From Limonium bicolor (Eukaryota > Streptophyta > Magnoliopsida > Caryophyllales > Plumbaginaceae), in the NCBI GenBank assembly GCA_023374045.1, contig CM041781.1, positions 140,918,982-140,982,981 of the forward strand: 64,000 nt of DNA, read 5' to 3'. Below, piece after piece: positions 1 through 64,000 of this stretch. A program made the position numbers and the translations under genes. Position 1 is the first letter of the stretch, and each line of letters opens with the position of its first letter. Below the pieces are notes generated by a model. The model ran no database searches, had not been told where the DNA came from, and worked only from the letters and a program-made list of their open reading frames with translations.

Positions 1-1222
1 TGACCAAAGTGGGAGGATTGTTAGGGCATTTTGTAGGAGTTATAGAGAATGGATCAATCTCAGGATACCGATTTCTGAGATTTAAAGTGCTCCTAAATAT
101 CCCAAAGCCGATTAAGCAATGTATCCCACTCTCATTCCAAGGGAAGAAGAGCGTTTTCCCAATTTCCTATGATAACATGCCTAACATATATGCTCTAAAT
201 GTGATTTATTCTTGCATTTGTCTGATGATTTCTCCTCTTTGTCTTTGGATGAGAACGACGCTCCATTTGGAAAATGGTTAAGAACTCATGCATTTCTAGT
301 TAAGCCCTTTCGGGGAATCCTAGATAACTTTCAGTCTTGGAATCTTATGCGTGACCTGGTTTCTGACCTGCTTGGGAATACAACCCCTAAGATTGTAGGA
401 GAAAATGGCTTGGGTATGCCTAATCATTTTGATCATCTTCTATCCGCCCTTCTTGCTAACAACTCCCTCTCGGATGTGGACACTATGTCAATTGACCGTA
501 TCAAACAACAGTCTGAAGTAGACCTGGCAAACGGGTTGTCCGTTCGGGTTTTAAGTTATATTTTAGGGTCATTATCCGTTCGGGTAATTAAAATTTTGGG
601 TCATTTCGGGTTCGGGTCATTCAGGTTCGGGTCAAATTGGGTTCGGGTTGTAGTAGTGTCAGATAGAATCGGGTTTCGGGTATTTCGGGTCATGGTTAAT
701 ATTTTTAGAATTTTTTTTAAATAATATATACCTAATTTCTATAAGAATATACTACATATAGATTACAAAAAAAATTAATACAATGTCTATTTTGAGTTTC
801 ATTAGGATATACTAAGTTTGAATCAAGTTTGTTGTCATATTTATTTGGGTCATTCAGGTATGGGATAGTTTGTGATCACTAATATTGCAAGTTATTCGAG
901 TTTAAATAATTTTAATTACTATTATTTCGGGTCATTTCGGGTTCTGGTTGGTTTCGGGTTATTTGGGGTCATTTCGGGTTTGGGTCATTTTGGGTATTAC
1001 CCAATTAGGTTTCGGGTTTATTATATTTAAATATTTTTAGGTTTCGATCAAGTTTCGGGTTCGGATAAAATGGGCGGGTTTCAGGTTTGGTCAAATTTTT
1101 GACAGCTCTAGTATGAAGGTACTAAGCGTAACTTTGATTATGTCCTTGATAATGCTTGTAGGGAGGAGTTTTGGGATCTGCATGTTGCCGAAGCTGGCCG
1201 TAGGAAGGGTAAGAAGATTTAG
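1..1222 (+). pseudogene. LINE ORF1-like pseudogene (DUF4283 / zf-CCHC_4 type), split by a transposon
   Basis: Positions 1-190 read as the region before the knuckle of plant DUF4283/zf-CCHC_4 proteins: a LLGHFVGV stretch, then YRFLRFKVLLNIPKPIKQ, then a YDNMPNI motif where family members have YExLPxFCxxCG. A small frame shift near 190-200 moves the frame. The next frame (about 212-519) carries a KWLRTH-like block of the kind that follows the knuckle in this family. The gene is then interrupted by the element at 520-1109. After it (1113-1222) a short frame with NFDYVLDNACREEFWDL and a basic end stops at TAG 1220-1222. Such proteins are encoded by plant L1-like retrotransposons and bind nucleic acid. 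The 5' end lies outside the window. The family is recognised by pattern only; the broken frame makes a functional product unlikely. Confidence 0.6.
520..1109. mobile_element. Short TIR element filled with TCGGGT-type repeats, TSD AGT
   Basis: The ends are imperfect inverted repeats: AGACCTGGCAAA at 520-531 and, inverted, AGAGCTGTCAAA at 1098-1109 (10 of 12 match). The trinucleotide AGT lies directly outside both ends (517-519 and 1110-1112), as a target duplication would. The interior is dominated by degenerate copies of TCGGGT and TTCGGGTCATT and has no coding capacity. It sits inside the LINE ORF1-like pseudogene, which resumes on the far side. The superfamily cannot be assigned from a 3-bp duplication and these ends alone. 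A related array on the opposite strand at about 9277-9475 shares the end AGACCTGGCAAA. Confidence 0.65.
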
Positions 1223-1439
1223 GTCCTTCACTTGTCTTGCTCCATTCTATTTAGCCAGGACAAGCGGGTTTTCAACTGTTAACTCAATGATGACTCTGAA
1301 GGAGGCTTTGATGAGTGTCCAAATGAACATGTTTAAATGGTGTATTTAGTAATCAACACTTTTCATGCTTTTTTCACTCTGGCTTGTTTTCCTCTAGCTT
1401 TGTATTTTATTGTGTTTTACATAATTAATGATGAAATGG

Positions 1440-2760
1440 GATGAATAAAATAGCTAGGAATAACGTAGACAAAGAGACGAACGCGTGGACATAAACGGAT
1501 CCAAAATCGGAGCTATAACGAATAAGATAGAGCATTTTGAAGTTCGACCTACCCAGGAGACCGCCCCTGTGGGTCAGTCGAAGTTGGATTTTCTTCTTTG
1601 TTACGGACCTCCCCAGCCTAACGCCCCTTAGGGACGGTCGACGTGAAATTTTGCCCAGATCTACGTTTTAATAACAGGAATTTTGGGGCATTTCTTCCCC
1701 AATCTTACACAACCCAACTCCAGACCAAAACCACAAGAGGGAGGGCGAAAATAGAGGAGAAAAGAGGAGAAGAAGAGGAGGAGGAAAAGCTTGAACATTC
1801 CACCTCCATTGAAGCTCCCAAGCTCCTCCCATGGCTATTTCTTACTCTTTCTTCCTCCTTTCTCTTTAATGGTTGTGTAGTTTCCTTGTAGCTTGGGATG
1901 TGGATTGTCCCCTAAAATCCCTAAATCCTTCATGTTGGATCTTGAACTAGTATAATGCTTTATTTTAGTCTTTGTGCTTAATGAAGATAATTATTGAGTG
2001 TTTGTGGCTTCTAAACTTGTTGGTCATGATTTGGGGATTTGTTTGGGGTTTGCTTAACTAATTATGAATTTGCTAATTTGGTTGGATTGACATTACCGAT
2101 TAGTTTAGCATTAGTGTGGATATCTATCAACATGTAATTCTGAGATAGAAACCTAGACCAAGGGACTAAATCAATGTACTCAAATTTGATGATTTTGAGA
2201 TTAGACTACATTGTAACCTTAGGGGAACTTGAGCTTAGTGCTATCGATTGACCCTGGGCTTAGCTGATTAAGAAGTCCCGATTAAATCGGTTAGGAATAG
2301 TATAACTAGATTAGGTTGCAAATAAATAAGTGTCCCCGTTGTTTAGCTATGAGCTCAAGAGTTGACAATTGGCAGTAAAGGGAGGATGGGTGCAAAGATG
2401 TCCCGAGCTACATCTATCCTAGTTTAGTTAGTTTAGTTTTATTGCTTTCCTTTATCTTCCCTTAATCGAACCAAAACCCAAAACCCCCAATTTACATCTA
2501 TGCTCTTTTATTTACATCCTTGCACATTCACTAAGCTTATAATTGATCATATAGTTACGAAGTCTCTGTGGATACGACACTTGTTGTACTACAATGACTG
2601 GGTTCATTGCCCAGTAGTTAGTAAGATAGTTTCACTACTATTTTGCCCAACAAGGCGTGAAGTCGCGGCAAGAAATGAGTTGGTATCTTTCTATGTAGTT
2701 AGTTATTTGGGGGGGGGGGATCTGGTTGAGAATTTGCGCTAGGGTCCTGGTTCCTTTTAG
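1440..2760 (+). repeat. Probable gypsy LTR or leader remnant
   Basis: There is no coding potential. The text has the look of a plant Athila/Tat-type LTR: a leader with repeated GACCTACCC and CGCCCC blocks (1545-1640), a purine-rich stretch (1735-1790), and near 2560-2620 the sequence GTCTCTGTGGATACGACAC, of the kind seen just upstream of primer sites in such elements. I find no clean TG..CA ends, primer site or target duplication, so boundaries are approximate and the assignment is by resemblance. A run of nine G occurs at about 2710. Confidence 0.3.
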
Positions 2761-5154
2761 TTCAGTTTATGGACTATTTCAATGTCTTTTTGTTATCATG
2801 GAGAATCTTTTGTAAATGATGTTTTAGCTTAAGGTTAGGTAGTAGATGTAACAATCTTCTAATAGGTCGGGAATCTGCCCTGTTGTTATTTTCACTTGTT
2901 CTGGTTGCTATATTGACATGCGCTAATATGGGTTTGTGGGTTGACTCTCAAAGTCATTAGTGGGACAAGTAAGCCGCCGATGCAACTTTTTTTGTGAAAC
3001 TAGCTTGTTGTGCAATGCAGCTTAGTGCTTATGTTTTATGATGGTCTATAGTGCTTAGGGATGCTATGTAATCTGGATCGTTCTCTATTTATGAATATGG
3101 TGGTTCTCTTAAAAAGAAACATGACTATGAAGTAAAAAAAACATTATAACGCATAACATTATCCATAAGTAAGAAGGGTAACTTGTTACTTTCTTAGAGA
3201 ACAATCCCCAATTCTGATTACTGATAACTGCGGTCATATATGTCATTCCACCTCCACTGACGACCACCTAGTCCTTAAAGTGGTGCTTAAAAGGATTAAT
3301 TAGACTTACACTTCAATATGGGGCTTATAGCGGTTATGCCTCCACTTTCTTTTGGCACTAATGCAATTTCAGTGGCGGACACCTTGAATATAAAACTTGT
3401 GGGCACTTTTAATCTAACAAAATTCTAATAAACAAGATATTAAATTAAATTTTAAAATAATATTTAAATATTTAAATTACAATGAATGATACAATATTGT
3501 TAATGGGCTTTAATATACCTGATTTTACATAAGTGTTAAGATTATCACTAACTAATTCATCTTCCATCTTAATATATTTTATGAGTATTTAATTAACTAA
3601 CATTTATTATCTATTTTTCCTATATATAGACAAATATATACTTGTATTTTTTCAAATTTGATGTGATTGACTGTATAGAGATAAACCCTTAATAATGTGT
3701 TCTCTATATCCTAATTCAACATCACCCTCCTCAAATACATGTACCTTGTCCACAGGGCGTACAAGGACTAACAAATGAAGAAGAATTCCGGTCAAGCTGA
3801 TGTTGAAGTCACTGCCATCAATATGTGTATTTCATGATGTGACGTTGAAGTTGTAAGCGTTCCCAGTGATGCCACATAATTAATTTGGCATATCCCTAGA
3901 CTTCAAACAACGTTGGTAATGCTTGTTTGTAGCCAGATTAGTTCATATCCAACAGTAGTATGATGTTCTACATTCATGTTAGTTTCACTTCCAAAAAATA
4001 GATCCCACTTTGTCCTCTATGAACTAAGTTAGAAGTTATGGGACTAATAAGGGAACTAGCCTAAATAATGCTCACTTAGAATGATCACTTCTTTCTTGTA
4101 TATCAAACCCCATGATATAATTGCTTTATTATTTATCTAAGAGCAACAAGACAACCTTGGTCAAGTAACTTCCTTCATTCCCCGGCCCCTGGTTGTACTT
4201 TGTTCGCAGTTATACATAGTATTCTTCTTTCTTCTAGCTAGGTGCCACTAGAAGATAACTCTAAGGGCTTCTTTATCATATGATAACCATCTTCTCTTTT
4301 CAACCTTACGCCTTTTGTGATCTATTCCTTTCCAAGTTGATTATAAATTCCTGCCTTTCATCGACATCATTTAGTACTACGTTGTCGTTCTTCAATAATC
4401 TTTAGCACGTCTTCAGTAATCCGCCGCCAATCTATATCTTCTTCTTTTTTCTTTGGCTCCATATAATCTTTGTCCTTTTGCCTAGTTGTGGTGGCCCTTT
4501 TCCACCGCTTGGCCATAGCTGAAACAATAATGGGCTCACACCTGTAACAAGGGTTAATAATGGTGAGATATTTTCCATCTACCAACCATGTATTAACAGT
4601 AGGTCTGCTTAAACATATCATGATCATCTTCCCTTTCTTCTTTTCATTATTTTTTTGTTCTTGCTTGTTACTATTCTCATATTACACAATAATCTTACTA
4701 CCAAAGCAAGAATGTCAAACATATATGCTCAATTATGTTCATTATACCCATTCACTTCCTTTATTCAGGACCCAACATCTACCGTAATATTTTGGGCATT
4801 CACCATATCATATTGGATGTCGGAAGACCTTTATCCAATTTACAATGATAACTTGTAAGAAAGAATTCAGTATGTTTCTCTATATTTTTTTGAATTTATA
4901 TCATATATAGCTCTATCAAAGATCATGGGTTCAAAACCTACCTCACTTAATTATTATAAAAAATAGCTCTATCGATCTCTTCCATTATGAGGATTGAATT
5001 TAGTTGCATATGCTGCAACTGATCGATGCTTCCATTAGGTTTCTTCTAGAACAATACCCCAATCACTCTTACTCACTACCCTTATAGGTTTATCAACTTT
5101 CATTTGTTTTGTAAGCTTCAAATATGTTTGCTTAGTTTAGCTTTATTCTCAACC
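2761..5154. other. AT-rich intergenic DNA, no gene seen
   Basis: I see no convincing coding region. The minus-strand frame at 4367-4627 (86 codons, charged C-terminus) resembles no family I know and lacks gene context. At 3372-3385 CAGTGGCGGACACC matches the terminal consensus of plant hAT MITEs, but no matching far end was found, so it is at most a fragment. Confidence 0.5.
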
Positions 5155-5170
5155 ATGTACACAACACCTT

Positions 5171-5272
5171 ACTGCACGGTAGGGTGTTCCAGTTTTGAAG
5201 ACTCTTGTAATACACGTTGGTGTACCATTTTTCCTATTAATAGATGAATACACATCTAATTATCAAAAAAAA
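5171..5272 (+). mobile_element. 5'-truncated LINE tail with 16-bp target duplication
   Basis: A 102-bp insert ends in a TTATC(A)n tail and carries the phrase TTTTTCCTATTAATAGATGA, typical of plant LINE 3' ends. It is flanked by perfect direct repeats ATGTACACAACACCTT at 5155-5170 and 5273-5288. Extreme 5' truncation, a poly-A tail and a long duplication are the marks of target-primed reverse transcription. A SINE is possible, but no Pol III box is evident. Confidence 0.8.
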
Positions 5273-5908
5273 ATGTACACAACACCTTTGTCAATAATAG
5301 CTAGGTCAAAAGTTTATACGTGTGAAGACGGTTTTGTTTTTCAAGGCCTAGCTTAATTAGCTAGGTGTGAAAAATTTCCCTAGCCTCTTTTAATATAGTA
5401 TATAGGTGCGATCGAAAGACATCAATATGCGCTTGTCACGTTACTTTTATATGTATTAAAATGTCGTTTTACTTTGCATATCTTGGAAACTCCACTAATG
5501 TATCCTGTATGTCATAAAATTCAACCTGAAGTGTAGAAGCTACTTTATATATATTCAACTTAATGCTACAAGTAATGTATTTAATCCCAACCTCACCCAT
5601 GTAACGCTCCTATCCATATACAACACGTGTAGTTTTCAAATTCATCTAAATGCTAAAAGTAACAATAGGTTTATACTCCTTTTGTCTCCTTTATCTTCTC
5701 ATGGATGGGTGGGGTTAGCTAGCTAGCTAGACGATACCAATATGCACACTTGCACACGCACGTAATATATCATCTAATGGAAAAGTTTCGTAGTGGAATG
5801 ATCACAAAGGAATACTACTATAATCAGTTAGTTTGGAGAACAGCTTCTAGCAGCAGTAACTTCTCAATTTCTAAAATTAGTAGGTTTTCATCAAACACCT
5901 AAAATCAG

Positions 5909-7315
5909 TAGGGGTGGCTCAATAATATACGGGGCCCTGTGCTAAGTATTTAAACGGGGTCCTATATAAATTAATTTATAAATAAAATATACAAAAATTA
6001 TTTAACTGTGTCATAATATAATTTTATATTAAACTATGTGATGAGATAAAATGTCAAAAGATGACAATACGTACAAAATATATGAAATGTACTCATTATC
6101 AAGCAATCACTTAAAAATAGCCATTCGTCTAGCATTCTTTGTAGCGAAATCATCAACAAGTTCTTCATATGTCAACAGCTCCAAAACATCATGCTCAATA
6201 GCTAACATTGACAGCCCATTAAGTCTTTCTTGAGACATTGTCGAACGAAGAAATGACTTCAACAACTTCAATTTTTAAAAACTCCTCTCTGCAGATGCAA
6301 CAGTAAACGGAATAGTCAACAAAATTCTGTAGGCAATGGTTGCGTTAGGAAAATAACATAACCGTTTCAAAAGCTTCAAAATATCAATAGGTCTCATTTT
6401 TTCATTAGGCAATAATTCTCTAAGCAACTTAAAGCTTTACATTCAAATCATGTCCATCAATATCAGATTGTCCAAAATTTTCAGATTGTCCGAAATCTAC
6501 CATATTCATCAAACTTCATTTTTTTATTCTACCATATTAATTTTCAGTCATCTTCATAAATTCTTTTTGCAGAGGATACCGTCGTCGTCGTGGATGAAGA
6601 TTAATTTAATCATCTAGTTGGAGTATTATTATAATATTATTAGAGAAAACGAGATTGAGATTGATTGGGTCACTACACGTTTTGCTGGTTTCTTAATCTT
6701 CTAGTTTGAGTAATGATAATGAGTATATTAGAGAAATTTGGTTCAATTTCAATAGAATAATACGTACCGGTACCATTAGTTACTGGCCACTGCACTGGGC
6801 TTGTTTTGCTGGTTTCTTCCATGCTTTTCTAACAGCAACAACAACCAGCAGTAGGGCAGGTCACCACTACACCCACGCGATTGAAGACAACAGTAGGTAG
6901 AAGACCAGACCAGACACCAAGCAACACAACAGTAGGTAGACTAGACGATTAACTTTTTTTTGTTTGCAATCAAAACTGGAGTGCAATTAGCAGGGGCGAT
7001 TGAAGACAAAATAAAAATCCAGGAGCTGGTGTGGTGAAGAGTAGCAAAGGAGTAGAAGACCAAACACCAAGCGGAGGAGAAACAGAGAAAAAAATGTTGT
7101 TAATAGAAAAAGAATAGATAAGTGAGAAGTTGAAGGGTTACCAATGAATACGGGACCTCCATTTGCTATTTTAGTTATCTGATTTCTAAAAAAAATTAAT
7201 AATGTCAAAATTCAATTACAATTTTTTTTAAAGAAGGCCCCAAAATTTTGGGGGCCCTAACAATTTGGGGGCCCTGTTCCATTGAACAGGGTAAACCCCT
7301 CGAGAGCCGCCCCTG
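5909..7315 (-). mobile_element. hAT DNA transposon, decayed, 8-bp TSD AAAATCAG
   Basis: The ends TAGGGGTGGCTC (5909) and, inverted, CAGGGGCGGCTC (ending 7315) are hAT-type terminal repeats. The octamer AAAATCAG flanks both sides (5901-5908 and 7316-7323), the duplication length diagnostic for hAT. GGGGCCCT-rich subterminal phrases occur near both ends. The minus strand carries the tail of a transposase (6107-6560). At 1.4 kb the element is an internal-deletion derivative. It lies inside a Tourist-like MITE. Confidence 0.88.
6107..6560 (-). pseudogene. hAT transposase C-terminus (dimerisation domain), pseudogene
   Basis: Read on the minus strand, the text carries the phrases ASAERSF, MSQERLNGL, AIEHDVLELL and DDFATKNARRMAIF, the signature of the hAT-family C-terminal dimerisation region as found in plant TTF-type zinc-finger/hAT proteins. 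The stop TGA is at 6109-6107. The zinc finger and most of the catalytic core are missing, and the frame is interrupted between about 6240 and 6560. Such transposases form multimers through this region and cut at the terminal repeats. This copy cannot encode an active enzyme. Confidence 0.75.
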
Positions 7316-7541
7316 AAAATCAGCAGCTGATAGCTTCTGTAAAATCATTAACAGACAGCTTCTCAATTTTCTGCAGTATGACCTAACAATTGTCTCTACT
7401 TTTTAAAACTATCAGTAGATGTTCCACCAAACACCAAAACCAACAGCTGACAGCTTTTGCAAAAAAAATCAGCAGACAACTTCTTAATTTCCAACAGCAA
7501 GACACAACAACAATCTCTAGCAGCTATCCCCAAACGAACCC

Positions 7542-8339
7542 AATAGCATATCACCGATCATACATTTGTCCCTCCCTAGATTGCTATATAAATAGTGGAA
7601 GTTCATAAGTTTGAAAAAGGTCTGGAGAAGTTTCCCACTTTTCCAGCCTTGAAAAAGGCTACCACATCTTGCATAAGTTACTTAAAAGCGGTCGGGATGG
7701 ACTTGCAGAGTGTGCTCTAATAGTATTACTCTATTTTTTCTTTCTTCCTGTTAGGTTTTGTTGACTTCATTCTTCACTATCGCGCGCCCCACTACCAAAG
7801 CCTTCAACCATATTAAACGTGTGGAGAAGAGCAGCCTTGACGATCTAAACACATGCAATGCAAGCTTTTAGTTGGCTAAAAGCAACAATTGAGGCAAAAA
7901 AAAAAAATCACCAGATTCACTTTTTCGAAAAACTCATTCTACAAAAAGGTAAAAGATATTAGTCATGGCATGGGGTTGTTTGTCGTGTTACATGCATATA
8001 TGTGTGGTTGTACAGTACACTAATTATTTAAAAATTGTTGGAGAGTATCTCTACTTGGAAAAGGAAAACGGAACAGCATAACAAACGTATTATAATGTGC
8101 GTTGTTAAAAAAACGCATATTATAACAAAATATGTATGTAAGTTGTAACAAACGTATTATAATGCAAAGTGTTCTCACCTTCACATCCTCTTGCCCAATT
8201 TGCTAATAGATGGGCGTTCACACTTTCTTCCCTTAACATAATAACTTGTCAAAAGAACAACTTACAAACTTAACACCAAAACTACCATAGCATCTATCCT
8301 AACTTGTCCCAACCATTTACAAAAAGGACATTGTTGAGA
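7542..8339. other. AT-rich spacer, no gene seen
   Basis: No coding region is supported. A TATATAAATA-like box occurs near 7583 but leads to no reading frame. A short phrase AACAAACGTATTATAATG recurs at about 8078-8095 and 8146-8163. Confidence 0.4.
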
Positions 8340-8458
8340 CAATCTTATAACAAACGTATCTTTCGAAAACCAGCTTTCCTTGCCACCATCAATCCAAAAA
8401 GCCCAGCCATTGCCTATGCAACATCCGGAGCACAAGGTTGAGCCGATCTCTTCATTCC

Positions 8459-8672
8459 CAGAGGCGGATCCAGAGGGGGGCTAGGGGGGCTCTAGCCCCC
8501 CGAAAATTTTGAAAATTTGTCAAATTATTCTTATAAATTTTTTAAAAATACAACATAATATAAAGTTTTAAATAAAATTAGTATCAAAAATTTTTTTAGC
8601 CCCCCTAAACAATTTCTGGGTGTCAAAAATTTTTTTAGCCCCCCCTAAACTAGATTTCTGGATCCGCCACTG
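8459..8672. mobile_element. hAT MITE, 214 bp, TSD TTCATTCC
   Basis: The terminal inverted repeats are CAGAGGCGGATCCAGA and CAGTGGCGGATCCAGA (one mismatch). Perfect 8-bp direct repeats TTCATTCC flank them at 8451-8458 and 8673-8680. The interior is AT-rich with TAGCCCCCC-type subterminal repeats and no reading frame. It is inserted in the RNase H-like part of the LINE pseudogene and was probably moved by a hAT transposase in trans. Confidence 0.9.
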
Positions 8673-8760
8673 TTCATTCCCCAGCCACAACAACACTGTT
8701 AGCTGCAATACAAATGACTCCAAGACCATATCCATCCTGAGAAATACTTGCATCAATGTA

Positions 8761-8780
8761 AGATATATATATATATATGC

Positions 8781-8822
<42 letters not shown>
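8761..8822. repeat. (TA)n microsatellite
   Basis: Two runs of alternating TA are separated by TGCATAA. The run creates spurious long frames of alternating Tyr and Ile. Confidence 0.95.
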
Positions 8823-8823
<1 letters not shown>

Positions 8824-9276
8824 ACAAGATCATCTTCATGCACACAATTCTTGAATGATTATCAACATGTATAGAAAGCTTATGAGAATCAAAAGAGAAT
8901 AAAAGATTGCGCATGTAACCAACCCATAAAAGATTTTTAACTTCTCCATGCTGCTACTTGCATCTTGAAAACCAAATTTTCCATAGAAAATTAATTAAAT
9001 AAGCTAGATCCTCATACTTCAAGATCAGACAACAATCCATAAACCAGCCAGAGAAGACACAATCAGTTGAGCAAGAAGGGGGAACAAGTCTCCCATCAGA
9101 TTTCTATAGCTGCTTGACCTTTTTACACTCCAAAAAAGCATGTGATACACTATTTCCAGTAGATGAAGAGGGTTTATTCAAAATTTTAAAAGATAAAGCT
9201 CTGTAATATGCAGACTTACCATGAACAAACCAGATTTCGATGAACCCCAAGCCCATCCATCAGGATAATCCAGATT

Positions 9277-9475
9277 AGACCTGGCAAAGATGACCTGAAC
9301 CAGAAAAACCAAACCAATCCAATCCGATCCAAACCCGATTTTAAACCGAATAGTGTGACCCAAAAATCCGAACCGAACCAAACCAAAACCGAATCAAACT
9401 GAAATTTGGTACAACCTGAATCCAACCGAACTGACTTCACCCGAACCGAATCAACCCGAACCGAATACAGCTGAA
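9277..9475 (-). repeat. CCGAA/AACCGAACC degenerate microsatellite array
   Basis: Degenerate repeats of AACCGAACC and CCGAATCAA are the complement type of the TCGGGT array at 520-1109. It begins with AGACCTGGCAAA, the same end motif as that element, suggesting a relative. The far end and a target duplication were not found. Confidence 0.6.
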
Positions 9476-9596
9476 TGCTTTGTTGTTAAATCTAAATCTA
9501 TTATAGTTGTTCCAACCATATAAATAATCTTGAAAGAAAAAATACATAATGGAGATTTAGACATCCAGTAAGTGTTCATTGCTCACAAATGATATA

Positions 9597-9720
9597 CTGC
9601 CTCCATCCTGAATTGACCGTCTTGTTTACTATTTGGACACGTACTTCAATATTTAACATATAAGATAAAATACTTTCATACAACTGAATTTTGTAATATA
9701 TAGTTTATCATGTAAGGAAT
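9597..9720. mobile_element. Possible Stowaway/mariner-type TIR remnant
   Basis: TACTGCCTCCATCCTGAATT resembles the CTCCCTCCGTCCC terminal repeat of plant Stowaway/mariner elements and is preceded by TA. The opposite end was not found, so this is only a likely fragment. Confidence 0.4.
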
Positions 9721-9759
9721 CATTTGCAAACTTCGGAAACAATAAAAAAATCATTATTG

Positions 9760-10170
9760 TTTGCGGTGTATTAATATTGTTATGTGATGTATTATTATAG
9801 TTTTGTGGTGTTTTATTTATAGGTTTACAATGATAACTAAATTGATGATATGATTCATTAATTTTGGTGTTGTGATTTATTAAAATTGATATTATGTTTC
9901 ATTAACTAATAAGTGGTGAATTAGATAATAAATTTTGGAACCAATAAAGAATTCATTTTTTGTTTTGTGGTGTATTATTATTGTTTTGTGATTTTTTTTT
10001 TTGTTTTATGGTATATTATTATTATTATTTGTATGATGTATGTTAAACATTATATGTTGAATTATATATTTCCCCGACTTACCAATTTCAGACAGATAAT
10101 GGATCTTTATTGTTTTGTGGCGTATCATTATTGTTATATGGTGTATTTTAAAATTGTATATGGTGAATCA
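9760..10170. repeat. Degenerate TTTTGTGGTGTATTATTA repeats
   Basis: Loose tandem copies of TTTTGTGGTGTATTATTATT and TGTTATATGGTGTATT, with no coding potential; the frame at 9967-10173 is low-complexity. Confidence 0.55.
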
Positions 10171-10547
10171 TAAGTCTCGTTGATATATGCAGACATATAC
10201 AAATAAACATTATAATCTTTTAAACTTGTCAAAACATATTCATGTTTGGTCTTGTTTTGAAGAGATTGAATTTAGATGAACAATGATATAATTATTTTTT
10301 CATTTTGGACTTATATTTTAAAAGTTATAACTTAATATAGTAAAAAAACAATCCAATCAGCACTGCCAACTCAGCTAGACCCTAGGGTGCCGGTGGAGAC
10401 AGCTGGTATGGTCTACCGTTGTACATGGTGGTGGTAGTATTTGACCTACTGGGGATATATGATGTGTAAATACAAAAACTAAATGCATCAAAATAAAAAA
10501 TATTAAGAAAAATAAGTGACAGTTAATTTAATAAGTTACTTACACCA

Positions 10548-11482
10548 TGATTATCAATGATTCTTATGGTTCTTAAGTAAATAAATAAATATGATGTGGA
10601 AGAGAGAGTTAAGAACTATAATTATGGGTTCTTGTGGAAGAACTTTTTAAGAACCTAAAAATGGGACCTACCATGTTTTTCCTCTAATTATAATATGTCA
10701 AATATAAATAATTAAATCTTATATATTTTAAAAACTACTAAATATATATAAATAAACCAAATATATCAAAATTCTTAAAATCTCATTCTCTACAAAATGA
10801 AATCTATATTGATTATGTTTTTCATATTTTAAATATATACTTATTTTAGGTAAATTAATATTTAATATATTTATTTTAGTGATATAAAAGTAATATTAAA
10901 ATATATTTGAAAAATATAATATGTACTAATCTATTTATTATAATATTTTAATCCTAAATATCGAGTGAAAAATAATGAAAAATAATATTAATAATTTATA
11001 TGAATAAGTTAATTTTATTTTTGTTTCAAAAATATAATTAATTTTAATCATCTATAAAATATTAAGTTAAAATTATTTGTGTATTATTGAAAATAGTAGT
11101 AATAATAATTAATATTAATGTTTGTATTATACAATGCTTAATAGAATGTGGTTGTTTGATTAAAAAAAGTATTCTTATAATAATAATAAGTAAAAAAAAT
11201 AAATGATATGACAAATAGAGAGAGTTTAAAACTAAATGATAGGTTCTCTGATGTTTGTATGATACAATGCTTAATAGAATGTTGTTGTTTGATTAAAAAA
11301 AGTATTCTTATAATATAATAAGTAAAAAAATAAAATGATATGACAAATAGAGAGTTTAAAATTAAATGATAGGTTCTCTGATGTTGGTAAAAATTAAACA
11401 TGGTTCTTAAAATGATGTGGAAGTGAGAGAAATAGGAAAGAGAGTGTTAAGAACCCAAATTTGAGTTCTTTGATAATGATGT
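10548..11482. mobile_element. Probable MITE with inverted ends, containing a tandem duplication
   Basis: CATGATTATCAATGATTCTT at 10548 and the inverse of the right end, CATCATTATCAAAGAACTC, are similar inverted termini, each followed by GGTTCTTAA or GGGTTCTTAA. The interior is over 80 percent AT. A segment of about 130 bp is duplicated in tandem (about 11119-11248 and 11251-11383) with small indels. No transposase and no clear target duplication. Confidence 0.5.
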
Positions 11483-11487
11483 TCTTA

Positions 11488-11895
11488 GAGCATCCACAAT
11501 GGTTATAAGGTTCTTAACCGATTCCTAGGTGCCATGTCACCAATTTTTTTTATTGCCTAAGCAACTCCATTCATTTGTTCATCCCTACAACAAGCAACAA
11601 GAAAGTTCCTTAACCTTCTCACTCCTCCCACTATTTTTTAATGTATTAATATTAAATGATATGTGGTTGAGAGTATATGGGAAACTGGGAATTGTAAAGC
11701 TATTTTGGAAAGCAGTAAATATTTTTTATTGGATGTGTCTGATGATACAAAGATACAACCAATCAATTTACTTTTCCATACGTTGCTTAAATAAGGAACG
11801 GTGAAAGAGAAATTGTGTGGATTGCACACCACTGCAAATCTTTTTTAATTGATTAAAAACAAATATGGGTGGAGTCCACACCATTTTGGATGCCC
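11488..11895. mobile_element. PIF/Harbinger-like MITE, TSD TTA
   Basis: The ends GAGCATCCACAATGG and, inverted, GGGCATCCAAAATGG (13 of 15 match) are flanked by TTA on each side (11485-11487 and 11896-11898), the usual PIF/Harbinger trinucleotide duplication. The 408-bp interior lacks a gene. Confidence 0.65.
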
Positions 11896-12060
11896 TTATA
11901 TCTTTATTAATTTGAAAAACAAGATAGGATATCAAAAATAGACAATTTTTTCAAAACAAATATAAAAAAATTAAAATATTAAGAATATAAATTTACCTTT
12001 TTTACAGAGCAATGTTTGGTTACACCTCAACCGTGCAATTTTAATATTGGTGCGTTTGTG

Positions 12061-12560
12061 NNNNNNNNNNNNNNNNNNNNNNNNNNNNNNNNNNNNNNNN
12101 NNNNNNNNNNNNNNNNNNNNNNNNNNNNNNNNNNNNNNNNNNNNNNNNNNNNNNNNNNNNNNNNNNNNNNNNNNNNNNNNNNNNNNNNNNNNNNNNNNNN
12201 NNNNNNNNNNNNNNNNNNNNNNNNNNNNNNNNNNNNNNNNNNNNNNNNNNNNNNNNNNNNNNNNNNNNNNNNNNNNNNNNNNNNNNNNNNNNNNNNNNNN
12301 NNNNNNNNNNNNNNNNNNNNNNNNNNNNNNNNNNNNNNNNNNNNNNNNNNNNNNNNNNNNNNNNNNNNNNNNNNNNNNNNNNNNNNNNNNNNNNNNNNNN
12401 NNNNNNNNNNNNNNNNNNNNNNNNNNNNNNNNNNNNNNNNNNNNNNNNNNNNNNNNNNNNNNNNNNNNNNNNNNNNNNNNNNNNNNNNNNNNNNNNNNNN
12501 NNNNNNNNNNNNNNNNNNNNNNNNNNNNNNNNNNNNNNNNNNNNNNNNNNNNNNNNNNNN
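12061..12560. other. Assembly gap, 500 N
   Basis: Exactly 500 N, a placeholder of arbitrary length. It hides the far end of the minus-strand long-LTR element to its right; sequence types differ across it. Confidence 1.
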
Positions 12561-15500
12561 CCCCCAAAGTATCACACAGTCGCTATGAGAAGAGCGCTGG
12601 ATACTTGGCTCTCATGGAGTTCTCCAACTCCCATGTGGCCTTTTCGCCTCATGGTTCGACCAACGGAATTTATCCCTTTTAATGGTCTTGTTCCTGGTCT
12701 CCCTTGTTTCCGTGTTGAGACTTCGGAGTGGAGTTTTCGCATATCTGAGGACGGGTCAATCTCTCGTCACTTGGCTCTAAAAGAAAACTATGAGAAGGGT
12801 GAGGCGCATACTCTATTCAGTCAAAGGTGTGGAGTACTTTGCGCCTCCTTCAAATACGTTCCATTGGGCCCACTCGTTCCGTAATGAGGTGTAGACCCAC
12901 GTATATAGGGCTTGGTTTGCCCTTTTTTGTTCTTAAGGACATATTATAGATGGTTTATTCGCAGGAAGTTATTGCTGACCTCATTCCGACATGACAGTGT
13001 CATTCTCGATCTTCTCTTAATTTGGAAACGAAGGTATCTTAATCGGTGCAGTATCATTAATTGTAAATGCTCACGACTAGGTCTAAGTCGTGTCCAGACG
13101 TTCTCGATGGCTAGTGCGAAATATCTTTTGAACTATTATTATTTCACTCCTTGGTTTCTAGCTGAGGTAAAGTATGACATTGACTATCGTTTGTTATTAG
13201 TGTTCTTTGCATTAGTCTCTGAAGTTTGGATGTATTAACTTATAAACCCACGAAGGTAGTTCTTGTCATTTTGTGGTTCGGGTTGTTTGTTCTGGAGTAA
13301 TACCTTAATTGTAATATTTGTTATATACTTCATTTGTTGTATATCATATTCTTCGTATATTAGTCTCATGCCCATACTTATATGTTTTACCCTGCTTTTG
13401 CTAGGGAATCATTGCTGTGTTTATATTGAGCCTTGTGTATTTCGACATCCCGTATGGGTATGTTCCTTGGTAATTGAGACACTTTTCCTCTGGTATATTT
13501 TATATCCTTTCTATCTTTCCATGTTATTTAATAAGAGTATGATTGCGCATTTGTGAATTCGTGTGTGGGTTTTAACAATGAATCCCATATTTATTTTTGA
13601 GTCTGTTCTCTGACGGTCTAGGCTGTTTGTATAGCCAGCCCACGATTGTCTCTCATCATTTGAGTCCTCTACGAGTTTCACTCGTCTGGTCTTTGCCAAT
13701 GTATTTATTCTAAAGATTGTTTGTAATGATTGCTCCTGTGCGCACCATGTTTCAATCGGTCCGACCATTAAGTTATTGTGACAATTGCTGCTAGCTTGCC
13801 TTTCTTTTATGTATATTGTGTGTACTTATGTTCAGCCCCTTTGTGGGTGAAGATGTATCGTTCCCCTTTTATTTGGGCATACAAGATTGTTACCTCATTT
13901 GTATTATTTGTGCTCTCTGTTGGAGAGTAGTTCGTTTGTGTCCCTCTTGCGGGTGGCGATGGTTACCACTGCATATGTTCCTTTGGATGCTAAGAATTAT
14001 GTTAGTATAATTAGTTATTGAACTTTATGAGAGTTTTAGTTATGCCTATTCGCCCATTTAATGGGCTTTCATGGCTGTCATCAGGTTGTCTATCAACTCT
14101 CTTCTCTTTCGAGAGGTTTCCATTTTATGTTATTGTGTATTAACCATTCCTTGTGGGGTTACGACGTAGTCATGTTCTATTCAAGGTTTTTGGTACTTCT
14201 AATCGTTGGCCCAATTAGAACTCTCTTCGTTAATGTACTCTAGGTAATTAGTTGTACTAGTCTGGGTTTGCGTCACTGATCTTGGCATGGAGTTGACTAC
14301 TTCTTACGTTTCCTACACTACTTGTCTACATGTATGGGGTATCCTACTGACACATTGCTACTTACTCGACTAACTCATAATTGAGTCTGTCAAGCCCACA
14401 AGCTCCTGTGGAGTGCGGTCGTCCCATACCTCATTTTGTACCCTCATAGTGTCCGTCACGTGTTCGTTAAGTATTCTGTTGTCAATCTCCCTTTTTAATT
14501 CATGTCGGGGGTATCCCGAGGAAATTTCTTCGGTTCCCTGGGTTCCCAGCCCAATGGTATGATTATGTATCTCTCATTTAACAGGTGTTTGCGTTATCTC
14601 GCCCTAATGGTGAAGTTTGCCTTTGAGTGGCACAAGGTGGTATTTCTCCTATGTTATTGGTTTCGATATTGACATAAGTTCACTGATGCTTTCAAGGTAT
14701 TTACTACCTTTTGTATTGATAAGTTATTGTTTTATTTCTTAGCAAGTCCTTCGTTGGAGTTACTGGTCTGTTGATTCTAATTACTGTTAGGTGGTTACTA
14801 TGCGTGCGGTTTAGCGATTGTTCATTGTTCATTAGTTAGTAGATTATGCACGTAATTCTCAGTGCGTATTATAGTTCTTCGAACTTGCCCTATGGTGAAC
14901 GTCATTTGGTGTAATTCCCGAGCTTCATGGTGGAGATTTGTGTTTTCTTCTTTTTATGAAAGTCTCTAATGTGGCCTGGTTTTAACCCATTTTCATTAAT
15001 TTTCATGTCATTTTTAAATGTTACTGTTCAATTGGTATACATTGGAAGGTAGTCAGAGGCGGTAATTTCGCTCTCTTAGACTTGTTTTTTCTCATGGTAT
15101 ATTGAGTACCTTTATTCGAACTTGTGTTGTTTAGACTTAGTGTCTTGCATCGCCGTTTAGGCTGTTTATCATTGTTTAACTCATATAGTCATTTCCCTGA
15201 CAGTCGCTATGTATGACACGTCTTAAACACGCATTCCCTCTTTGTTACCTATTGTTTGGCGGGACGCCAATGGCGGTAGCCATTCCCTTTTTATTTGAAA
15301 CCCTCATTCAATGATCGGTGTGATAAAATGAATTAATAGTGTATAGTTGTAACTTGACATTTGCTCGTCTCTTGTCAAATATGGTATTCCCTGATATGGT
15401 TAATGCCTTGGGAGGTAATTATTTAGGTGTTCAACTCTAATTCGCATTTAAGGTTGCGATCGTTTTAAGTATTAATTGCGTTGTAATGTAACATTTTCAA

Positions 15501-16099
15501 TGTTGGTCCTACTAAGGACTAGTATATTCTTTTCTTCTTCCAATATTTATTACGTATTGGCGTATGCCTTTATGGTGTATTATTGCCCTAATTGTCATGT
15601 GATTATGTTCCATCACCATTCTTCATATGAATATATTCGGGGGTGAACTGTTATTTACAAACATTCGGACTTGGTGCTTTACTTGTTAGGTTGTATGAGT
15701 TTTAGCTGCTTGCAGCTGGCATACTTCAGTTCCTCGTTTGTTCCTAATGTGATTACTTGTGGCCACTTGTAGAGAGTTTCAGGAATCATCCGACCCTGAT
15801 GTGATCAGTATCAGTGTTGAACTATCCTTCCACCCCAATTTATGTTCAGTTTCCCTTGACCTGTACCGGATCAAGTTCCACCTCCCACGTCAATTTCAAA
15901 CCATTGAATAATTATCTAGTATGTTGTGGTGGTTGTCTCATAAGCTGATGTTATTGATTCATTATTGTTTGAGGGGTGTAGTTTGTTATGGGCTGGAGTA
16001 TGCCCTTTAGTGGTAATGTTCGGACTCGTCGGGTCCTCCTATGGTAGCAGTTTTCGTATTCTAAGGGTTTCGTGACCCTATGGTGACAAGTTGTAGTTA

Positions 16100-16455
16100 T
16101 AGAATTTGAACTATAATTGCATGAATATTTAGTGATTACCGGTAGTCATGACCTACACGGTCTTGTAGAATCCAATCCTACTGCCGTTATCCATGTAGTT
16201 ACAGTTGCAATCATAGTTACAGTTATAGTTATAATTACAGTTGTAGTGGTAGCAGTGGTTACAGTTATGAGATTCGTACTGAAGTTGTATGAATGTTTGG
16301 TGATTAGCGGTAGACATGGCGTTGTGCTTGTGGTTTACACGGTCTGTAGTATTCAGTTGTATTTGCCATTATAGTTATAGTTGTGATTGCAGTCATAATT
16401 ATAGCCATAATTGTAACCATAATTGTAGCCATCATTGTAGCCACAATTATAGCAC
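16100..16455. repeat. Tandem duplication and ATAGTTACAGTTG-type minisatellite
   Basis: Two diverged copies of a segment of about 170 bp (from about 16100 and about 16265) each end in degenerate 6-bp and 12-bp repeats such as TAGTTACAGTTA and TAATTGTAGCCA. It lies in the internal domain of the A1 element. Confidence 0.6.
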
Positions 16456-16471
16456 TTGCTGGAGCAAGTGC
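16452..16471. other. Palindrome GCACTTGC..GCAAGTGC in element A1
   Basis: An 8-bp perfect stem with a 4-base loop TGGA. The related element at 30194-30213 keeps the same stem and closes it into a perfect 20-bp palindrome. A diverged second hairpin-like phrase (GCGCTTGC..AAAGCGCG) follows at about 16510. Confidence 0.6.
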
Positions 16472-17692
16472 GCGAGGTAAACGAAATTGTGAGTATAGTA
16501 TTGGTTAAAGCGCTTGCTGTAGAAAGCGCGCCAGGCAGGTTGAGTCATCAGTTTCCAGTATTTTTTTGTTCACTGACGCTTCGGTCGTTTGAGTATGGTT
16601 TAGACGATTTGTCTTGAAAAGGGTAGTATTGGAGTTATTTTGGTTCGCTAAGGTAGGGTAAGTTTTCTAAGGTAATTCTATTTCTAGGTTCTTTGAGTTA
16701 GGCTATTTCTGAGTTTTGTTGAAAACTCCCTCATGGTAGGAGGAGGTTCCTGACGCATGTTCATGCAGTCAATGTATTAAGTTAAGGATGTGCGGTTTCC
16801 TAGATCGCGTTGTGTACTAGTACCAGCGTCTAAGGTTCCCACAAAATTCGGGGTATTCTGCCCCTGGTGACTCTTTCCCCCTTCTAGTAGCTCGTATCGG
16901 CTGGGGTATGCTCTGCGTGGCTACCTCGTGGTGCTTCGGGTTCAGCAAATGGAGTACTCTAGTTATCCTTGGTACGACATTCCTTTCCTTGAGCGTTATG
17001 TTATAGTAATCTTAGGAGTTTCACTCGTAAGCTCATATGGTTATTGTGATTGGACAGGTTTAACTGGGCCTTCTAGGTCGTATCCGGCTGAAGCTATTCC
17101 CATTCTGGGAGAGACTTCTATGCAGTCCTTGGTTCCGTGTGTTATGCATTTTGGTAGTCGTCTAGAACTCGTTCTTCTAGTCTCTGATCTTCAGGTGCAC
17201 CCGTGCGTGCTTTCCTTGGGTTAACTGGGCAGGGTTCGGTGTCTAATTATAAACTGACTTGATCGTCCTATGGATTATTGATCTTCTGAATAGAAGGGTT
17301 TCTTATGTCTCCTTGGCGCCATCCATTATGTTGTCTCCATGGGTGATACTCGAGATGTGGGCAGCGGCGGGTGGGGTACCACTGCTATTCCCCGGGATGT
17401 TCTTCCATCAAGCTAGTGCGGCACCTGCCGTCTCAACGTTATTCGGGGTTACAGGACCTCCATCACCCGCTACATGCCTCTTCTCGACACCCGTAATATG
17501 CTATGTCATATTATTACTCAGTAGTTTACCATATAGAAATCAATAACACCGATATGCCATTAAGGCTAATATTGTTACGCATTTAGCGTCGCTAAAACAC
17601 TGGTTCGTTTAGGACCAGACAGTTCGTACCTCACAAACGTTTCTCGTATTTCCCAAGTCCTATGCTCACTGTCTAAATCCTAGTATCTCGTC

Positions 17693-17720
17693 ATCAGAGC
17701 GGTACTCCGCTCTGATACCA
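17693..17720 (-). promoter_or_regulatory. Primer binding site (tRNA-iMet) in a palindrome, element A1
   Basis: On the minus strand TGGTATCAGAGC (17720-17709) follows the LTR end TGTTACA after a short spacer. It matches the plant initiator tRNA-Met 3' end used by many gypsy elements. ATCAGAGCGG and CCGCTCTGAT (17693-17716) form a 10-bp stem around a 4-base loop, so much of the primer site is also one arm of a hairpin. Confidence 0.85.
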
Positions 17721-17724
17721 CTTT

Positions 17725-20700
17725 TGTAACACCCCACTCGCTAATCTCGTAATAATCACTCTCGTATAATCACTCACGTAGCATAATTAGAGACGTCTCA
17801 CAACGGAAGTTAAACTACATTAATCCTCACTTGGGTGTCACATGCCATTACTCGCCCATGCGAGTAAAGAAGCATAACCGTAATCTAACAATGAACAACA
17901 ACAACTAACCGCAGTGATGAACGAGATATTTATTACATTATCCTATATACAAACCAATACCTATGACAAGTGAGCATTTAAAGAGTTCCCAGAATTTCAA
18001 CGTGCTAACCGATTTAATATTAAACATGTGATAATAAAAGTCGAGGTAGTCTACCCATATTCCCGCACTCCGGCTTCACGTCCCGATCCACAACCTGAAA
18101 TGGGTTGGCCCCAAAAGGGGCTCAGCAAACTATATGCTGGTATGCCAAAGTGTAATCCTAGACCCTTTAGGTCACTTAGGTCAATTAGCCGTCTGAACAT
18201 GAGGTTGATTACATGCTGGTTCATTTTACAGTTTATATACAGCAGTAAATAACATGCATAAGCATACAGTAATCCATCAAAGTGACAATCCATACATTAC
18301 ATACAATCCACGACATACCAGATACCATGTTCTATAAACAGTCATGCAATGTACAGTAATCATTCATACAAACGCGTAGTTACTTCCATCGAGATGTTAG
18401 TAGTTTTTCCTTTAAATCATGTTAATCACCATTTAGTCTTACTCTCAATACCGTTGGGCGTCATGTTAGGACAACCCGGAAATAACCTTACTGGACAGTA
18501 GTCCTCCCGTACACACGAAGTGCTCGTTGCCAAGGATCACTCGATCCCGGGGCTTCCACTTGCCTAGTAAAGGCGTCCTTGAATGGCCGAAGCCGTGTGC
18601 CAAAGTCGGCACCCTGGTCCAACAGTCTATCTAGGCCCGTCGGAATATAGAGGGAGTCGGTCCGATACGGACGTTATACTCCGGTGATCACCAATGCGCA
18701 ACCAACTAGTCGAAACTAATTGGATTCCTATACCATGTACCATAACCAACACTCTCCAGTATGTGATTAATCCTTAATCAACTACCCTAAGTAAATTCTT
18801 AGGTCTAGGAAGAAGTCCTTATCATTTATTACTTTGAAGTCTTATGTACTTCCCTAGAAATAATCTAGGTTATAACCTTGTTCGAATATCACGCTCTAAA
18901 GACTGGGGATCCCGAGTCTCGTTCCTAAGTGTTTTACTTAGGTCAGTTAGGGATAAAGTTCCCGAATATTAGTATTCCAACCGCCATAAACAATCATAGT
19001 AATATTGTCCGAAGACATCGCGCACAATAATAAACGCTTACCAACCTTTTTAGTAATCCACACAATCATGCAAGCAAAACATATCGCTCTGGTCACATAG
19101 TCAATCAATACCCGAACCGAGGCTTCCCTCAGAGGTTCGGACCACACAATGAACATACCTTACACCGTTGAGCGCTCGCGTAGCAACCCCCGCGTAGCCT
19201 CTACCGTTCTCAATGATCGTATATCAACTCGTACGTCTGGTACATACATTGTTCTAATATCAGTATACAATCAAACTCACTTAACCATCCTACCATTTTA
19301 CCCTCCCGCTTTTACCCCTCCCGTAGCCAATCGATCTCTTGTTCAACTGAATGGTCGTTAATCTTAGGGTTATAGGTTTCAACTACTCGTCATAGTTTAC
19401 GAGTATGTATTTATTGCTACGACGTTAACACTTATTACTTGGAGGTTACGTTTACAATTTGTTTACGTATTGTCGGTTTGCATGCATGCGGGAAATAATG
19501 TTATGTGCACGCATGCATGACATTTAAACACAGGATACCTTACGTATATTTTGATACGGGCTTGCATGAATATTTAGCTGCATACACTTATGTACGTATA
19601 TACATTATAGTTGTAGATATACGTCATTTGTTTCACGCACCTTTTTACGTGTATGTAAAATGTTATACCACTGTATACGTTTATAGTACAGTTGTCGTTA
19701 TATTTACGTTTCTACTTGTAATAGCACAATTCCGTACTTTAGTGTAATATCATATTATATCATCCAAGACTTTATAATATATTATGTCCAAACTTTAAAA
19801 TTTCCTAATCAGCCCATAATTATTTTCGGTAATAACAATATTTCCCGCACATTTTGATTATTTATAAAATCACCCCATATATTATAATCATTACATTTCT
19901 AGTCTTATTAAGTTATAAACTTAGGTTTTCAAACATTATTACATACATATAATATGTATATAATTTTCGAATAGCATTAATATTTTCCAGAAATTCTTAT
20001 GTCATCCCACATGTTTTGATTGTTTACAAAACTATCCCATTTGTTATATTTATTTCCTTATTAACCTTATTACTTATAACCTAGGGTATTTAAACCTTAT
20101 AATATACATGTGCATTTATATGTATATATATACATTATCGGACAGTCCCACCATTTACCCCAAATCTATTTATCCATCCATACATTTCTTTTAATTACAC
20201 CATAACCTCTTTTTTTTGTGAACTTTCATTTTTTACACTTAAAACGTTATAATTACACTTTAACTATTTTAAATACCAAACTAACCCAATATTTCTCTTA
20301 ATTTTCAATCAACCCCACCTGTTCGGTTTTGTTGTATCTTAACCCAAAACTTTCATTATTTATACTTTGGCCCATATCTATTTTATAAACTTACAATTTA
20401 CTCTTAAAACTTTATATTATACACATTGATTTATCTAATCCCAAAACCAACCAATATTTTCTCCAAATTTCCGAACAGCCCAAAGGTTGTTCTAATTCCC
20501 ATTTCCACCCAAACTTTCGGTTACTTGCCAAGTGGCTCATAAGTTTTATAAAATGTTACATTTTAATACGTAAACTATATGTTATACTCCTTAATTAAAT
20601 AAATCACATCACTAACTCATAATTTACCCAAATCCACATACAGACCCTTAAGGTCATTTAAATTTCATTCCAGCCCCTAATCTTCCGGAATTTACATTAT

Positions 20701-23595
20701 ATACCCATAGGTTTTTAAATTGTTACACATTCGCACTTAAACCATATATTATAATCCTTAATTAATTCATCAAAACTAACCAAAAAGTCCTTTTAATTTC
20801 CAAACAGACCCCTAGGGTCCTAATATCTATTTTTCAACTCCCATATTTTTCGGTAATTACATAAACACCCGATTTCTTTTATAAAGGTTTTTTTTTACTT
20901 AATATTTCTTTAAAACCCAAAATAATTATTTCTATTATTTAACTTTGGTCAAACCTCAAAATATGCATAATTACATAGCCTAATTCCATGGCCTTAAAAA
21001 TAGCCTAATAATAATTTTTAAATGACATTAAAATGTCCTCAAAATTATATTATAGTTACGGTTTTGTATAAAATTTATTCTAATACCTTTTAAACATTTT
21101 CTTCCAATAATCACTTATAAAATAGCCATAAATAACCCATTAGCACTTAGTCTCCGTAATCAATTATTTAACCATTAATGTTCTACACATATTTCGAATT
21201 TAACTAGTATACATAACAACAACTACTCTCTCGGTTTGCACAATTATAATTAATTTCCTTAAAATATTCTCTTCCATTAATAACTCGTAAACTATACGTT
21301 AATAGGCTATTACCAATAAACCTCACTAATCAAATATTTATCTCTTAATTTCCTCCATGCATATAGGATCTAACAGCACATAAGCACCCATATATATAAT
21401 ACCCTCGGCACTGTTCTATTTACAAACCCATAATCCTAAAAAAAAAAACATCAAAATGTGGTTTAGGTGTTTTTACCTTGTTTTTGATCTCCTAGAATTT
21501 CTCCAACAGCCACACCACACCTTCCTGGGCTGTACATATGCATACACACGTATATAAATTTATTTGTACAAAATTTTTTTTTCCTTAAACCATCATTTAA
21601 CCCTTAAGGTTCTTAAGAGTATAAATACCTCTTTAAGCTTGATTTTCTCCTTGGTAATCTCCTCTACAGCTCACGGTTCTTTGAGTTATCAAAACCCATT
21701 CGGTTAATATGTATACACAAGAAATAAGGCTTAGTTAGTGATTATTCTGGCTAATTGTTTTAAGGGGTTTAAACATGCATTTTTTTTTTTACATAAAAAA
21801 AATAGCTCTTTTACCTTGTTATTTGGAGAGATTTTTGGTGCTGTTTCGGTCACCTACAACAAGGATAAGGCTTCAGTTTTTTTTTTTTATAGAAGAAAAG
21901 AAATGACAAAACGTGAGGCTAGAACAGCCATGAAAGAGTCACGTTTTTCCTTACCATTTAAGCTTTAAATGAGTCCCTCAAGTTCTTGGACAGTTCCAGC
22001 CAAGTTGAAGCCTTCCAAGTGAGGTTCTATGCCTTAGGAAAATGCAAGAAGAAAATCATGTAGGAATGGAGCTAATCAGAACCGTGAAAGAAGGAGGAGA
22101 AAAGAGGTTTTTGATATCATAAACATTGTCGGTAGAAGCTACAATCACCTCACCTTTTGGTCCGCTTCAACTGAACTCTCTAACAAGCCCCTCAGCAGAA
22201 AGAATCTTACAACAACGGCAAATGGAGTAAACACAGCGCCAGTTGAATTTGGCCCAGTTCTGTGGCCTGGAAGGTATCAAGGAATCCCGCCTGGTTGGGG
22301 TTCTGGAGCAGATAAAGAAGTACTGAGGATCGGAGCACCTGCTACAGGTGCTTTTCATGATTTTGTAAATGTAAGCTACAACCAAAACTTGAACAGAACA
22401 GAGGTTGCTGGTTTCGCGATTCAAGTGTTCAAAGCATCTCTAAATTACCTACCTTAACATTTTGCGCATGAACTGATCCCTGTGTCTATACCTTGTTTTT
22501 TTTTTTCCAGTCGCATATGGAAGAGGAGAAAAGCTCCTTGCTACTGTTCCGGTAATGAAACAAGAGGAGAAGGGAAGAGTTTGCACTGGTTTATTAGCTT
22601 GTCCTTGCTGCTGTCGTGGGACAAGAAAGAGAAGGACTACGTGTGAAATGAGAAGGGCAAGAGAGAAGAGAATACAAGCGCAATGCTGGAGTGAAGAGGA
22701 AGATTGTTTACCTGCTGAGTTTGAACGAGAAAGGGGGCTTAAGGTGATGATGTTGCCATAGGTAAATGATGAGAAGTGGTAGTAGTAGTCTAGCAATGAT
22801 GGAGCAGGAATTGATGAGAAAACAAGGCTGGAAAAACTGGTATGAACGGAATGAAGATGCAGCTGTGCTGACCAGTCTCTGTTGCTGTTTTCTTCCTTGC
22901 TGATGCTCCTCTGTACTACCGATAATGAAGCAGAGAAATGGCTGGTGGTTTCACTACCTTGTGGGGAAGGAAGTGTGTTGTAGTCTGTACACGGATGGAG
23001 GTGGTATTTCTGGTAAGTGAGGCTGGAACCGAGGAGAACAATGAAGAGGGGAAAAGCTGGTGTTTACAGGTTGCTTGTTTCTTACTGTTGAAACGATGTT
23101 ACTGGCGTGGGAAGAAAAGAGGGAGACTGACGTATAAGGATTAGAAGAAAGCTACTGCACTGGCCAGGCTGGCCTGAACCGAGAAAGCATGGGAGAAAGG
23201 AAAAAAAAATAAGACTTCTTGTACTTGGCTTGTACTTTAACATTTGTTTATGTTATCTAATTATGCATTGTGTCTATCTTTTCCAACATAATAAGCAACC
23301 GGCAACAGAGAGATTGGAGGGAGTTTTTGAAACTTTCCACTAGCTAGATTATAAAGTTAATTGTACATGTATATATATGTAACTATATATGATTATGTGT
23401 TATTAATTTTTTTAAAATTTTTTTTTTGGAGTTTATTTCTCCTTAATACTATTTTCTCTTGGTTAGAGATTAATGTATAATCTAATGTCCATTTTGGACT
23501 ATATATTTTTATACCGTAATATTTATAGCAATAATTGCTAATGATTTAGTTTAATCCTTATTAATTAAGGTAGTAATTATTCGGGGGGTATTTCA
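17725..23595 (-). mobile_element. 5' LTR of minus-strand element A1, about 5.9 kb
   Basis: On the minus strand it begins TGAAATACCCCCC (from 23595) and ends GGGGTGTTACA (17725), the same TG..CA termini as elements B and C. The PBS follows directly. It is unusually long and AT-rich (19400-21450 especially). The region 17725-19400 resembles, block by block, the U5-side half of the LTR at about 31650-33437 (for example the GGCTCAGCA phrases at about 18120 and 32000). At 23596 it abuts the interrupted LTR of another family, so A1 is probably inserted there. No coding region is supported; frames at 22167-22796 are incidental. Confidence 0.6.
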
Positions 23596-25946
23596 TTAAA
23601 AACATTTGGTAAGTTTTTAGCATGGTCCGGGTTTGTGTCGGGGTTACAAACCCGGACCAACCACAGATTTCACTTTCTGGACAATTTTTCATGTGGTCCG
23701 GGTTTGTGTCCGGGTTTACAAACCCGGACCACCCCTGGGATGGTCTTCTGCCATGTTTTTTCTATGGTCCGGGTTTGCGTACCGATTTGAAAACCCGGAC
23801 CACCTCTGGAACTGTCAAAATTTACAGTTTTTGATCAGTTTTCGACCCCTAATTCACCTCTAATCATTTCCTAAACTTTCCACATGTTTAAACACACTAA
23901 AAAAATCTTAAATACTCCTAAAACGTTGGTCCAATTCAGCACCCAATTCTTGTTCAAATTCACAACATTTTCTATTCCCTCTGATGCATTATGCACAACG
24001 GTGCATTTAAACTTCTTCAGACGTTTCACAACCTTCCACCAACCTTACTAAATCCACCAATGACCATTACAAATCATTCCTACATAAAATCACTCCCAAA
24101 ACCCACATTCACTCCTTGTTTCACAAGTTATAAACGCTAATTCTTTTCTAGCATTTCTAAGCTCCTCATATGTAATTGCTACAGATTTTCATCCTTCTCC
24201 TCCTAGCTTCCCAAATACCATTTCAAGGCTATTAAACCACTCTACTCAACACTACAAACACCAAGGTTCTCCCATTCACCAAGCCATCATCAAAACACTC
24301 ATTTTCTACCAAATTTCACCATAACTCCGTGCTTTTCTAGCATTGTCCAAACTCATCTTATCACCAAATTTTCATCCACATTCATCCTAATCTAGCCACA
24401 CCCACAAGGGGTCCTACCAGCATACATAATTCCATAAAATCTCCTCAAACAACATTATCAAAATATAAACTCAATTTACTTGGCTCTAAGGCCTTAAACT
24501 CAAACAACAATTCACAACTCCCTTCAACCTCATTAAAATACATTTCCTCACTTATTTTGGGTTCATTATTTACGTTACCTAATCCCAATATTCTAGAACA
24601 ATTACATAAGCACCAAGGTCGTTTAATTACCTTAATTTCACAAGCTTTTCTTCCCATTTCTCCCCTTCTCTTCCTTGGTCACAATCGGCCAAGTTGGCCA
24701 ACCACTTGCCAACCTAAACATCAATATTCAAATGAGGAATTAGGCACTAAATATTACTCCTAGACTTATTAATTGAGCTAGGTTACAAGGAGGGGTGCTT
24801 AGAGCACAAAAAGGAGAGATTACCTTGAAACCCTAGAATGACTTTTGGTCATGAATCAAAGGAGGACTCCCGAACCACCATTGGAGCCTTGTAGAATAAC
24901 TCAAACAAGGAAGGAACAAGGAATAAGAATGGGGCAAAATCGGTCATACCAAGAAATGAAGGAAAGGTGGGTTTTTCTTGGATATTTTTACCTTGAATGA
25001 AAGAGGAGCCTCCAAGATTCAAGACTATGTAATTTTCTCTTCAAATGGGATATACCCATGGAGATGAACTTCCACCAATGGAGATTTTGAAAAGATAGAA
25101 ATGAATCCCTTGATGAGAGGTGTTCAAATATGTAATTTATTTTTGATTCAGAGTAGTAATGTGGCCTAGGTGAGCAAGGGAGTGTGGGCTGCCATGGAAG
25201 GAAGCTCAAAATCGCTTCCAGTAGAAGAGAGGAAGAAGAAATCGGCAGAAGAAGAAGAAAAGAGAGAGGCAGTACGTGAGGGGGAAAAAATGAGAGGAGA
25301 GAGGAGAGAAAAGCTACTTTACACCTTTTTGCTTTTCCTTTTTTTTTTTTTCTCTTTCTTTTAGCCAATTAGCTAGTTTACAAATTAAGAGAGGGGAGTG
25401 TTGACTACTTATAAAAACCGGCCCACATGTATATGTAAGCTCGAGCGTTTTTCGTCTTTTACAGAAAACGCTCGTTAATTTACCCGGTTTAGCACTATTC
25501 ACTAACCAGGCCCGTTTTTCGGATTTTTCTCGTTTCTTTATTTTAATAGCTCTTAGTCATCCATTAATGTTTAATTATAGTTATATAATCAACTATAATT
25601 TTACGGGGTCGTTTGACTATTTAAAGTCACGTTTTCGAGTTTTCTCGAAAAACGCGCTTTAAGACTCCGTTAGCGTTTTAACGCATTATCTGGATCCGTT
25701 TTCTTCTGGAATTATTTTTCACATGTTCTTAGTGTGTAACTAGGGTATAAAAAAATATATTTATAACCCTAGTGAAGGTTATATACCTCCTAAAATAATT
25801 AAATATGCGTTTTCACGTTTGTGACTTTTATGCATTTTCTTTTCTTTTTCGGTTTTTATTTCTTCACCAATGATCTTAAGGACTTAATTAGCCTTGAAAA
25901 CCATAATTACACTATTAATTAACATATTAAGGTTTGGGGTATTTCA
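23596..25946 (-). mobile_element. Partial LTR of minus-strand element A2 (U3 side)
   Basis: On the minus strand it starts TGAAATACCCC at 25946, directly after a PPT. Its whole length is repeated with high identity at 33438-35795. It is cut off at 23596, where the A1 LTR begins. It contains a GC-rich hairpin array (23624-23803). A TATAAG-like box on the minus strand near 25412 is a possible promoter. Near-identity of the two copies supports LTRs of one element (A2). Confidence 0.75.
23624..23803. repeat. LTR hairpin array, GGTCCGGGTTTG/CAAACCCGGACC type
   Basis: Three inverted-repeat units have arms GGTCCGGGTTTG and CAAACCCGGACC, separated by AT-rich spacers. The position is about 2.15-2.32 kb from the LTR start, matching the arrays in elements B and C. 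Open frames across it are by-products of the repeat. Confidence 0.8.
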
Positions 25947-26794
25947 ATCTACCCCTTAAAAGAACTTCGTCCTCGAAGTTCACACTTCCAAGCATCATTT
26001 GAATTAGAACACGGGGATTACTTGTAAAATAAAACTTCCATTACCAACATACTTTACATCACAACCTCGGACTTAACGGTCCGGGTAACATATCCACATC
26101 CATACATAACATAACATACTTATATGATAACCTCAGACACAACGGTTCGGGTATCTTAACAACATTGTACTTGCATAACAACCCTCAAACTCTCAGGTCT
26201 GGGTAACATAACAACCTTGCAGAACTTAACCACATTAGGACTCAAGGTCAAAATAATAATTATTTCACATACCACAACATGTCATAGCATGTATATCAAC
26301 CAGAAATTCCTTTTCCATCTCTTCATGGTTCGAGACCCATGTTGAGTACATATACACTGTGATCCCGCAGAACCGGTCGCGATGGACACTCTGGTCCCCG
26401 TTCTTTTGGGAGATCAAAACAATTGCATACATCTTTAAAATATACTTCTCATGTCACCGGTCCGAAGACAAAGGCTTGTACGTCCTCAGCTCGTGAGCAA
26501 GTAATACGAAAATACTCTATATGAGGTTAAGTAGAATGAAATCCTTTATTGGAAAATACCATTTGAAAATCCTTTTTACAAGGTCAAGTAAAAGTAGTCC
26601 TTCCTTTGAAAATACCACTTAAGAATCTTAGAATATTAATTGAAGTCTTGAAAATACCAATTGAAAATCTGAAACCACCAACTTAAAATTCTTTGAAAAC
26701 ACAATACAACTCCAAGTCCCATTATTGCTAACTGCATCTTATTCTTGATGTGGTTATTTGTGACCACTTATAGGGAGTTTCAAGAATCATCCAA
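25947..26794 (-). other. Polypurine tract and 3' untranslated tail of A2
   Basis: On the minus strand TTTTAAGGGGTAGAT directly precedes the LTR start, the same arrangement as the PPTs of B and C, and GAACTTCGAGGACGAAGTTC lies just upstream (C has a similar GAACTTTGAGGACAAAGTTC). The rest is AT-rich with no coding region. Around 26740-26910 the text resembles about 15755-15900 in element A1. Confidence 0.6.
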
Positions 26795-27423
26795 CACTAA
26801 TGTGATCAGCATCAGTGTTGAAACTATCTTTCCACCCCAATTTGTGTTCGGCTTCCTTTGATCTCATGATAATCAAGTTTCACCTCCCACTTCATTTTCA
26901 AACAACAACTAATTCAAGCATATACCATTTTCTATCTTTTAATCCATCTAGTCATAATCATTACATCTCCAAGGCATAGAACTCCGTCTATCAATCATCC
27001 TCCAAATTCAACTTAATCCAAGTTACCTAGGGAATTTGATTCTACTAGGTTCTGTATTGGTGTCATACCTCTCCATAAATCACAACACTGTATATATACA
27101 CATATCTATATATATTTTTTTTATCAAAGTATAATACACAATATTACATTTGATATCATATGACCATATACTATCGGGGTTTTAGTTCCCCGGAGTTTTT
27201 CTACTCCCTTACACATATACTTTCACATACATCCGTTAACACAATAAACACACTTATCACAATGGTATTCGCATCTTCTGTGCGCAATTACCACAATTAT
27301 ACCATGAATGAATGTGTATGTTTATGTAACACACACACCAATCATCAAAACAAGTTATTTTGTGCTATGCACACCATTGTTCACGTACACTTGTACGGTA
27401 AAACACACTACGGTTTCACGCTC
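26795..27423 (-). repeat. Arm 1 of a 0.6-kb inverted repeat, LTR-like
   Basis: It matches the reverse complement of 30995-31612 over nearly its full length, with modest divergence. Its right end, GGTTTCACGCTC, abuts a minus-strand PPT-like tract. It looks like the start of an LTR on the minus strand, but its partner is inverted rather than direct. Confidence 0.65.
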
Positions 27424-27437
27424 TACCCCCCTTAAAA
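27424..27437 (-). promoter_or_regulatory. Polypurine tract-like site
   Basis: The minus strand reads TTTTAAGGGGGGTA immediately next to arm 1, the same motif that precedes the 3' LTRs of B and C. Confidence 0.6.
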
Positions 27438-30400
27438 GGGATTACACCACGTAATCAATCACTTAACCACTGGTTGTAACGTCCTACCGTCGTGAAGTGA
27501 ATTTATCTCCACGCGGTTTATTACACAATGTGTTCTGGTTTGAGGGTCTTAGCTATATCGGCGGTTTAGTCCCAAACCAAGAATTCTCCTTAGAGCTTAT
27601 TTAATTCATAACCAGTTTCGATTCTGGCCTGTGAAACTTCTAGGCGTTAATAATTGCCATTCACTCATGTTCACAACACACATCCAACTCTTGAATCGCT
27701 GGCTCACTAGTTTCTGCTGCGCGACTCTTGATAACTTCGAGCTTAGTTTGCCTCCTTCATTATTCTTACTGTATTGTATATCTTCGATTATCACCTTCAT
27801 CTTGGTAATAACGATTTCTCAACCGACGCGTGGTATTTCTTACCAAGAGCGAGTTCGGTGAGTTACAAGCTTTCTATTTACTTCCATAATAATTTACTGT
27901 ATTCCACACTGATTTACTTAATTTCATCCGACTTATTGTCGGTTACGTTGAGCTACTACCTATTGTGTAGTACTCTGTCGTTTATTTCCAACACTTGAGG
28001 TATATTCCATACCGATATTTAACAATCGTGTTATTGTAGTCACTTATGCCAATCAAGTACCTTTGATTGGTACGACCGTGCTTCTCTTATGCATCGGTTT
28101 TATCACACCATAATTCTTGTTCCTCCATCACCATTGACATTACCCAAACTTCCTAGCTATCACATCGATCATTACCGCGCAAGTGCAATACCAAAACACT
28201 CAGTCAAACAGAGTGCAGAGAGAGGCGTAAACTCTTGACAGTAAATCTCTTGTGCGATTGCAATAGGAATTCACACTGTGTTCCTTATCACATAGTACCG
28301 ACCATTGGCTTATGGCCAATCGGTTTGTTATCACTTACCTTGTATGCCCATTGAGTTTCACTCATAACTAGTCTTATTTGCCACATTATTATTTAACAAT
28401 ACTTATGCAACGGTCGCTTACTGCACACGTGCTCTTACTCATTGTATAACTTACTTACACTGCATCCGCTATTATATTAGCTTCCGCTATTACACTGTGT
28501 TTTGCCACTTATTCGGCTGACAGCTGAATACTCTACTCTTCGAGCCTCTATGCTCCTTGAGCATTGTTCATTACACATCTAGTATCCCACACCTATGGTG
28601 GTTGCCATTAGGCTTATCACCCTTTCGTCTGCACAACTAGTACGAATACTTCTTTTCGTAGTAACAACATGGTCAACTCTTAACACATTCTCTGAATTTA
28701 GTTCACATAACTACCGCTGTTGCGGTCTCACAATATCAAGAGGTGTCCCCACACTTTAAGCAGTGGTGTTAGTTATCTGCTACTTACTTATATAACGTAA
28801 ACTTCTGTGATCAATAACATTTTCTTAACATATTCGATTTGTGGCTTTTAAGCCTTATTGCCCGAGCTCTGCCCGTTATAGGCTGTCCACACACATTACA
28901 TGGTTTAGATTGGTATTGGGCTCCATGACAAGGTCGTAGTATCACGGTTCCTTTCAGGGATGCCCCTTCAAGGATGTCAGACTTCCCTCTGACGACTTGT
29001 GTTTAAACTTGGTGTTAATTTCAGCCTTTGCGTTCTGTCACGTATCTTGTTCAACCATTGTTGACCCAAACACCCTTTAAGGATAACTCCTGGTGTATTA
29101 GGTTATGGCTTTTCATCTGGCTTGCACTCATTGGTATGTTTAATTTCTACTTCGCCCCGCGTTCTTTACTGGGTTGAATATTCTCCTTAGTGAGATTGAT
29201 ATCTCTAGTTATCATCTCGGGAGTCTCATCCCGATCATTGCACATTAACATATCCATAGTAGGATCTGCCTCACCATATATAGGCTGGGTACTTACTCCA
29301 GCTATTGTGTTCATCCATCCAGATCCTTAAGACATATGCGACGTCTTTACTTACTAGTCAGTGCACTTCACACTTCTAGATTCTTAAACATTTCCTCGCA
29401 ATAACTCACTAATCCCTTTAGTCCTCTTAACTTAACTGGGTTCCTTTACTTCAACCATTCGATGGTAGTTTATTACTCTTGTGACTTTTACTTCAGACTG
29501 TAGTATGGAGTCGACTACTTCCCGTGTTCCAGACTCCACTCGTATATATACATGGGGGTCCTACTGATACATTGCTACTTACCTGACTACCCCATAAGAA
29601 GGTTTGTCAGGCCCACAAGCTCCTATCAGAGTGCGGTCGTCCCACATTGCTGTTGGTACACTCGTAGTGTCCGTCATACGCCTAGGTGAAGAAGTATTTG
29701 TTGTCAACTCCTCTTATATTATCCTGTGATAATATGCATTCCATGCTTCCCAAACTTAATCAAGGGAAATGTATTCACTGTTGTATTATTATGAACTCAA
29801 TCCAATCCTCGGGTTGTTACCCTTGGGTTTACCGGTTTCCATCCGGTTATTTTAAGTAACTGGGTAAAACTTACCTACCATGTGGCACTGAGGCCCGTGT
29901 AGGTCTTCTGGTTTGTTTTAAAGAAAAAGTCAAATTGAAATAAATGGGTTTGAAAGAAAATCTGGTTTTGAAAAAGGTTTTGAAAATGGATTTAAGTTGA
30001 AAGAAAAATTCTCCTGGTTTTGCAACGTTTCCTTGCCTTAACCGAGTTTAGCTTCCTGCTGACTGGTGTATTTCCAAGTATTGAGGTCAGGCTATTAAGC
30101 CCTTCCACGGTTATGATAATCCCACTTAACTTCATGGTACTTTACTAAGTACCGGTAGTTGTTTAAAAATTTCCGTACAGCCTTGTCATAGCAGCACTTG
30201 CCATGGCAAGTGCGCCATGCTAGCTGGTTATCGGTTCAATACACATTGGTTGCGGTGGGTATGGTTTTCATCCGCACTAATATCAGTGGCCTTGCTGGCC
30301 CTTACTTGATCTTGCAGCCTTAACAATAAATTTTCTGGGTACCTCTCACTGTCTTCACATGAAACATTGACTAGGGTGTTTCCCTTTTCTGGGAGGACAC

Positions 30401-30960
30401 CCTTTCTTAGTATTGTATCCTCCTCGTACTACGTTGTAGTTCCTTAATCTGTGGTATACCATTGCTATATTAGTTAACATTCATGATCCCGTAGACACTC
30501 GTCTCGGGTTTCATTACTCCACTTCTCCACTGTTGCACGATGGGTGCGTTGCTAGCTGGTTGTTCTCGACTGCTCTGCATGTCGACCCAGGTTGCCGGAA
30601 ATTCTATTCCTTTAAGCATAAGATTCTTCACTTTTCGCTATTAAATGCGGCAAACATTGTTCAGATGGAAACAGTCTTCGGGATTCACACCTTTCGGAAT
30701 CTGCCGTATGACAGGTTCTCCATACTTACAGAGGTAAATATCAACTGCCAGATCGGGTTTTCCGAGTAAGAGATGACTCCCATCTCTCTGGCGTTCTCCC
30801 AAGTTCTAAAATAGGGTTTGTGGAGGGCGAGATGGATATTGTAGGCATCCAGTACACACTGGCATTTCCTCACTAGCGTACTTCTCACGCTATCACTCAA
30901 CCCTTAACCCAAAGCACTAAACTCTTAACTCGGTACTTCCTAAGCTCGGTATAATCAGTC
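27438..30960 (-). mobile_element. Non-coding internal domain, LARD-like, about 3.5 kb
   Basis: It is bounded on the minus strand by a PBS (30977-30988) and a PPT-like tract (27424-27437), so it has the extent of a retrotransposon internal domain, but neither strand carries gag, protease, RT or integrase motifs. It shares blocks with 12561-17692 in the same order and with 63240-64000 in inverted orientation, which suggests a dispersed family mobilised by other elements. Confidence 0.5.
30194..30213. other. Perfect palindrome GCACTTGCCATGGCAAGTGC
   Basis: A 20-bp perfect palindrome, homologous to the stem at 16452-16471; it lies about 0.75 kb from the primer site. Confidence 0.6.
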
Positions 30961-30988
30961 ATCAGAGCGATACTTCGCTCTGATACCA
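30961..30988 (-). promoter_or_regulatory. Primer binding site (tRNA-iMet) in a palindrome
   Basis: The minus strand carries TGGTATCAGAGC (30988-30977). ATCAGAGCGA and TCGCTCTGAT form a 10-bp stem around a 4-base loop (30961-30984). The adjoining LTR end is not the expected TGTTACA; instead arm 2 of the inverted repeat begins here. Confidence 0.75.
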
Positions 30989-30994
30989 CTTTTT

Positions 30995-31612
30995 GAGCGC
31001 GAAACCGTTTAGTGTGCTTTACCGTACAAGGTACGTGAACAATGGTGTGCATAGCACAAAATAATTTTGTTTTGATGATGGTGTGGTGTGTTACATAAAC
31101 ATACACATTCATTCATGGTGTAATTGTGGTAATTGCGCACAGAAGGTGCGAATACCATTGTGATAAGTGTGTTTATTGTGTTAACGGATGTATGTGAAAG
31201 TATAAGTGTAAGGGAGTAGAAAAACTCCCAGGGAACTAAAACCCCGACAGTATATGTCATATGATATCAAATGTAATTGTGTATTATACTTTGAATAAAA
31301 AAAAATATAGATATGTGTATATATACAGTGTTGTGATTATGGAGAGTATGACACCAATACAGAACCTAGTAAGAATTAAATTCCCTAGGTAACTGGATTA
31401 AGTTGAATTGGAGGATGATTGATAGACGGCAGTTCTATCCCTTGGAGAGAATGCAAATGATTTATGAATAGATGGATTAAAAGATAGAAAATGGTATATG
31501 CTTGAATTAGTTGTTGTTTGAAAATGAAGTGGGAGGTGAAACTTGATTCATGAGATCAAGAGAAGCGAAACAAAAAAGTGGGGTGGAAAGATAGTTCAAC
31601 ACTGATGCTGAT
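30995..31612 (+). repeat. Arm 2 of the 0.6-kb inverted repeat
   Basis: Reverse complement of 26795-27423. It begins GAGCGCGAAACC at the primer-site junction, where a directly oriented LTR end would be expected. Short frames on its minus strand mirror those of arm 1 and are not genes. Confidence 0.65.
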
Positions 31613-31649
31613 GGAGTTAACGTTATGTTGTGAGTTAGATTCCGCTTGC

Positions 31650-34600
31650 AAGTGTTGTTAAGTGTGTGGTTTGTAGTTGGGGTGGGGTTAAACGCCGCTA
31701 GCCACCCACGTGACTAACAAGGCTAACATACATACATCGTACCGGTCTGATGGACTAAAACTCCGAGCAATACACATTAATCCCGGTCCATGTTTCAACA
31801 TTCATATACACTACCTACAACTGTACCGAGTAATACCAACTAACGCGATACAATTTCGGTTACTCACCACAGCACATCCACAATTTCATGACTACCCAAC
31901 ATACAATCAACTACCCCGTCCTACACTCGAACGGCCTCCAGTTCCTTGTACCTGAAAACAGGAAAGAGAAGAAAGGGTGGCCCCTAGGGCTCAGCACCTT
32001 TGCTGTATGGTAATCCGCAGCCCGCATGCTACCGGGCCACGCACAAATAATTGTCGTTCTTAGCATGCGATTGATTTATTAAAAACATACACAACTACAC
32101 ACATGACTTCATGCTTAAAAGCAAACATCCATTAGTAGGACACAAACACAAGATTAGCACACAAAACATAACATGACACTTCACTTGATAACATACACAC
32201 AACTTAGTTCCATTCTTTTTCTTAGAGAACATAAACTTTACTTAGGGAGTGCCGGGGTGATAGAAGCCCGAGCACAACATACATACATTTTCTTTACTTA
32301 GGTGTGGCGGCCTCATATAGGACTGATCGCACCTTGCACAATTTTCCCCTAGCTCCAATAATGATGAGGTAGGTAAGCCTTGGTTAAGCTTGTGGGTGGT
32401 TGTAATTCAAGGAGGAAAAACAACCATAACATAATAAAGACGGAGTCGAAGCGAACTTAGGCATCAACACCCTACCAACATTACACATGATTTCCCCTAA
32501 CCCGATTGGAAGTTGGGTAGGTAAGCTTTGGCTAAGCTAGTGGGAGGTCGAAATCCAATGAAGGAAATAACCCTAACATAACAGGATGGGAGTTAATTCA
32601 CATATATACATCAACTCCCAAACAATACGCGCGACCGGAACGACTGGATTCCTCACCATACATAACATATACTTATTGGTTAAGGTTCCCTCATGGAACT
32701 TATCACATACATACCTCACAAAGGTTTACTAACTCGGTTAGACACATCAGGGAAGATCACATCTCATTTCAACAACACGGATAACAGTATCCAATAACAA
32801 CACATACTGAACAAGTCACATACATCACACAAAGTCACAACATACACTAACGCACGGATAGCCGTAGTTAGAACGTTCCCGTGGGTTGGGACGTTTATTC
32901 CGAATACCGATCTCTTATGTGAACCTAAGGTCGGTTAACTATTATTTAACACATAATTAAGGTTAAGCGGTATCGGAATTAATTACGCCACAATAATGAA
33001 TTACTATAAACTCATTTCGTGCTTTATCTTGCAAGGTGGCAAACACACAGAAAAACACATTGGCATACAAGCCGGTGTAATCCGGTAGGACACAGGTTGC
33101 AAGAAAACCATACCTTACACCATGGGTTACTCTACCGTGTTCCCGAGGACTTACTCCAACGCGTCACCTCACGCTCCCGGGTAGTTTTCCAACAACTGGT
33201 ATTATTTCAAATATTTTCATTAACATCAGAATCTTACGGTATGTAAATTTCTATTACTCCCGTACTTAACCCGTTATCCCGTTGTTTCGGTTTAGCTTTG
33301 TGTACTTTAACTCACAACTTTCTCACATCCAACCTAACACTTGTTCACACCTTTTAAGGCCTTTAAAACTCACCAAACAAGGCCTAGTCAACATCTAAAA
33401 CCATTACCATTCACTTCTCCATCATAACAACTTTAAAACACATTCTGGTAAGTTTTTAGCATGGTCCGGGTTTGTGTCCGGGGTTACAAACCGGACCAAC
33501 CAGATTTCACTTTCTGGACAATTTTTCATGTGGCCCGGGTTTGTGTCCGGGTTTACAAACCCGGACCACCCCTGGGATGGTCTTCTGCCATGTTTTTGCT
33601 ATGGTCCGGGTTTGCGTACCGATTTGCAAACCTGGACCACCTCTGGAACTGTCAAAATTTACAGTTTTTGATCAGTTTTCGACCCCTAATTCACCTCTAA
33701 TCATTTCCTAAACTTTCCACATGTTTAAACACACTAAAACACTCCTTAAATACTCCTAAAACGTTGGTCCAATTCACCACCCAATTCTTGTTCAAATTCA
33801 CAACATTTTCTATTCCCTCTGATGCATTATGCACAACGGTGCATTTAAACTTCTTCAGACGTTTCACAACCTTCCACCAACCTTACTAAATCCACCAATG
33901 ACCATTACAAATCATTCCTACATAAAATCACTCCCAAAACCCACATTCACTCCTTGTTTCACAAGTTATAAACGCTAATTCTTTTCTAGCATTTCTAAGC
34001 TCCTCATATGTAATTGCTACAGATTTTCATCCTTCTCTTCCTAGCTTCCCAAATACCATTTCAAGGCTATTAAACCACTCTACTCAACACTACAAACACC
34101 AAGGTTCTCCCATTCACCAAGCCATCATCAAAACACTCATTTTCTACCAAAATTTCGCCATAACTCCGTTGCTTTTCTAGCATTGTCCAAAACTCATCTT
34201 ATCACCAAATTTTCATCCACATTCATCCTAATCTAGCCACACCCACAAGGGGTCCTACCAGCATACATAATTCCATAAAATCTCCTCAAACAACATTATC
34301 AACATATATACTCAATTTACTTGGCTCTAAGGCCTTAAACTCAAACAACAATTCACAACTCCCTACAACCTCATTAAAATACATTGCCTCACTTATTTTG
34401 GGTTCATTATTTACGTTACCCAATCCCAATATTCTAGAACAATTACATAAGCACCAAGGTAGTTTAATTACCTTAATTTCACAAGCTTTCTTCCCATTTC
34501 CCCCATTCTCTTCCTTGGTCACAATCGGCCAAGTTGGCCAACCACTTTCCAACCTCAAACATCAATATTCAAATGAGGAATTAGGCACTAAATATTACTC

Positions 34601-35795
34601 CTAGACTTATTAATTGAGCTAGGTTACAAGGAGGGGTGCTTAGAGCACAAAAAGGAGAGATTACCTTGAAACCCTAGAATGACTTTTTGTCATGAATCAA
34701 AGGAGGACTCCCGAACCACCATTGGAGCCTTGTAGAATAACTCAAACAAGGAAGGAACAAGGAATAAGAATGGGGCAAAATCGGTCATACCAAGAAATGA
34801 AGGAAAGGTGGGTTCTACTTGGATATTTTACCTTGAATGAAAGAGGAGCCTCCAAGCTTCAAGAATATGTAATTTTCTCTTCAAATGGGATATACCCATG
34901 GAGATGAACTTCCACCAATGGAGATTTTGAAAAGATAGAAATGAAGCCCTTGATGAGAGGAGTTCAAGTATGTAATTTATTTTTGATTTGGAGTAGTAAT
35001 GTGGCCTAGGTGAGCAAGGGAGTGTGGGCTGCCATGGAAGGAAGCTCAAAATCGCTTCCAGTAGAAGAGAGGAAGAAGAAATCGGCAGAGGAAGAAGAAG
35101 AAAAAGAGAGAGGCAGTACGTGAGGGGGAAAAAAAAGAGAGGAGAGAGGGAGAAAAGCTACTTTACACCTTTTTGCTTTTCCTTTTGTTTTTTTTTCTCT
35201 TTCTTTTAGCCAATTAGGTAGTTTACAAATTAAGAGGGGGAGTGTTGACTACTAATAAAAACCGGCCCACATGTATATGTAAGCTGGAGCATTTTTCTTT
35301 TTTACAGAAAACGCTCGTTAATTTACCCGGTTTAGCACTATTCACTAACCGGGCCCGTTTTTCGGATTTTTCTCGTTTCTTTAATTTTAATAGCTCTTAG
35401 TCATCCATTAATGTTTAATTATAGTTATATAATCAACTATAATTTTTACGGGGTCGTTTGACTATTTAAAGTCACGTTTTCTAGTTTTCTCGAAAAACGC
35501 GCTTTAAGACTCCGTTAGCGTTTTAACGCATTATCTGGATCTGTTTACTTCTGGAATTTTTTTTTTCACATGTTCTTAGTGTGTAACTAGGGTATAAAAA
35601 AATATATTTATAACCCTAGTGAAGGTTATATACCTCCTAAAATAATTAAATATGTGTTTTCACGTTTTGTGACTTTTACGCATTTTCTTTTTCTTTTTGA
35701 TTTTTATTTCTTCACCAATGATCTTAAGGACTTAATTATCCTTTGAAAATCATAATTACACAATTAATTAACATATTAAGGTTTGGGGTATTTCA
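31650..35795 (-). mobile_element. LTR of minus-strand element A2, about 4.1 kb
   Basis: The right half (33438-35795) is a near copy of 23596-25946; the left half resembles the U5 side of the A1 LTR, including CCACCCACGTG near 31700, whose complement occurs in the U5 of element C. It starts TGAAATACCCC on the minus strand at 35795 and abuts the Tat-type RT fragment. The U5 end near 31613-31650 is not intact. I find no gene in it. Confidence 0.65.
33461..33641. repeat. LTR hairpin array, second A2 copy
   Basis: The same three-unit array as 23624-23803, with a few substitutions and small indels, some of which disturb one arm (for example ACAAACCGGACC in place of ACAAACCCGGACC). Confidence 0.8.
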
Positions 35796-38622
35796 ATATG
35801 TGCATAGATTTCACCGATCTAAATAAGGCAAGCCCCAAAGATTTTTATCTGTTGTCGTCGATAGATCGACTGGTCGTCTTCATGGCCCCGAGTTCCGTTT
35901 TAAGTTTCCTGGATGCTTTCTCTGGATATAATCAGATAAAGATGAATGAAGAGGACTCCAAAAAGACTTCCTTTGTCACTTCGGCGGGAACCTTCTGCTA
36001 TAAAGTAATGCCATTCGGGTTAAAGAATGCTGGTGCAACCTTCTAGAGGATGATTGATAAAGTGTTCGGGAACAACTCTCGAGAAACGTGGAAGCCTATG
36101 TGGACGACATAGTCGTAAGAAGCCCGTCTAAAGAACAGCACATGAAGACTTGGAAGAAACCTTCACCACGCTCGACAATTATCAAATCAAGCTAAACCCA
36201 GAAAAATGCATGTTCGGGGTAACCAAGGGGAAGTTCCTTGGTTTCATCGTCGGACAGCGGGGGAATAGAAGTAGATCCAGAAAAGAGCCAAGCGGTTCTC
36301 AACCTTAGTCCTCCGAGAAGCGTCAAAGGCGTCCAAGCCCTCAATGGGAGACTCACAACCCTAAGTAGATTTTGCTCAAAGCTACAAGAAAAGACAGTCC
36401 CGTTCTTCAACATACTGAGGAAGAACAATAAGTTCTAGTGGGGCAAGAATGCAAAGAAGCCTTCGAGAAAATCAAAGAAATGCTCCGAGAGCTACCCAAA
36501 CTAGGGGTCCCAACACCCGGCCAAGACCTGCACCTCTACCTGTCCACGTCAGAATGGGCGGTAGCGGCGGTCCTAATCATGGAAGATGAAAAGAAAGATA
36601 TTCCCGTCTACTATACCGGGAAAATCCTAACCTAAGTAGAGACACGCTACACCAACATCGAAAAAATCCCTTCGCGCTGGTGGTGGCATCCCGGAAACTG
36701 CATCCATACTTTCAGTCGCATCGAGTCTTTGTAAGAACCAACTGGCCGCTGAAACAGATAACAAATAACCCAAACGTGTCAGGACGCATGGTAAGCTGGA
36801 CAGTCGAGCTCACCCAGTACGAAATTCACTTCCTACCGTGAACGGCGATCAAACCACAGGCCCTACCAGACTTTATAATAAAGACCAGCTTCGTTCAAGA
36901 AGAAGGAAAGCCGCTCACTCCCTTCATCATCCAGGTGGACGGGACCCGGTGTAAGACAGGAGCAGGGGCGGGGATTGTAGTCCAAACCCCCGACGGGTGA
37001 GACCTCAACTATGCCTTCCGGTTGGAGTTTGAGTAGTAACAAACAATGAGGCCGAGTACGAAGCTCTCATTCAGAGCCTAGAGGTCTCCAATTCCCTTGG
37101 CGCAACGGACCTAGAGATATACTCAGACTCCATGCTGGTCACCAGACAAAATGACAACATATATGAGGTAAAAGAAGAGAAACTCTGGAAGTACTTACTC
37201 AGAGTTCAAGAGCTAAAAGCAAGCTTCTCAAGGTGCGAGCTGAAGCACCTCCCCGAACAAAGAACACCGAGGCGGACGCGCTAGCAAAGTTAGCAAGCGT
37301 GAACAAAAGAATACCGAGCAAGGTGTGGTTAGAAACTAAAACCAATCCAAGCATCGACGAAGCTCAAGTCCTGATGACCAAACCTCTCGCACCAGAGGAA
37401 TCATGGATGACTCCGATCGTGGAGTACATCCTTGAAGGGAAGTTTCCCCCGGAAGATAAAGAAGCTAGGATCATGAAGAGACGAGCGGCATCATTCTTCT
37501 TCGAACAAGGGTACCTCTACAAAAGATCGTTTGCAAGACCCGCCCTCAGATGCGTAATGAATGAGGAGGGAAACAAGCTTATAAGGGAGGTACAAGAGGG
37601 GGTTTACGGAAACCACCAAGAGGAAAGAGCCACGGCCACAAAAAATCATGAGGCTCGGTTACTACTGGCCAAAGATGCAAGACCACTGCAAGGAGTACAT
37701 CCGAAAATGCACCAGATGCTAAGAACACGGCAGCAGGATACATAATCCCCCGGCCGTGCAAAAGGCCATACTATCTCCAGTACCCTTCGCAATATTGGGG
37801 CTGGACATCATAGGCCCATTCCCAGAAGCATCTCCCGGGATGTTTAAGTTTGCATACGTAGCCATTGATTACTTCACGAAGTGGGTTGAGGCAATGCCGA
37901 CAATATCCATCATGGCCAACAGATCGCAAGAGTTTGTGTGGAATCGTATTGTGTGTAGGTTCTGATTGCCAAGAACAATAATAACCGATGGGACACAGTT
38001 CAATTGTGATAGCTTCCGGGAATTTTGTGAGCAGTGGAAGATAGAGATAAGGTTCGCGTCAGTGGCACATCCCCAGGCAAACAGACAGGTAGAAAACACA
38101 AATGGGAAGATCATTAAAAGCTCTAAAAAGAAGGTTGGGAGAAAAAAAGGGAAGTTGGGCAGAGCAGCTACACCAAACCCTATGGTCCTACCGAACGACG
38201 GAAAAAGGACCGACCGGAGAAACACCTTTCAGATTAACGTATGGCTTGGAGGCAATCGTTCCAGCCGAGATCATGATTCCATCAATCCGCTAGGAATCCT
38301 ATGATGAGCGGCAAAACAGTGAAGGAAATAAAGGACAACCTAGATCTGCTTGAAGAAAGAAGAACCGCTGGAGCAGCCCGGATGGTTGAAGACAAAAGGA
38401 AAGTGGAGAAACTTTCACCGCAGGGTCAGGGAGCGGAGCTTCGTTCCTGGCAAGCTCGTTCTAAGAGAGGTTAAGCAGCCCAAGAAGCTCGATCCTCAAT
38501 GGGAGGGCCCTTATATTATCCATCAAAGGGTCGGACGAGCCTCATATCACCTAAAAAATGTCGAGGGATACGAGTTTCCCCATTCCTGGCACGCACAATG
38601 CCTCAAGAAATTCTATGTGTAA
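35796..38622 (+). pseudogene. Tat-lineage Ty3/gypsy pol (RT, RNase H, second RNase H, integrase), pseudogene
   Basis: It begins inside the RT fingers (CIDFTDLNKASPKDFY), then FLDAFSGYNQI and KVMPFGLKNAGA, followed by a TAG where Gln is usual. After a frame shift YVDDIVV, the catalytic box, is present near 36095. RNase H follows (about 36440-36900), then a second RNase H-like segment with QVDGTRCKTGAGAGIV (about 36930-37300), a Tat hallmark. The integrase core shows LDIIGPFP, ITDGTQF and QVENTNG, giving the two Asp and the Glu, and ends in GPYIIHQRVGRASYHL to the stop near 38622. Several stops and frame shifts break it. Gag, protease and the RT start are missing: the A2 LTR abuts it on the left, so A2 probably inserted here. 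Confidence 0.85.
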
Positions 38623-39293
38623 AAATTGAATTAATGCTTTGCAAACATCAATGAAATGGGATTATTTTTTTCAAAAAGATTCATACGTTGAAAGAAAGAC
38701 CCGGGCTATGTCCCGGCCTTGAAAGAAATACCCGGGCTACATCCTGGTGGCTATGAAAACCTAAAAAAGAAACACCTGGGCCACGCCCTACAGGATGCAA
38801 TGCCCTAAAAATCTTGTCATGAGTTGTCGCACTCGAGCAAGCACAAAAATGAAAAACCCACCTCCAGAAACACGAGGAGCGTTGGTCGCCTGTAATGGGT
38901 GAATCATTAGGTGTGGGACGCCACACCGTACCTTGGTCGGAACCCCCTCAAAACTCTTTCTCTCTTTTAGGGGAAAAAAAAGAAGGGGGAACGACCACAA
39001 GTACCATTGCTTGGCTATCAAAGCAAGGATAGGGAAGGACAAATAGAAACGACCGGTCGCTGAGTACGACCGGTCGCATCCTTAAAATAGAAATGACCAA
39101 TCGCTGAGTACGACCGGTCGCATCCTTAAAATGGGAATGACCGGTCGCTAAGTACGACCTGTCACATCTTGAAAATAGAAACAACCGGTCGTTGAGTACG
39201 ACCGGTCGCATTCTCAAAATAGAAACGATTGGCAGCTAAGTCCAACTGGTCGCGTTCTCAAAATAAAGGCAACACTAACCAATAAGATAACTG
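38623..39293 (+). repeat. Tat element 3' region with two tandem-repeat arrays
   Basis: At about 38698-38790 imperfect units contain CCCGGGCTA..CCCGGCC. At about 39047-39265 there are five units of about 44 bp containing GACCGGTCGC twice, joined by TGAGTAC and AT-rich linkers; each unit is itself an inverted repeat because GACCGGTC is palindromic. Tandem arrays between integrase and the 3' LTR are common in Tat/Ogre-type elements. Confidence 0.7.
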
Positions 39294-40152
39294 TCAATAA
39301 AGAAGAACTTCATTAATCATTAAAGAGTATGTACATCTGTGATCAAAAATAAAAAGGAAACTAAGGCCTATCCAAGCCTCCCTTGCAGGATCCAAATTTA
39401 TAGTACCGGCCACCTGTGCAGTTTGCTGCTCGCCAGGCTGGAAAACACTCTCCGAGGACCCAGACTTCCCAGCGGTGGACCGAAGGCCTGCATCACCCTG
39501 AGCCACGTTGGTCCCGGGAGGAAGAAAGGATGCCTGGCCAGGAACAAAACATGTCTCCCTGGGAAGGCGCCCAAACCGCTCAAGTACCTCATGAAAGGAA
39601 GTCTTCTGCGCAACTTCCTTGAAATCCAAATCCCGGTAAAGGCCGTCGTCCATAACCTTGCCCTTGCTCATGAAGAACCTCGAGACGATCTGGCGGCACG
39701 ACTTAAACATTCTCCCACATTGAGAGGTGAAGGATTCCCTCAAGGCCAGCAACCTGTTGCTTGAGGGTCTGAGCGAAAGCCCGGTATCGGTCACGATTGG
39801 CGTTCGCGGTAATCAACTCCTCTTCAGAGTCATCGATCTGCTGGTTTAACTTCTTCAGCCCCTCCACGGAGTTCCCAGGCCTCGAGCCTATATAAAAAGA
39901 AACTTTTATTAGAGACAGAGCGAGGGAGCCACCAAGGACAATCGGGAAGGTACAAATTACCTCTCATGGCCAGCTCGGAGTTTTCAAATCGCAGCCGGGG
40001 CAATTCCTCTTCCAGCGTTTTCACCTATCTTCTGAGGAAATCCGCTACTCCACAAACGCCGCGAGCTCACTGGATAGCTTGTGAAGCTCCTCAGATAGCC
40101 TCTACCTCTCGGCAGCTAGGCCGGCGCCCTCCCGGGCCACCTCAGCCTCCCT
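39294..40152 (-). pseudogene. Antisense spliced coiled-coil reading frame of the Tat element
   Basis: The minus strand encodes helix-forming, Glu/Leu/Arg-rich text: REAEVAREGAGLAAER near the gap, EELPRLRFENSELAMR before a GT-AG intron (39960 down to 39888, 73 nt), then GLKKLNQQIDDSEEELITA after it. The exon phases match (one base left before the intron, two after). Stops and a frame shift near 39743 break it before a C-terminal part with SRFFMSKGKVMDDGLY. Antisense additional ORFs between integrase and the 3' LTR are known in some Tat-lineage elements, and this fits their place and orientation; their function is not known. The start lies in the N gap. Confidence 0.6.
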
Positions 40153-40652
40153 NNNNNNNNNNNNNNNNNNNNNNNNNNNNNNNNNNNNNNNNNNNNNNNN
40201 NNNNNNNNNNNNNNNNNNNNNNNNNNNNNNNNNNNNNNNNNNNNNNNNNNNNNNNNNNNNNNNNNNNNNNNNNNNNNNNNNNNNNNNNNNNNNNNNNNNN
40301 NNNNNNNNNNNNNNNNNNNNNNNNNNNNNNNNNNNNNNNNNNNNNNNNNNNNNNNNNNNNNNNNNNNNNNNNNNNNNNNNNNNNNNNNNNNNNNNNNNNN
40401 NNNNNNNNNNNNNNNNNNNNNNNNNNNNNNNNNNNNNNNNNNNNNNNNNNNNNNNNNNNNNNNNNNNNNNNNNNNNNNNNNNNNNNNNNNNNNNNNNNNN
40501 NNNNNNNNNNNNNNNNNNNNNNNNNNNNNNNNNNNNNNNNNNNNNNNNNNNNNNNNNNNNNNNNNNNNNNNNNNNNNNNNNNNNNNNNNNNNNNNNNNNN
40601 NNNNNNNNNNNNNNNNNNNNNNNNNNNNNNNNNNNNNNNNNNNNNNNNNNNN
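40153..40652. other. Assembly gap, 500 N
   Basis: Exactly 500 N. Left of it is the Tat element, right of it the middle of a chromovirus RT. The 5' LTR, gag and protease of element B could not fit in 500 bases, so the true gap is larger or the join is wrong. Confidence 1.
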
Positions 40653-43102
40653 CATTGCCGCGCATCGACGACCTGTTCGATCAGCTAAAAGAGCAAGACA
40701 TTGAGAAAACTGCATTCAAAACAAGATATGGCCACTACGAATTCACGGTGATGCCATTCGGTTTGTCTAATGCACCAGCCAAATTCATGGACCTTATGAA
40801 TCGGTTATTCAGTGATCAGCTGGACACTTCAGTAGTAGTATTCATTGACAACATTCTTGTGTATTCGAAGTCACCAGAAGAGCATGAAAACCATTTGAGA
40901 AGAGTACTTGAGACGCTGCGCGAGAACCAGCTGTATGCGAAGTTCTCCAAATGCGAGTTTTGGCTAGATCAGGTATCATTCCTCGGTCATGTCATCTCGA
41001 GCGCGTGTATTTCAATAGATCCATCCAAAATCGAAGCAGTGCGATCATGGCCTAGACCTAAGACTGTTACCGACATCCGGAGCTTTCTTGGTCTAGCCGG
41101 TTATTACCGGAGGTTTGTAAAGGACTTCTCAAAAGTCGCTAAGCCCATGACGTCATTGATGAATAAAGATGCACCCTTTGTATGGACAAAGGAGTGCGAG
41201 GTATCCTTCCAGAAACTAAAAGACTCATTGACCTCAGCGCCAATTCTCACACTTCCAGAGGGCACAGAGGGATTTGAGGTGTATTGTGATGCATCGGGCA
41301 AGGGCATGGGATGCGTACTCATGCAGCATGGCAAGGTAGTAGCCTATGCTTCTCGCCAGCTGAAAAAGCATGAGGAGAATTACCCGACACATGATCTAGA
41401 GTTAGGAGCCATTGTCTTCGCCTTGAAGATATGGCGACACTATCTCTATGGGGTAAGCATCACCATCTACTCCGACGACAAAAGTTTACAGTACGTATTC
41501 ACCCAGAAAGAATTGAACCTAAGGCAGAGGAGGTGGATGGAGTTCCTCTCGGATTACGACATCAACCTCCAGTATAAAGAAGGGAAGGCAAACGTAGTAG
41601 CCGACGCCCTGAGTCGTCGAGCACACTCGCTCCATTCGCTACTCGCTTCTTCTAGCTTGGTTGACGAGGTGCGAGACGCTCAGTTGAGCGACCCTTACTT
41701 CACAGAGATCAGACAGAAAATCACAGATGGTACCTTCGAGCGCCGAAAGTACGACTTCAAACTGCATGAAGATGGTCTGATCCGTTTGAATGGCAGATTA
41801 TGCGTCCCCTGAAGCAATGCTGAGCTAAGGGATCGCATTCTGCGAGAGTCGCATTGTTCGACATTGCATATCAATCCGGGAGCCTCTAAAATGTGCAAAG
41901 ACATGAGGAGGTACTTCTGGTGGTCAGGAATGAAATCAGACGTGACTGAGTATGTTCTGAGGTGTCTCACATGCCAGAAGGTGAAGTTCGAGCACCGAAG
42001 ATCGGGAGGAATGGTGCAATCCATGCCCATTCCGGAGTGGAAATTCCACGACATCTCCATGGATTTTGTTGTTGGACTCCCACCTGCTAGGGGAGGACTC
42101 AACATGATCTGGGTAGTAGTCGATCGCCTCACCAAGGTTGCCCGATTCATACCGATGAAGGACACCTGGAAGGTGGCGAAGCTCGCAGAGCTATTCGAAA
42201 CGGAGATCATCCGACACCACGGAGTCCCTAAAACCATTGTATCTGACCGCGACACCAGATTTCTTTCGAGATACTGGAGAGCGACACGGGAAGTGCTTGG
42301 TACTGAGTTAAAGCTTAGCACCGCCTTCCATCCACAGACCGACGGTCAGACAGAAAGGACCATCCAAACACTAGAGGATATGCTAAGGGCATGTGCCTTA
42401 GACTTCCAGGGGAGCTGGATTGAGAAGCTTCATCTTATCGAGTTTTCGTATAACAATAGCTACCATGCTTCGATTAAGATGTCGCCATTCCAAGCTTTGT
42501 ATGGTAGACCTTGCCGTACCCCGTTGTGTTGGGATGAGTCAAGTGAAGCGGTCATCATAGGACCGGAGTATTTAGAACAAGTACAAGCTGAGGTACAACA
42601 AATCCGAGCAAATATGAAAGCAGCCCAAGATAGACAGAAATCCTATGCGGATGTGCGACGACGCGACCTTGAGTTCGCCGTGGGCGACCAAGTGTTCTTG
42701 CGTGTCTCACCTATGAAGGGCGTCTTTCGATTTGGCCAAAAGGGCAAGCTGAGCCCGAAATTTGTAGGCCCGTATGCCATTACCGAGAGGATTGGAGCCG
42801 TAGCTTATAAGCTAGCATTGCCTGAAGAATTGGGGCTTGTTCATGATGTCTTTCATGTATCACAACTCAAGAAATACATAGCCAATCCCTCTCATGTATT
42901 AGAACCCAAACATCTATCCCTAGAGCCGACGATGAGATATGTCGAGACTCCACTGCGAATCCTCGATACGAAGACAAGAGACACTCGCCATAAATCTGTA
43001 CGAATGGTGAAGGTCTTGTGGTCTAACCACGATGTCGAGGAAGCGACTTGGGAATTAGAGGATGCCATGAAGGCGAAGTACCCAAATTTATTTGTAGACT
43101 AG
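40653..43102 (+). pseudogene. Element B pol: chromovirus RT (partial), RNase H, integrase, chromodomain
   Basis: One frame is broken by a single TGA (41810-41812) where the sister element C has Arg. The RT part opens at [11 protein letters not shown] but then jumps to DIEKTAF: relative to C about 63 bases, in frame, are missing, including the [11 protein letters not shown] motif with a catalytic Asp. The catalytic box reads FIDNILVY instead of FIDD. RNase H and the zinc-binding region follow, then the integrase core with [15 protein letters not shown] and QTERTIQT, a GPYAITERIG module and a C-terminal chromodomain-like stretch ([15 protein letters not shown]). This is the Tekay/Del branch of plant chromoviruses. 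RT activity must be lost; the integrase-chromodomain part is open over 412 codons from 41864. Confidence 0.9.
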
Positions 43103-43645
43103 ATGTCTAGTATCCGTATAGCACGGAGGGTACGGGGCGTACCCCTTTTTATGGGGGGTAGAGCCTTTTGCTTTAGCATTGCTTCGGGTTAGCATTGCGT
43201 AGTATGTATGTATTGTAATTGTATTTTGGTTGGCACATGTAGTGCTAATTGTATTTTACTGGCACAAAGTAGTGCTAGTAGTATTCGGTATGTAGTACGA
43301 TGTGTATGGTATGTATGTAATGAGTAATGCATTTGTGTTGTACGGTATATGACACGAATGACATTGTGAAGTGTATTGCGAATGTATTATGGAATGGATG
43401 GATTGGATGGAGCATTGTGTATGGTATTTGAATGAAGTATTGTGTATGGATTGGGTATTGCGTATGGTATTTGAACTGAGTATGTTGTATGGTATCTGAA
43501 TTGTGTATGATGGAAGTGTAAGAATTGTAAACACCGTGTAAGGGGTAGTAGAATGTATTGTGGCAATTGGCTTGCCAAATGAGTAGAAATGGTAAACCGT
43601 AACCTTGAGCAACTTTGAGGGCAAAGTTTCTTAAGGGGGGTAGAT
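43103..43645 (+). other. Element B 3' untranslated region and polypurine tract
   Basis: Rich in TGTATGGTATTTGAA-like repeats (about 43200-43560), with no gene. It ends in TTAAGGGGGGTAGAT (43631-43645), the PPT, with GAGGGCAAAGTTT before it. Minus-strand frames here are low-complexity. Confidence 0.75.
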
Positions 43646-45098
43646 TGAAATACCCCGTAATTAAAAATAGTGATTAATTAGGCTAATTATATTTTTAAAA
43701 GCTTAATTACACTAAAATAAATACAAGGGAACAAATCCCGAAGAAAACGGACCTTTAAAATGGGTTAAAAGCATAAACGAACCTTTAAGCGCGTTTTTCG
43801 AGGAAACCGGGAAAACGTGACTTTAAGCGGGTCAAATAGACTCGTAACAATTTTGGTCAACTAAATAGTCACTAATAAATATTAGTGGGGCTTTAGAACC
43901 AATAAAATTAATTAAACGAGAAAATTCTGGAAAACGGGTACCGGTTAGTGAAAACTGTAACAACCGGTAAGTTGTGGGGTAAGAGTACAAATAAACAAAC
44001 TTAGTGTGTCCACTTTGCAAATAAAAAGTAAAAATCAGATTGTGTGTGTGTGTAGGGGGCGGCCAGCACTCCTCCCTCTCTCACTCTCTTTATGTCTCTC
44101 TTATTAACTAATAGACAAGGAAATAAAGAAAGGAAAAAAAAATAAGACTCTCTCACCTCACTCCCCTCTTCCCTCACGATTTCCCTCCTCTCTATTCTCT
44201 CTTTTCTTCCTTCTTCTTCTACCTTGCGATTTTCATGGAGAAAGAAGAGAGCTCACAAAACTCCTCACTTCTCTCCTCTCTTTGAGTACTCAAATCTTCT
44301 CCAAACTAAACAAAAATTACACCATTAGAATCCCCTTGCAAAGGAGAACACTTTCCTCCTTTCAAAAATCCAAAAGCTCCATTTTCGATTTTATGGGTGT
44401 TCACCATTTGAAGGTTCAAGTCCACCATTAGAAGCACCTTCACCTCCTTATCATCTTGAGGTAAAAAGAATTTCGAAAATCCATCATTTCTAGCCCTTGT
44501 TTGCATTATAAGAGATTTCCATGTTTTGAACTCTTGGTTCTTCTTGCTCCAGCCGATTTTGGCTTCTCCATTGGGCTAGGAATATTGTTCTCTTGCTAGT
44601 CAAGAACTTCATTCACCCATTGAAAGGTAATACTCTTGTCTAAACCCTAAAACATTAAATTCTAGGGTTAGTGCAAACATGAATGTTTTGTTGTGTATTG
44701 GTATGGGTTGTAGAACTTGGGTGAGAACCCCATTCAAAACCGAGAACAAGAAAGAAGGAAGAAGAGAAGGAAAGGAAGGAAAGAAAAAACTAGCAAGACA
44801 AGGTAAATGCTTTTACCTTGTGTTAGTTTGTGTATTGTAATGTAACAGTTTTTAAGTAGTAAAATGAGTAATGTATTTGAGTAATGAGTAGTAGTAATGT
44901 AGTAGTGTGTTGGAGAAGAGAATGTAACAGTTTTTGAAGTTTTAAATGATGTTTGAAACTTGGGAAAACATTGGGTAGTGAATGTGTATGTGTGCAGGAA
45001 TTTTATGTGTTGTAGTAGTGTTGGATTGTGAGAATAATGTATTGTATAAACAGGTTGTGAGAATGTGAACTTGTGAGCTGAAATAGTGTGTGGAGAAT
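43646..45098 (+). mobile_element. Element B 3' LTR, first part (U3 side)
   Basis: It starts TGAAATACCCCG directly after the PPT. It is interrupted at 45098 by element C; the last five bases (agaat, 45094-45098) are the target duplication and the LTR resumes at 59312. It contains a CT-rich leader-like stretch (about 44060-44300), suggesting that transcription starts upstream of it. Confidence 0.85.
45094..45098 (+). repeat. Target site duplication of element C, left copy (agaat)
   Basis: agaat here and at 59307-59311 flank the TG..CA ends of element C exactly. A 5-bp duplication is normal for Ty3/gypsy integrase. Confidence 0.95.
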
Positions 45099-45724
45099 TG
45101 AAATACCCCAAACCTTAATATATTGTTTAAACACTTAAATATGGTGTATTAAGACTAAAAAGAGTCTTAGAAACATTAGAAAACAAGTTTAAACAAAAGA
45201 AAACACAAAATGTGCTTTAAAGTCAATAAGAGCCAAAATGTGCTCTAAGCTTGGGATAAACTTGGTTAAGACCTAATGAACTTACCAAGACCTCATTTAT
45301 ACACTAATGAACATGTTAAACCAATTACCAAAGAAAACCACGCTTGAAAACAAGTTTAAACACAAAATGTGCTTTAAGGAGTCTTAAAGCACATTTTTGA
45401 AAAATTGTCTTGTAAATGAGTTTTGAGTGGCTAGATGTCCATCATTACTCTTAAATATATATGTGTACTATATAATATCACATTTGGGTGTCTATATTAA
45501 TGGGAAATCAAAAATTTCACTTCTATGTGCCTTGTTTTATGAATAGTAACTTTATAAGCTATTTTGTAACATATGTTTGTATAAGTAATTAAATTGACAA
45601 ACAAAGACTATATTACCCTCCTACTACTATTTGGGGCCGGTTTTTAAGGTTGGTGACACACCACCCTTGTTAGCTTGTTAAGAAAATAAGTAAACTACTT
45701 AAGTACCCTTTTTACTTTACAAAG

Positions 45725-45732
45725 TATAAATA
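45725..45732 (+). promoter_or_regulatory. TATA box of element C 5' LTR
   Basis: TATAAATA sits 626 bases into the LTR, followed by a pyrimidine-rich leader; the 3' LTR has the same box at 55991-55998. It is the best candidate for the start of the genomic RNA. Confidence 0.65.
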
Positions 45733-47324
45733 TCTTCATAAAGCAAATTCTATCCCATTCTCTCATTTCTTTCCTTGCTCACACGGTTTCCCACCTCTCT
45801 TCTTCCTTCTTCTTGCTGTTCTCTCACGGTAATACACACACCCCCATTGAAACTCCCACTTTGATCTCTTGTAAAACCTTGCTCACTTGTCCAAATCAAA
45901 AACAAACACCACCAATCTCTTCCTCTCATCAAGCTCTTCATTCCTATCTTTTCAAAAGTCCAAGACAACCATTTCGGTGCCATGGAGTTTCTCCATTGAA
46001 GGAGCTTGAGCTTGTATTTTTACATATTGTTACTCTCCTTGGCTTCTAGGTAAGGAATCTCAAATAAAAACTTCATTTCCTCCTTGTTTTTGTCATGTCC
46101 GAAAATACACATTGAAGGAGCTTTTTATGTGACTTTGTTCTAGCTTCATTCCAACTCTTCATGGACTAGGTGGAGTCCTCTCTTGCTAGATATTCAAACT
46201 CTCTTCAAAGAGCAAGGTAAAACAACTACATTAATGTTTTTGAAACAATGTAAAACTAGGGTTTACAATGAGATGGAGCTTATAGCTTGAATACTCATTA
46301 TAATGTTTGTATATTGTTTAGAACTTGTCAAAGAATCAAGTACTCTATCGGTTTTCTAAAGGAACAAGAAAGAAGTTATTTTGCAAAAGAGGTAAATCTA
46401 CTAACCTAATGTTGTTTTAATGCCTTAGGAGAAATGAGCTTATAAATGCTTATTAAAACTACCTAAAGAGCCAATGGTGAATGACTTAGTAAAGTGTTCT
46501 CAAGAGCTTAGTAAAAGGCATATGTGTTGTTGAGTGTATTTGCAGGTTAAAGGCAAATATATTGTGGAAATTCAGTGTTTATGATTTGTGCATCTTAAGG
46601 GCCTAAGAGCCATGTCATTTAAGGGCCTAAGTGCCATGCAATTTAAATTATGCACTATATTGTGATGTAGTGCTTTGTGAGTGAAGTTGTGTATAAAAGT
46701 ACTTGATGGATTTTTAGTGTTCTTGGTTGTTTATTGGTAAAAACAATGTGTTTTGGTTTAGTAATGTTCTAGGAGAACCTATGTCGAAATTTGGGTAACA
46801 AATGTGAAGTTCTAAGTGTTAAAATGAGTTGATAAGTTAAGGAGTATTTAAAATGGTTAAGTGTTGTTCTTGTGTAGGAAACATGCATTAAGGTGATTTA
46901 GGATGTAACAAGGACTTAGGCATGAGCTTGAGATTTTAGTATGTACCAAAGTCATCTTGGGACTTAGGTAAAGACTTAGGCAAACTTTGGTAAATAAGAA
47001 GAAAGTGTAAACTTGGAAAAGAACTTCAAGAGTGACATAAGGAGTTGGTTGTGAGAAATAATGCTTAAGAGATGATGTTAAGATGAGGAGAAAGCATTTT
47101 GGGATAGTAGTTATAATAGGTGAGAAACACCATTTAGAAACCTAGTACAAAAGTTTAAGTGTTAAGGAATTTCACAAAGAAATAAGTAAAGGCTTAAGGA
47201 ATTAGAAAATGAGTTTCATGAATGTTGTATGTGGATATAAGGGTACCAAATGTTGTTAGGAAGCATTAGGAGGCTTTGGAGGAATTTGGTTAAGTGTTTA
47301 AAGTCTTAGAAATTGAGTATAATG

Positions 47325-47645
47325 GCACGTCCGAACTTCCGTCCGAACTTGGAAGCTCGGACATGCCCTGTTGCGCTTACAGTTTTCTGGATTTTAGGTG
47401 GTGTCCGAACTACCGTCCGAATTTGGAAGTTCAGACGCACCTGTTATTTCCTAGGGATTATCCTCGAACTGTGTCCGAACTTGGGAAGTCCGGACACATG
47501 TTCGGACGTATGGATTTCTGGTTAGGATTTTCCTCGACTCATGTCCGAAATTCCGAAGTCCGGACATAAGTTCGGACATGTGTCTGATTTCTGTCTAAAG
47601 TCACGGCTTGTGTCCGAACTTGGAAGCTCGGACACAAGTTCGGAC
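47325..47645. repeat. Element C LTR hairpin array, CCGAACTTG/CAAGTTCGG type
   Basis: About five inverted-repeat units, for example arms GTGTCCGAACTTGG and CAAGTTCGGAC, with GGAAGTCCGGAC or GGAAGCTCGGAC between them. Position about 2.23-2.55 kb into the LTR. The copy in the 3' LTR is at 57596-57915. Confidence 0.8.
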
Positions 47646-49046
47646 AGGCCACTGTATGGACCAAAATTGTTGTTTTAAGATGGGAATTGTTATCTAAAAA
47701 TTGTAGTTGGTTAGTAATGATATTATAAGGTTATGTGAGACATGTTAGGTGGGTTTTAAAGGCAATTAAAAGGATGAAAAGTTGTAACAAGTGTAAAATA
47801 AAAATAAACTAGTAATGTTGAGTAGATAATGTTAATAGTGGACTAGTGCGTTAATTAACCGACGTTACTAATGTGTTTAGGATTCTCTCAAGGTGGAAAC
47901 CAGTCGAGGCAAGGACCGAGGTATGGTTTTCTTGTAGTCTGTTGTCTAGCGGTTTACACCAGTTTGTGAGTTGTATGTTTTTCTGTGTGTTTACAACGTT
48001 ATAAGATTTAAACATGTAATGAGTTTACAGTTGTTCGTATTATTGTGATGTGATGTTGTGACTCAATTCTCTTGTGTGTGTCTAACATGACTTACCACCT
48101 ATTGTGTGTTGGTTGTTAAGTTCCACTATGAACTTCTAACAAGTGTTAACTGGGAAGTGAGGAATCCGGTTGTCCGGTTATGCATGTAAGTTAAGAGTAG
48201 ATATCTGAATCAGATTCGACTCTTATGTTGTTAAGATTGTTCTCCTTAAATTGGCGTTCGATCTCCCGCTAGCTTCTTCCAAAGCTTACCTATTCTGACT
48301 TATGATCGGTTTAGTGGGAACCTGTGTTGTGTGGTGTGTTCGGGTCACTAATCCGAACCATCTGTGACTTAAGTTACTCGTTCGTCTAACAGAACGGTAA
48401 TGAGTGTGTTTAACGAGCTTGACATGAGAGTGAATCACTCTCTAGGCTCTTATGTTATTTGACCCTTGTGGTTTGTTATCGTGGAGTGAAAATCCACTGT
48501 GTATGTGTTGTTGTGCTATGCGCCATTGATGCTAAGCCATATGTTATGTTATGTATATAAATGAATGCCATGTTATAATGACAAGTAGCTGCGCGTATCC
48601 CGGTAGCCGATGGGCTGCGCGTTAGCCATACCAGCCAAGGGTTGCTGACCCCCTCGGGGGATCCATATTTCTTATACTGCAGGATGAGGATCGAAGAAGC
48701 GGAGTGGCTTTAGATCCTAGGATGTGATTACTTTTGTATACTTTTGGATGTTGGCCCGGGATGCGCCTGTGCTCCTGTGGCGTTATATACTTTTGGTTGT
48801 TGCAGTTACAGTAATGTTATACAGTGAAGGATATGTAAACACTCGGTATTGTATATGATGTATTTATGGTTTAGTTTTATGCTCGGGAGTCTGATCATCA
48901 GACCGGTACAATTGTATTCATTCTGCCTTGTCAAACACGTGGGTGGTTGACGGCGTTGTAGCACCGAATCGTTAGTTACTGTTTAGTCATTTATTCCGCT
49001 GCAATTTCATTTAGTATCATGTGCGTATTTGGGGTGTTACAAAAAG

Positions 49047-49074
49047 TGGTATCAGAGCGAAGTATCGCTCTGAT
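49047..49074 (+). promoter_or_regulatory. Element C primer binding site (tRNA-iMet) and overlapping palindrome
   Basis: TGGTATCAGAGC (49047-49058) starts five bases after the LTR end and matches the plant initiator tRNA-Met 3' end. ATCAGAGCGA and TCGCTCTGAT (49051-49074) form a 10-bp stem with loop AGTA, so the primer site can also be paired in a hairpin. Confidence 0.9.
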
Positions 49075-49143
49075 GACTAGAATACCGAGCTTAGGAATAT
49101 ACCGAGTTAGGAAACCTAACTACAGTTACCTAAGTGATCAGTT

Positions 49144-50610
49144 ATGGAAGGTAGACCACGCGGTAGAGGCCGCGGAAGTGGTACTGGTACTGGGGGAGAC
49201 CAGGGCGAGAACACTACGGCCCAGGTTATGGCTGAGGCTGTAGCAGCCGCTGTGGCCCAGATGGTACCCCAGCTTGTAGCTGCGATCCAGCAGGGGCAGA
49301 TGCCCGGAGTTCAGCCACCACCGCCACCGCCACGAGAGACCAACTGGGTCAAGGCATTGGCAGACTTAAGACCCCCTTCATTTCATGGGGAGACCGACCC
49401 ACGTAAGCTGGAGGCGTACATCTCCGAGTTGGAGACCGCCTACGAGACCTTGGCTGTACCTTCAGAGGCTAAGGTCTGTCTTGCCGCTTACTACCTGAAG
49501 GGTTCGGCACAAAACTGGTGGAAGCTAGTGAGAGAGGACCGGATGACGGATCCTCAGTTTGGTTGGAGGGAGTACACGGCTCTGCTGCGAGCCAAATACT
49601 ACCCCGTGCACGTTCAAGAGGCCAAGCGCCTGGAGCTGGATAGCCTGAGGCAGGGGGACAAGGTGACGGTTGATGAGTATTACACCGCCTTCACCGGCCT
49701 TGTCCACCTGTTACCGGACCTGGGATACTCGAACCGGGTGCTGGTAAACCGTTTCTACAACGGTCTCAGCCACCGTCTTCGCTATGGGATGGGGCCAGCT
49801 GAGTATACTACCTTGCAGGTAATTTGAATAAAGAGTGATGTGAATATGTGTAGTCTATAAGTGAGTATTAATGTGAGTTTGTGAGTATGTATTGCGGGGC
49901 ATGACTGACCATCCTAAATTCAGGAGTGCTATCATGCCGCTGCTAAGGTGGAGATCACCGTCCGTCTGAGGGACGAGGAGAATGCGCACAAGCGCAAGGC
50001 CACGAGCGAGGGCCAGAGTTCACAGGGGTACGGGGGAGGAAAGAAGAAGAAGAAACCTTATCCCCAGCCCCAGAAGAGTCAGCACCAGGGTGACAAGGGC
50101 CAAGCCCAAACCACCACAGCCGAGGAGCCACTGAAGCTCACATATGCCTATGCGGCGAAGCCCCTACGCTCATACCCACCAAAGGGTAATGGTTTAATCA
50201 TGTGTAATAAGTTGATGTGTATGTTGATAAGTTGTGAAACAAGTACTGAGTGTGTATTGTGTTAGCAGCTAGCACGGGCTCTGGACCGGAGCGCCACTAT
50301 TACTGTAAGTGGTGCAATGGAGACCACCCCAGCAAGGACTGCAAAGGGAATGAGGTGCAGTGTCGATACTGCGAGAAGTGGGGTCACCGTGACCACGAGT
50401 GTTACCGGAACCCCAACAGCAGAGTCAACAAGCCCAAGGGGCAGTGGAAGGGTAAGGCCACAGCAGCTATTGATGGCCCGAAGACGGCTAACCAGCCACC
50501 CACTGATCAGAGGCATACTGATTCCCAGAAGGGGAAAGGGTCGGGACCTAGCAAGGCCACCCTGAATGTGGTGGACCGGTCTGAGGCGCCAGGGCCCTCT
50601 TCTAGACCAG
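49144..50610 (+). CDS. gag: Gag with introns (capsid-like region, two zinc knuckles)
   Basis: Gag forms the virus-like particle and binds genomic RNA. Exons: 49144-49818, 49924-50185 and 50269-50610. The GT-AG introns (49819-49923, 105 nt; 50186-50268, 83 nt) are visibly more AT-rich than the exons, contain stops, and join in matching phase (0, then 1). Joining exon 1 to exon 2 puts TTLQ next to ECYHAAAKVE, and the combined text follows chromovirus Gag order: an RGRGRGSG basic start, the Gag core (YLKGSAQNWW, VDEYYTAF), a lysine-rich segment, then zinc knuckles CX2CX3HX4C (CKWCNGDH...) and CX2CX4HX4C (CRYCEKWGH...). About 426 codons. The last codon is split at a third donor (GT at 50611), leading either to the AlkB exon or toward pol. 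An unspliced RNA would stop at 49826. Intron calls are by eye. Confidence 0.8.
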
Positions 50611-50756
50611 GTACCGCCTAAACTGTTGAATGTAATAAGTGATTGCATACCGTATTTCATGCTTACGTGTACTAGTGAGTTCAAGTGTATCATCATGTGA
50701 GTGAGGAGTTAAAGTATAGTGTAAAAGACACCTAATAGATAATTCTAAACTGAAAG
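50611..50756 (+). other. Candidate intron 3 between gag and AlkB (146 nt)
   Basis: Donor AG|GTACCG at 50610/50611 (phase 1) and acceptor CTGAAAG|GAACC at 50756/50757. The AT-rich stretch has CTAAT and CTAAAC as possible branch sites and a stop in the gag frame at 50622-50624. Removing it joins gag to the AlkB frame exactly: 1279 plus 740 nt is 673 codons including the stop. Confidence 0.6.
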
Positions 50757-51496
50757 GAACCTTCAATATATGTTATCCAATCCCACCCACACCAAACCCT
50801 GAAGAAACCACCATCAACATCACCGACTTTCCAATGGAGCAATGTCAGGTTATCCAGCCAGGTATGATACTCTTAAGTGGATACCTGACACCGGAAGCAC
50901 AAGTCCATATCATCAGACGATGCGACGAACTTGGAGCTAAACCTGGAGGTTTCTACACACCTGAATATCCGAACGGATCAAGAATGCAATTGAAGATGAT
51001 GTGCATGGGTAAGGACTGGAACCCTTACACCAAGTCATATCAAGAAGTGCGAGCTGAAGATGGAGCAACAGTACCAAGTATACCAGAGGAGTTCCGTGCG
51101 GTCGTTAATCACGCCGTGGGAATTGCTCAACAAGTTGGAACGGATTCAATTCCAAATGTAGAAGCAGATTTGTGTATTGTGAACTTCTACCAGAAAGGTG
51201 GACGGTTAGGTTTACACCAAGATAAGGACGAGTCACCCGAGTCTCTAAGTAAGGGAGTACCCGTGGTGTCTTGGTCCATTGGTGATACCGCAGTATTTGT
51301 GTATGGCGAGCAGAAGCGTGCTGATCTCGCATGGAAGTTAATGTTAAAGTCAGGAGATGTACTAATCATGGGTGGGCAGTCAAGGATGCTATATCACGAC
51401 ATCAGAAAGATCAAACTGAATACCGCACCGTCGGCAGTGATCAATGCCACACACATGAAACCCGGACGTTTGAATTTGACCTTCAGACAATTCTAA
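50757..51496 (+). CDS. AlkB-type Fe(II)/2-oxoglutarate dioxygenase (plant ALKBH1-like) inside the retrotransposon
   Basis: AlkB enzymes oxidatively remove methyl groups from nucleic acids. Counting from the ATG at 50834 (220 codons), the core keeps N117-F-Y119, H128-Q-D130 and H188 (the iron triad) and R212-L-N214-L-T216-F-R218 (the RxNxTxR signature that binds 2-oxoglutarate). SWSIGDTAVFVYG (147-159) and SGDVLIMGG (173-181) are typical core strands. GMILLSGYL, GGFYTPEY and LKMMCMGKDW fit plant ALKBH1-like proteins rather than the ALKBH9/10 group. The frame is open upstream of the ATG back to the acceptor at 50757, so a Gag fusion (672 residues) is possible. It is intronless, as expected for capture from an mRNA. 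It shows no stop or frame shift, unlike the neighbouring pol. It lies in sense orientation between Gag zinc knuckles and protease. A separate later insertion cannot be excluded, but no LTR, TIR or poly-A tail borders it. Confidence 0.9.
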
Positions 51497-51679
51497 GCCT
51501 TGTATACTTTTGTAATGTGTTAAGCCAGTATATGTTAAGGGAGTTATGTATGTGTTAAGTTATATCAACCATGTAAACCAACAATGTTGTAAAGAGGAAG
51601 TGTTAATGAATAAAGTGGAGTTATTGAAGTATATCAACCGTGTTGTTACCCAGTACTTATTAGTTTGCCAATGAATTAG
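51497..51679 (+). other. AT-rich spacer between AlkB and protease, candidate 3' end of a long intron
   Basis: Low-GC text with stops in all frames, ending ATTAG|GTTG at 51679/51680 after a T-rich stretch. Joined to the donor at 50610 it would remove the whole AlkB region (1069 nt) and enter the protease frame, except for a one-base discrepancy near 51726. Confidence 0.4.
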
Positions 51680-53892
51680 GTTGTGCACTCGGAACGGGAG
51701 GTACACGAGTGTCTGCAATGAGGCAGAAGCCAGCAAGAGCGGCACAATCCTCACTGGTACCTTTCCAGTGAATGGCGTGGATGCATCGATCTTGTTCGAC
51801 TCTGGAGCCTCACACACATTTGTTTCGCTATCTTTTGCGAAGAGGCTGGGGTTAGATGGAGAGGAGATGCCAGACTTCTTGGTCACTCTCCCATCGAAAG
51901 AGCGGATCAGATGTACCCGCTACCACCGAGATGTCATTGTACGAATCAGAGGTGAAGAGTTCCCGATCGACCTGATAGAGTTCGACGGACTTGGATTTGA
52001 TGTGATTGTCGGGATGAACTGGTTGGAGCGGTACAAGGGCAGAATCCTGTGTGCTGAGCATCGACTGCTTCTTCGGAGTCCATCTGGGGTTACCATATCT
52101 TACCGCCAGAGGCCCAGGGAGCCTTCGACTCAGATCATCACCGCCATGGCCATGTATCGTGAGTTACGACGAGGGAGTGATGTATACCTCTGCTATGTCC
52201 AGGACATAGAGAGAGACCCTGAGTTTAGCCCAGATGTGCCGGTAGTGTCGAGTTTCCTGATGATGTATTTCCTAAGGAACTGCCGGGCATGCCGCCAGCA
52301 CGAGAGGTTGAGTTTTGAGATCGACTTAGTTCCGGGTACTGGACCCATTGCGAAAGCACCTTATCGTATGGCTCCAGCAGAGATGACAGAGCTCAAGGAG
52401 CAGCTGAGAGACCTACTCGACAAGGGCTTTATCCGCCCTAGTGTTTCACCATGGGGAGCGCGGTTCTCTTCGTGAAGAGAAGGACGGGAGCCTCCGCCTG
52501 TTGTATTTTATCGGGAGCTGAATGCTGTTACGGTGAAAAACCGTACCCTTACCACGCATCGACGATCTATTTGATCAGCTGAAGGGTGCATCAGTATTCT
52601 CCAAGATAGACTTACGTTCCGGATACCATCAGATTGCCATCCGTGACAGTGATATCGAAAAGATAGCTTTCAGAACGAGGTATGGGCACTATGAGTTCAC
52701 AGTTATGCCGTTTGGCTTATCGAATGCACCAGCTAAGTTCATGGACTTAATGAACCGTTTGTTCCAAGATCAGGTGGACAAGTCAGTGGTAGTCTTCATC
52801 GATGACATTCTTGTGTATTCTAAATCTAGAGGTGAGCACGAAAGCCACCTGAGAAATGTGTTACAAACTCTGAGGAAACCAGTTGTATGCAAAGTTTTCG
52901 AAATGTGAATTTTGGTTGAACCAAGTATCTTTCCTTGGACATGTGATTTCTGAGGCCGGGATCGCTGTTGATCCGGCAAAGATAGATGCAGTGCGCACCT
53001 GGCCTAGGCCGAAGACAGTCACTGATATCAGGAGCTTCCTCGGTCTGGCAGGTATTATAGGAGGTTTGTGAAGGACTTCTCCAGTATCTCGAAGCCGATG
53101 ACTTCCTTAATGAAGAAGGATGCACCATTCGAGTGGACAGTTGACTGTGAGAGTTCTTTCGCGAGTCTCAAGGATGCTCTGACATCTGCACCAGTCCTGA
53201 CTATACCAGACGGTCCAGATGGTTTTGAGGTCTACTGCGACGCATCAGGCAGGGTATGGGTTGTGTGTTGATGCAACACGGGAAGGTCGTAGCATACGCC
53301 TCCCGTCAGCTGAAGAAGCATGAGGAGAACTACCCTACCCACGACTTAGAATTGGGTGCCATTGTCTTCGCATTGAAGATATGGCGACATTATTTGTATG
53401 GGGTAAGTGTGACAATCTATTCTGACCATAAAAGCTTAAAGTACTTGTTCACTCAGAAAGAGTTGAACATGAGGCAAAGAAGGTGGGTTGAGTTTCTGAA
53501 TGACTACGATATTAATCTGCAATACAAAGAGGGTAAGGCAAATGTGGTAGCTGACGCACTGAGTCGCCGAGCACACTCTCTCCATTCGCTAGTCTCTTAC
53601 TGGCTTGGTTGAAGAGGTGCGGAGTGCTCAGATGACGGATCAGTACATGCTGGAGATCCGGCAGAAGCTTATTGATGGCACATTCGAGGGTCAGAAGTAC
53701 GACTTCAGACTCCACGATGATGACCTGATTAGGCTGAATGGCCGATTGTGTATACCTAGGAGTAGCGCTGAGTTGAAGGAGCGCATATTGAGTGAATCCC
53801 ATTGTTCTACTACTTCGATTCACCCCGGAGCTTCAAAGATGTATAAGAGTATGAAAAGGTATTTTTGGTGGACTGGAATGAAGAAAGATGTT
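51680..53892 (+). pseudogene. pol: Element C protease, reverse transcriptase and RNase H, broken by one-base indels
   Basis: Protease: FDSGASHTFVS near 51799 with the catalytic DSG, then [60 protein letters not shown] and the intact catalytic [10 protein letters not shown] (about 52797). RNase H: EVYCDASG (about 53228), [22 protein letters not shown] and [12 protein letters not shown]. Part of the integrase zinc-binding region follows (SESHCS, YKSMKRYFWWTG). The frame shifts near 51726, 52245 and 52315 (compensating), 52457, 52510, 52540, 52885, 53055, 53252, 53600 and 53890. All are small indels, and I found no substitution to a stop. Either the copy has decayed or the consensus sequence has errors. 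The sister element B has no frame shift over the corresponding 2.4 kb. Confidence 0.88.
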
Positions 53893-55046
53893 GAGTATTG
53901 TTGAGGTGTCTCACTTGCCAGAAGGTCAAGTTTGAGCACCGACGGCCTGGTGGTATGGTACAGCCAATGCCAGTGCCTGAGTGGAAGTTCCATGATATCT
54001 CCATGGACTTTGTAGTAGGGCTTCCGCCTACAAGGGGAGGTCTGAATATGATATGGGTGATAGTTGACCGACTGACCAAGGTGGCCCGATTCATTCCGAT
54101 GAAGGACACTTGGAAAGTGGCAAGATTGGCAGAACTGTTTGATAAAGAGATTGTAAGACATCATGGTGTACCAAAAACGATTGTATCTGACAGAGATACC
54201 AGATTCTTATCCAGATATTGGAAGTCCACACGAGAGGCATTGGGTACTGAATTGAAATTGAGTACAGCGTTTCATCCACAGACCGATGGTCAGAGTGAGC
54301 GCACTATTCAGACACTTGAGGATATGCTACGTGCTTGTGCACTTGACTTTCAGACCAGCTGGATTGATAAGTTACATCTGATCGAGTTTAGTTACAACAA
54401 CAGTTATCATGCTTCGATCAAGATGTCTCCCTTCCAGGCCTTGTACGGTAGACCATGCCGCACGCCATTATGCTGGGATGAGTCGAGTGAGACGGTCATT
54501 ATAGGACCAGAGTATCTTGAGCAAGTTCAGGCAGAAGTTCGCCAGATCAGGGCTAATATGAAAGCAGCTCAGGATAGACAGAAGTCGTACGCAGATGTGC
54601 GCCGACGTGACCTGGAGTTCGCCGTGGGCGATCAGGTATTTTTGAGAGTATCCCCCATGAAGGGAGTATTTCGTTTTGGCCAGAAGGGCAAGTTGAGCCC
54701 AAAGTATGTGGGGCCTTATGTTGTGACGGAGCGGATCGGCCCGGTAGCCTATAGACTAGACCTACCCGCCGAGCTGGGCAAGGTACATGATGTATTTCAT
54801 GTGTCCCAGTTGAAGAAGTATATGTCTCATCCGTCTCATGTGCTTCAGCCTGAAAGGCTAACCTTAGAGCCGACCATGCGATCAGTGGAGACTCCGGTAC
54901 GGATTCTGGATGCTAAGACTCGAGACACTCGCCATAAGTCCGTGAGACTGGTGAAAGTTCTTTGGTCTAACCAGGACGTTGAGGAGGCCACTTGGGAGCT
55001 GGAAGATAAGATGAAGGCGAAGTACCCGTCATTGTTTACTTCTTAG
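53893..55046 (+). CDS. Element C integrase with GPY module and chromodomain
   Basis: Integrase inserts the cDNA into the chromosome, and a C-terminal chromodomain can steer this to marked chromatin. From 53898 the frame has 382 codons. The CxxC of the zinc-binding region is at residues 4-7; its His residues are upstream beyond the frame shift near 53890. The catalytic core has D37 (SMDFVVG), D98 (VSDRDTRF) and E134 (QSERTIQT), the DD35E spacing. [16 protein letters not shown] and [10 protein letters not shown] blocks follow, then [10 protein letters not shown] and the C-terminal [18 protein letters not shown], as in Tekay-type chromodomains. Stop TAG at 55044-55046. It is almost colinear with element B's integrase. 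In life this would be the end of a Gag-Pol polyprotein, so the ATG at 53898 is not a real start. Confidence 0.9.
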
Positions 55047-55369
55047 TACTTATGTGTATAGGGTACGGGGCGTACCCCTTTTTAAGGGGGGTAGAGCCGT
55101 TTCGGTTATGTGTGTACGACGTGTATTTGAATACATCGTCTATGTTATGTTGTTATGTTACAGACCGTTGTGTCTGAATGATGTGGATAATGTTGTATGG
55201 ACCTTGTGTCCAATGTTATGTTATGTTGTATGGACCTGGTGTCCAATGTTATGTAAGTGTGTTGTTAATGATGTATGGAAGTATTGTTTATAAGTATTCC
55301 CGTGTGCTAATATTTAGGATATGTGGAAGTATGAACTTTGAGGACAAAGTTCTTTTAAGGGGGGTAGAT
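55047..55369 (+). other. Element C 3' untranslated region and polypurine tract
   Basis: No gene. It contains repeats of GTATGGACCTTGTGTCCAATG type (55190-55250), then GAACTTTGAGGACAAAGTTC and the PPT TTTTAAGGGGGGTAGAT (55353-55369). Confidence 0.8.
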
Positions 55370-58300
55370 TGAAATACCCCAAACCTTAATATATTGTTTA
55401 AACACTTAAATATGGTGTATTAAGACTAAAAAGAGTCTTAGAAACATTAGAAAACAATTTAAACAAAAGAAACACAAAATGTGCTTTAAAGTCAATAAGA
55501 GCCAAAATGTGCTCTAAGCTTGGGATAAACTTGGTTAAGACCTAATGAACTTACCAAGACCTCATTTATACACTAATGAACATATTAAACCAATTACCAA
55601 AGAAAACCAAGCTTGAAAACAAGTTTAAACACAAAATGTGCTTTAAGGAGTCTTAAAGCACATTTTTGAAAAATTGTCTTGTAAATGAGTTTTGAGTGGC
55701 TAGATGTCCATCATTACTCTTAAATATATATGTGTACTATATAATATCACATTTGGGTGTCTATATTAATGGGAAATCAAAAATTTCACTTCTATGTGCC
55801 TTGTTTTATGAATAGTAACTTTTATAAGCTATTTTGTAACATATGTTTGTATAAGTAATTAAATTGACAAACAAAGACTATATTACCCTCCTACTACTAT
55901 TTGGGGCCGGTTTTTAAGGTTGGTGACACACCACCCTTGTTAGCTTGTTAAGAAAATATAAACTACTTAAGTACCCTTTTTACTTTAAAGTATAAATATC
56001 TTCATAAAGCAAATTCTATCCCATTCTCTCTCTATTTCTTTCCTTGCTCACACGGTTTCCCACCTCTCTTCTTCCTTCTTCTTGCTGTTCTCTCACGGTA
56101 ATACACACACCCCATTGAAACTCCCACTTTGATCTCTTGTAAAACCTTGCTCACTTGTCCAAATCAAAAACAACACCACCAATCTCTTCCTCTCATCAAG
56201 CTCTTCATTCCTATCTTTCAAAAGTCCAAGACAACCATTTCGGTGCCATGGAGTTTCTCCATTGAAGGAGCTTGAGCTTGTATTTTTACATATTGTTACT
56301 CTCCTTGGCTTCTAGGTAAGGAATCTCAAATAAAAACTTCATTTCCTCCTTGTTTTTGTCATGTCCGAAAATACATATTGAAGGAGCTCTTTTTGTGACT
56401 TTGTTCTAGCTTCATTCCAACTCTTCATGGACTAGGTGGAGTCCTCTCTTGCTAGATATTCAAACTCTCTTCAAAGAGCAAGGTAAAACAACTACATTAA
56501 TGTTTTTGAAACAATGTAAAACTAGGGTTTACAATGAGATGGAGCTTATAGCTTGAATACTCATTATAATGTTTGTATATTGTTTAGAACTTGTCAAAGA
56601 ATCAAGTACTCTATCGGTTTTCTAAAGGAAACAAGAAAGAAGTTATTTTGCAAAAGAGGTAAATCTACTAACCTAATGTTGTTTTAATGCCTTAGGAGAA
56701 ATGAGCTTATAAATGCTTATTAAAACTACCTAAAGAGCCAATGGTGAATGACTTAGTAAAGTGTTCTCAAGAGCTTAGTAAAAGGCATATGTGTTGTTGA
56801 GTGTATTTGCAGGTTAAAGGCAAATATATTGTGGAAATTCAGTGTTTATGATTTGTGCATCTTAAGGGCCTAAGAGCCATGTCATTTAAGGGCCTAAGTG
56901 CCATGCAATTTAAATTATGCACTATATTGTGATGTAGTGCTTTGTGAGTGAAGTTGTGTATAAAAGTACTTGATGGATTTTTAGTGTTCTTGGTTGTTTG
57001 TTGGTAAAAACAAGGTGTTTTGGTTTAGTAATGTTCTAGGAGAACCTATGTCGAAATTTAGGTAACAAATGTGAAGTTCTAGGTGTTAAAATGAGTTTGA
57101 TAAGTTAAGGAGTATTTAAAATGGTTAAGTGTTGTTCTTGTGTAGGAAACATGCATTAAGGTGATTTAGGATGTAACAAGGACTTAGGCATGAGCTTGAG
57201 ATTTTAGTATGTACCAAAGCCATTTTGGGACTTAGGTAAAGACTTAGGCAAACTTTGGTAAATAAGAAGAAAGTGTAAACTTGGAAAAGAACTTCAAGAG
57301 TGACATAAGGAGTTGGTTGTGAGAAATAATGCTTAAGAGATGATGTTAAGATGAGGAGAAAGCATTTTGGGATAGTAGTTATAATAGGTGAGAAACACCA
57401 TTTAGAAACCTAGTACAAATGTTGTAAGTGTTAAGGAATTTCACAAAGAAATAAGTAAAGGCTTAAGGAATTAGAAAATGAGTTTCATGAATGTTGTATG
57501 TGGATATAAGGGTACCAAATGTTGTTAGGAAGCATTAGGAGGCTTTGGAGGAATTTGGTTAAGTGTTTAAAGGCTTAGAAATTGAGTATAATGGCACGTC
57601 CGAACTTCCGTCCGAACTTGGAAGCTCGGACATGCCCTGTTGCGCTTACAGTTTTCTGGATTTTAGGTAGTGTCCGAACTACCGTCCGAATTTGGAAGTT
57701 CGGACGCACCTGTTATTTCTAGGGATTATCCTCGAACTGTGTCCGAACTTGGGAAGTCCGGACACATGTTCGGACGTATGGATTTCTGGTTAGGATTTTC
57801 CTCGACTCATGTCCGAACTTCCGAAGTCCGGACATAAGTTCGGACATGTGTCTGATTTCTGTCTAAAGTCACGGCTTGTGTCCGAACTTGGAAGCTCGGA
57901 CACAAGTTCGGACAGGCCACTGTATGGACCAAAAATTGTTGTTTTAAGATGGGAATTGTTATCTAAAAATGGTAGTTGGTTAGTAATGATATTATAAGGT
58001 TATGTGAGACATGTTAGGTGGGTTTTAAAGGCGATTAAAAGGATGAAAAGTTGTAACAAGTGTAAAATAAAAATAAACTAGTAATGTTGAGTAGATAATG
58101 TTAATAGTGGACTAGTGCGTTAATTAACCGACGTTACTAATGTGTTTAGGATTCTCTCAAGGTGGAAACCAGTCGAGGCAAGGACCGAGGTATGGTTTTC
58201 TTGCAGTCTGTTGTCTAGCGGTTTACACCGGTTTGTGTGTTGTATGTTTTTCTGTGTGTTTACAACGTTATAAGATTTAAACATGTAATGAGTTTACAGT

Positions 58301-59306
58301 TGTTCATATTATTGTGATGTGATGTTGTGACTCAATTCCCTTGTGTGTCTAACATGACTTACCACCTATTGTGTGTTGGTTGTTAAGTTCCACTATGAAC
58401 TTCTAACAAGTGTTAACTGGGAAGTGAGGAATCCGGTTGTCCGGTCATGCATGTAAGTTAAGAGTAGATATCTGAATCAGATTCGACTCTTATGTTGTTA
58501 AGATTGTTCTCCTTAAATTGGCGTTCGATCTCCCGCTAGCTTCTTCCAAAGCTTACCTATTCTGACTTATGATCGGTTTAGTGGGAACCTGTGTTTGTGT
58601 GGTGTGTTCGGGTCACTAAATCCGAACCATCTGTGACTTAAGTTACTCGTTCGTCTAACAGAACGGTAATGAGTGTGTTTAACGAGCTTGACATGAGAGT
58701 GAATCACTCTCTAGGCTCTTATGTTATTTGACCCTTGTGGTTTGTTATCGTGGAGTGAAAATCCACTGTGTATGTGTTGTTGTGCTATGCGCCATTGATG
58801 CTAAGCCATGTTATGTTATGTATAAAATGAATGCCATGTTATAATGACAAGTAGCTGCGCGTATCCCGGTAGCCGATGGGCTGCGCGTTAGCCATACCAG
58901 CCAAGGGTTGCTGACCCCCTCGGGGATCCATATTTCTTATACTGCAGGATGAGGATCGAAGAAGCGGAGTGGCTTTAGATCCTAGGATGTGATTACTTTT
59001 GTATACTTTTGGATGTTGGCCCGGGATGCGCCTGTGCTCCTGTGGCGTTATATACTTTTGGTTGTTGCAGTTACAGTAATGTTATACAGTGAAGGATATG
59101 TAAACACTCGGTATTGTATATGATGTATTTATGGTTTAGTTTTATGCTCGGGAGTCTGATCATCAGACCGGTACAATTGTATTCATTCTGCCTTGTCAAC
59201 CACGTGGGTGGTTGACGGCGTTGTAGCACCGAATCGTTAGTTACTGTTTAGTCATTTATTCCGCTGCAATTTCATTTAGTATCATGTGCGTATTAGGGGT
59301 GTTACA
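55370..59306 (+). repeat. Element C 3' LTR, 3937 bp
   Basis: A near copy of 45099-49041. TATA box at 55991-55998, hairpin array at 57596-57915, ends GGGGTGTTACA. Differences from the 5' LTR are scattered substitutions and short, often homopolymer, indels. Confidence 0.93.
57596..57915. repeat. Hairpin array in element C 3' LTR
   Basis: Copy of the array at 47325-47645, with small differences including a repaired arm near 57810 (CCGAACTTCCG against CCGAAATTCCG). Confidence 0.8.
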
Positions 59307-61931
59307 AGAATGTTAGAAATATAGGGGAGACCATGTCGAATTTTGTGTAGAAATGAGAGGACTTAAGTGTTCAAGAAGAGGAAGTACTTGGAGAGTTTCA
59401 AAGGAGTGTTTTGTAGTTTAAAACAGATGTGAAAAGAGTGTAGGTAATGTGAAGATATAGGATCCAACGTAATGCAATTTGGATACTAGGAGTAGCATTA
59501 GTTGAGGGAGTAATGAGGGATAGAAGTTTGAATAAAAATCTGTAGCATAAGAAGAGGAAACAAAATCTGTAGCAAAGGGAGGATGAAAACTGATGCAAGT
59601 GTTGGGAAGAAATGAGGAAATTTGGTGTAAGTTGTGTAAGAATGGAGTAGTAAGTTTGGAGGATGAATTAAGGTGATTTAGAGTGTGTAAGTAGTGCTAA
59701 ATCATGTGGGGAAACATTGGTAAAGATTGGGGAAACAATGGGTAAAGAAAACACCCAAAAACAGATTTTAAAACTGAAGTACTGGGTCGGACCGACCCTA
59801 GGACCGAACTTGCAAGGTCGGTCGAGCCCAGATTTACAAGACGGGAAACCTTCTGGAATCGACCGACCTTGCGACCGGACATGCAAGTTCGGTCGGACCA
59901 GAAAATTCTCCCGTCTGAAACCTTCTGGAATGGACCGAACTTGCGACCGGACTTGCAAGTTCGGTCGGCCAGAAAAATTCCGCAGATGAAAGCTTCTGGA
60001 ATGGACCGAACTTGTGACCGGACTTGCAAGTTCGGTCGGCCAGGAAAATTTCAGTAATGGGAGCTACTGCAATGGACCGACCTTGCGACCGGACTTGCAA
60101 GGTCGGTCGGGCTAAAATTTTCAAATACGAAACCTACTGGAATGGACCGACCTTGGGACCGGACTTGCAAGGTCGGTCGGCCCTGGAATTTTACACGATG
60201 TAGTCTACTGGAATGGACCGGACTTGCAAGGTCGGTCGCAAGTCCGGTCGAGTAAAAAAAAATGTTTTAATTATATGATTATAGTAATAATATATACATA
60301 TATATGCCTATGTACACATATGCATATATAAGTAGTAATACACCATTAATGAAGTAATAATGGTAAGAAAGTAAGTGAATGTGTAAGGAAGCAAGTTTAT
60401 GAAGTAGTAAAGGAAAGAATGGTTTTATAACCAAGTAAGAAAGTAATGGAGTAGTAAGTATACATTGAAAGTATCAATGAAGGAGTAAGTTAGATCAATA
60501 ATAGATCATTGATCATACTACTTCATGTATGTATAGGAATCAAATAGTTGATCTCCAAAGGAACCGGTAGTACGAAAACGACGGTGTACGGTATGATTTC
60601 CTCATGCCCTGTATCCTAACTTGGTTACCCCGATTTGTGTGCTTATGTGATCACCAATAAGATAAATGCACGAATTGGACTTATATTGCACTTAACTGTG
60701 TTTGAACTATATTGTTCTTGTTTTATGCTCTTGAACATTTAGTTTGTATAATTCATGAAATGTATGAATGGAAATGAAGTGTATGTGTAAGTATGAGTAC
60801 TTGTGTATTGTATGTATGTATGGGAAGTAAGTACTGACTTCTACTAATTCCTAACCATCTAACTCCTAACATGAGTAATGAATATAATGGAATGAGTAGA
60901 AGCCCGATATAGTTTCGGCCACGCGTGAGGATAAGGAGACTTAAGAGGTTGTATCCGAATCCTGGCTATAATCTTTTCCTTGGACCAAATCCCTTGAATG
61001 GGTAGCATCCTGGATTAGTGGGCCACCCTAAAGCCCGGTGGTGGGATGTAGTAATCCCTGCCCGGAGGTCATACCGACTTAACTGGAAGTAAAGTATGTA
61101 AGAAGTATTGTATTCGTATCGGTCTTGACTATTGTAAGTCATTGACCCGGAGTAAAAGTATTGAACACCCGATTAACCCGGGTGTGTAATAAGGCTAACA
61201 AGACCTTTGTATGTAATGGAGAATTGTATATCCGTGATGCGGTGAGTATGGTAAGTATGAACGAATGACTTGTGTTGTATTCCTTGTATGTATTGTATGT
61301 ATGTATGCTTGGTGAAATGAATGCATTGTATTGTATAAAGCATGTATGTATGTATGAATGAAACGAATCGCATGTACTCGACCAAATAATTGGCGTACCC
61401 TCGCTAGTACGCGGGGTATGCGGTTATCATATGCAGCGTAAGCTGACCCCCTAGGGGGAATGTTTTTACTCCACAGGTACCCGCGAGGCGTGAAGGTAGA
61501 GTAAGGTCAAGATGTGATTCTTTTTGGAGTAGTAGTAAGATTAGATGGTGTACTGAGTTGTACACGGCTAAGGCCTTTTGAGTAGCCGGTGTACCATGTG
61601 GTACACCTTTTTGAGTAATGAAGCCTTGATTGGACAGCAAGGAGTAGTTGTATAAACTCTTAATTTTTGGGAAGTAGCACTGGGTTGTAATTCGTATAAC
61701 TTGGATACTCGGTAATCAAATGTAAGTAAGTACTTGGATTGTAAGGTAAGTAGTATGTATGCATCTATTCTAATCGTCAGACCGATACGGTAAGTAGTAG
61801 TAGCCTTGTTAACCTTGGATGGTTAACGGCATTGTATCACCCACCGGGAGTAGGTAAGTATTCCGCTGCGAGCAAGGTAATTATGGGAATGATTAGAGGA
61901 TAATGGAAGGATTAGCGGTTGGGGTGTTACA
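59307..61931 (+). mobile_element. Element B 3' LTR, second part (to U5 end)
   Basis: It begins with the right copy of the agaat duplication (59307-59311) and ends GGGGTGTTACA at 61931. With 43646-45098 it makes an LTR of about 4.07 kb. It includes a hairpin array (59784-60252) and, near 61430-61500, a phrase CTGACCCCCTAGGGGG that parallels CTGACCCCCTCGGGGG in the LTR of C. No gene. Confidence 0.85.
59784..60252. repeat. Element B LTR hairpin array, GACCGAACTTGC/GCAAGTTCGGTC type
   Basis: About seven units of 60-70 bp, each with arms such as GACCGAACTTGC and GCAAGTTCGGTC around GACCGGACTT, separated by spacers with CTTCTGGAATG or CTACTGGAATG. Position about 1.93-2.39 kb into the LTR. The long frames across it on both strands are repeat artefacts. 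Confidence 0.85.
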
Positions 61932-63239
61932 ATTTCGTTCTATGGATTGAGAGAAAATGTGAATTTAGTACTCGAATCGAGTTGGGGGCGGATGAAGAAC
62001 TCGGCTTTCAGCAGCCATCCGATTGTAGTTATAAGAAACGGACAACTGAGTTTAGATCGTTTCAAATTAAAAGTATAAGTTTTTATTATAATTTCAGAAA
62101 TAAACCCTAACTTGTTGAATGTATTTAAATGCCTTCCCGAATGTATTTTGACACGAAATTTGAACCATAGATTCCTTATAAAATCTAGTTTATTTTGATA
62201 TAAATTAATATGGGTTTTGAGTTTTTAAACGTAAGTTATAATTTTTGCAAATTTTAAGTATTATGGAATTATCTAGATAAATTGAAAAGATATTTTTATG
62301 AAATAAAAGTTTTATAATATGTCTAAAATGTTATAGTTATTATATATTAAATTTGGGAATTTTTGGACAAGGGTAAAAGGGTTTAAAAATTATGTTTATG
62401 AAATTTTCATAAGAATAACTTATAATATATGGTTTTAATGTAACAAAAATCAAAGTATGGTTTGTTAATAAGCTTTTCAGGTTGGGGAAAATAAGAAAAC
62501 CAAAATTAACATTTTGTACCAATATGTTTATAAATATTTTGGGTATTACCTTTTAAGTGAAGTAAAAATTGTTTACATATATATATATACTTATATGAGA
62601 GTAGTAAAATAGAAACTTATATTAAATCAAGGAATTAAACAAGTCTACATTTTAATTTATTATATAATGTGGAAGTTAATATACTTAATTGAAGCTTGGG
62701 GAAATACTTTATTTTATAAACCATATATCGGATGTTAATATGTGTAAAAGTTAATAGAGATAATTAAATACAATAAAACTACATAAATAATGTTTTGAAC
62801 AAATCCTAGTATATATATATGCACATTAAACATAAATTAAAGAAATTAAATACCTTATAGGAAATATAATACCAAGGAATTAATAAGTTAAACTAAACCT
62901 CTACGTAATACTAATAGAAGAATATTATATGAGGTGGTATTAAATTATAGTTATGTAATAGGCTTAAAGAGTTACCTTTGAATTTCCAAGGTAAATGTAT
63001 AAACCATATTAAAATACATGTATAGTATTATTTGTCAATGACCAGAACGTAAATCTAAAATTGGGATTAAGTAATTAATAAGTTAAAACTTAGGAAAAAT
63101 TGTGGTTAGATTACATAAAGTGTTACACAAATAGATCTTATTCTATAATTAATGATAAACAAATGTAATACGTTTACATCTAAATGTTTTTAATATATAA
63201 ACAATAATAAAATAAATAAAATACTTTCACATCTAAATG
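61932..63239. other. AT-rich DNA, no gene seen
   Basis: Highly AT-rich, with poly-AT runs and no supported frame. In style it resembles the AT-rich part of the A1 LTR (19760-21400), but I could not align them. It is the host sequence to the right of element B. Confidence 0.4.
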
Positions 63240-64000
63240 TATGGATGAATATGAATGCGTGTATGAATGTTGCAATGTACTGTGACCGATTGTGAATGTG
63301 TTTGGGCTTCTAACTTATTCCTAACAAGCTAACCTACACACGAAACCTAAAATGGAGGAACATTTCCACATTGGGAAGATATTAATATTGTGGTATGCTA
63401 CGACAACCGTCATACACACGAACATTGGAAACCCCAGGGTATTCATACCATAAGGGAATGGCGCCAATGACAATGGCAATGAGTAAAGAGAAACTATCAC
63501 AGTAATAGAAACAGTAAAAACGATGTTGTATAATGAGTAAGAATACGGTGCGCAACAAGCGACCGATATGAGGAAGTAGCAGATAATGACACGGAGTATA
63601 AGTACGAGATGACAGGCAGAAATATTCCTTCCTATCACATAAGTGACTTACTGTCAAGCGTTTACGCCTCTGCACTCTGTATGACTGAGTGTTTTGGTAT
63701 TGCACTTGTGTAGCCAATGATCTAATGGGATGGCTAGGGATATGGAAAATGTAAACCGTAGTAAACCCTTCTTTTCACCAACGAATATGACATAAGCCAG
63801 TTAAGCAAGCTTGGGAAAAGACCGTGCGGCCTAAAGGCCAAAGAAGCACGAAGAGTGTACAACATACTAACAATCACAGGATGTGAATTCCATTGGAGTA
63901 AAAGGTGAAAGGAGACATATCAAAGTCACTAGGACCGACGCATAGAAATGCAAGGTCATACAAGTAAATAACACTTGTACTGAACCAGAAGAACTGGTAT
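63240..64000 (+). mobile_element. Fragment of a LARD-like internal domain, inverted relative to 27438-30960
   Basis: The minus strand of 63630-63720 matches about 28180-28265, including GTGCAATACCAAAACACTCA and the block AGAGTGCAGAG..GCGTAAAC. Further relatedness is likely along the segment, which runs off the window. No coding region is supported. Confidence 0.5.

What the first reader, a model, noticed from the sequence alone, without database searches (positions are those of the whole stretch)
50757..51496. An intact AlkB (ALKBH1-like) demethylase carried inside a Ty3/gypsy chromovirus
Seen: a full AlkB core with NxY, HxD...H and RxNxTxR lies in sense orientation between Gag zinc knuckles and protease of an element with perfect LTR, PBS, PPT and target-duplication boundaries. 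Known: AlkB domains occur in cellular repair and epitranscriptomic enzymes and in some plant RNA viruses (flexivirus relatives), but are not part of the canonical chromovirus gene set. Inference: the element captured a host ALKBH1-like mRNA, and the enzyme may demethylate element RNA, cDNA or a cofactor RNA. The AlkB frame is clean while pol next to it has about eleven small indels.
Basis: partly seen in the sequence, partly recalled or inferred. Interest (0 to 1): 0.97.

Follow-up and report, generated by a model that had tools for sequence, protein, structure and literature searches.

The report
Jumping gene carrying a stolen demethylase
A plant virus-like jumping gene carries an intact AlkB gene, of the enzyme family that strips methyl groups off DNA or RNA, between its particle gene and its protease gene; predicted splice sites suggest the enzyme would be made joined to the particle protein, and it was probably captured from a host plant.

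Summary
A complete AlkB domain (50757-51496; ATG at 50834) lies in sense between Gag zinc knuckles and protease of a young Ty3/gypsy element (45099-59306) with exact LTR ends, PBS, PPT and target duplication. It is of plant ALKBH1 type: about 50% identical to host proteins, predicted fold closest to rice ALKBH1, cofactor motifs present. It groups with six unnamed relatives beside the plant host genes; conserved sites were spared since its split from the nearest. New here: gag appears interrupted by two GT-AG introns, and a donor before the gag stop plus an acceptor at 50756/50757 would join Gag to AlkB in frame, so a Gag-AlkB fusion is likely; splicing is untested. AlkB in a Ty3/gypsy element has a precedent: PMC9289625 describes an ALKBH5-type one, active on m6A in vitro, in a Tat/Ogre-lineage element of Phalaenopsis. 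This case differs in enzyme subfamily and position, and apparently in element lineage: a second, independent-looking capture, a new variant of a known kind. The 'clean AlkB, broken pol' contrast is not significant. The host genome could not be searched; other AlkB-bearing copies are unproven.

The parts
45094..45098 (.). target-site duplication AGAAT, left copy
   Evidence: identical to 59307-59311
45099..49041 (+). 5' LTR, TGAAATACCCC...GGGGTGTTACA
49047..49058 (+). primer binding site TGGTATCAGAGC (initiator tRNA-Met type; tRNA assignment recalled)
   Evidence: tRNA-Met is the commonest plant PBS type in PMC6317226 (passages)
49144..49818 (+). gag exon 1 (capsid; Retrotrans_gag)
   Evidence: PF03732 E 1.2e-17 for ORF 49144-49827; donor CAG|GTAATT
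49819..49923 (+). predicted gag intron 1, GT...AG, 35% GC against 59% in the flanking exons
   Evidence: blind segmentation gave 49804-49893 in 4 of 6 settings and nothing there in 2 settings
49924..50185 (+). predicted gag exon 2
   Evidence: open in the phase set by exon 1
50186..50265 (+). predicted gag intron 2, GT...AG, 31% GC
   Evidence: blind segmentation gave 50187-50264 in 3 of 6 settings and nothing there in 2 settings
50266..50610 (+). predicted gag exon 3 with two zinc-knuckle-like motifs
50611..50756 (+). predicted intron 3a between gag exon 3 and the AlkB exon, 35% GC
   Evidence: donor 50610|50611 is the only one of four GT sites examined that precedes the gag stop; acceptors 50739 and 50757, of eight AG sites examined, are in frame and open with it
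50757..51496 (+). predicted AlkB exon; domain ORF with its own ATG at 50834
   Evidence: PF13532 E 4.5e-47; upstream residues GTFNICYP resemble P0002 GPFDICYP
51497..51679 (+). AT-rich spacer after AlkB (32% GC), predicted 3' part of the interval skipped to make Gag-Pol; holds AATAAA at 51609
51680..52475 (+). start of pol: predicted acceptor ATTAG|GTTG, protease
   Evidence: PF08284 E 3.7e-29 for ORF 51681-52475
52705..53612 (+). reverse transcriptase and RNase H, broken into several frames
   Evidence: PF00078 E 1.6e-12, PF17917 E 2.7e-30
53605..55046 (+). integrase with Tf2-1-type SH3 and a weak C-terminal chromodomain match
   Evidence: PF17921 E 2.1e-12, PF24626 E 7.7e-27, PF00385 E 4.3e-4 below cut-off
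55370..59306 (+). 3' LTR
59307..59311 (.). target-site duplication AGAAT, right copy

Best explanation
A young Ty3/gypsy retrotransposon carries an intact plant ALKBH1-type AlkB domain between gag and pol; it was probably captured from a plant host gene, and predicted splice sites would let the element make a Gag-AlkB fusion that would take the likely demethylase into its particles. Shown by sequence: the intact domain, its place, the element's boundaries and low LTR divergence, and constraint on the protein. Inferred: full-length unspliced RNA is packaged; removal of the short gag introns plus donor 50610 to acceptor 50757 gives Gag-AlkB; donor 50610 to acceptor 51680 skips AlkB and gives Gag-Pol in working copies. 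Inferred further: inside the particle the enzyme uses Fe(II) and 2-oxoglutarate to remove methyl groups from single-stranded template RNA or nascent cDNA, most likely lesions that block reverse transcription (m1A, m3C; recalled) or 6mA, the reported single-stranded DNA substrate of rice ALKBH1.
For: Complete domain, cofactor motifs present; AlphaFold model pLDDT 95.1, best solved match OsALKBH1 5xoi, TM 0.94, before E. coli AlkB, TM about 0.8. The HQDKDE run is shared with E. coli AlkB. Nearest hits P0001-P0004 (62-71%), then plant proteins of about 50%; seven-row clade of window, P0001-P0004, P0048 and P0112 with support 99/95 beside 40 plant rows, 36 of them named angiosperms. Constraint: window and P0001 differ at 54 of 198 compared columns but at 1 of 50 conserved ones, hypergeometric P 1.9e-7. 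Introns: exons 1, 2, 3 and the AlkB exon each stay open in the phase handed on by the one before; GC 0.59, 0.59, 0.59, 0.46 against 0.35, 0.31, 0.35, 0.32 for the intervals. Similarity to P0002 continues upstream of the ATG back to the acceptor. No run of seven or more A and no convincing flanking direct repeat that would mark a later one-off insertion into this copy. Rice ALKBH1 removes 6mA from single-stranded DNA (PMC10469495, passages). Splicing for subgenomic RNA is known in Ogre and EVADE (PMC12786077, passages). Viral AlkB domains are described as repairing methylation damage of RNA (PMC2714080, passages).
Against: No transcript seen; splicing is predicted only. The acceptor at 50757 has a poor pyrimidine tract (by eye), and a second in-frame acceptor exists at 50739. 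Blind GC segmentation separated four AT-rich intervals in only 2 of 6 settings, in one of these with the last interval starting at 51335, well inside AlkB; in the 2 settings it missed both gag introns. No gag relative was found to confirm the introns. One conserved residue next to the iron-binding His188 is changed (G189D), which may weaken the enzyme. No other AlkB-bearing copy could be shown: the own-genome search did not complete. Whether P0001 sits in an element or is a host gene is unknown, so the constraint may have acted in a host gene. The substrate is inferred from relatives. In the same phase, the pol exon reads only a short way before a stop, and the protease lies in another frame.
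Confidence: 0.42

Rival explanations
1. The enzyme is made as a separate protein from the ATG at 50834, as in the orchid element, and removes m6A from the element's own messenger RNA, releasing it from host control. No Gag fusion is needed.
For: Orchid ORF2 is separate and removes m6A from RNA in vitro (PMC9289625); ALKBH9B frees ONSEN RNA from stress granules (PMC12786077, passages). The domain has its own ATG.
Against: Similarity to P0002 extends upstream of the ATG to the acceptor, the gag stop lies just after an in-frame donor, and the subfamily is ALKBH1-type, not the ALKBH5/9/10 type for which plant m6A activity is described (PMC9289625).
Confidence: 0.28
2. Passenger: a host exon caught by read-through, carried along without use to the element.
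For: Single copy seen; G189D beside the iron ligand; the pol of this copy is broken.
Against: Substitutions avoid conserved sites (P 1.9e-7), the frame is open for 740 bases and six relatives form a clade with it, though it is not known whether those lie in elements.
Confidence: 0.22
3. One-off insertion of a host retrocopy into this one element after integration, or a misassembly.
For: Other copies could not be inspected; the window has two 500-N gaps and the LTR pair shows many small indels.
Against: Both gaps lie outside the element (12061-12560, 40153-40652); no run of seven or more A and no convincing duplication around AlkB (one 12-base repeat at 92% was set aside); the left edge coincides with an in-frame splice site.
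Confidence: 0.06

Closest known systems
Gypsy_Pa_2799 and kin, 2-ODD/AlkB-bearing Ty3/gypsy elements of Phalaenopsis (PMC9289625; parts 1-5 of 7 read)
   Same: Ty3/gypsy element with very long LTRs and an AlkB domain with intact cofactor residues in an additional reading frame
   Different: Theirs: Tat/Ogre lineage, tRNA-Arg PBS, dual RNase H, 25.5 kb, ALKBH5-type domain at the C-terminus of a 565-aa separate ORF2, single Gag-Pol ORF. Here: chromovirus-like integrase end, TGGTATCAGAGC PBS, 14.2 kb, ALKBH1-type domain between gag and protease, gag apparently with introns
Plant ALKBH1 (rice OsALKBH1, 5xeg/5xoi)
   Same: 49-50% identity and same predicted fold; cofactor motifs shared
   Different: Lacks a short insert before the NFY strand and the long N-terminal region of host proteins such as P0005; carries G189D
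Ogre and EVADE elements with introns (PMC12786077, PMC6317226; passages only)
   Same: predicted use of alternative splicing to set the ratio of element proteins
   Different: no extra enzyme in their introns is mentioned in the passages read; here the AlkB exon lies in the gag-pol interval and is predicted to be an alternative last exon
AlkB domains of plant RNA viruses (flexi- and closteroviruses; named in PMC9289625)
   Same: mobile nucleic-acid parasite with an AlkB domain
   Different: plant-virus domains were not compared here; the window domain groups beside plant host genes

Membership tests
Ty3/gypsy LTR retrotransposon | LTRs, PBS, PPT, TSD | tested here: met
Ty3/gypsy LTR retrotransposon | order protease - RT - RNase H - integrase | tested here: met
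Chromovirus | chromodomain at the integrase C-terminus | tested here: inconclusive
   PF00385 20.6 bits, E 4.3e-4, below the 25.1-bit cut-off; the related neighbour gives 19.1 bits
Chromovirus clade Tekay/Del | RT/integrase tree placement | not tested
   no named reference elements were at hand
AlkB / 2OG-Fe(II) oxygenase, PF13532 | whole-domain profile match, NxY, HxD...H, RxNxTxR | tested here: met
   E 4.5e-47, 161 bits against cut-off 31.2; motifs at 117, 128, 188, 212
Plant ALKBH1-type | groups with plant ALKBH1-like proteins and matches OsALKBH1 structure first | tested here: met
   its place beside or within the angiosperm genes is open, AU P 0.063 and 0.062
Phalaenopsis Gypsy_Pa_2799 type | ALKBH5-type domain in a separate ORF2; Tat/Ogre RT; Gag-Pol in one ORF | tested here: not met
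   ALKBH1-type, lies between gag and protease; RT lineage itself not placed in a tree
Active AlkB demethylase | demethylation of a nucleic acid | not testable with these tools
   needs purified protein
Element with spliced gag-pol (Ogre-like) | transcripts spliced at the predicted sites | not testable with these tools
   sites and frames only

The most novel reading that the evidence does not exclude
A chromovirus that uses alternative splicing to build a Gag-AlkB fusion and so packs a DNA-repair-type demethylase into its own particles to clear methyl lesions from template RNA or cDNA during reverse transcription: a repair enzyme carried on board by a retroelement, from a capture independent of the orchid one and of a different AlkB subfamily.
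Probability: 0.33. Interest if true: 0.88.

Novelty: new variant of a known kind. Interest (0 to 1): 0.74.

Why it matters
If plant Ty3/gypsy elements took up AlkB enzymes at least twice, from different subfamilies and apparently in different element lineages, methyl marks or methyl damage on element nucleic acid are a recurrent point of pressure. The ALKBH1 type and the in-frame Gag junction make a specific and testable claim: demethylation inside the particle, at the reverse-transcription step, rather than on messenger RNA. It would also add introns and a captured alternative exon to plant LTR elements, which are described as generally lacking introns (PMC12786077, passages).

Tried and rejected
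Phage origin of the domain: the only relatives found in viral contigs were 27-32% identical (3 loci of 55 matched stretches), against about 50% to plant genes. Plant-virus AlkBs were not compared. Bacterial contamination: a scan of prokaryote genomes for close relatives found none (25 stretches, 0 relatives); the 16 outside rows of the tree, 3 named as bacterial and 13 unnamed, stand apart. More copies of the element: integrase and gag exon 1 found no relatives in viral contigs (4 and 2 stretches, 0 relatives); gag exon 1 had 1957 candidates and 0 hits in the protein database. Linking AlkB relatives to elements by shared contig length: the 120 listed integrase hits (of 7993) hold none with the contig lengths of P0001, P0002, P0004 or P0112, which proves nothing either way. 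The neighbouring element cannot say whether it had AlkB, because its gag side is lost at a gap. dN/dS of AlkB was not possible without a second DNA copy; for pol against the neighbour dS is saturated (integrase pS 0.82, pN 0.076), so only strong past constraint can be stated. Direct repeats D4 (50737-50748/51485-51496, 92%) and D5 were considered as insertion marks and set aside: imperfect, each with one copy inside the AlkB exon.

Clean AlkB as sign of selection: rejected. 20 indels between the LTRs give 8.55 expected in pol and 1.88 in AlkB (P of none 0.15; gag exons 0.04; gag exons plus AlkB 0.006). Much of the pol damage may thus date from after insertion or be assembly error, although the neighbour's pol has one interruption in 2.4 kb.

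Host species: not determined; 8 of the 13 longer ORFs outside the element were scanned and gave 0 Pfam families, and Rfam gave 0 matches in the window.

Full report
What is there. The window holds an LTR retrotransposon with both ends at 45099-59306. Its LTRs (3943 and 3937 bp) start TGAAATACCCC and end GGGGTGTTACA, are flanked by the duplication AGAAT, and differ by 26 substitutions in 3927 aligned bases. A PBS (TGGTATCAGAGC, 49047) follows the 5' LTR and a G-rich PPT precedes the 3' LTR. The order of domains is gag (PF03732, E 1.2e-17), AlkB (PF13532, E 4.5e-47), protease (PF08284, E 3.7e-29), RT, RNase H, integrase with a Tf2-1-type SH3 and a weak chromodomain match. That is Ty3/gypsy order; the chromodomain scores below Pfam's cut-off (20.6 against 25.1 bits), so 'chromovirus' is likely but not strictly met, and the clade was not tested.

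The AlkB domain. The 220-aa ORF (50834-51496) covers the whole Pfam profile and has NFY 117-119, HQD 128-130, H188 and RLNLTFR 212-218. Of 2800 proteins with E up to 0.001, the best 120 were listed; the top four are unnamed ENA or Logan proteins (62-71% identity), followed by plant proteins at about 50% that sources, where they name them, call abh1-like, AlkB or ALKBH1C/D-like, many being 'hypothetical'. The best solved relative by sequence is rice 5xeg, E 7.2e-69, then E. coli AlkB, E about 1e-21, and animal ALKBH1 entries, E about 1e-11. The AlphaFold model (pLDDT 95.1, pTM 0.92) matches OsALKBH1 (5xoi, TM 0.94) first and E. coli AlkB next. In a tree of 63 rows the window and six unnamed relatives (P0001-P0004, P0048, P0112) form a clade (99/95) beside 40 plant rows (99/93; 36 named angiosperms, 4 unnamed Logan rows), with 16 rows outside (3 named bacterial, 13 unnamed). 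A place with monocots or with eudicots is not rejected (AU P 0.063 and 0.062), so the time and source of capture stay open. No gymnosperm, fern or moss row was identified in the set.

Constraint. With 45 other rows as background, window and P0001 differ at 54 of 198 compared columns, but at only 1 of 50 columns that are at least 95% conserved (P 1.9e-7). So the protein was under purifying selection for most of the time since that split. The window departs from the background at 3 of 51 such columns; two of these changes are shared with P0001, and the third, G189D next to the iron-binding His188, is not seen in P0001-P0004 and could lower activity. Whether the selection acted in elements or in a host gene is not known, because the contigs of P0001-P0004 could not be seen.

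Apparent introns and the Gag-AlkB junction. Gag is not one reading frame. Exon 1 (49144-49818) ends CAG|GTAATT; after 105 AT-rich bases an AG|GAG acceptor continues the frame (49924-50185); after another GT...AG interval of 80 bases the zinc-knuckle exon (50266-50610) goes on in frame. The gag frame then meets a stop at 50619-50621, but the donor CAG|GTACCG at 50610/50611 lies just before it, and the acceptor AAAG|GAACC at 50756/50757 leads into the AlkB frame in the right phase. Of the four GT sites examined in 50595-50640 only this one comes before the stop; of eight AG sites examined in 50700-50790 two (50739 and 50757) give it an open in-frame path. Residues upstream of the AlkB ATG, GTFNICYP, resemble P0002 GPFDICYP, and two of the four named host proteins fetched (P0005, P0010) have PFDIC in that region; the other two are too short to show it. 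GC content is 0.59, 0.59 and 0.59 in the three gag exons, 0.46 in AlkB, and 0.35, 0.31, 0.35 and 0.32 in the four intervals. A two-state segmentation blind to splice sites gave, over the six settings, intron 1 in four (as 49804-49893, so 15 and 30 bases off), intron 2 in three (one base off at each end), the two AlkB flanks as separate intervals in four, and four separate intervals in two, in one of which the last starts at 51335 inside AlkB; in the two settings it missed introns 1 and 2. A further acceptor, ATTAG|GTTG at 51679/51680, opens pol; in the same phase it reads a short stretch to a stop, and the protease itself is in another frame. The picture that fits best is an AlkB exon that is either used as the last exon of a Gag-AlkB message or skipped to make Gag-Pol. 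No RNA was available, so this is a prediction. In passages read, plant LTR elements generally lack introns, with Ogre and EVADE as exceptions that use alternative splicing (PMC12786077; PMC6317226 on Ogre).

Age and damage. LTR divergence of 0.66% marks a young insertion. There are also 20 small indels between the LTRs. At that rate pol would have 8.55 indels, in line with the at least six frame changes seen, so much of the damage may postdate insertion or come from assembly. AlkB alone would be free of indels with P 0.15, the gag exons with P 0.04, both together with P 0.006. Against assembly error as the whole story, a related element next door (40653-43645) has one interruption in 2.4 kb of pol.

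Surroundings. That neighbour has an integrase 89% identical over 380 aa; between the two, integrase pN is 0.076 while pS is 0.82, saturated, so pol of this group was long under purifying selection. The AlkB element sits inside the neighbour's 3' LTR (43646-45098 and 59312-61931). The neighbour's gag side is lost at a gap.

Mechanism. AlkB enzymes are Fe(II)/2-oxoglutarate demethylases. Rice ALKBH1 is reported to remove 6mA from single-stranded DNA in vitro, and its loss raises 6mA in R-loops with limited effect genome-wide (PMC10469495, passages); plant ALKBH1 orthologues are described likewise in PMC12973404 (passages). Viral AlkB domains are described as repairing methylation damage of viral RNA (PMC2714080, passages). 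That AlkB-type enzymes act on m1A and m3C, which block reverse transcriptases, is recalled. A Gag fusion would place the enzyme in the particle with template RNA and nascent cDNA. Inference: it clears methyl lesions there. The main rival is the orchid model, m6A erasure on the element's RNA by a separate protein (PMC9289625).

Known or new. PMC9289625 (parts 1-5 of 7 read) screened 121 plant genomes and reports AlkB domains only in Phalaenopsis elements, of the Tat/Ogre lineage and ALKBH5 type, with m6A demethylase activity in vitro. My searches on AlkB, ALKBH or 2OG-FeII with LTR retrotransposons listed that paper and a review citing it (PMC12786077); for the other listed papers I saw titles and abstract starts only, which gave no sign of an AlkB-bearing plant element, and passages of PMC2714080, which speak of RNA viruses. 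The library holds open-licence papers only. Extra reading frames of unknown function occur in Tekay elements (PMC11728184, passages). The present element differs in enzyme type and position, and apparently in lineage. Verdict: real, a second independent-looking capture, a new variant of a known kind; the Gag-fusion idea was not met in these readings and is testable.

Noticed in passing
40653-45098 and 59312-61931: A related Ty3/gypsy element (integrase 89% aa identity) with a nearly open pol; its 3' LTR is interrupted by the AlkB element. It shares the 24-base PPT/LTR start, but the LTRs otherwise gave only 30-base BLAST matches.
   Followed up: partly
49051-49074: A perfect 10-bp inverted repeat with a 4-base loop (ATCAGAGCGA AGTA TCGCTCTGAT) overlaps most of the primer binding site, seen by eye; it could fold over the PBS.
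   Followed up: no
45099-49041 against 55370-59306: High ratio of small indels (20) to substitutions (26) between the LTRs, mostly of one base; may point to long-read assembly error.
   Followed up: partly
51609-51614: AATAAA a little over 100 bases after the AlkB stop, one of only two on the + strand in the internal region; could end an AlkB-terminated message.
   Followed up: no
51398-51400: AlkB residue 189 is Asp where at least 95% of the 45 background rows have Gly, next to the iron-binding His188.
   Followed up: partly
23596-25948 and 33433-35797: Another direct-repeat pair of 2.4 kb, 96.8% identical, perhaps the LTRs of a further element.
   Followed up: no
12586-12927 (-): Fragment with 33% identity to the C-terminal part of the integrase.
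   Followed up: no
39041-39265 and 59789-60227: Tandem arrays of 44-base and 71-base units, with ACCGGTCG- and GGTCGGTCGG-like cores.
   Followed up: no
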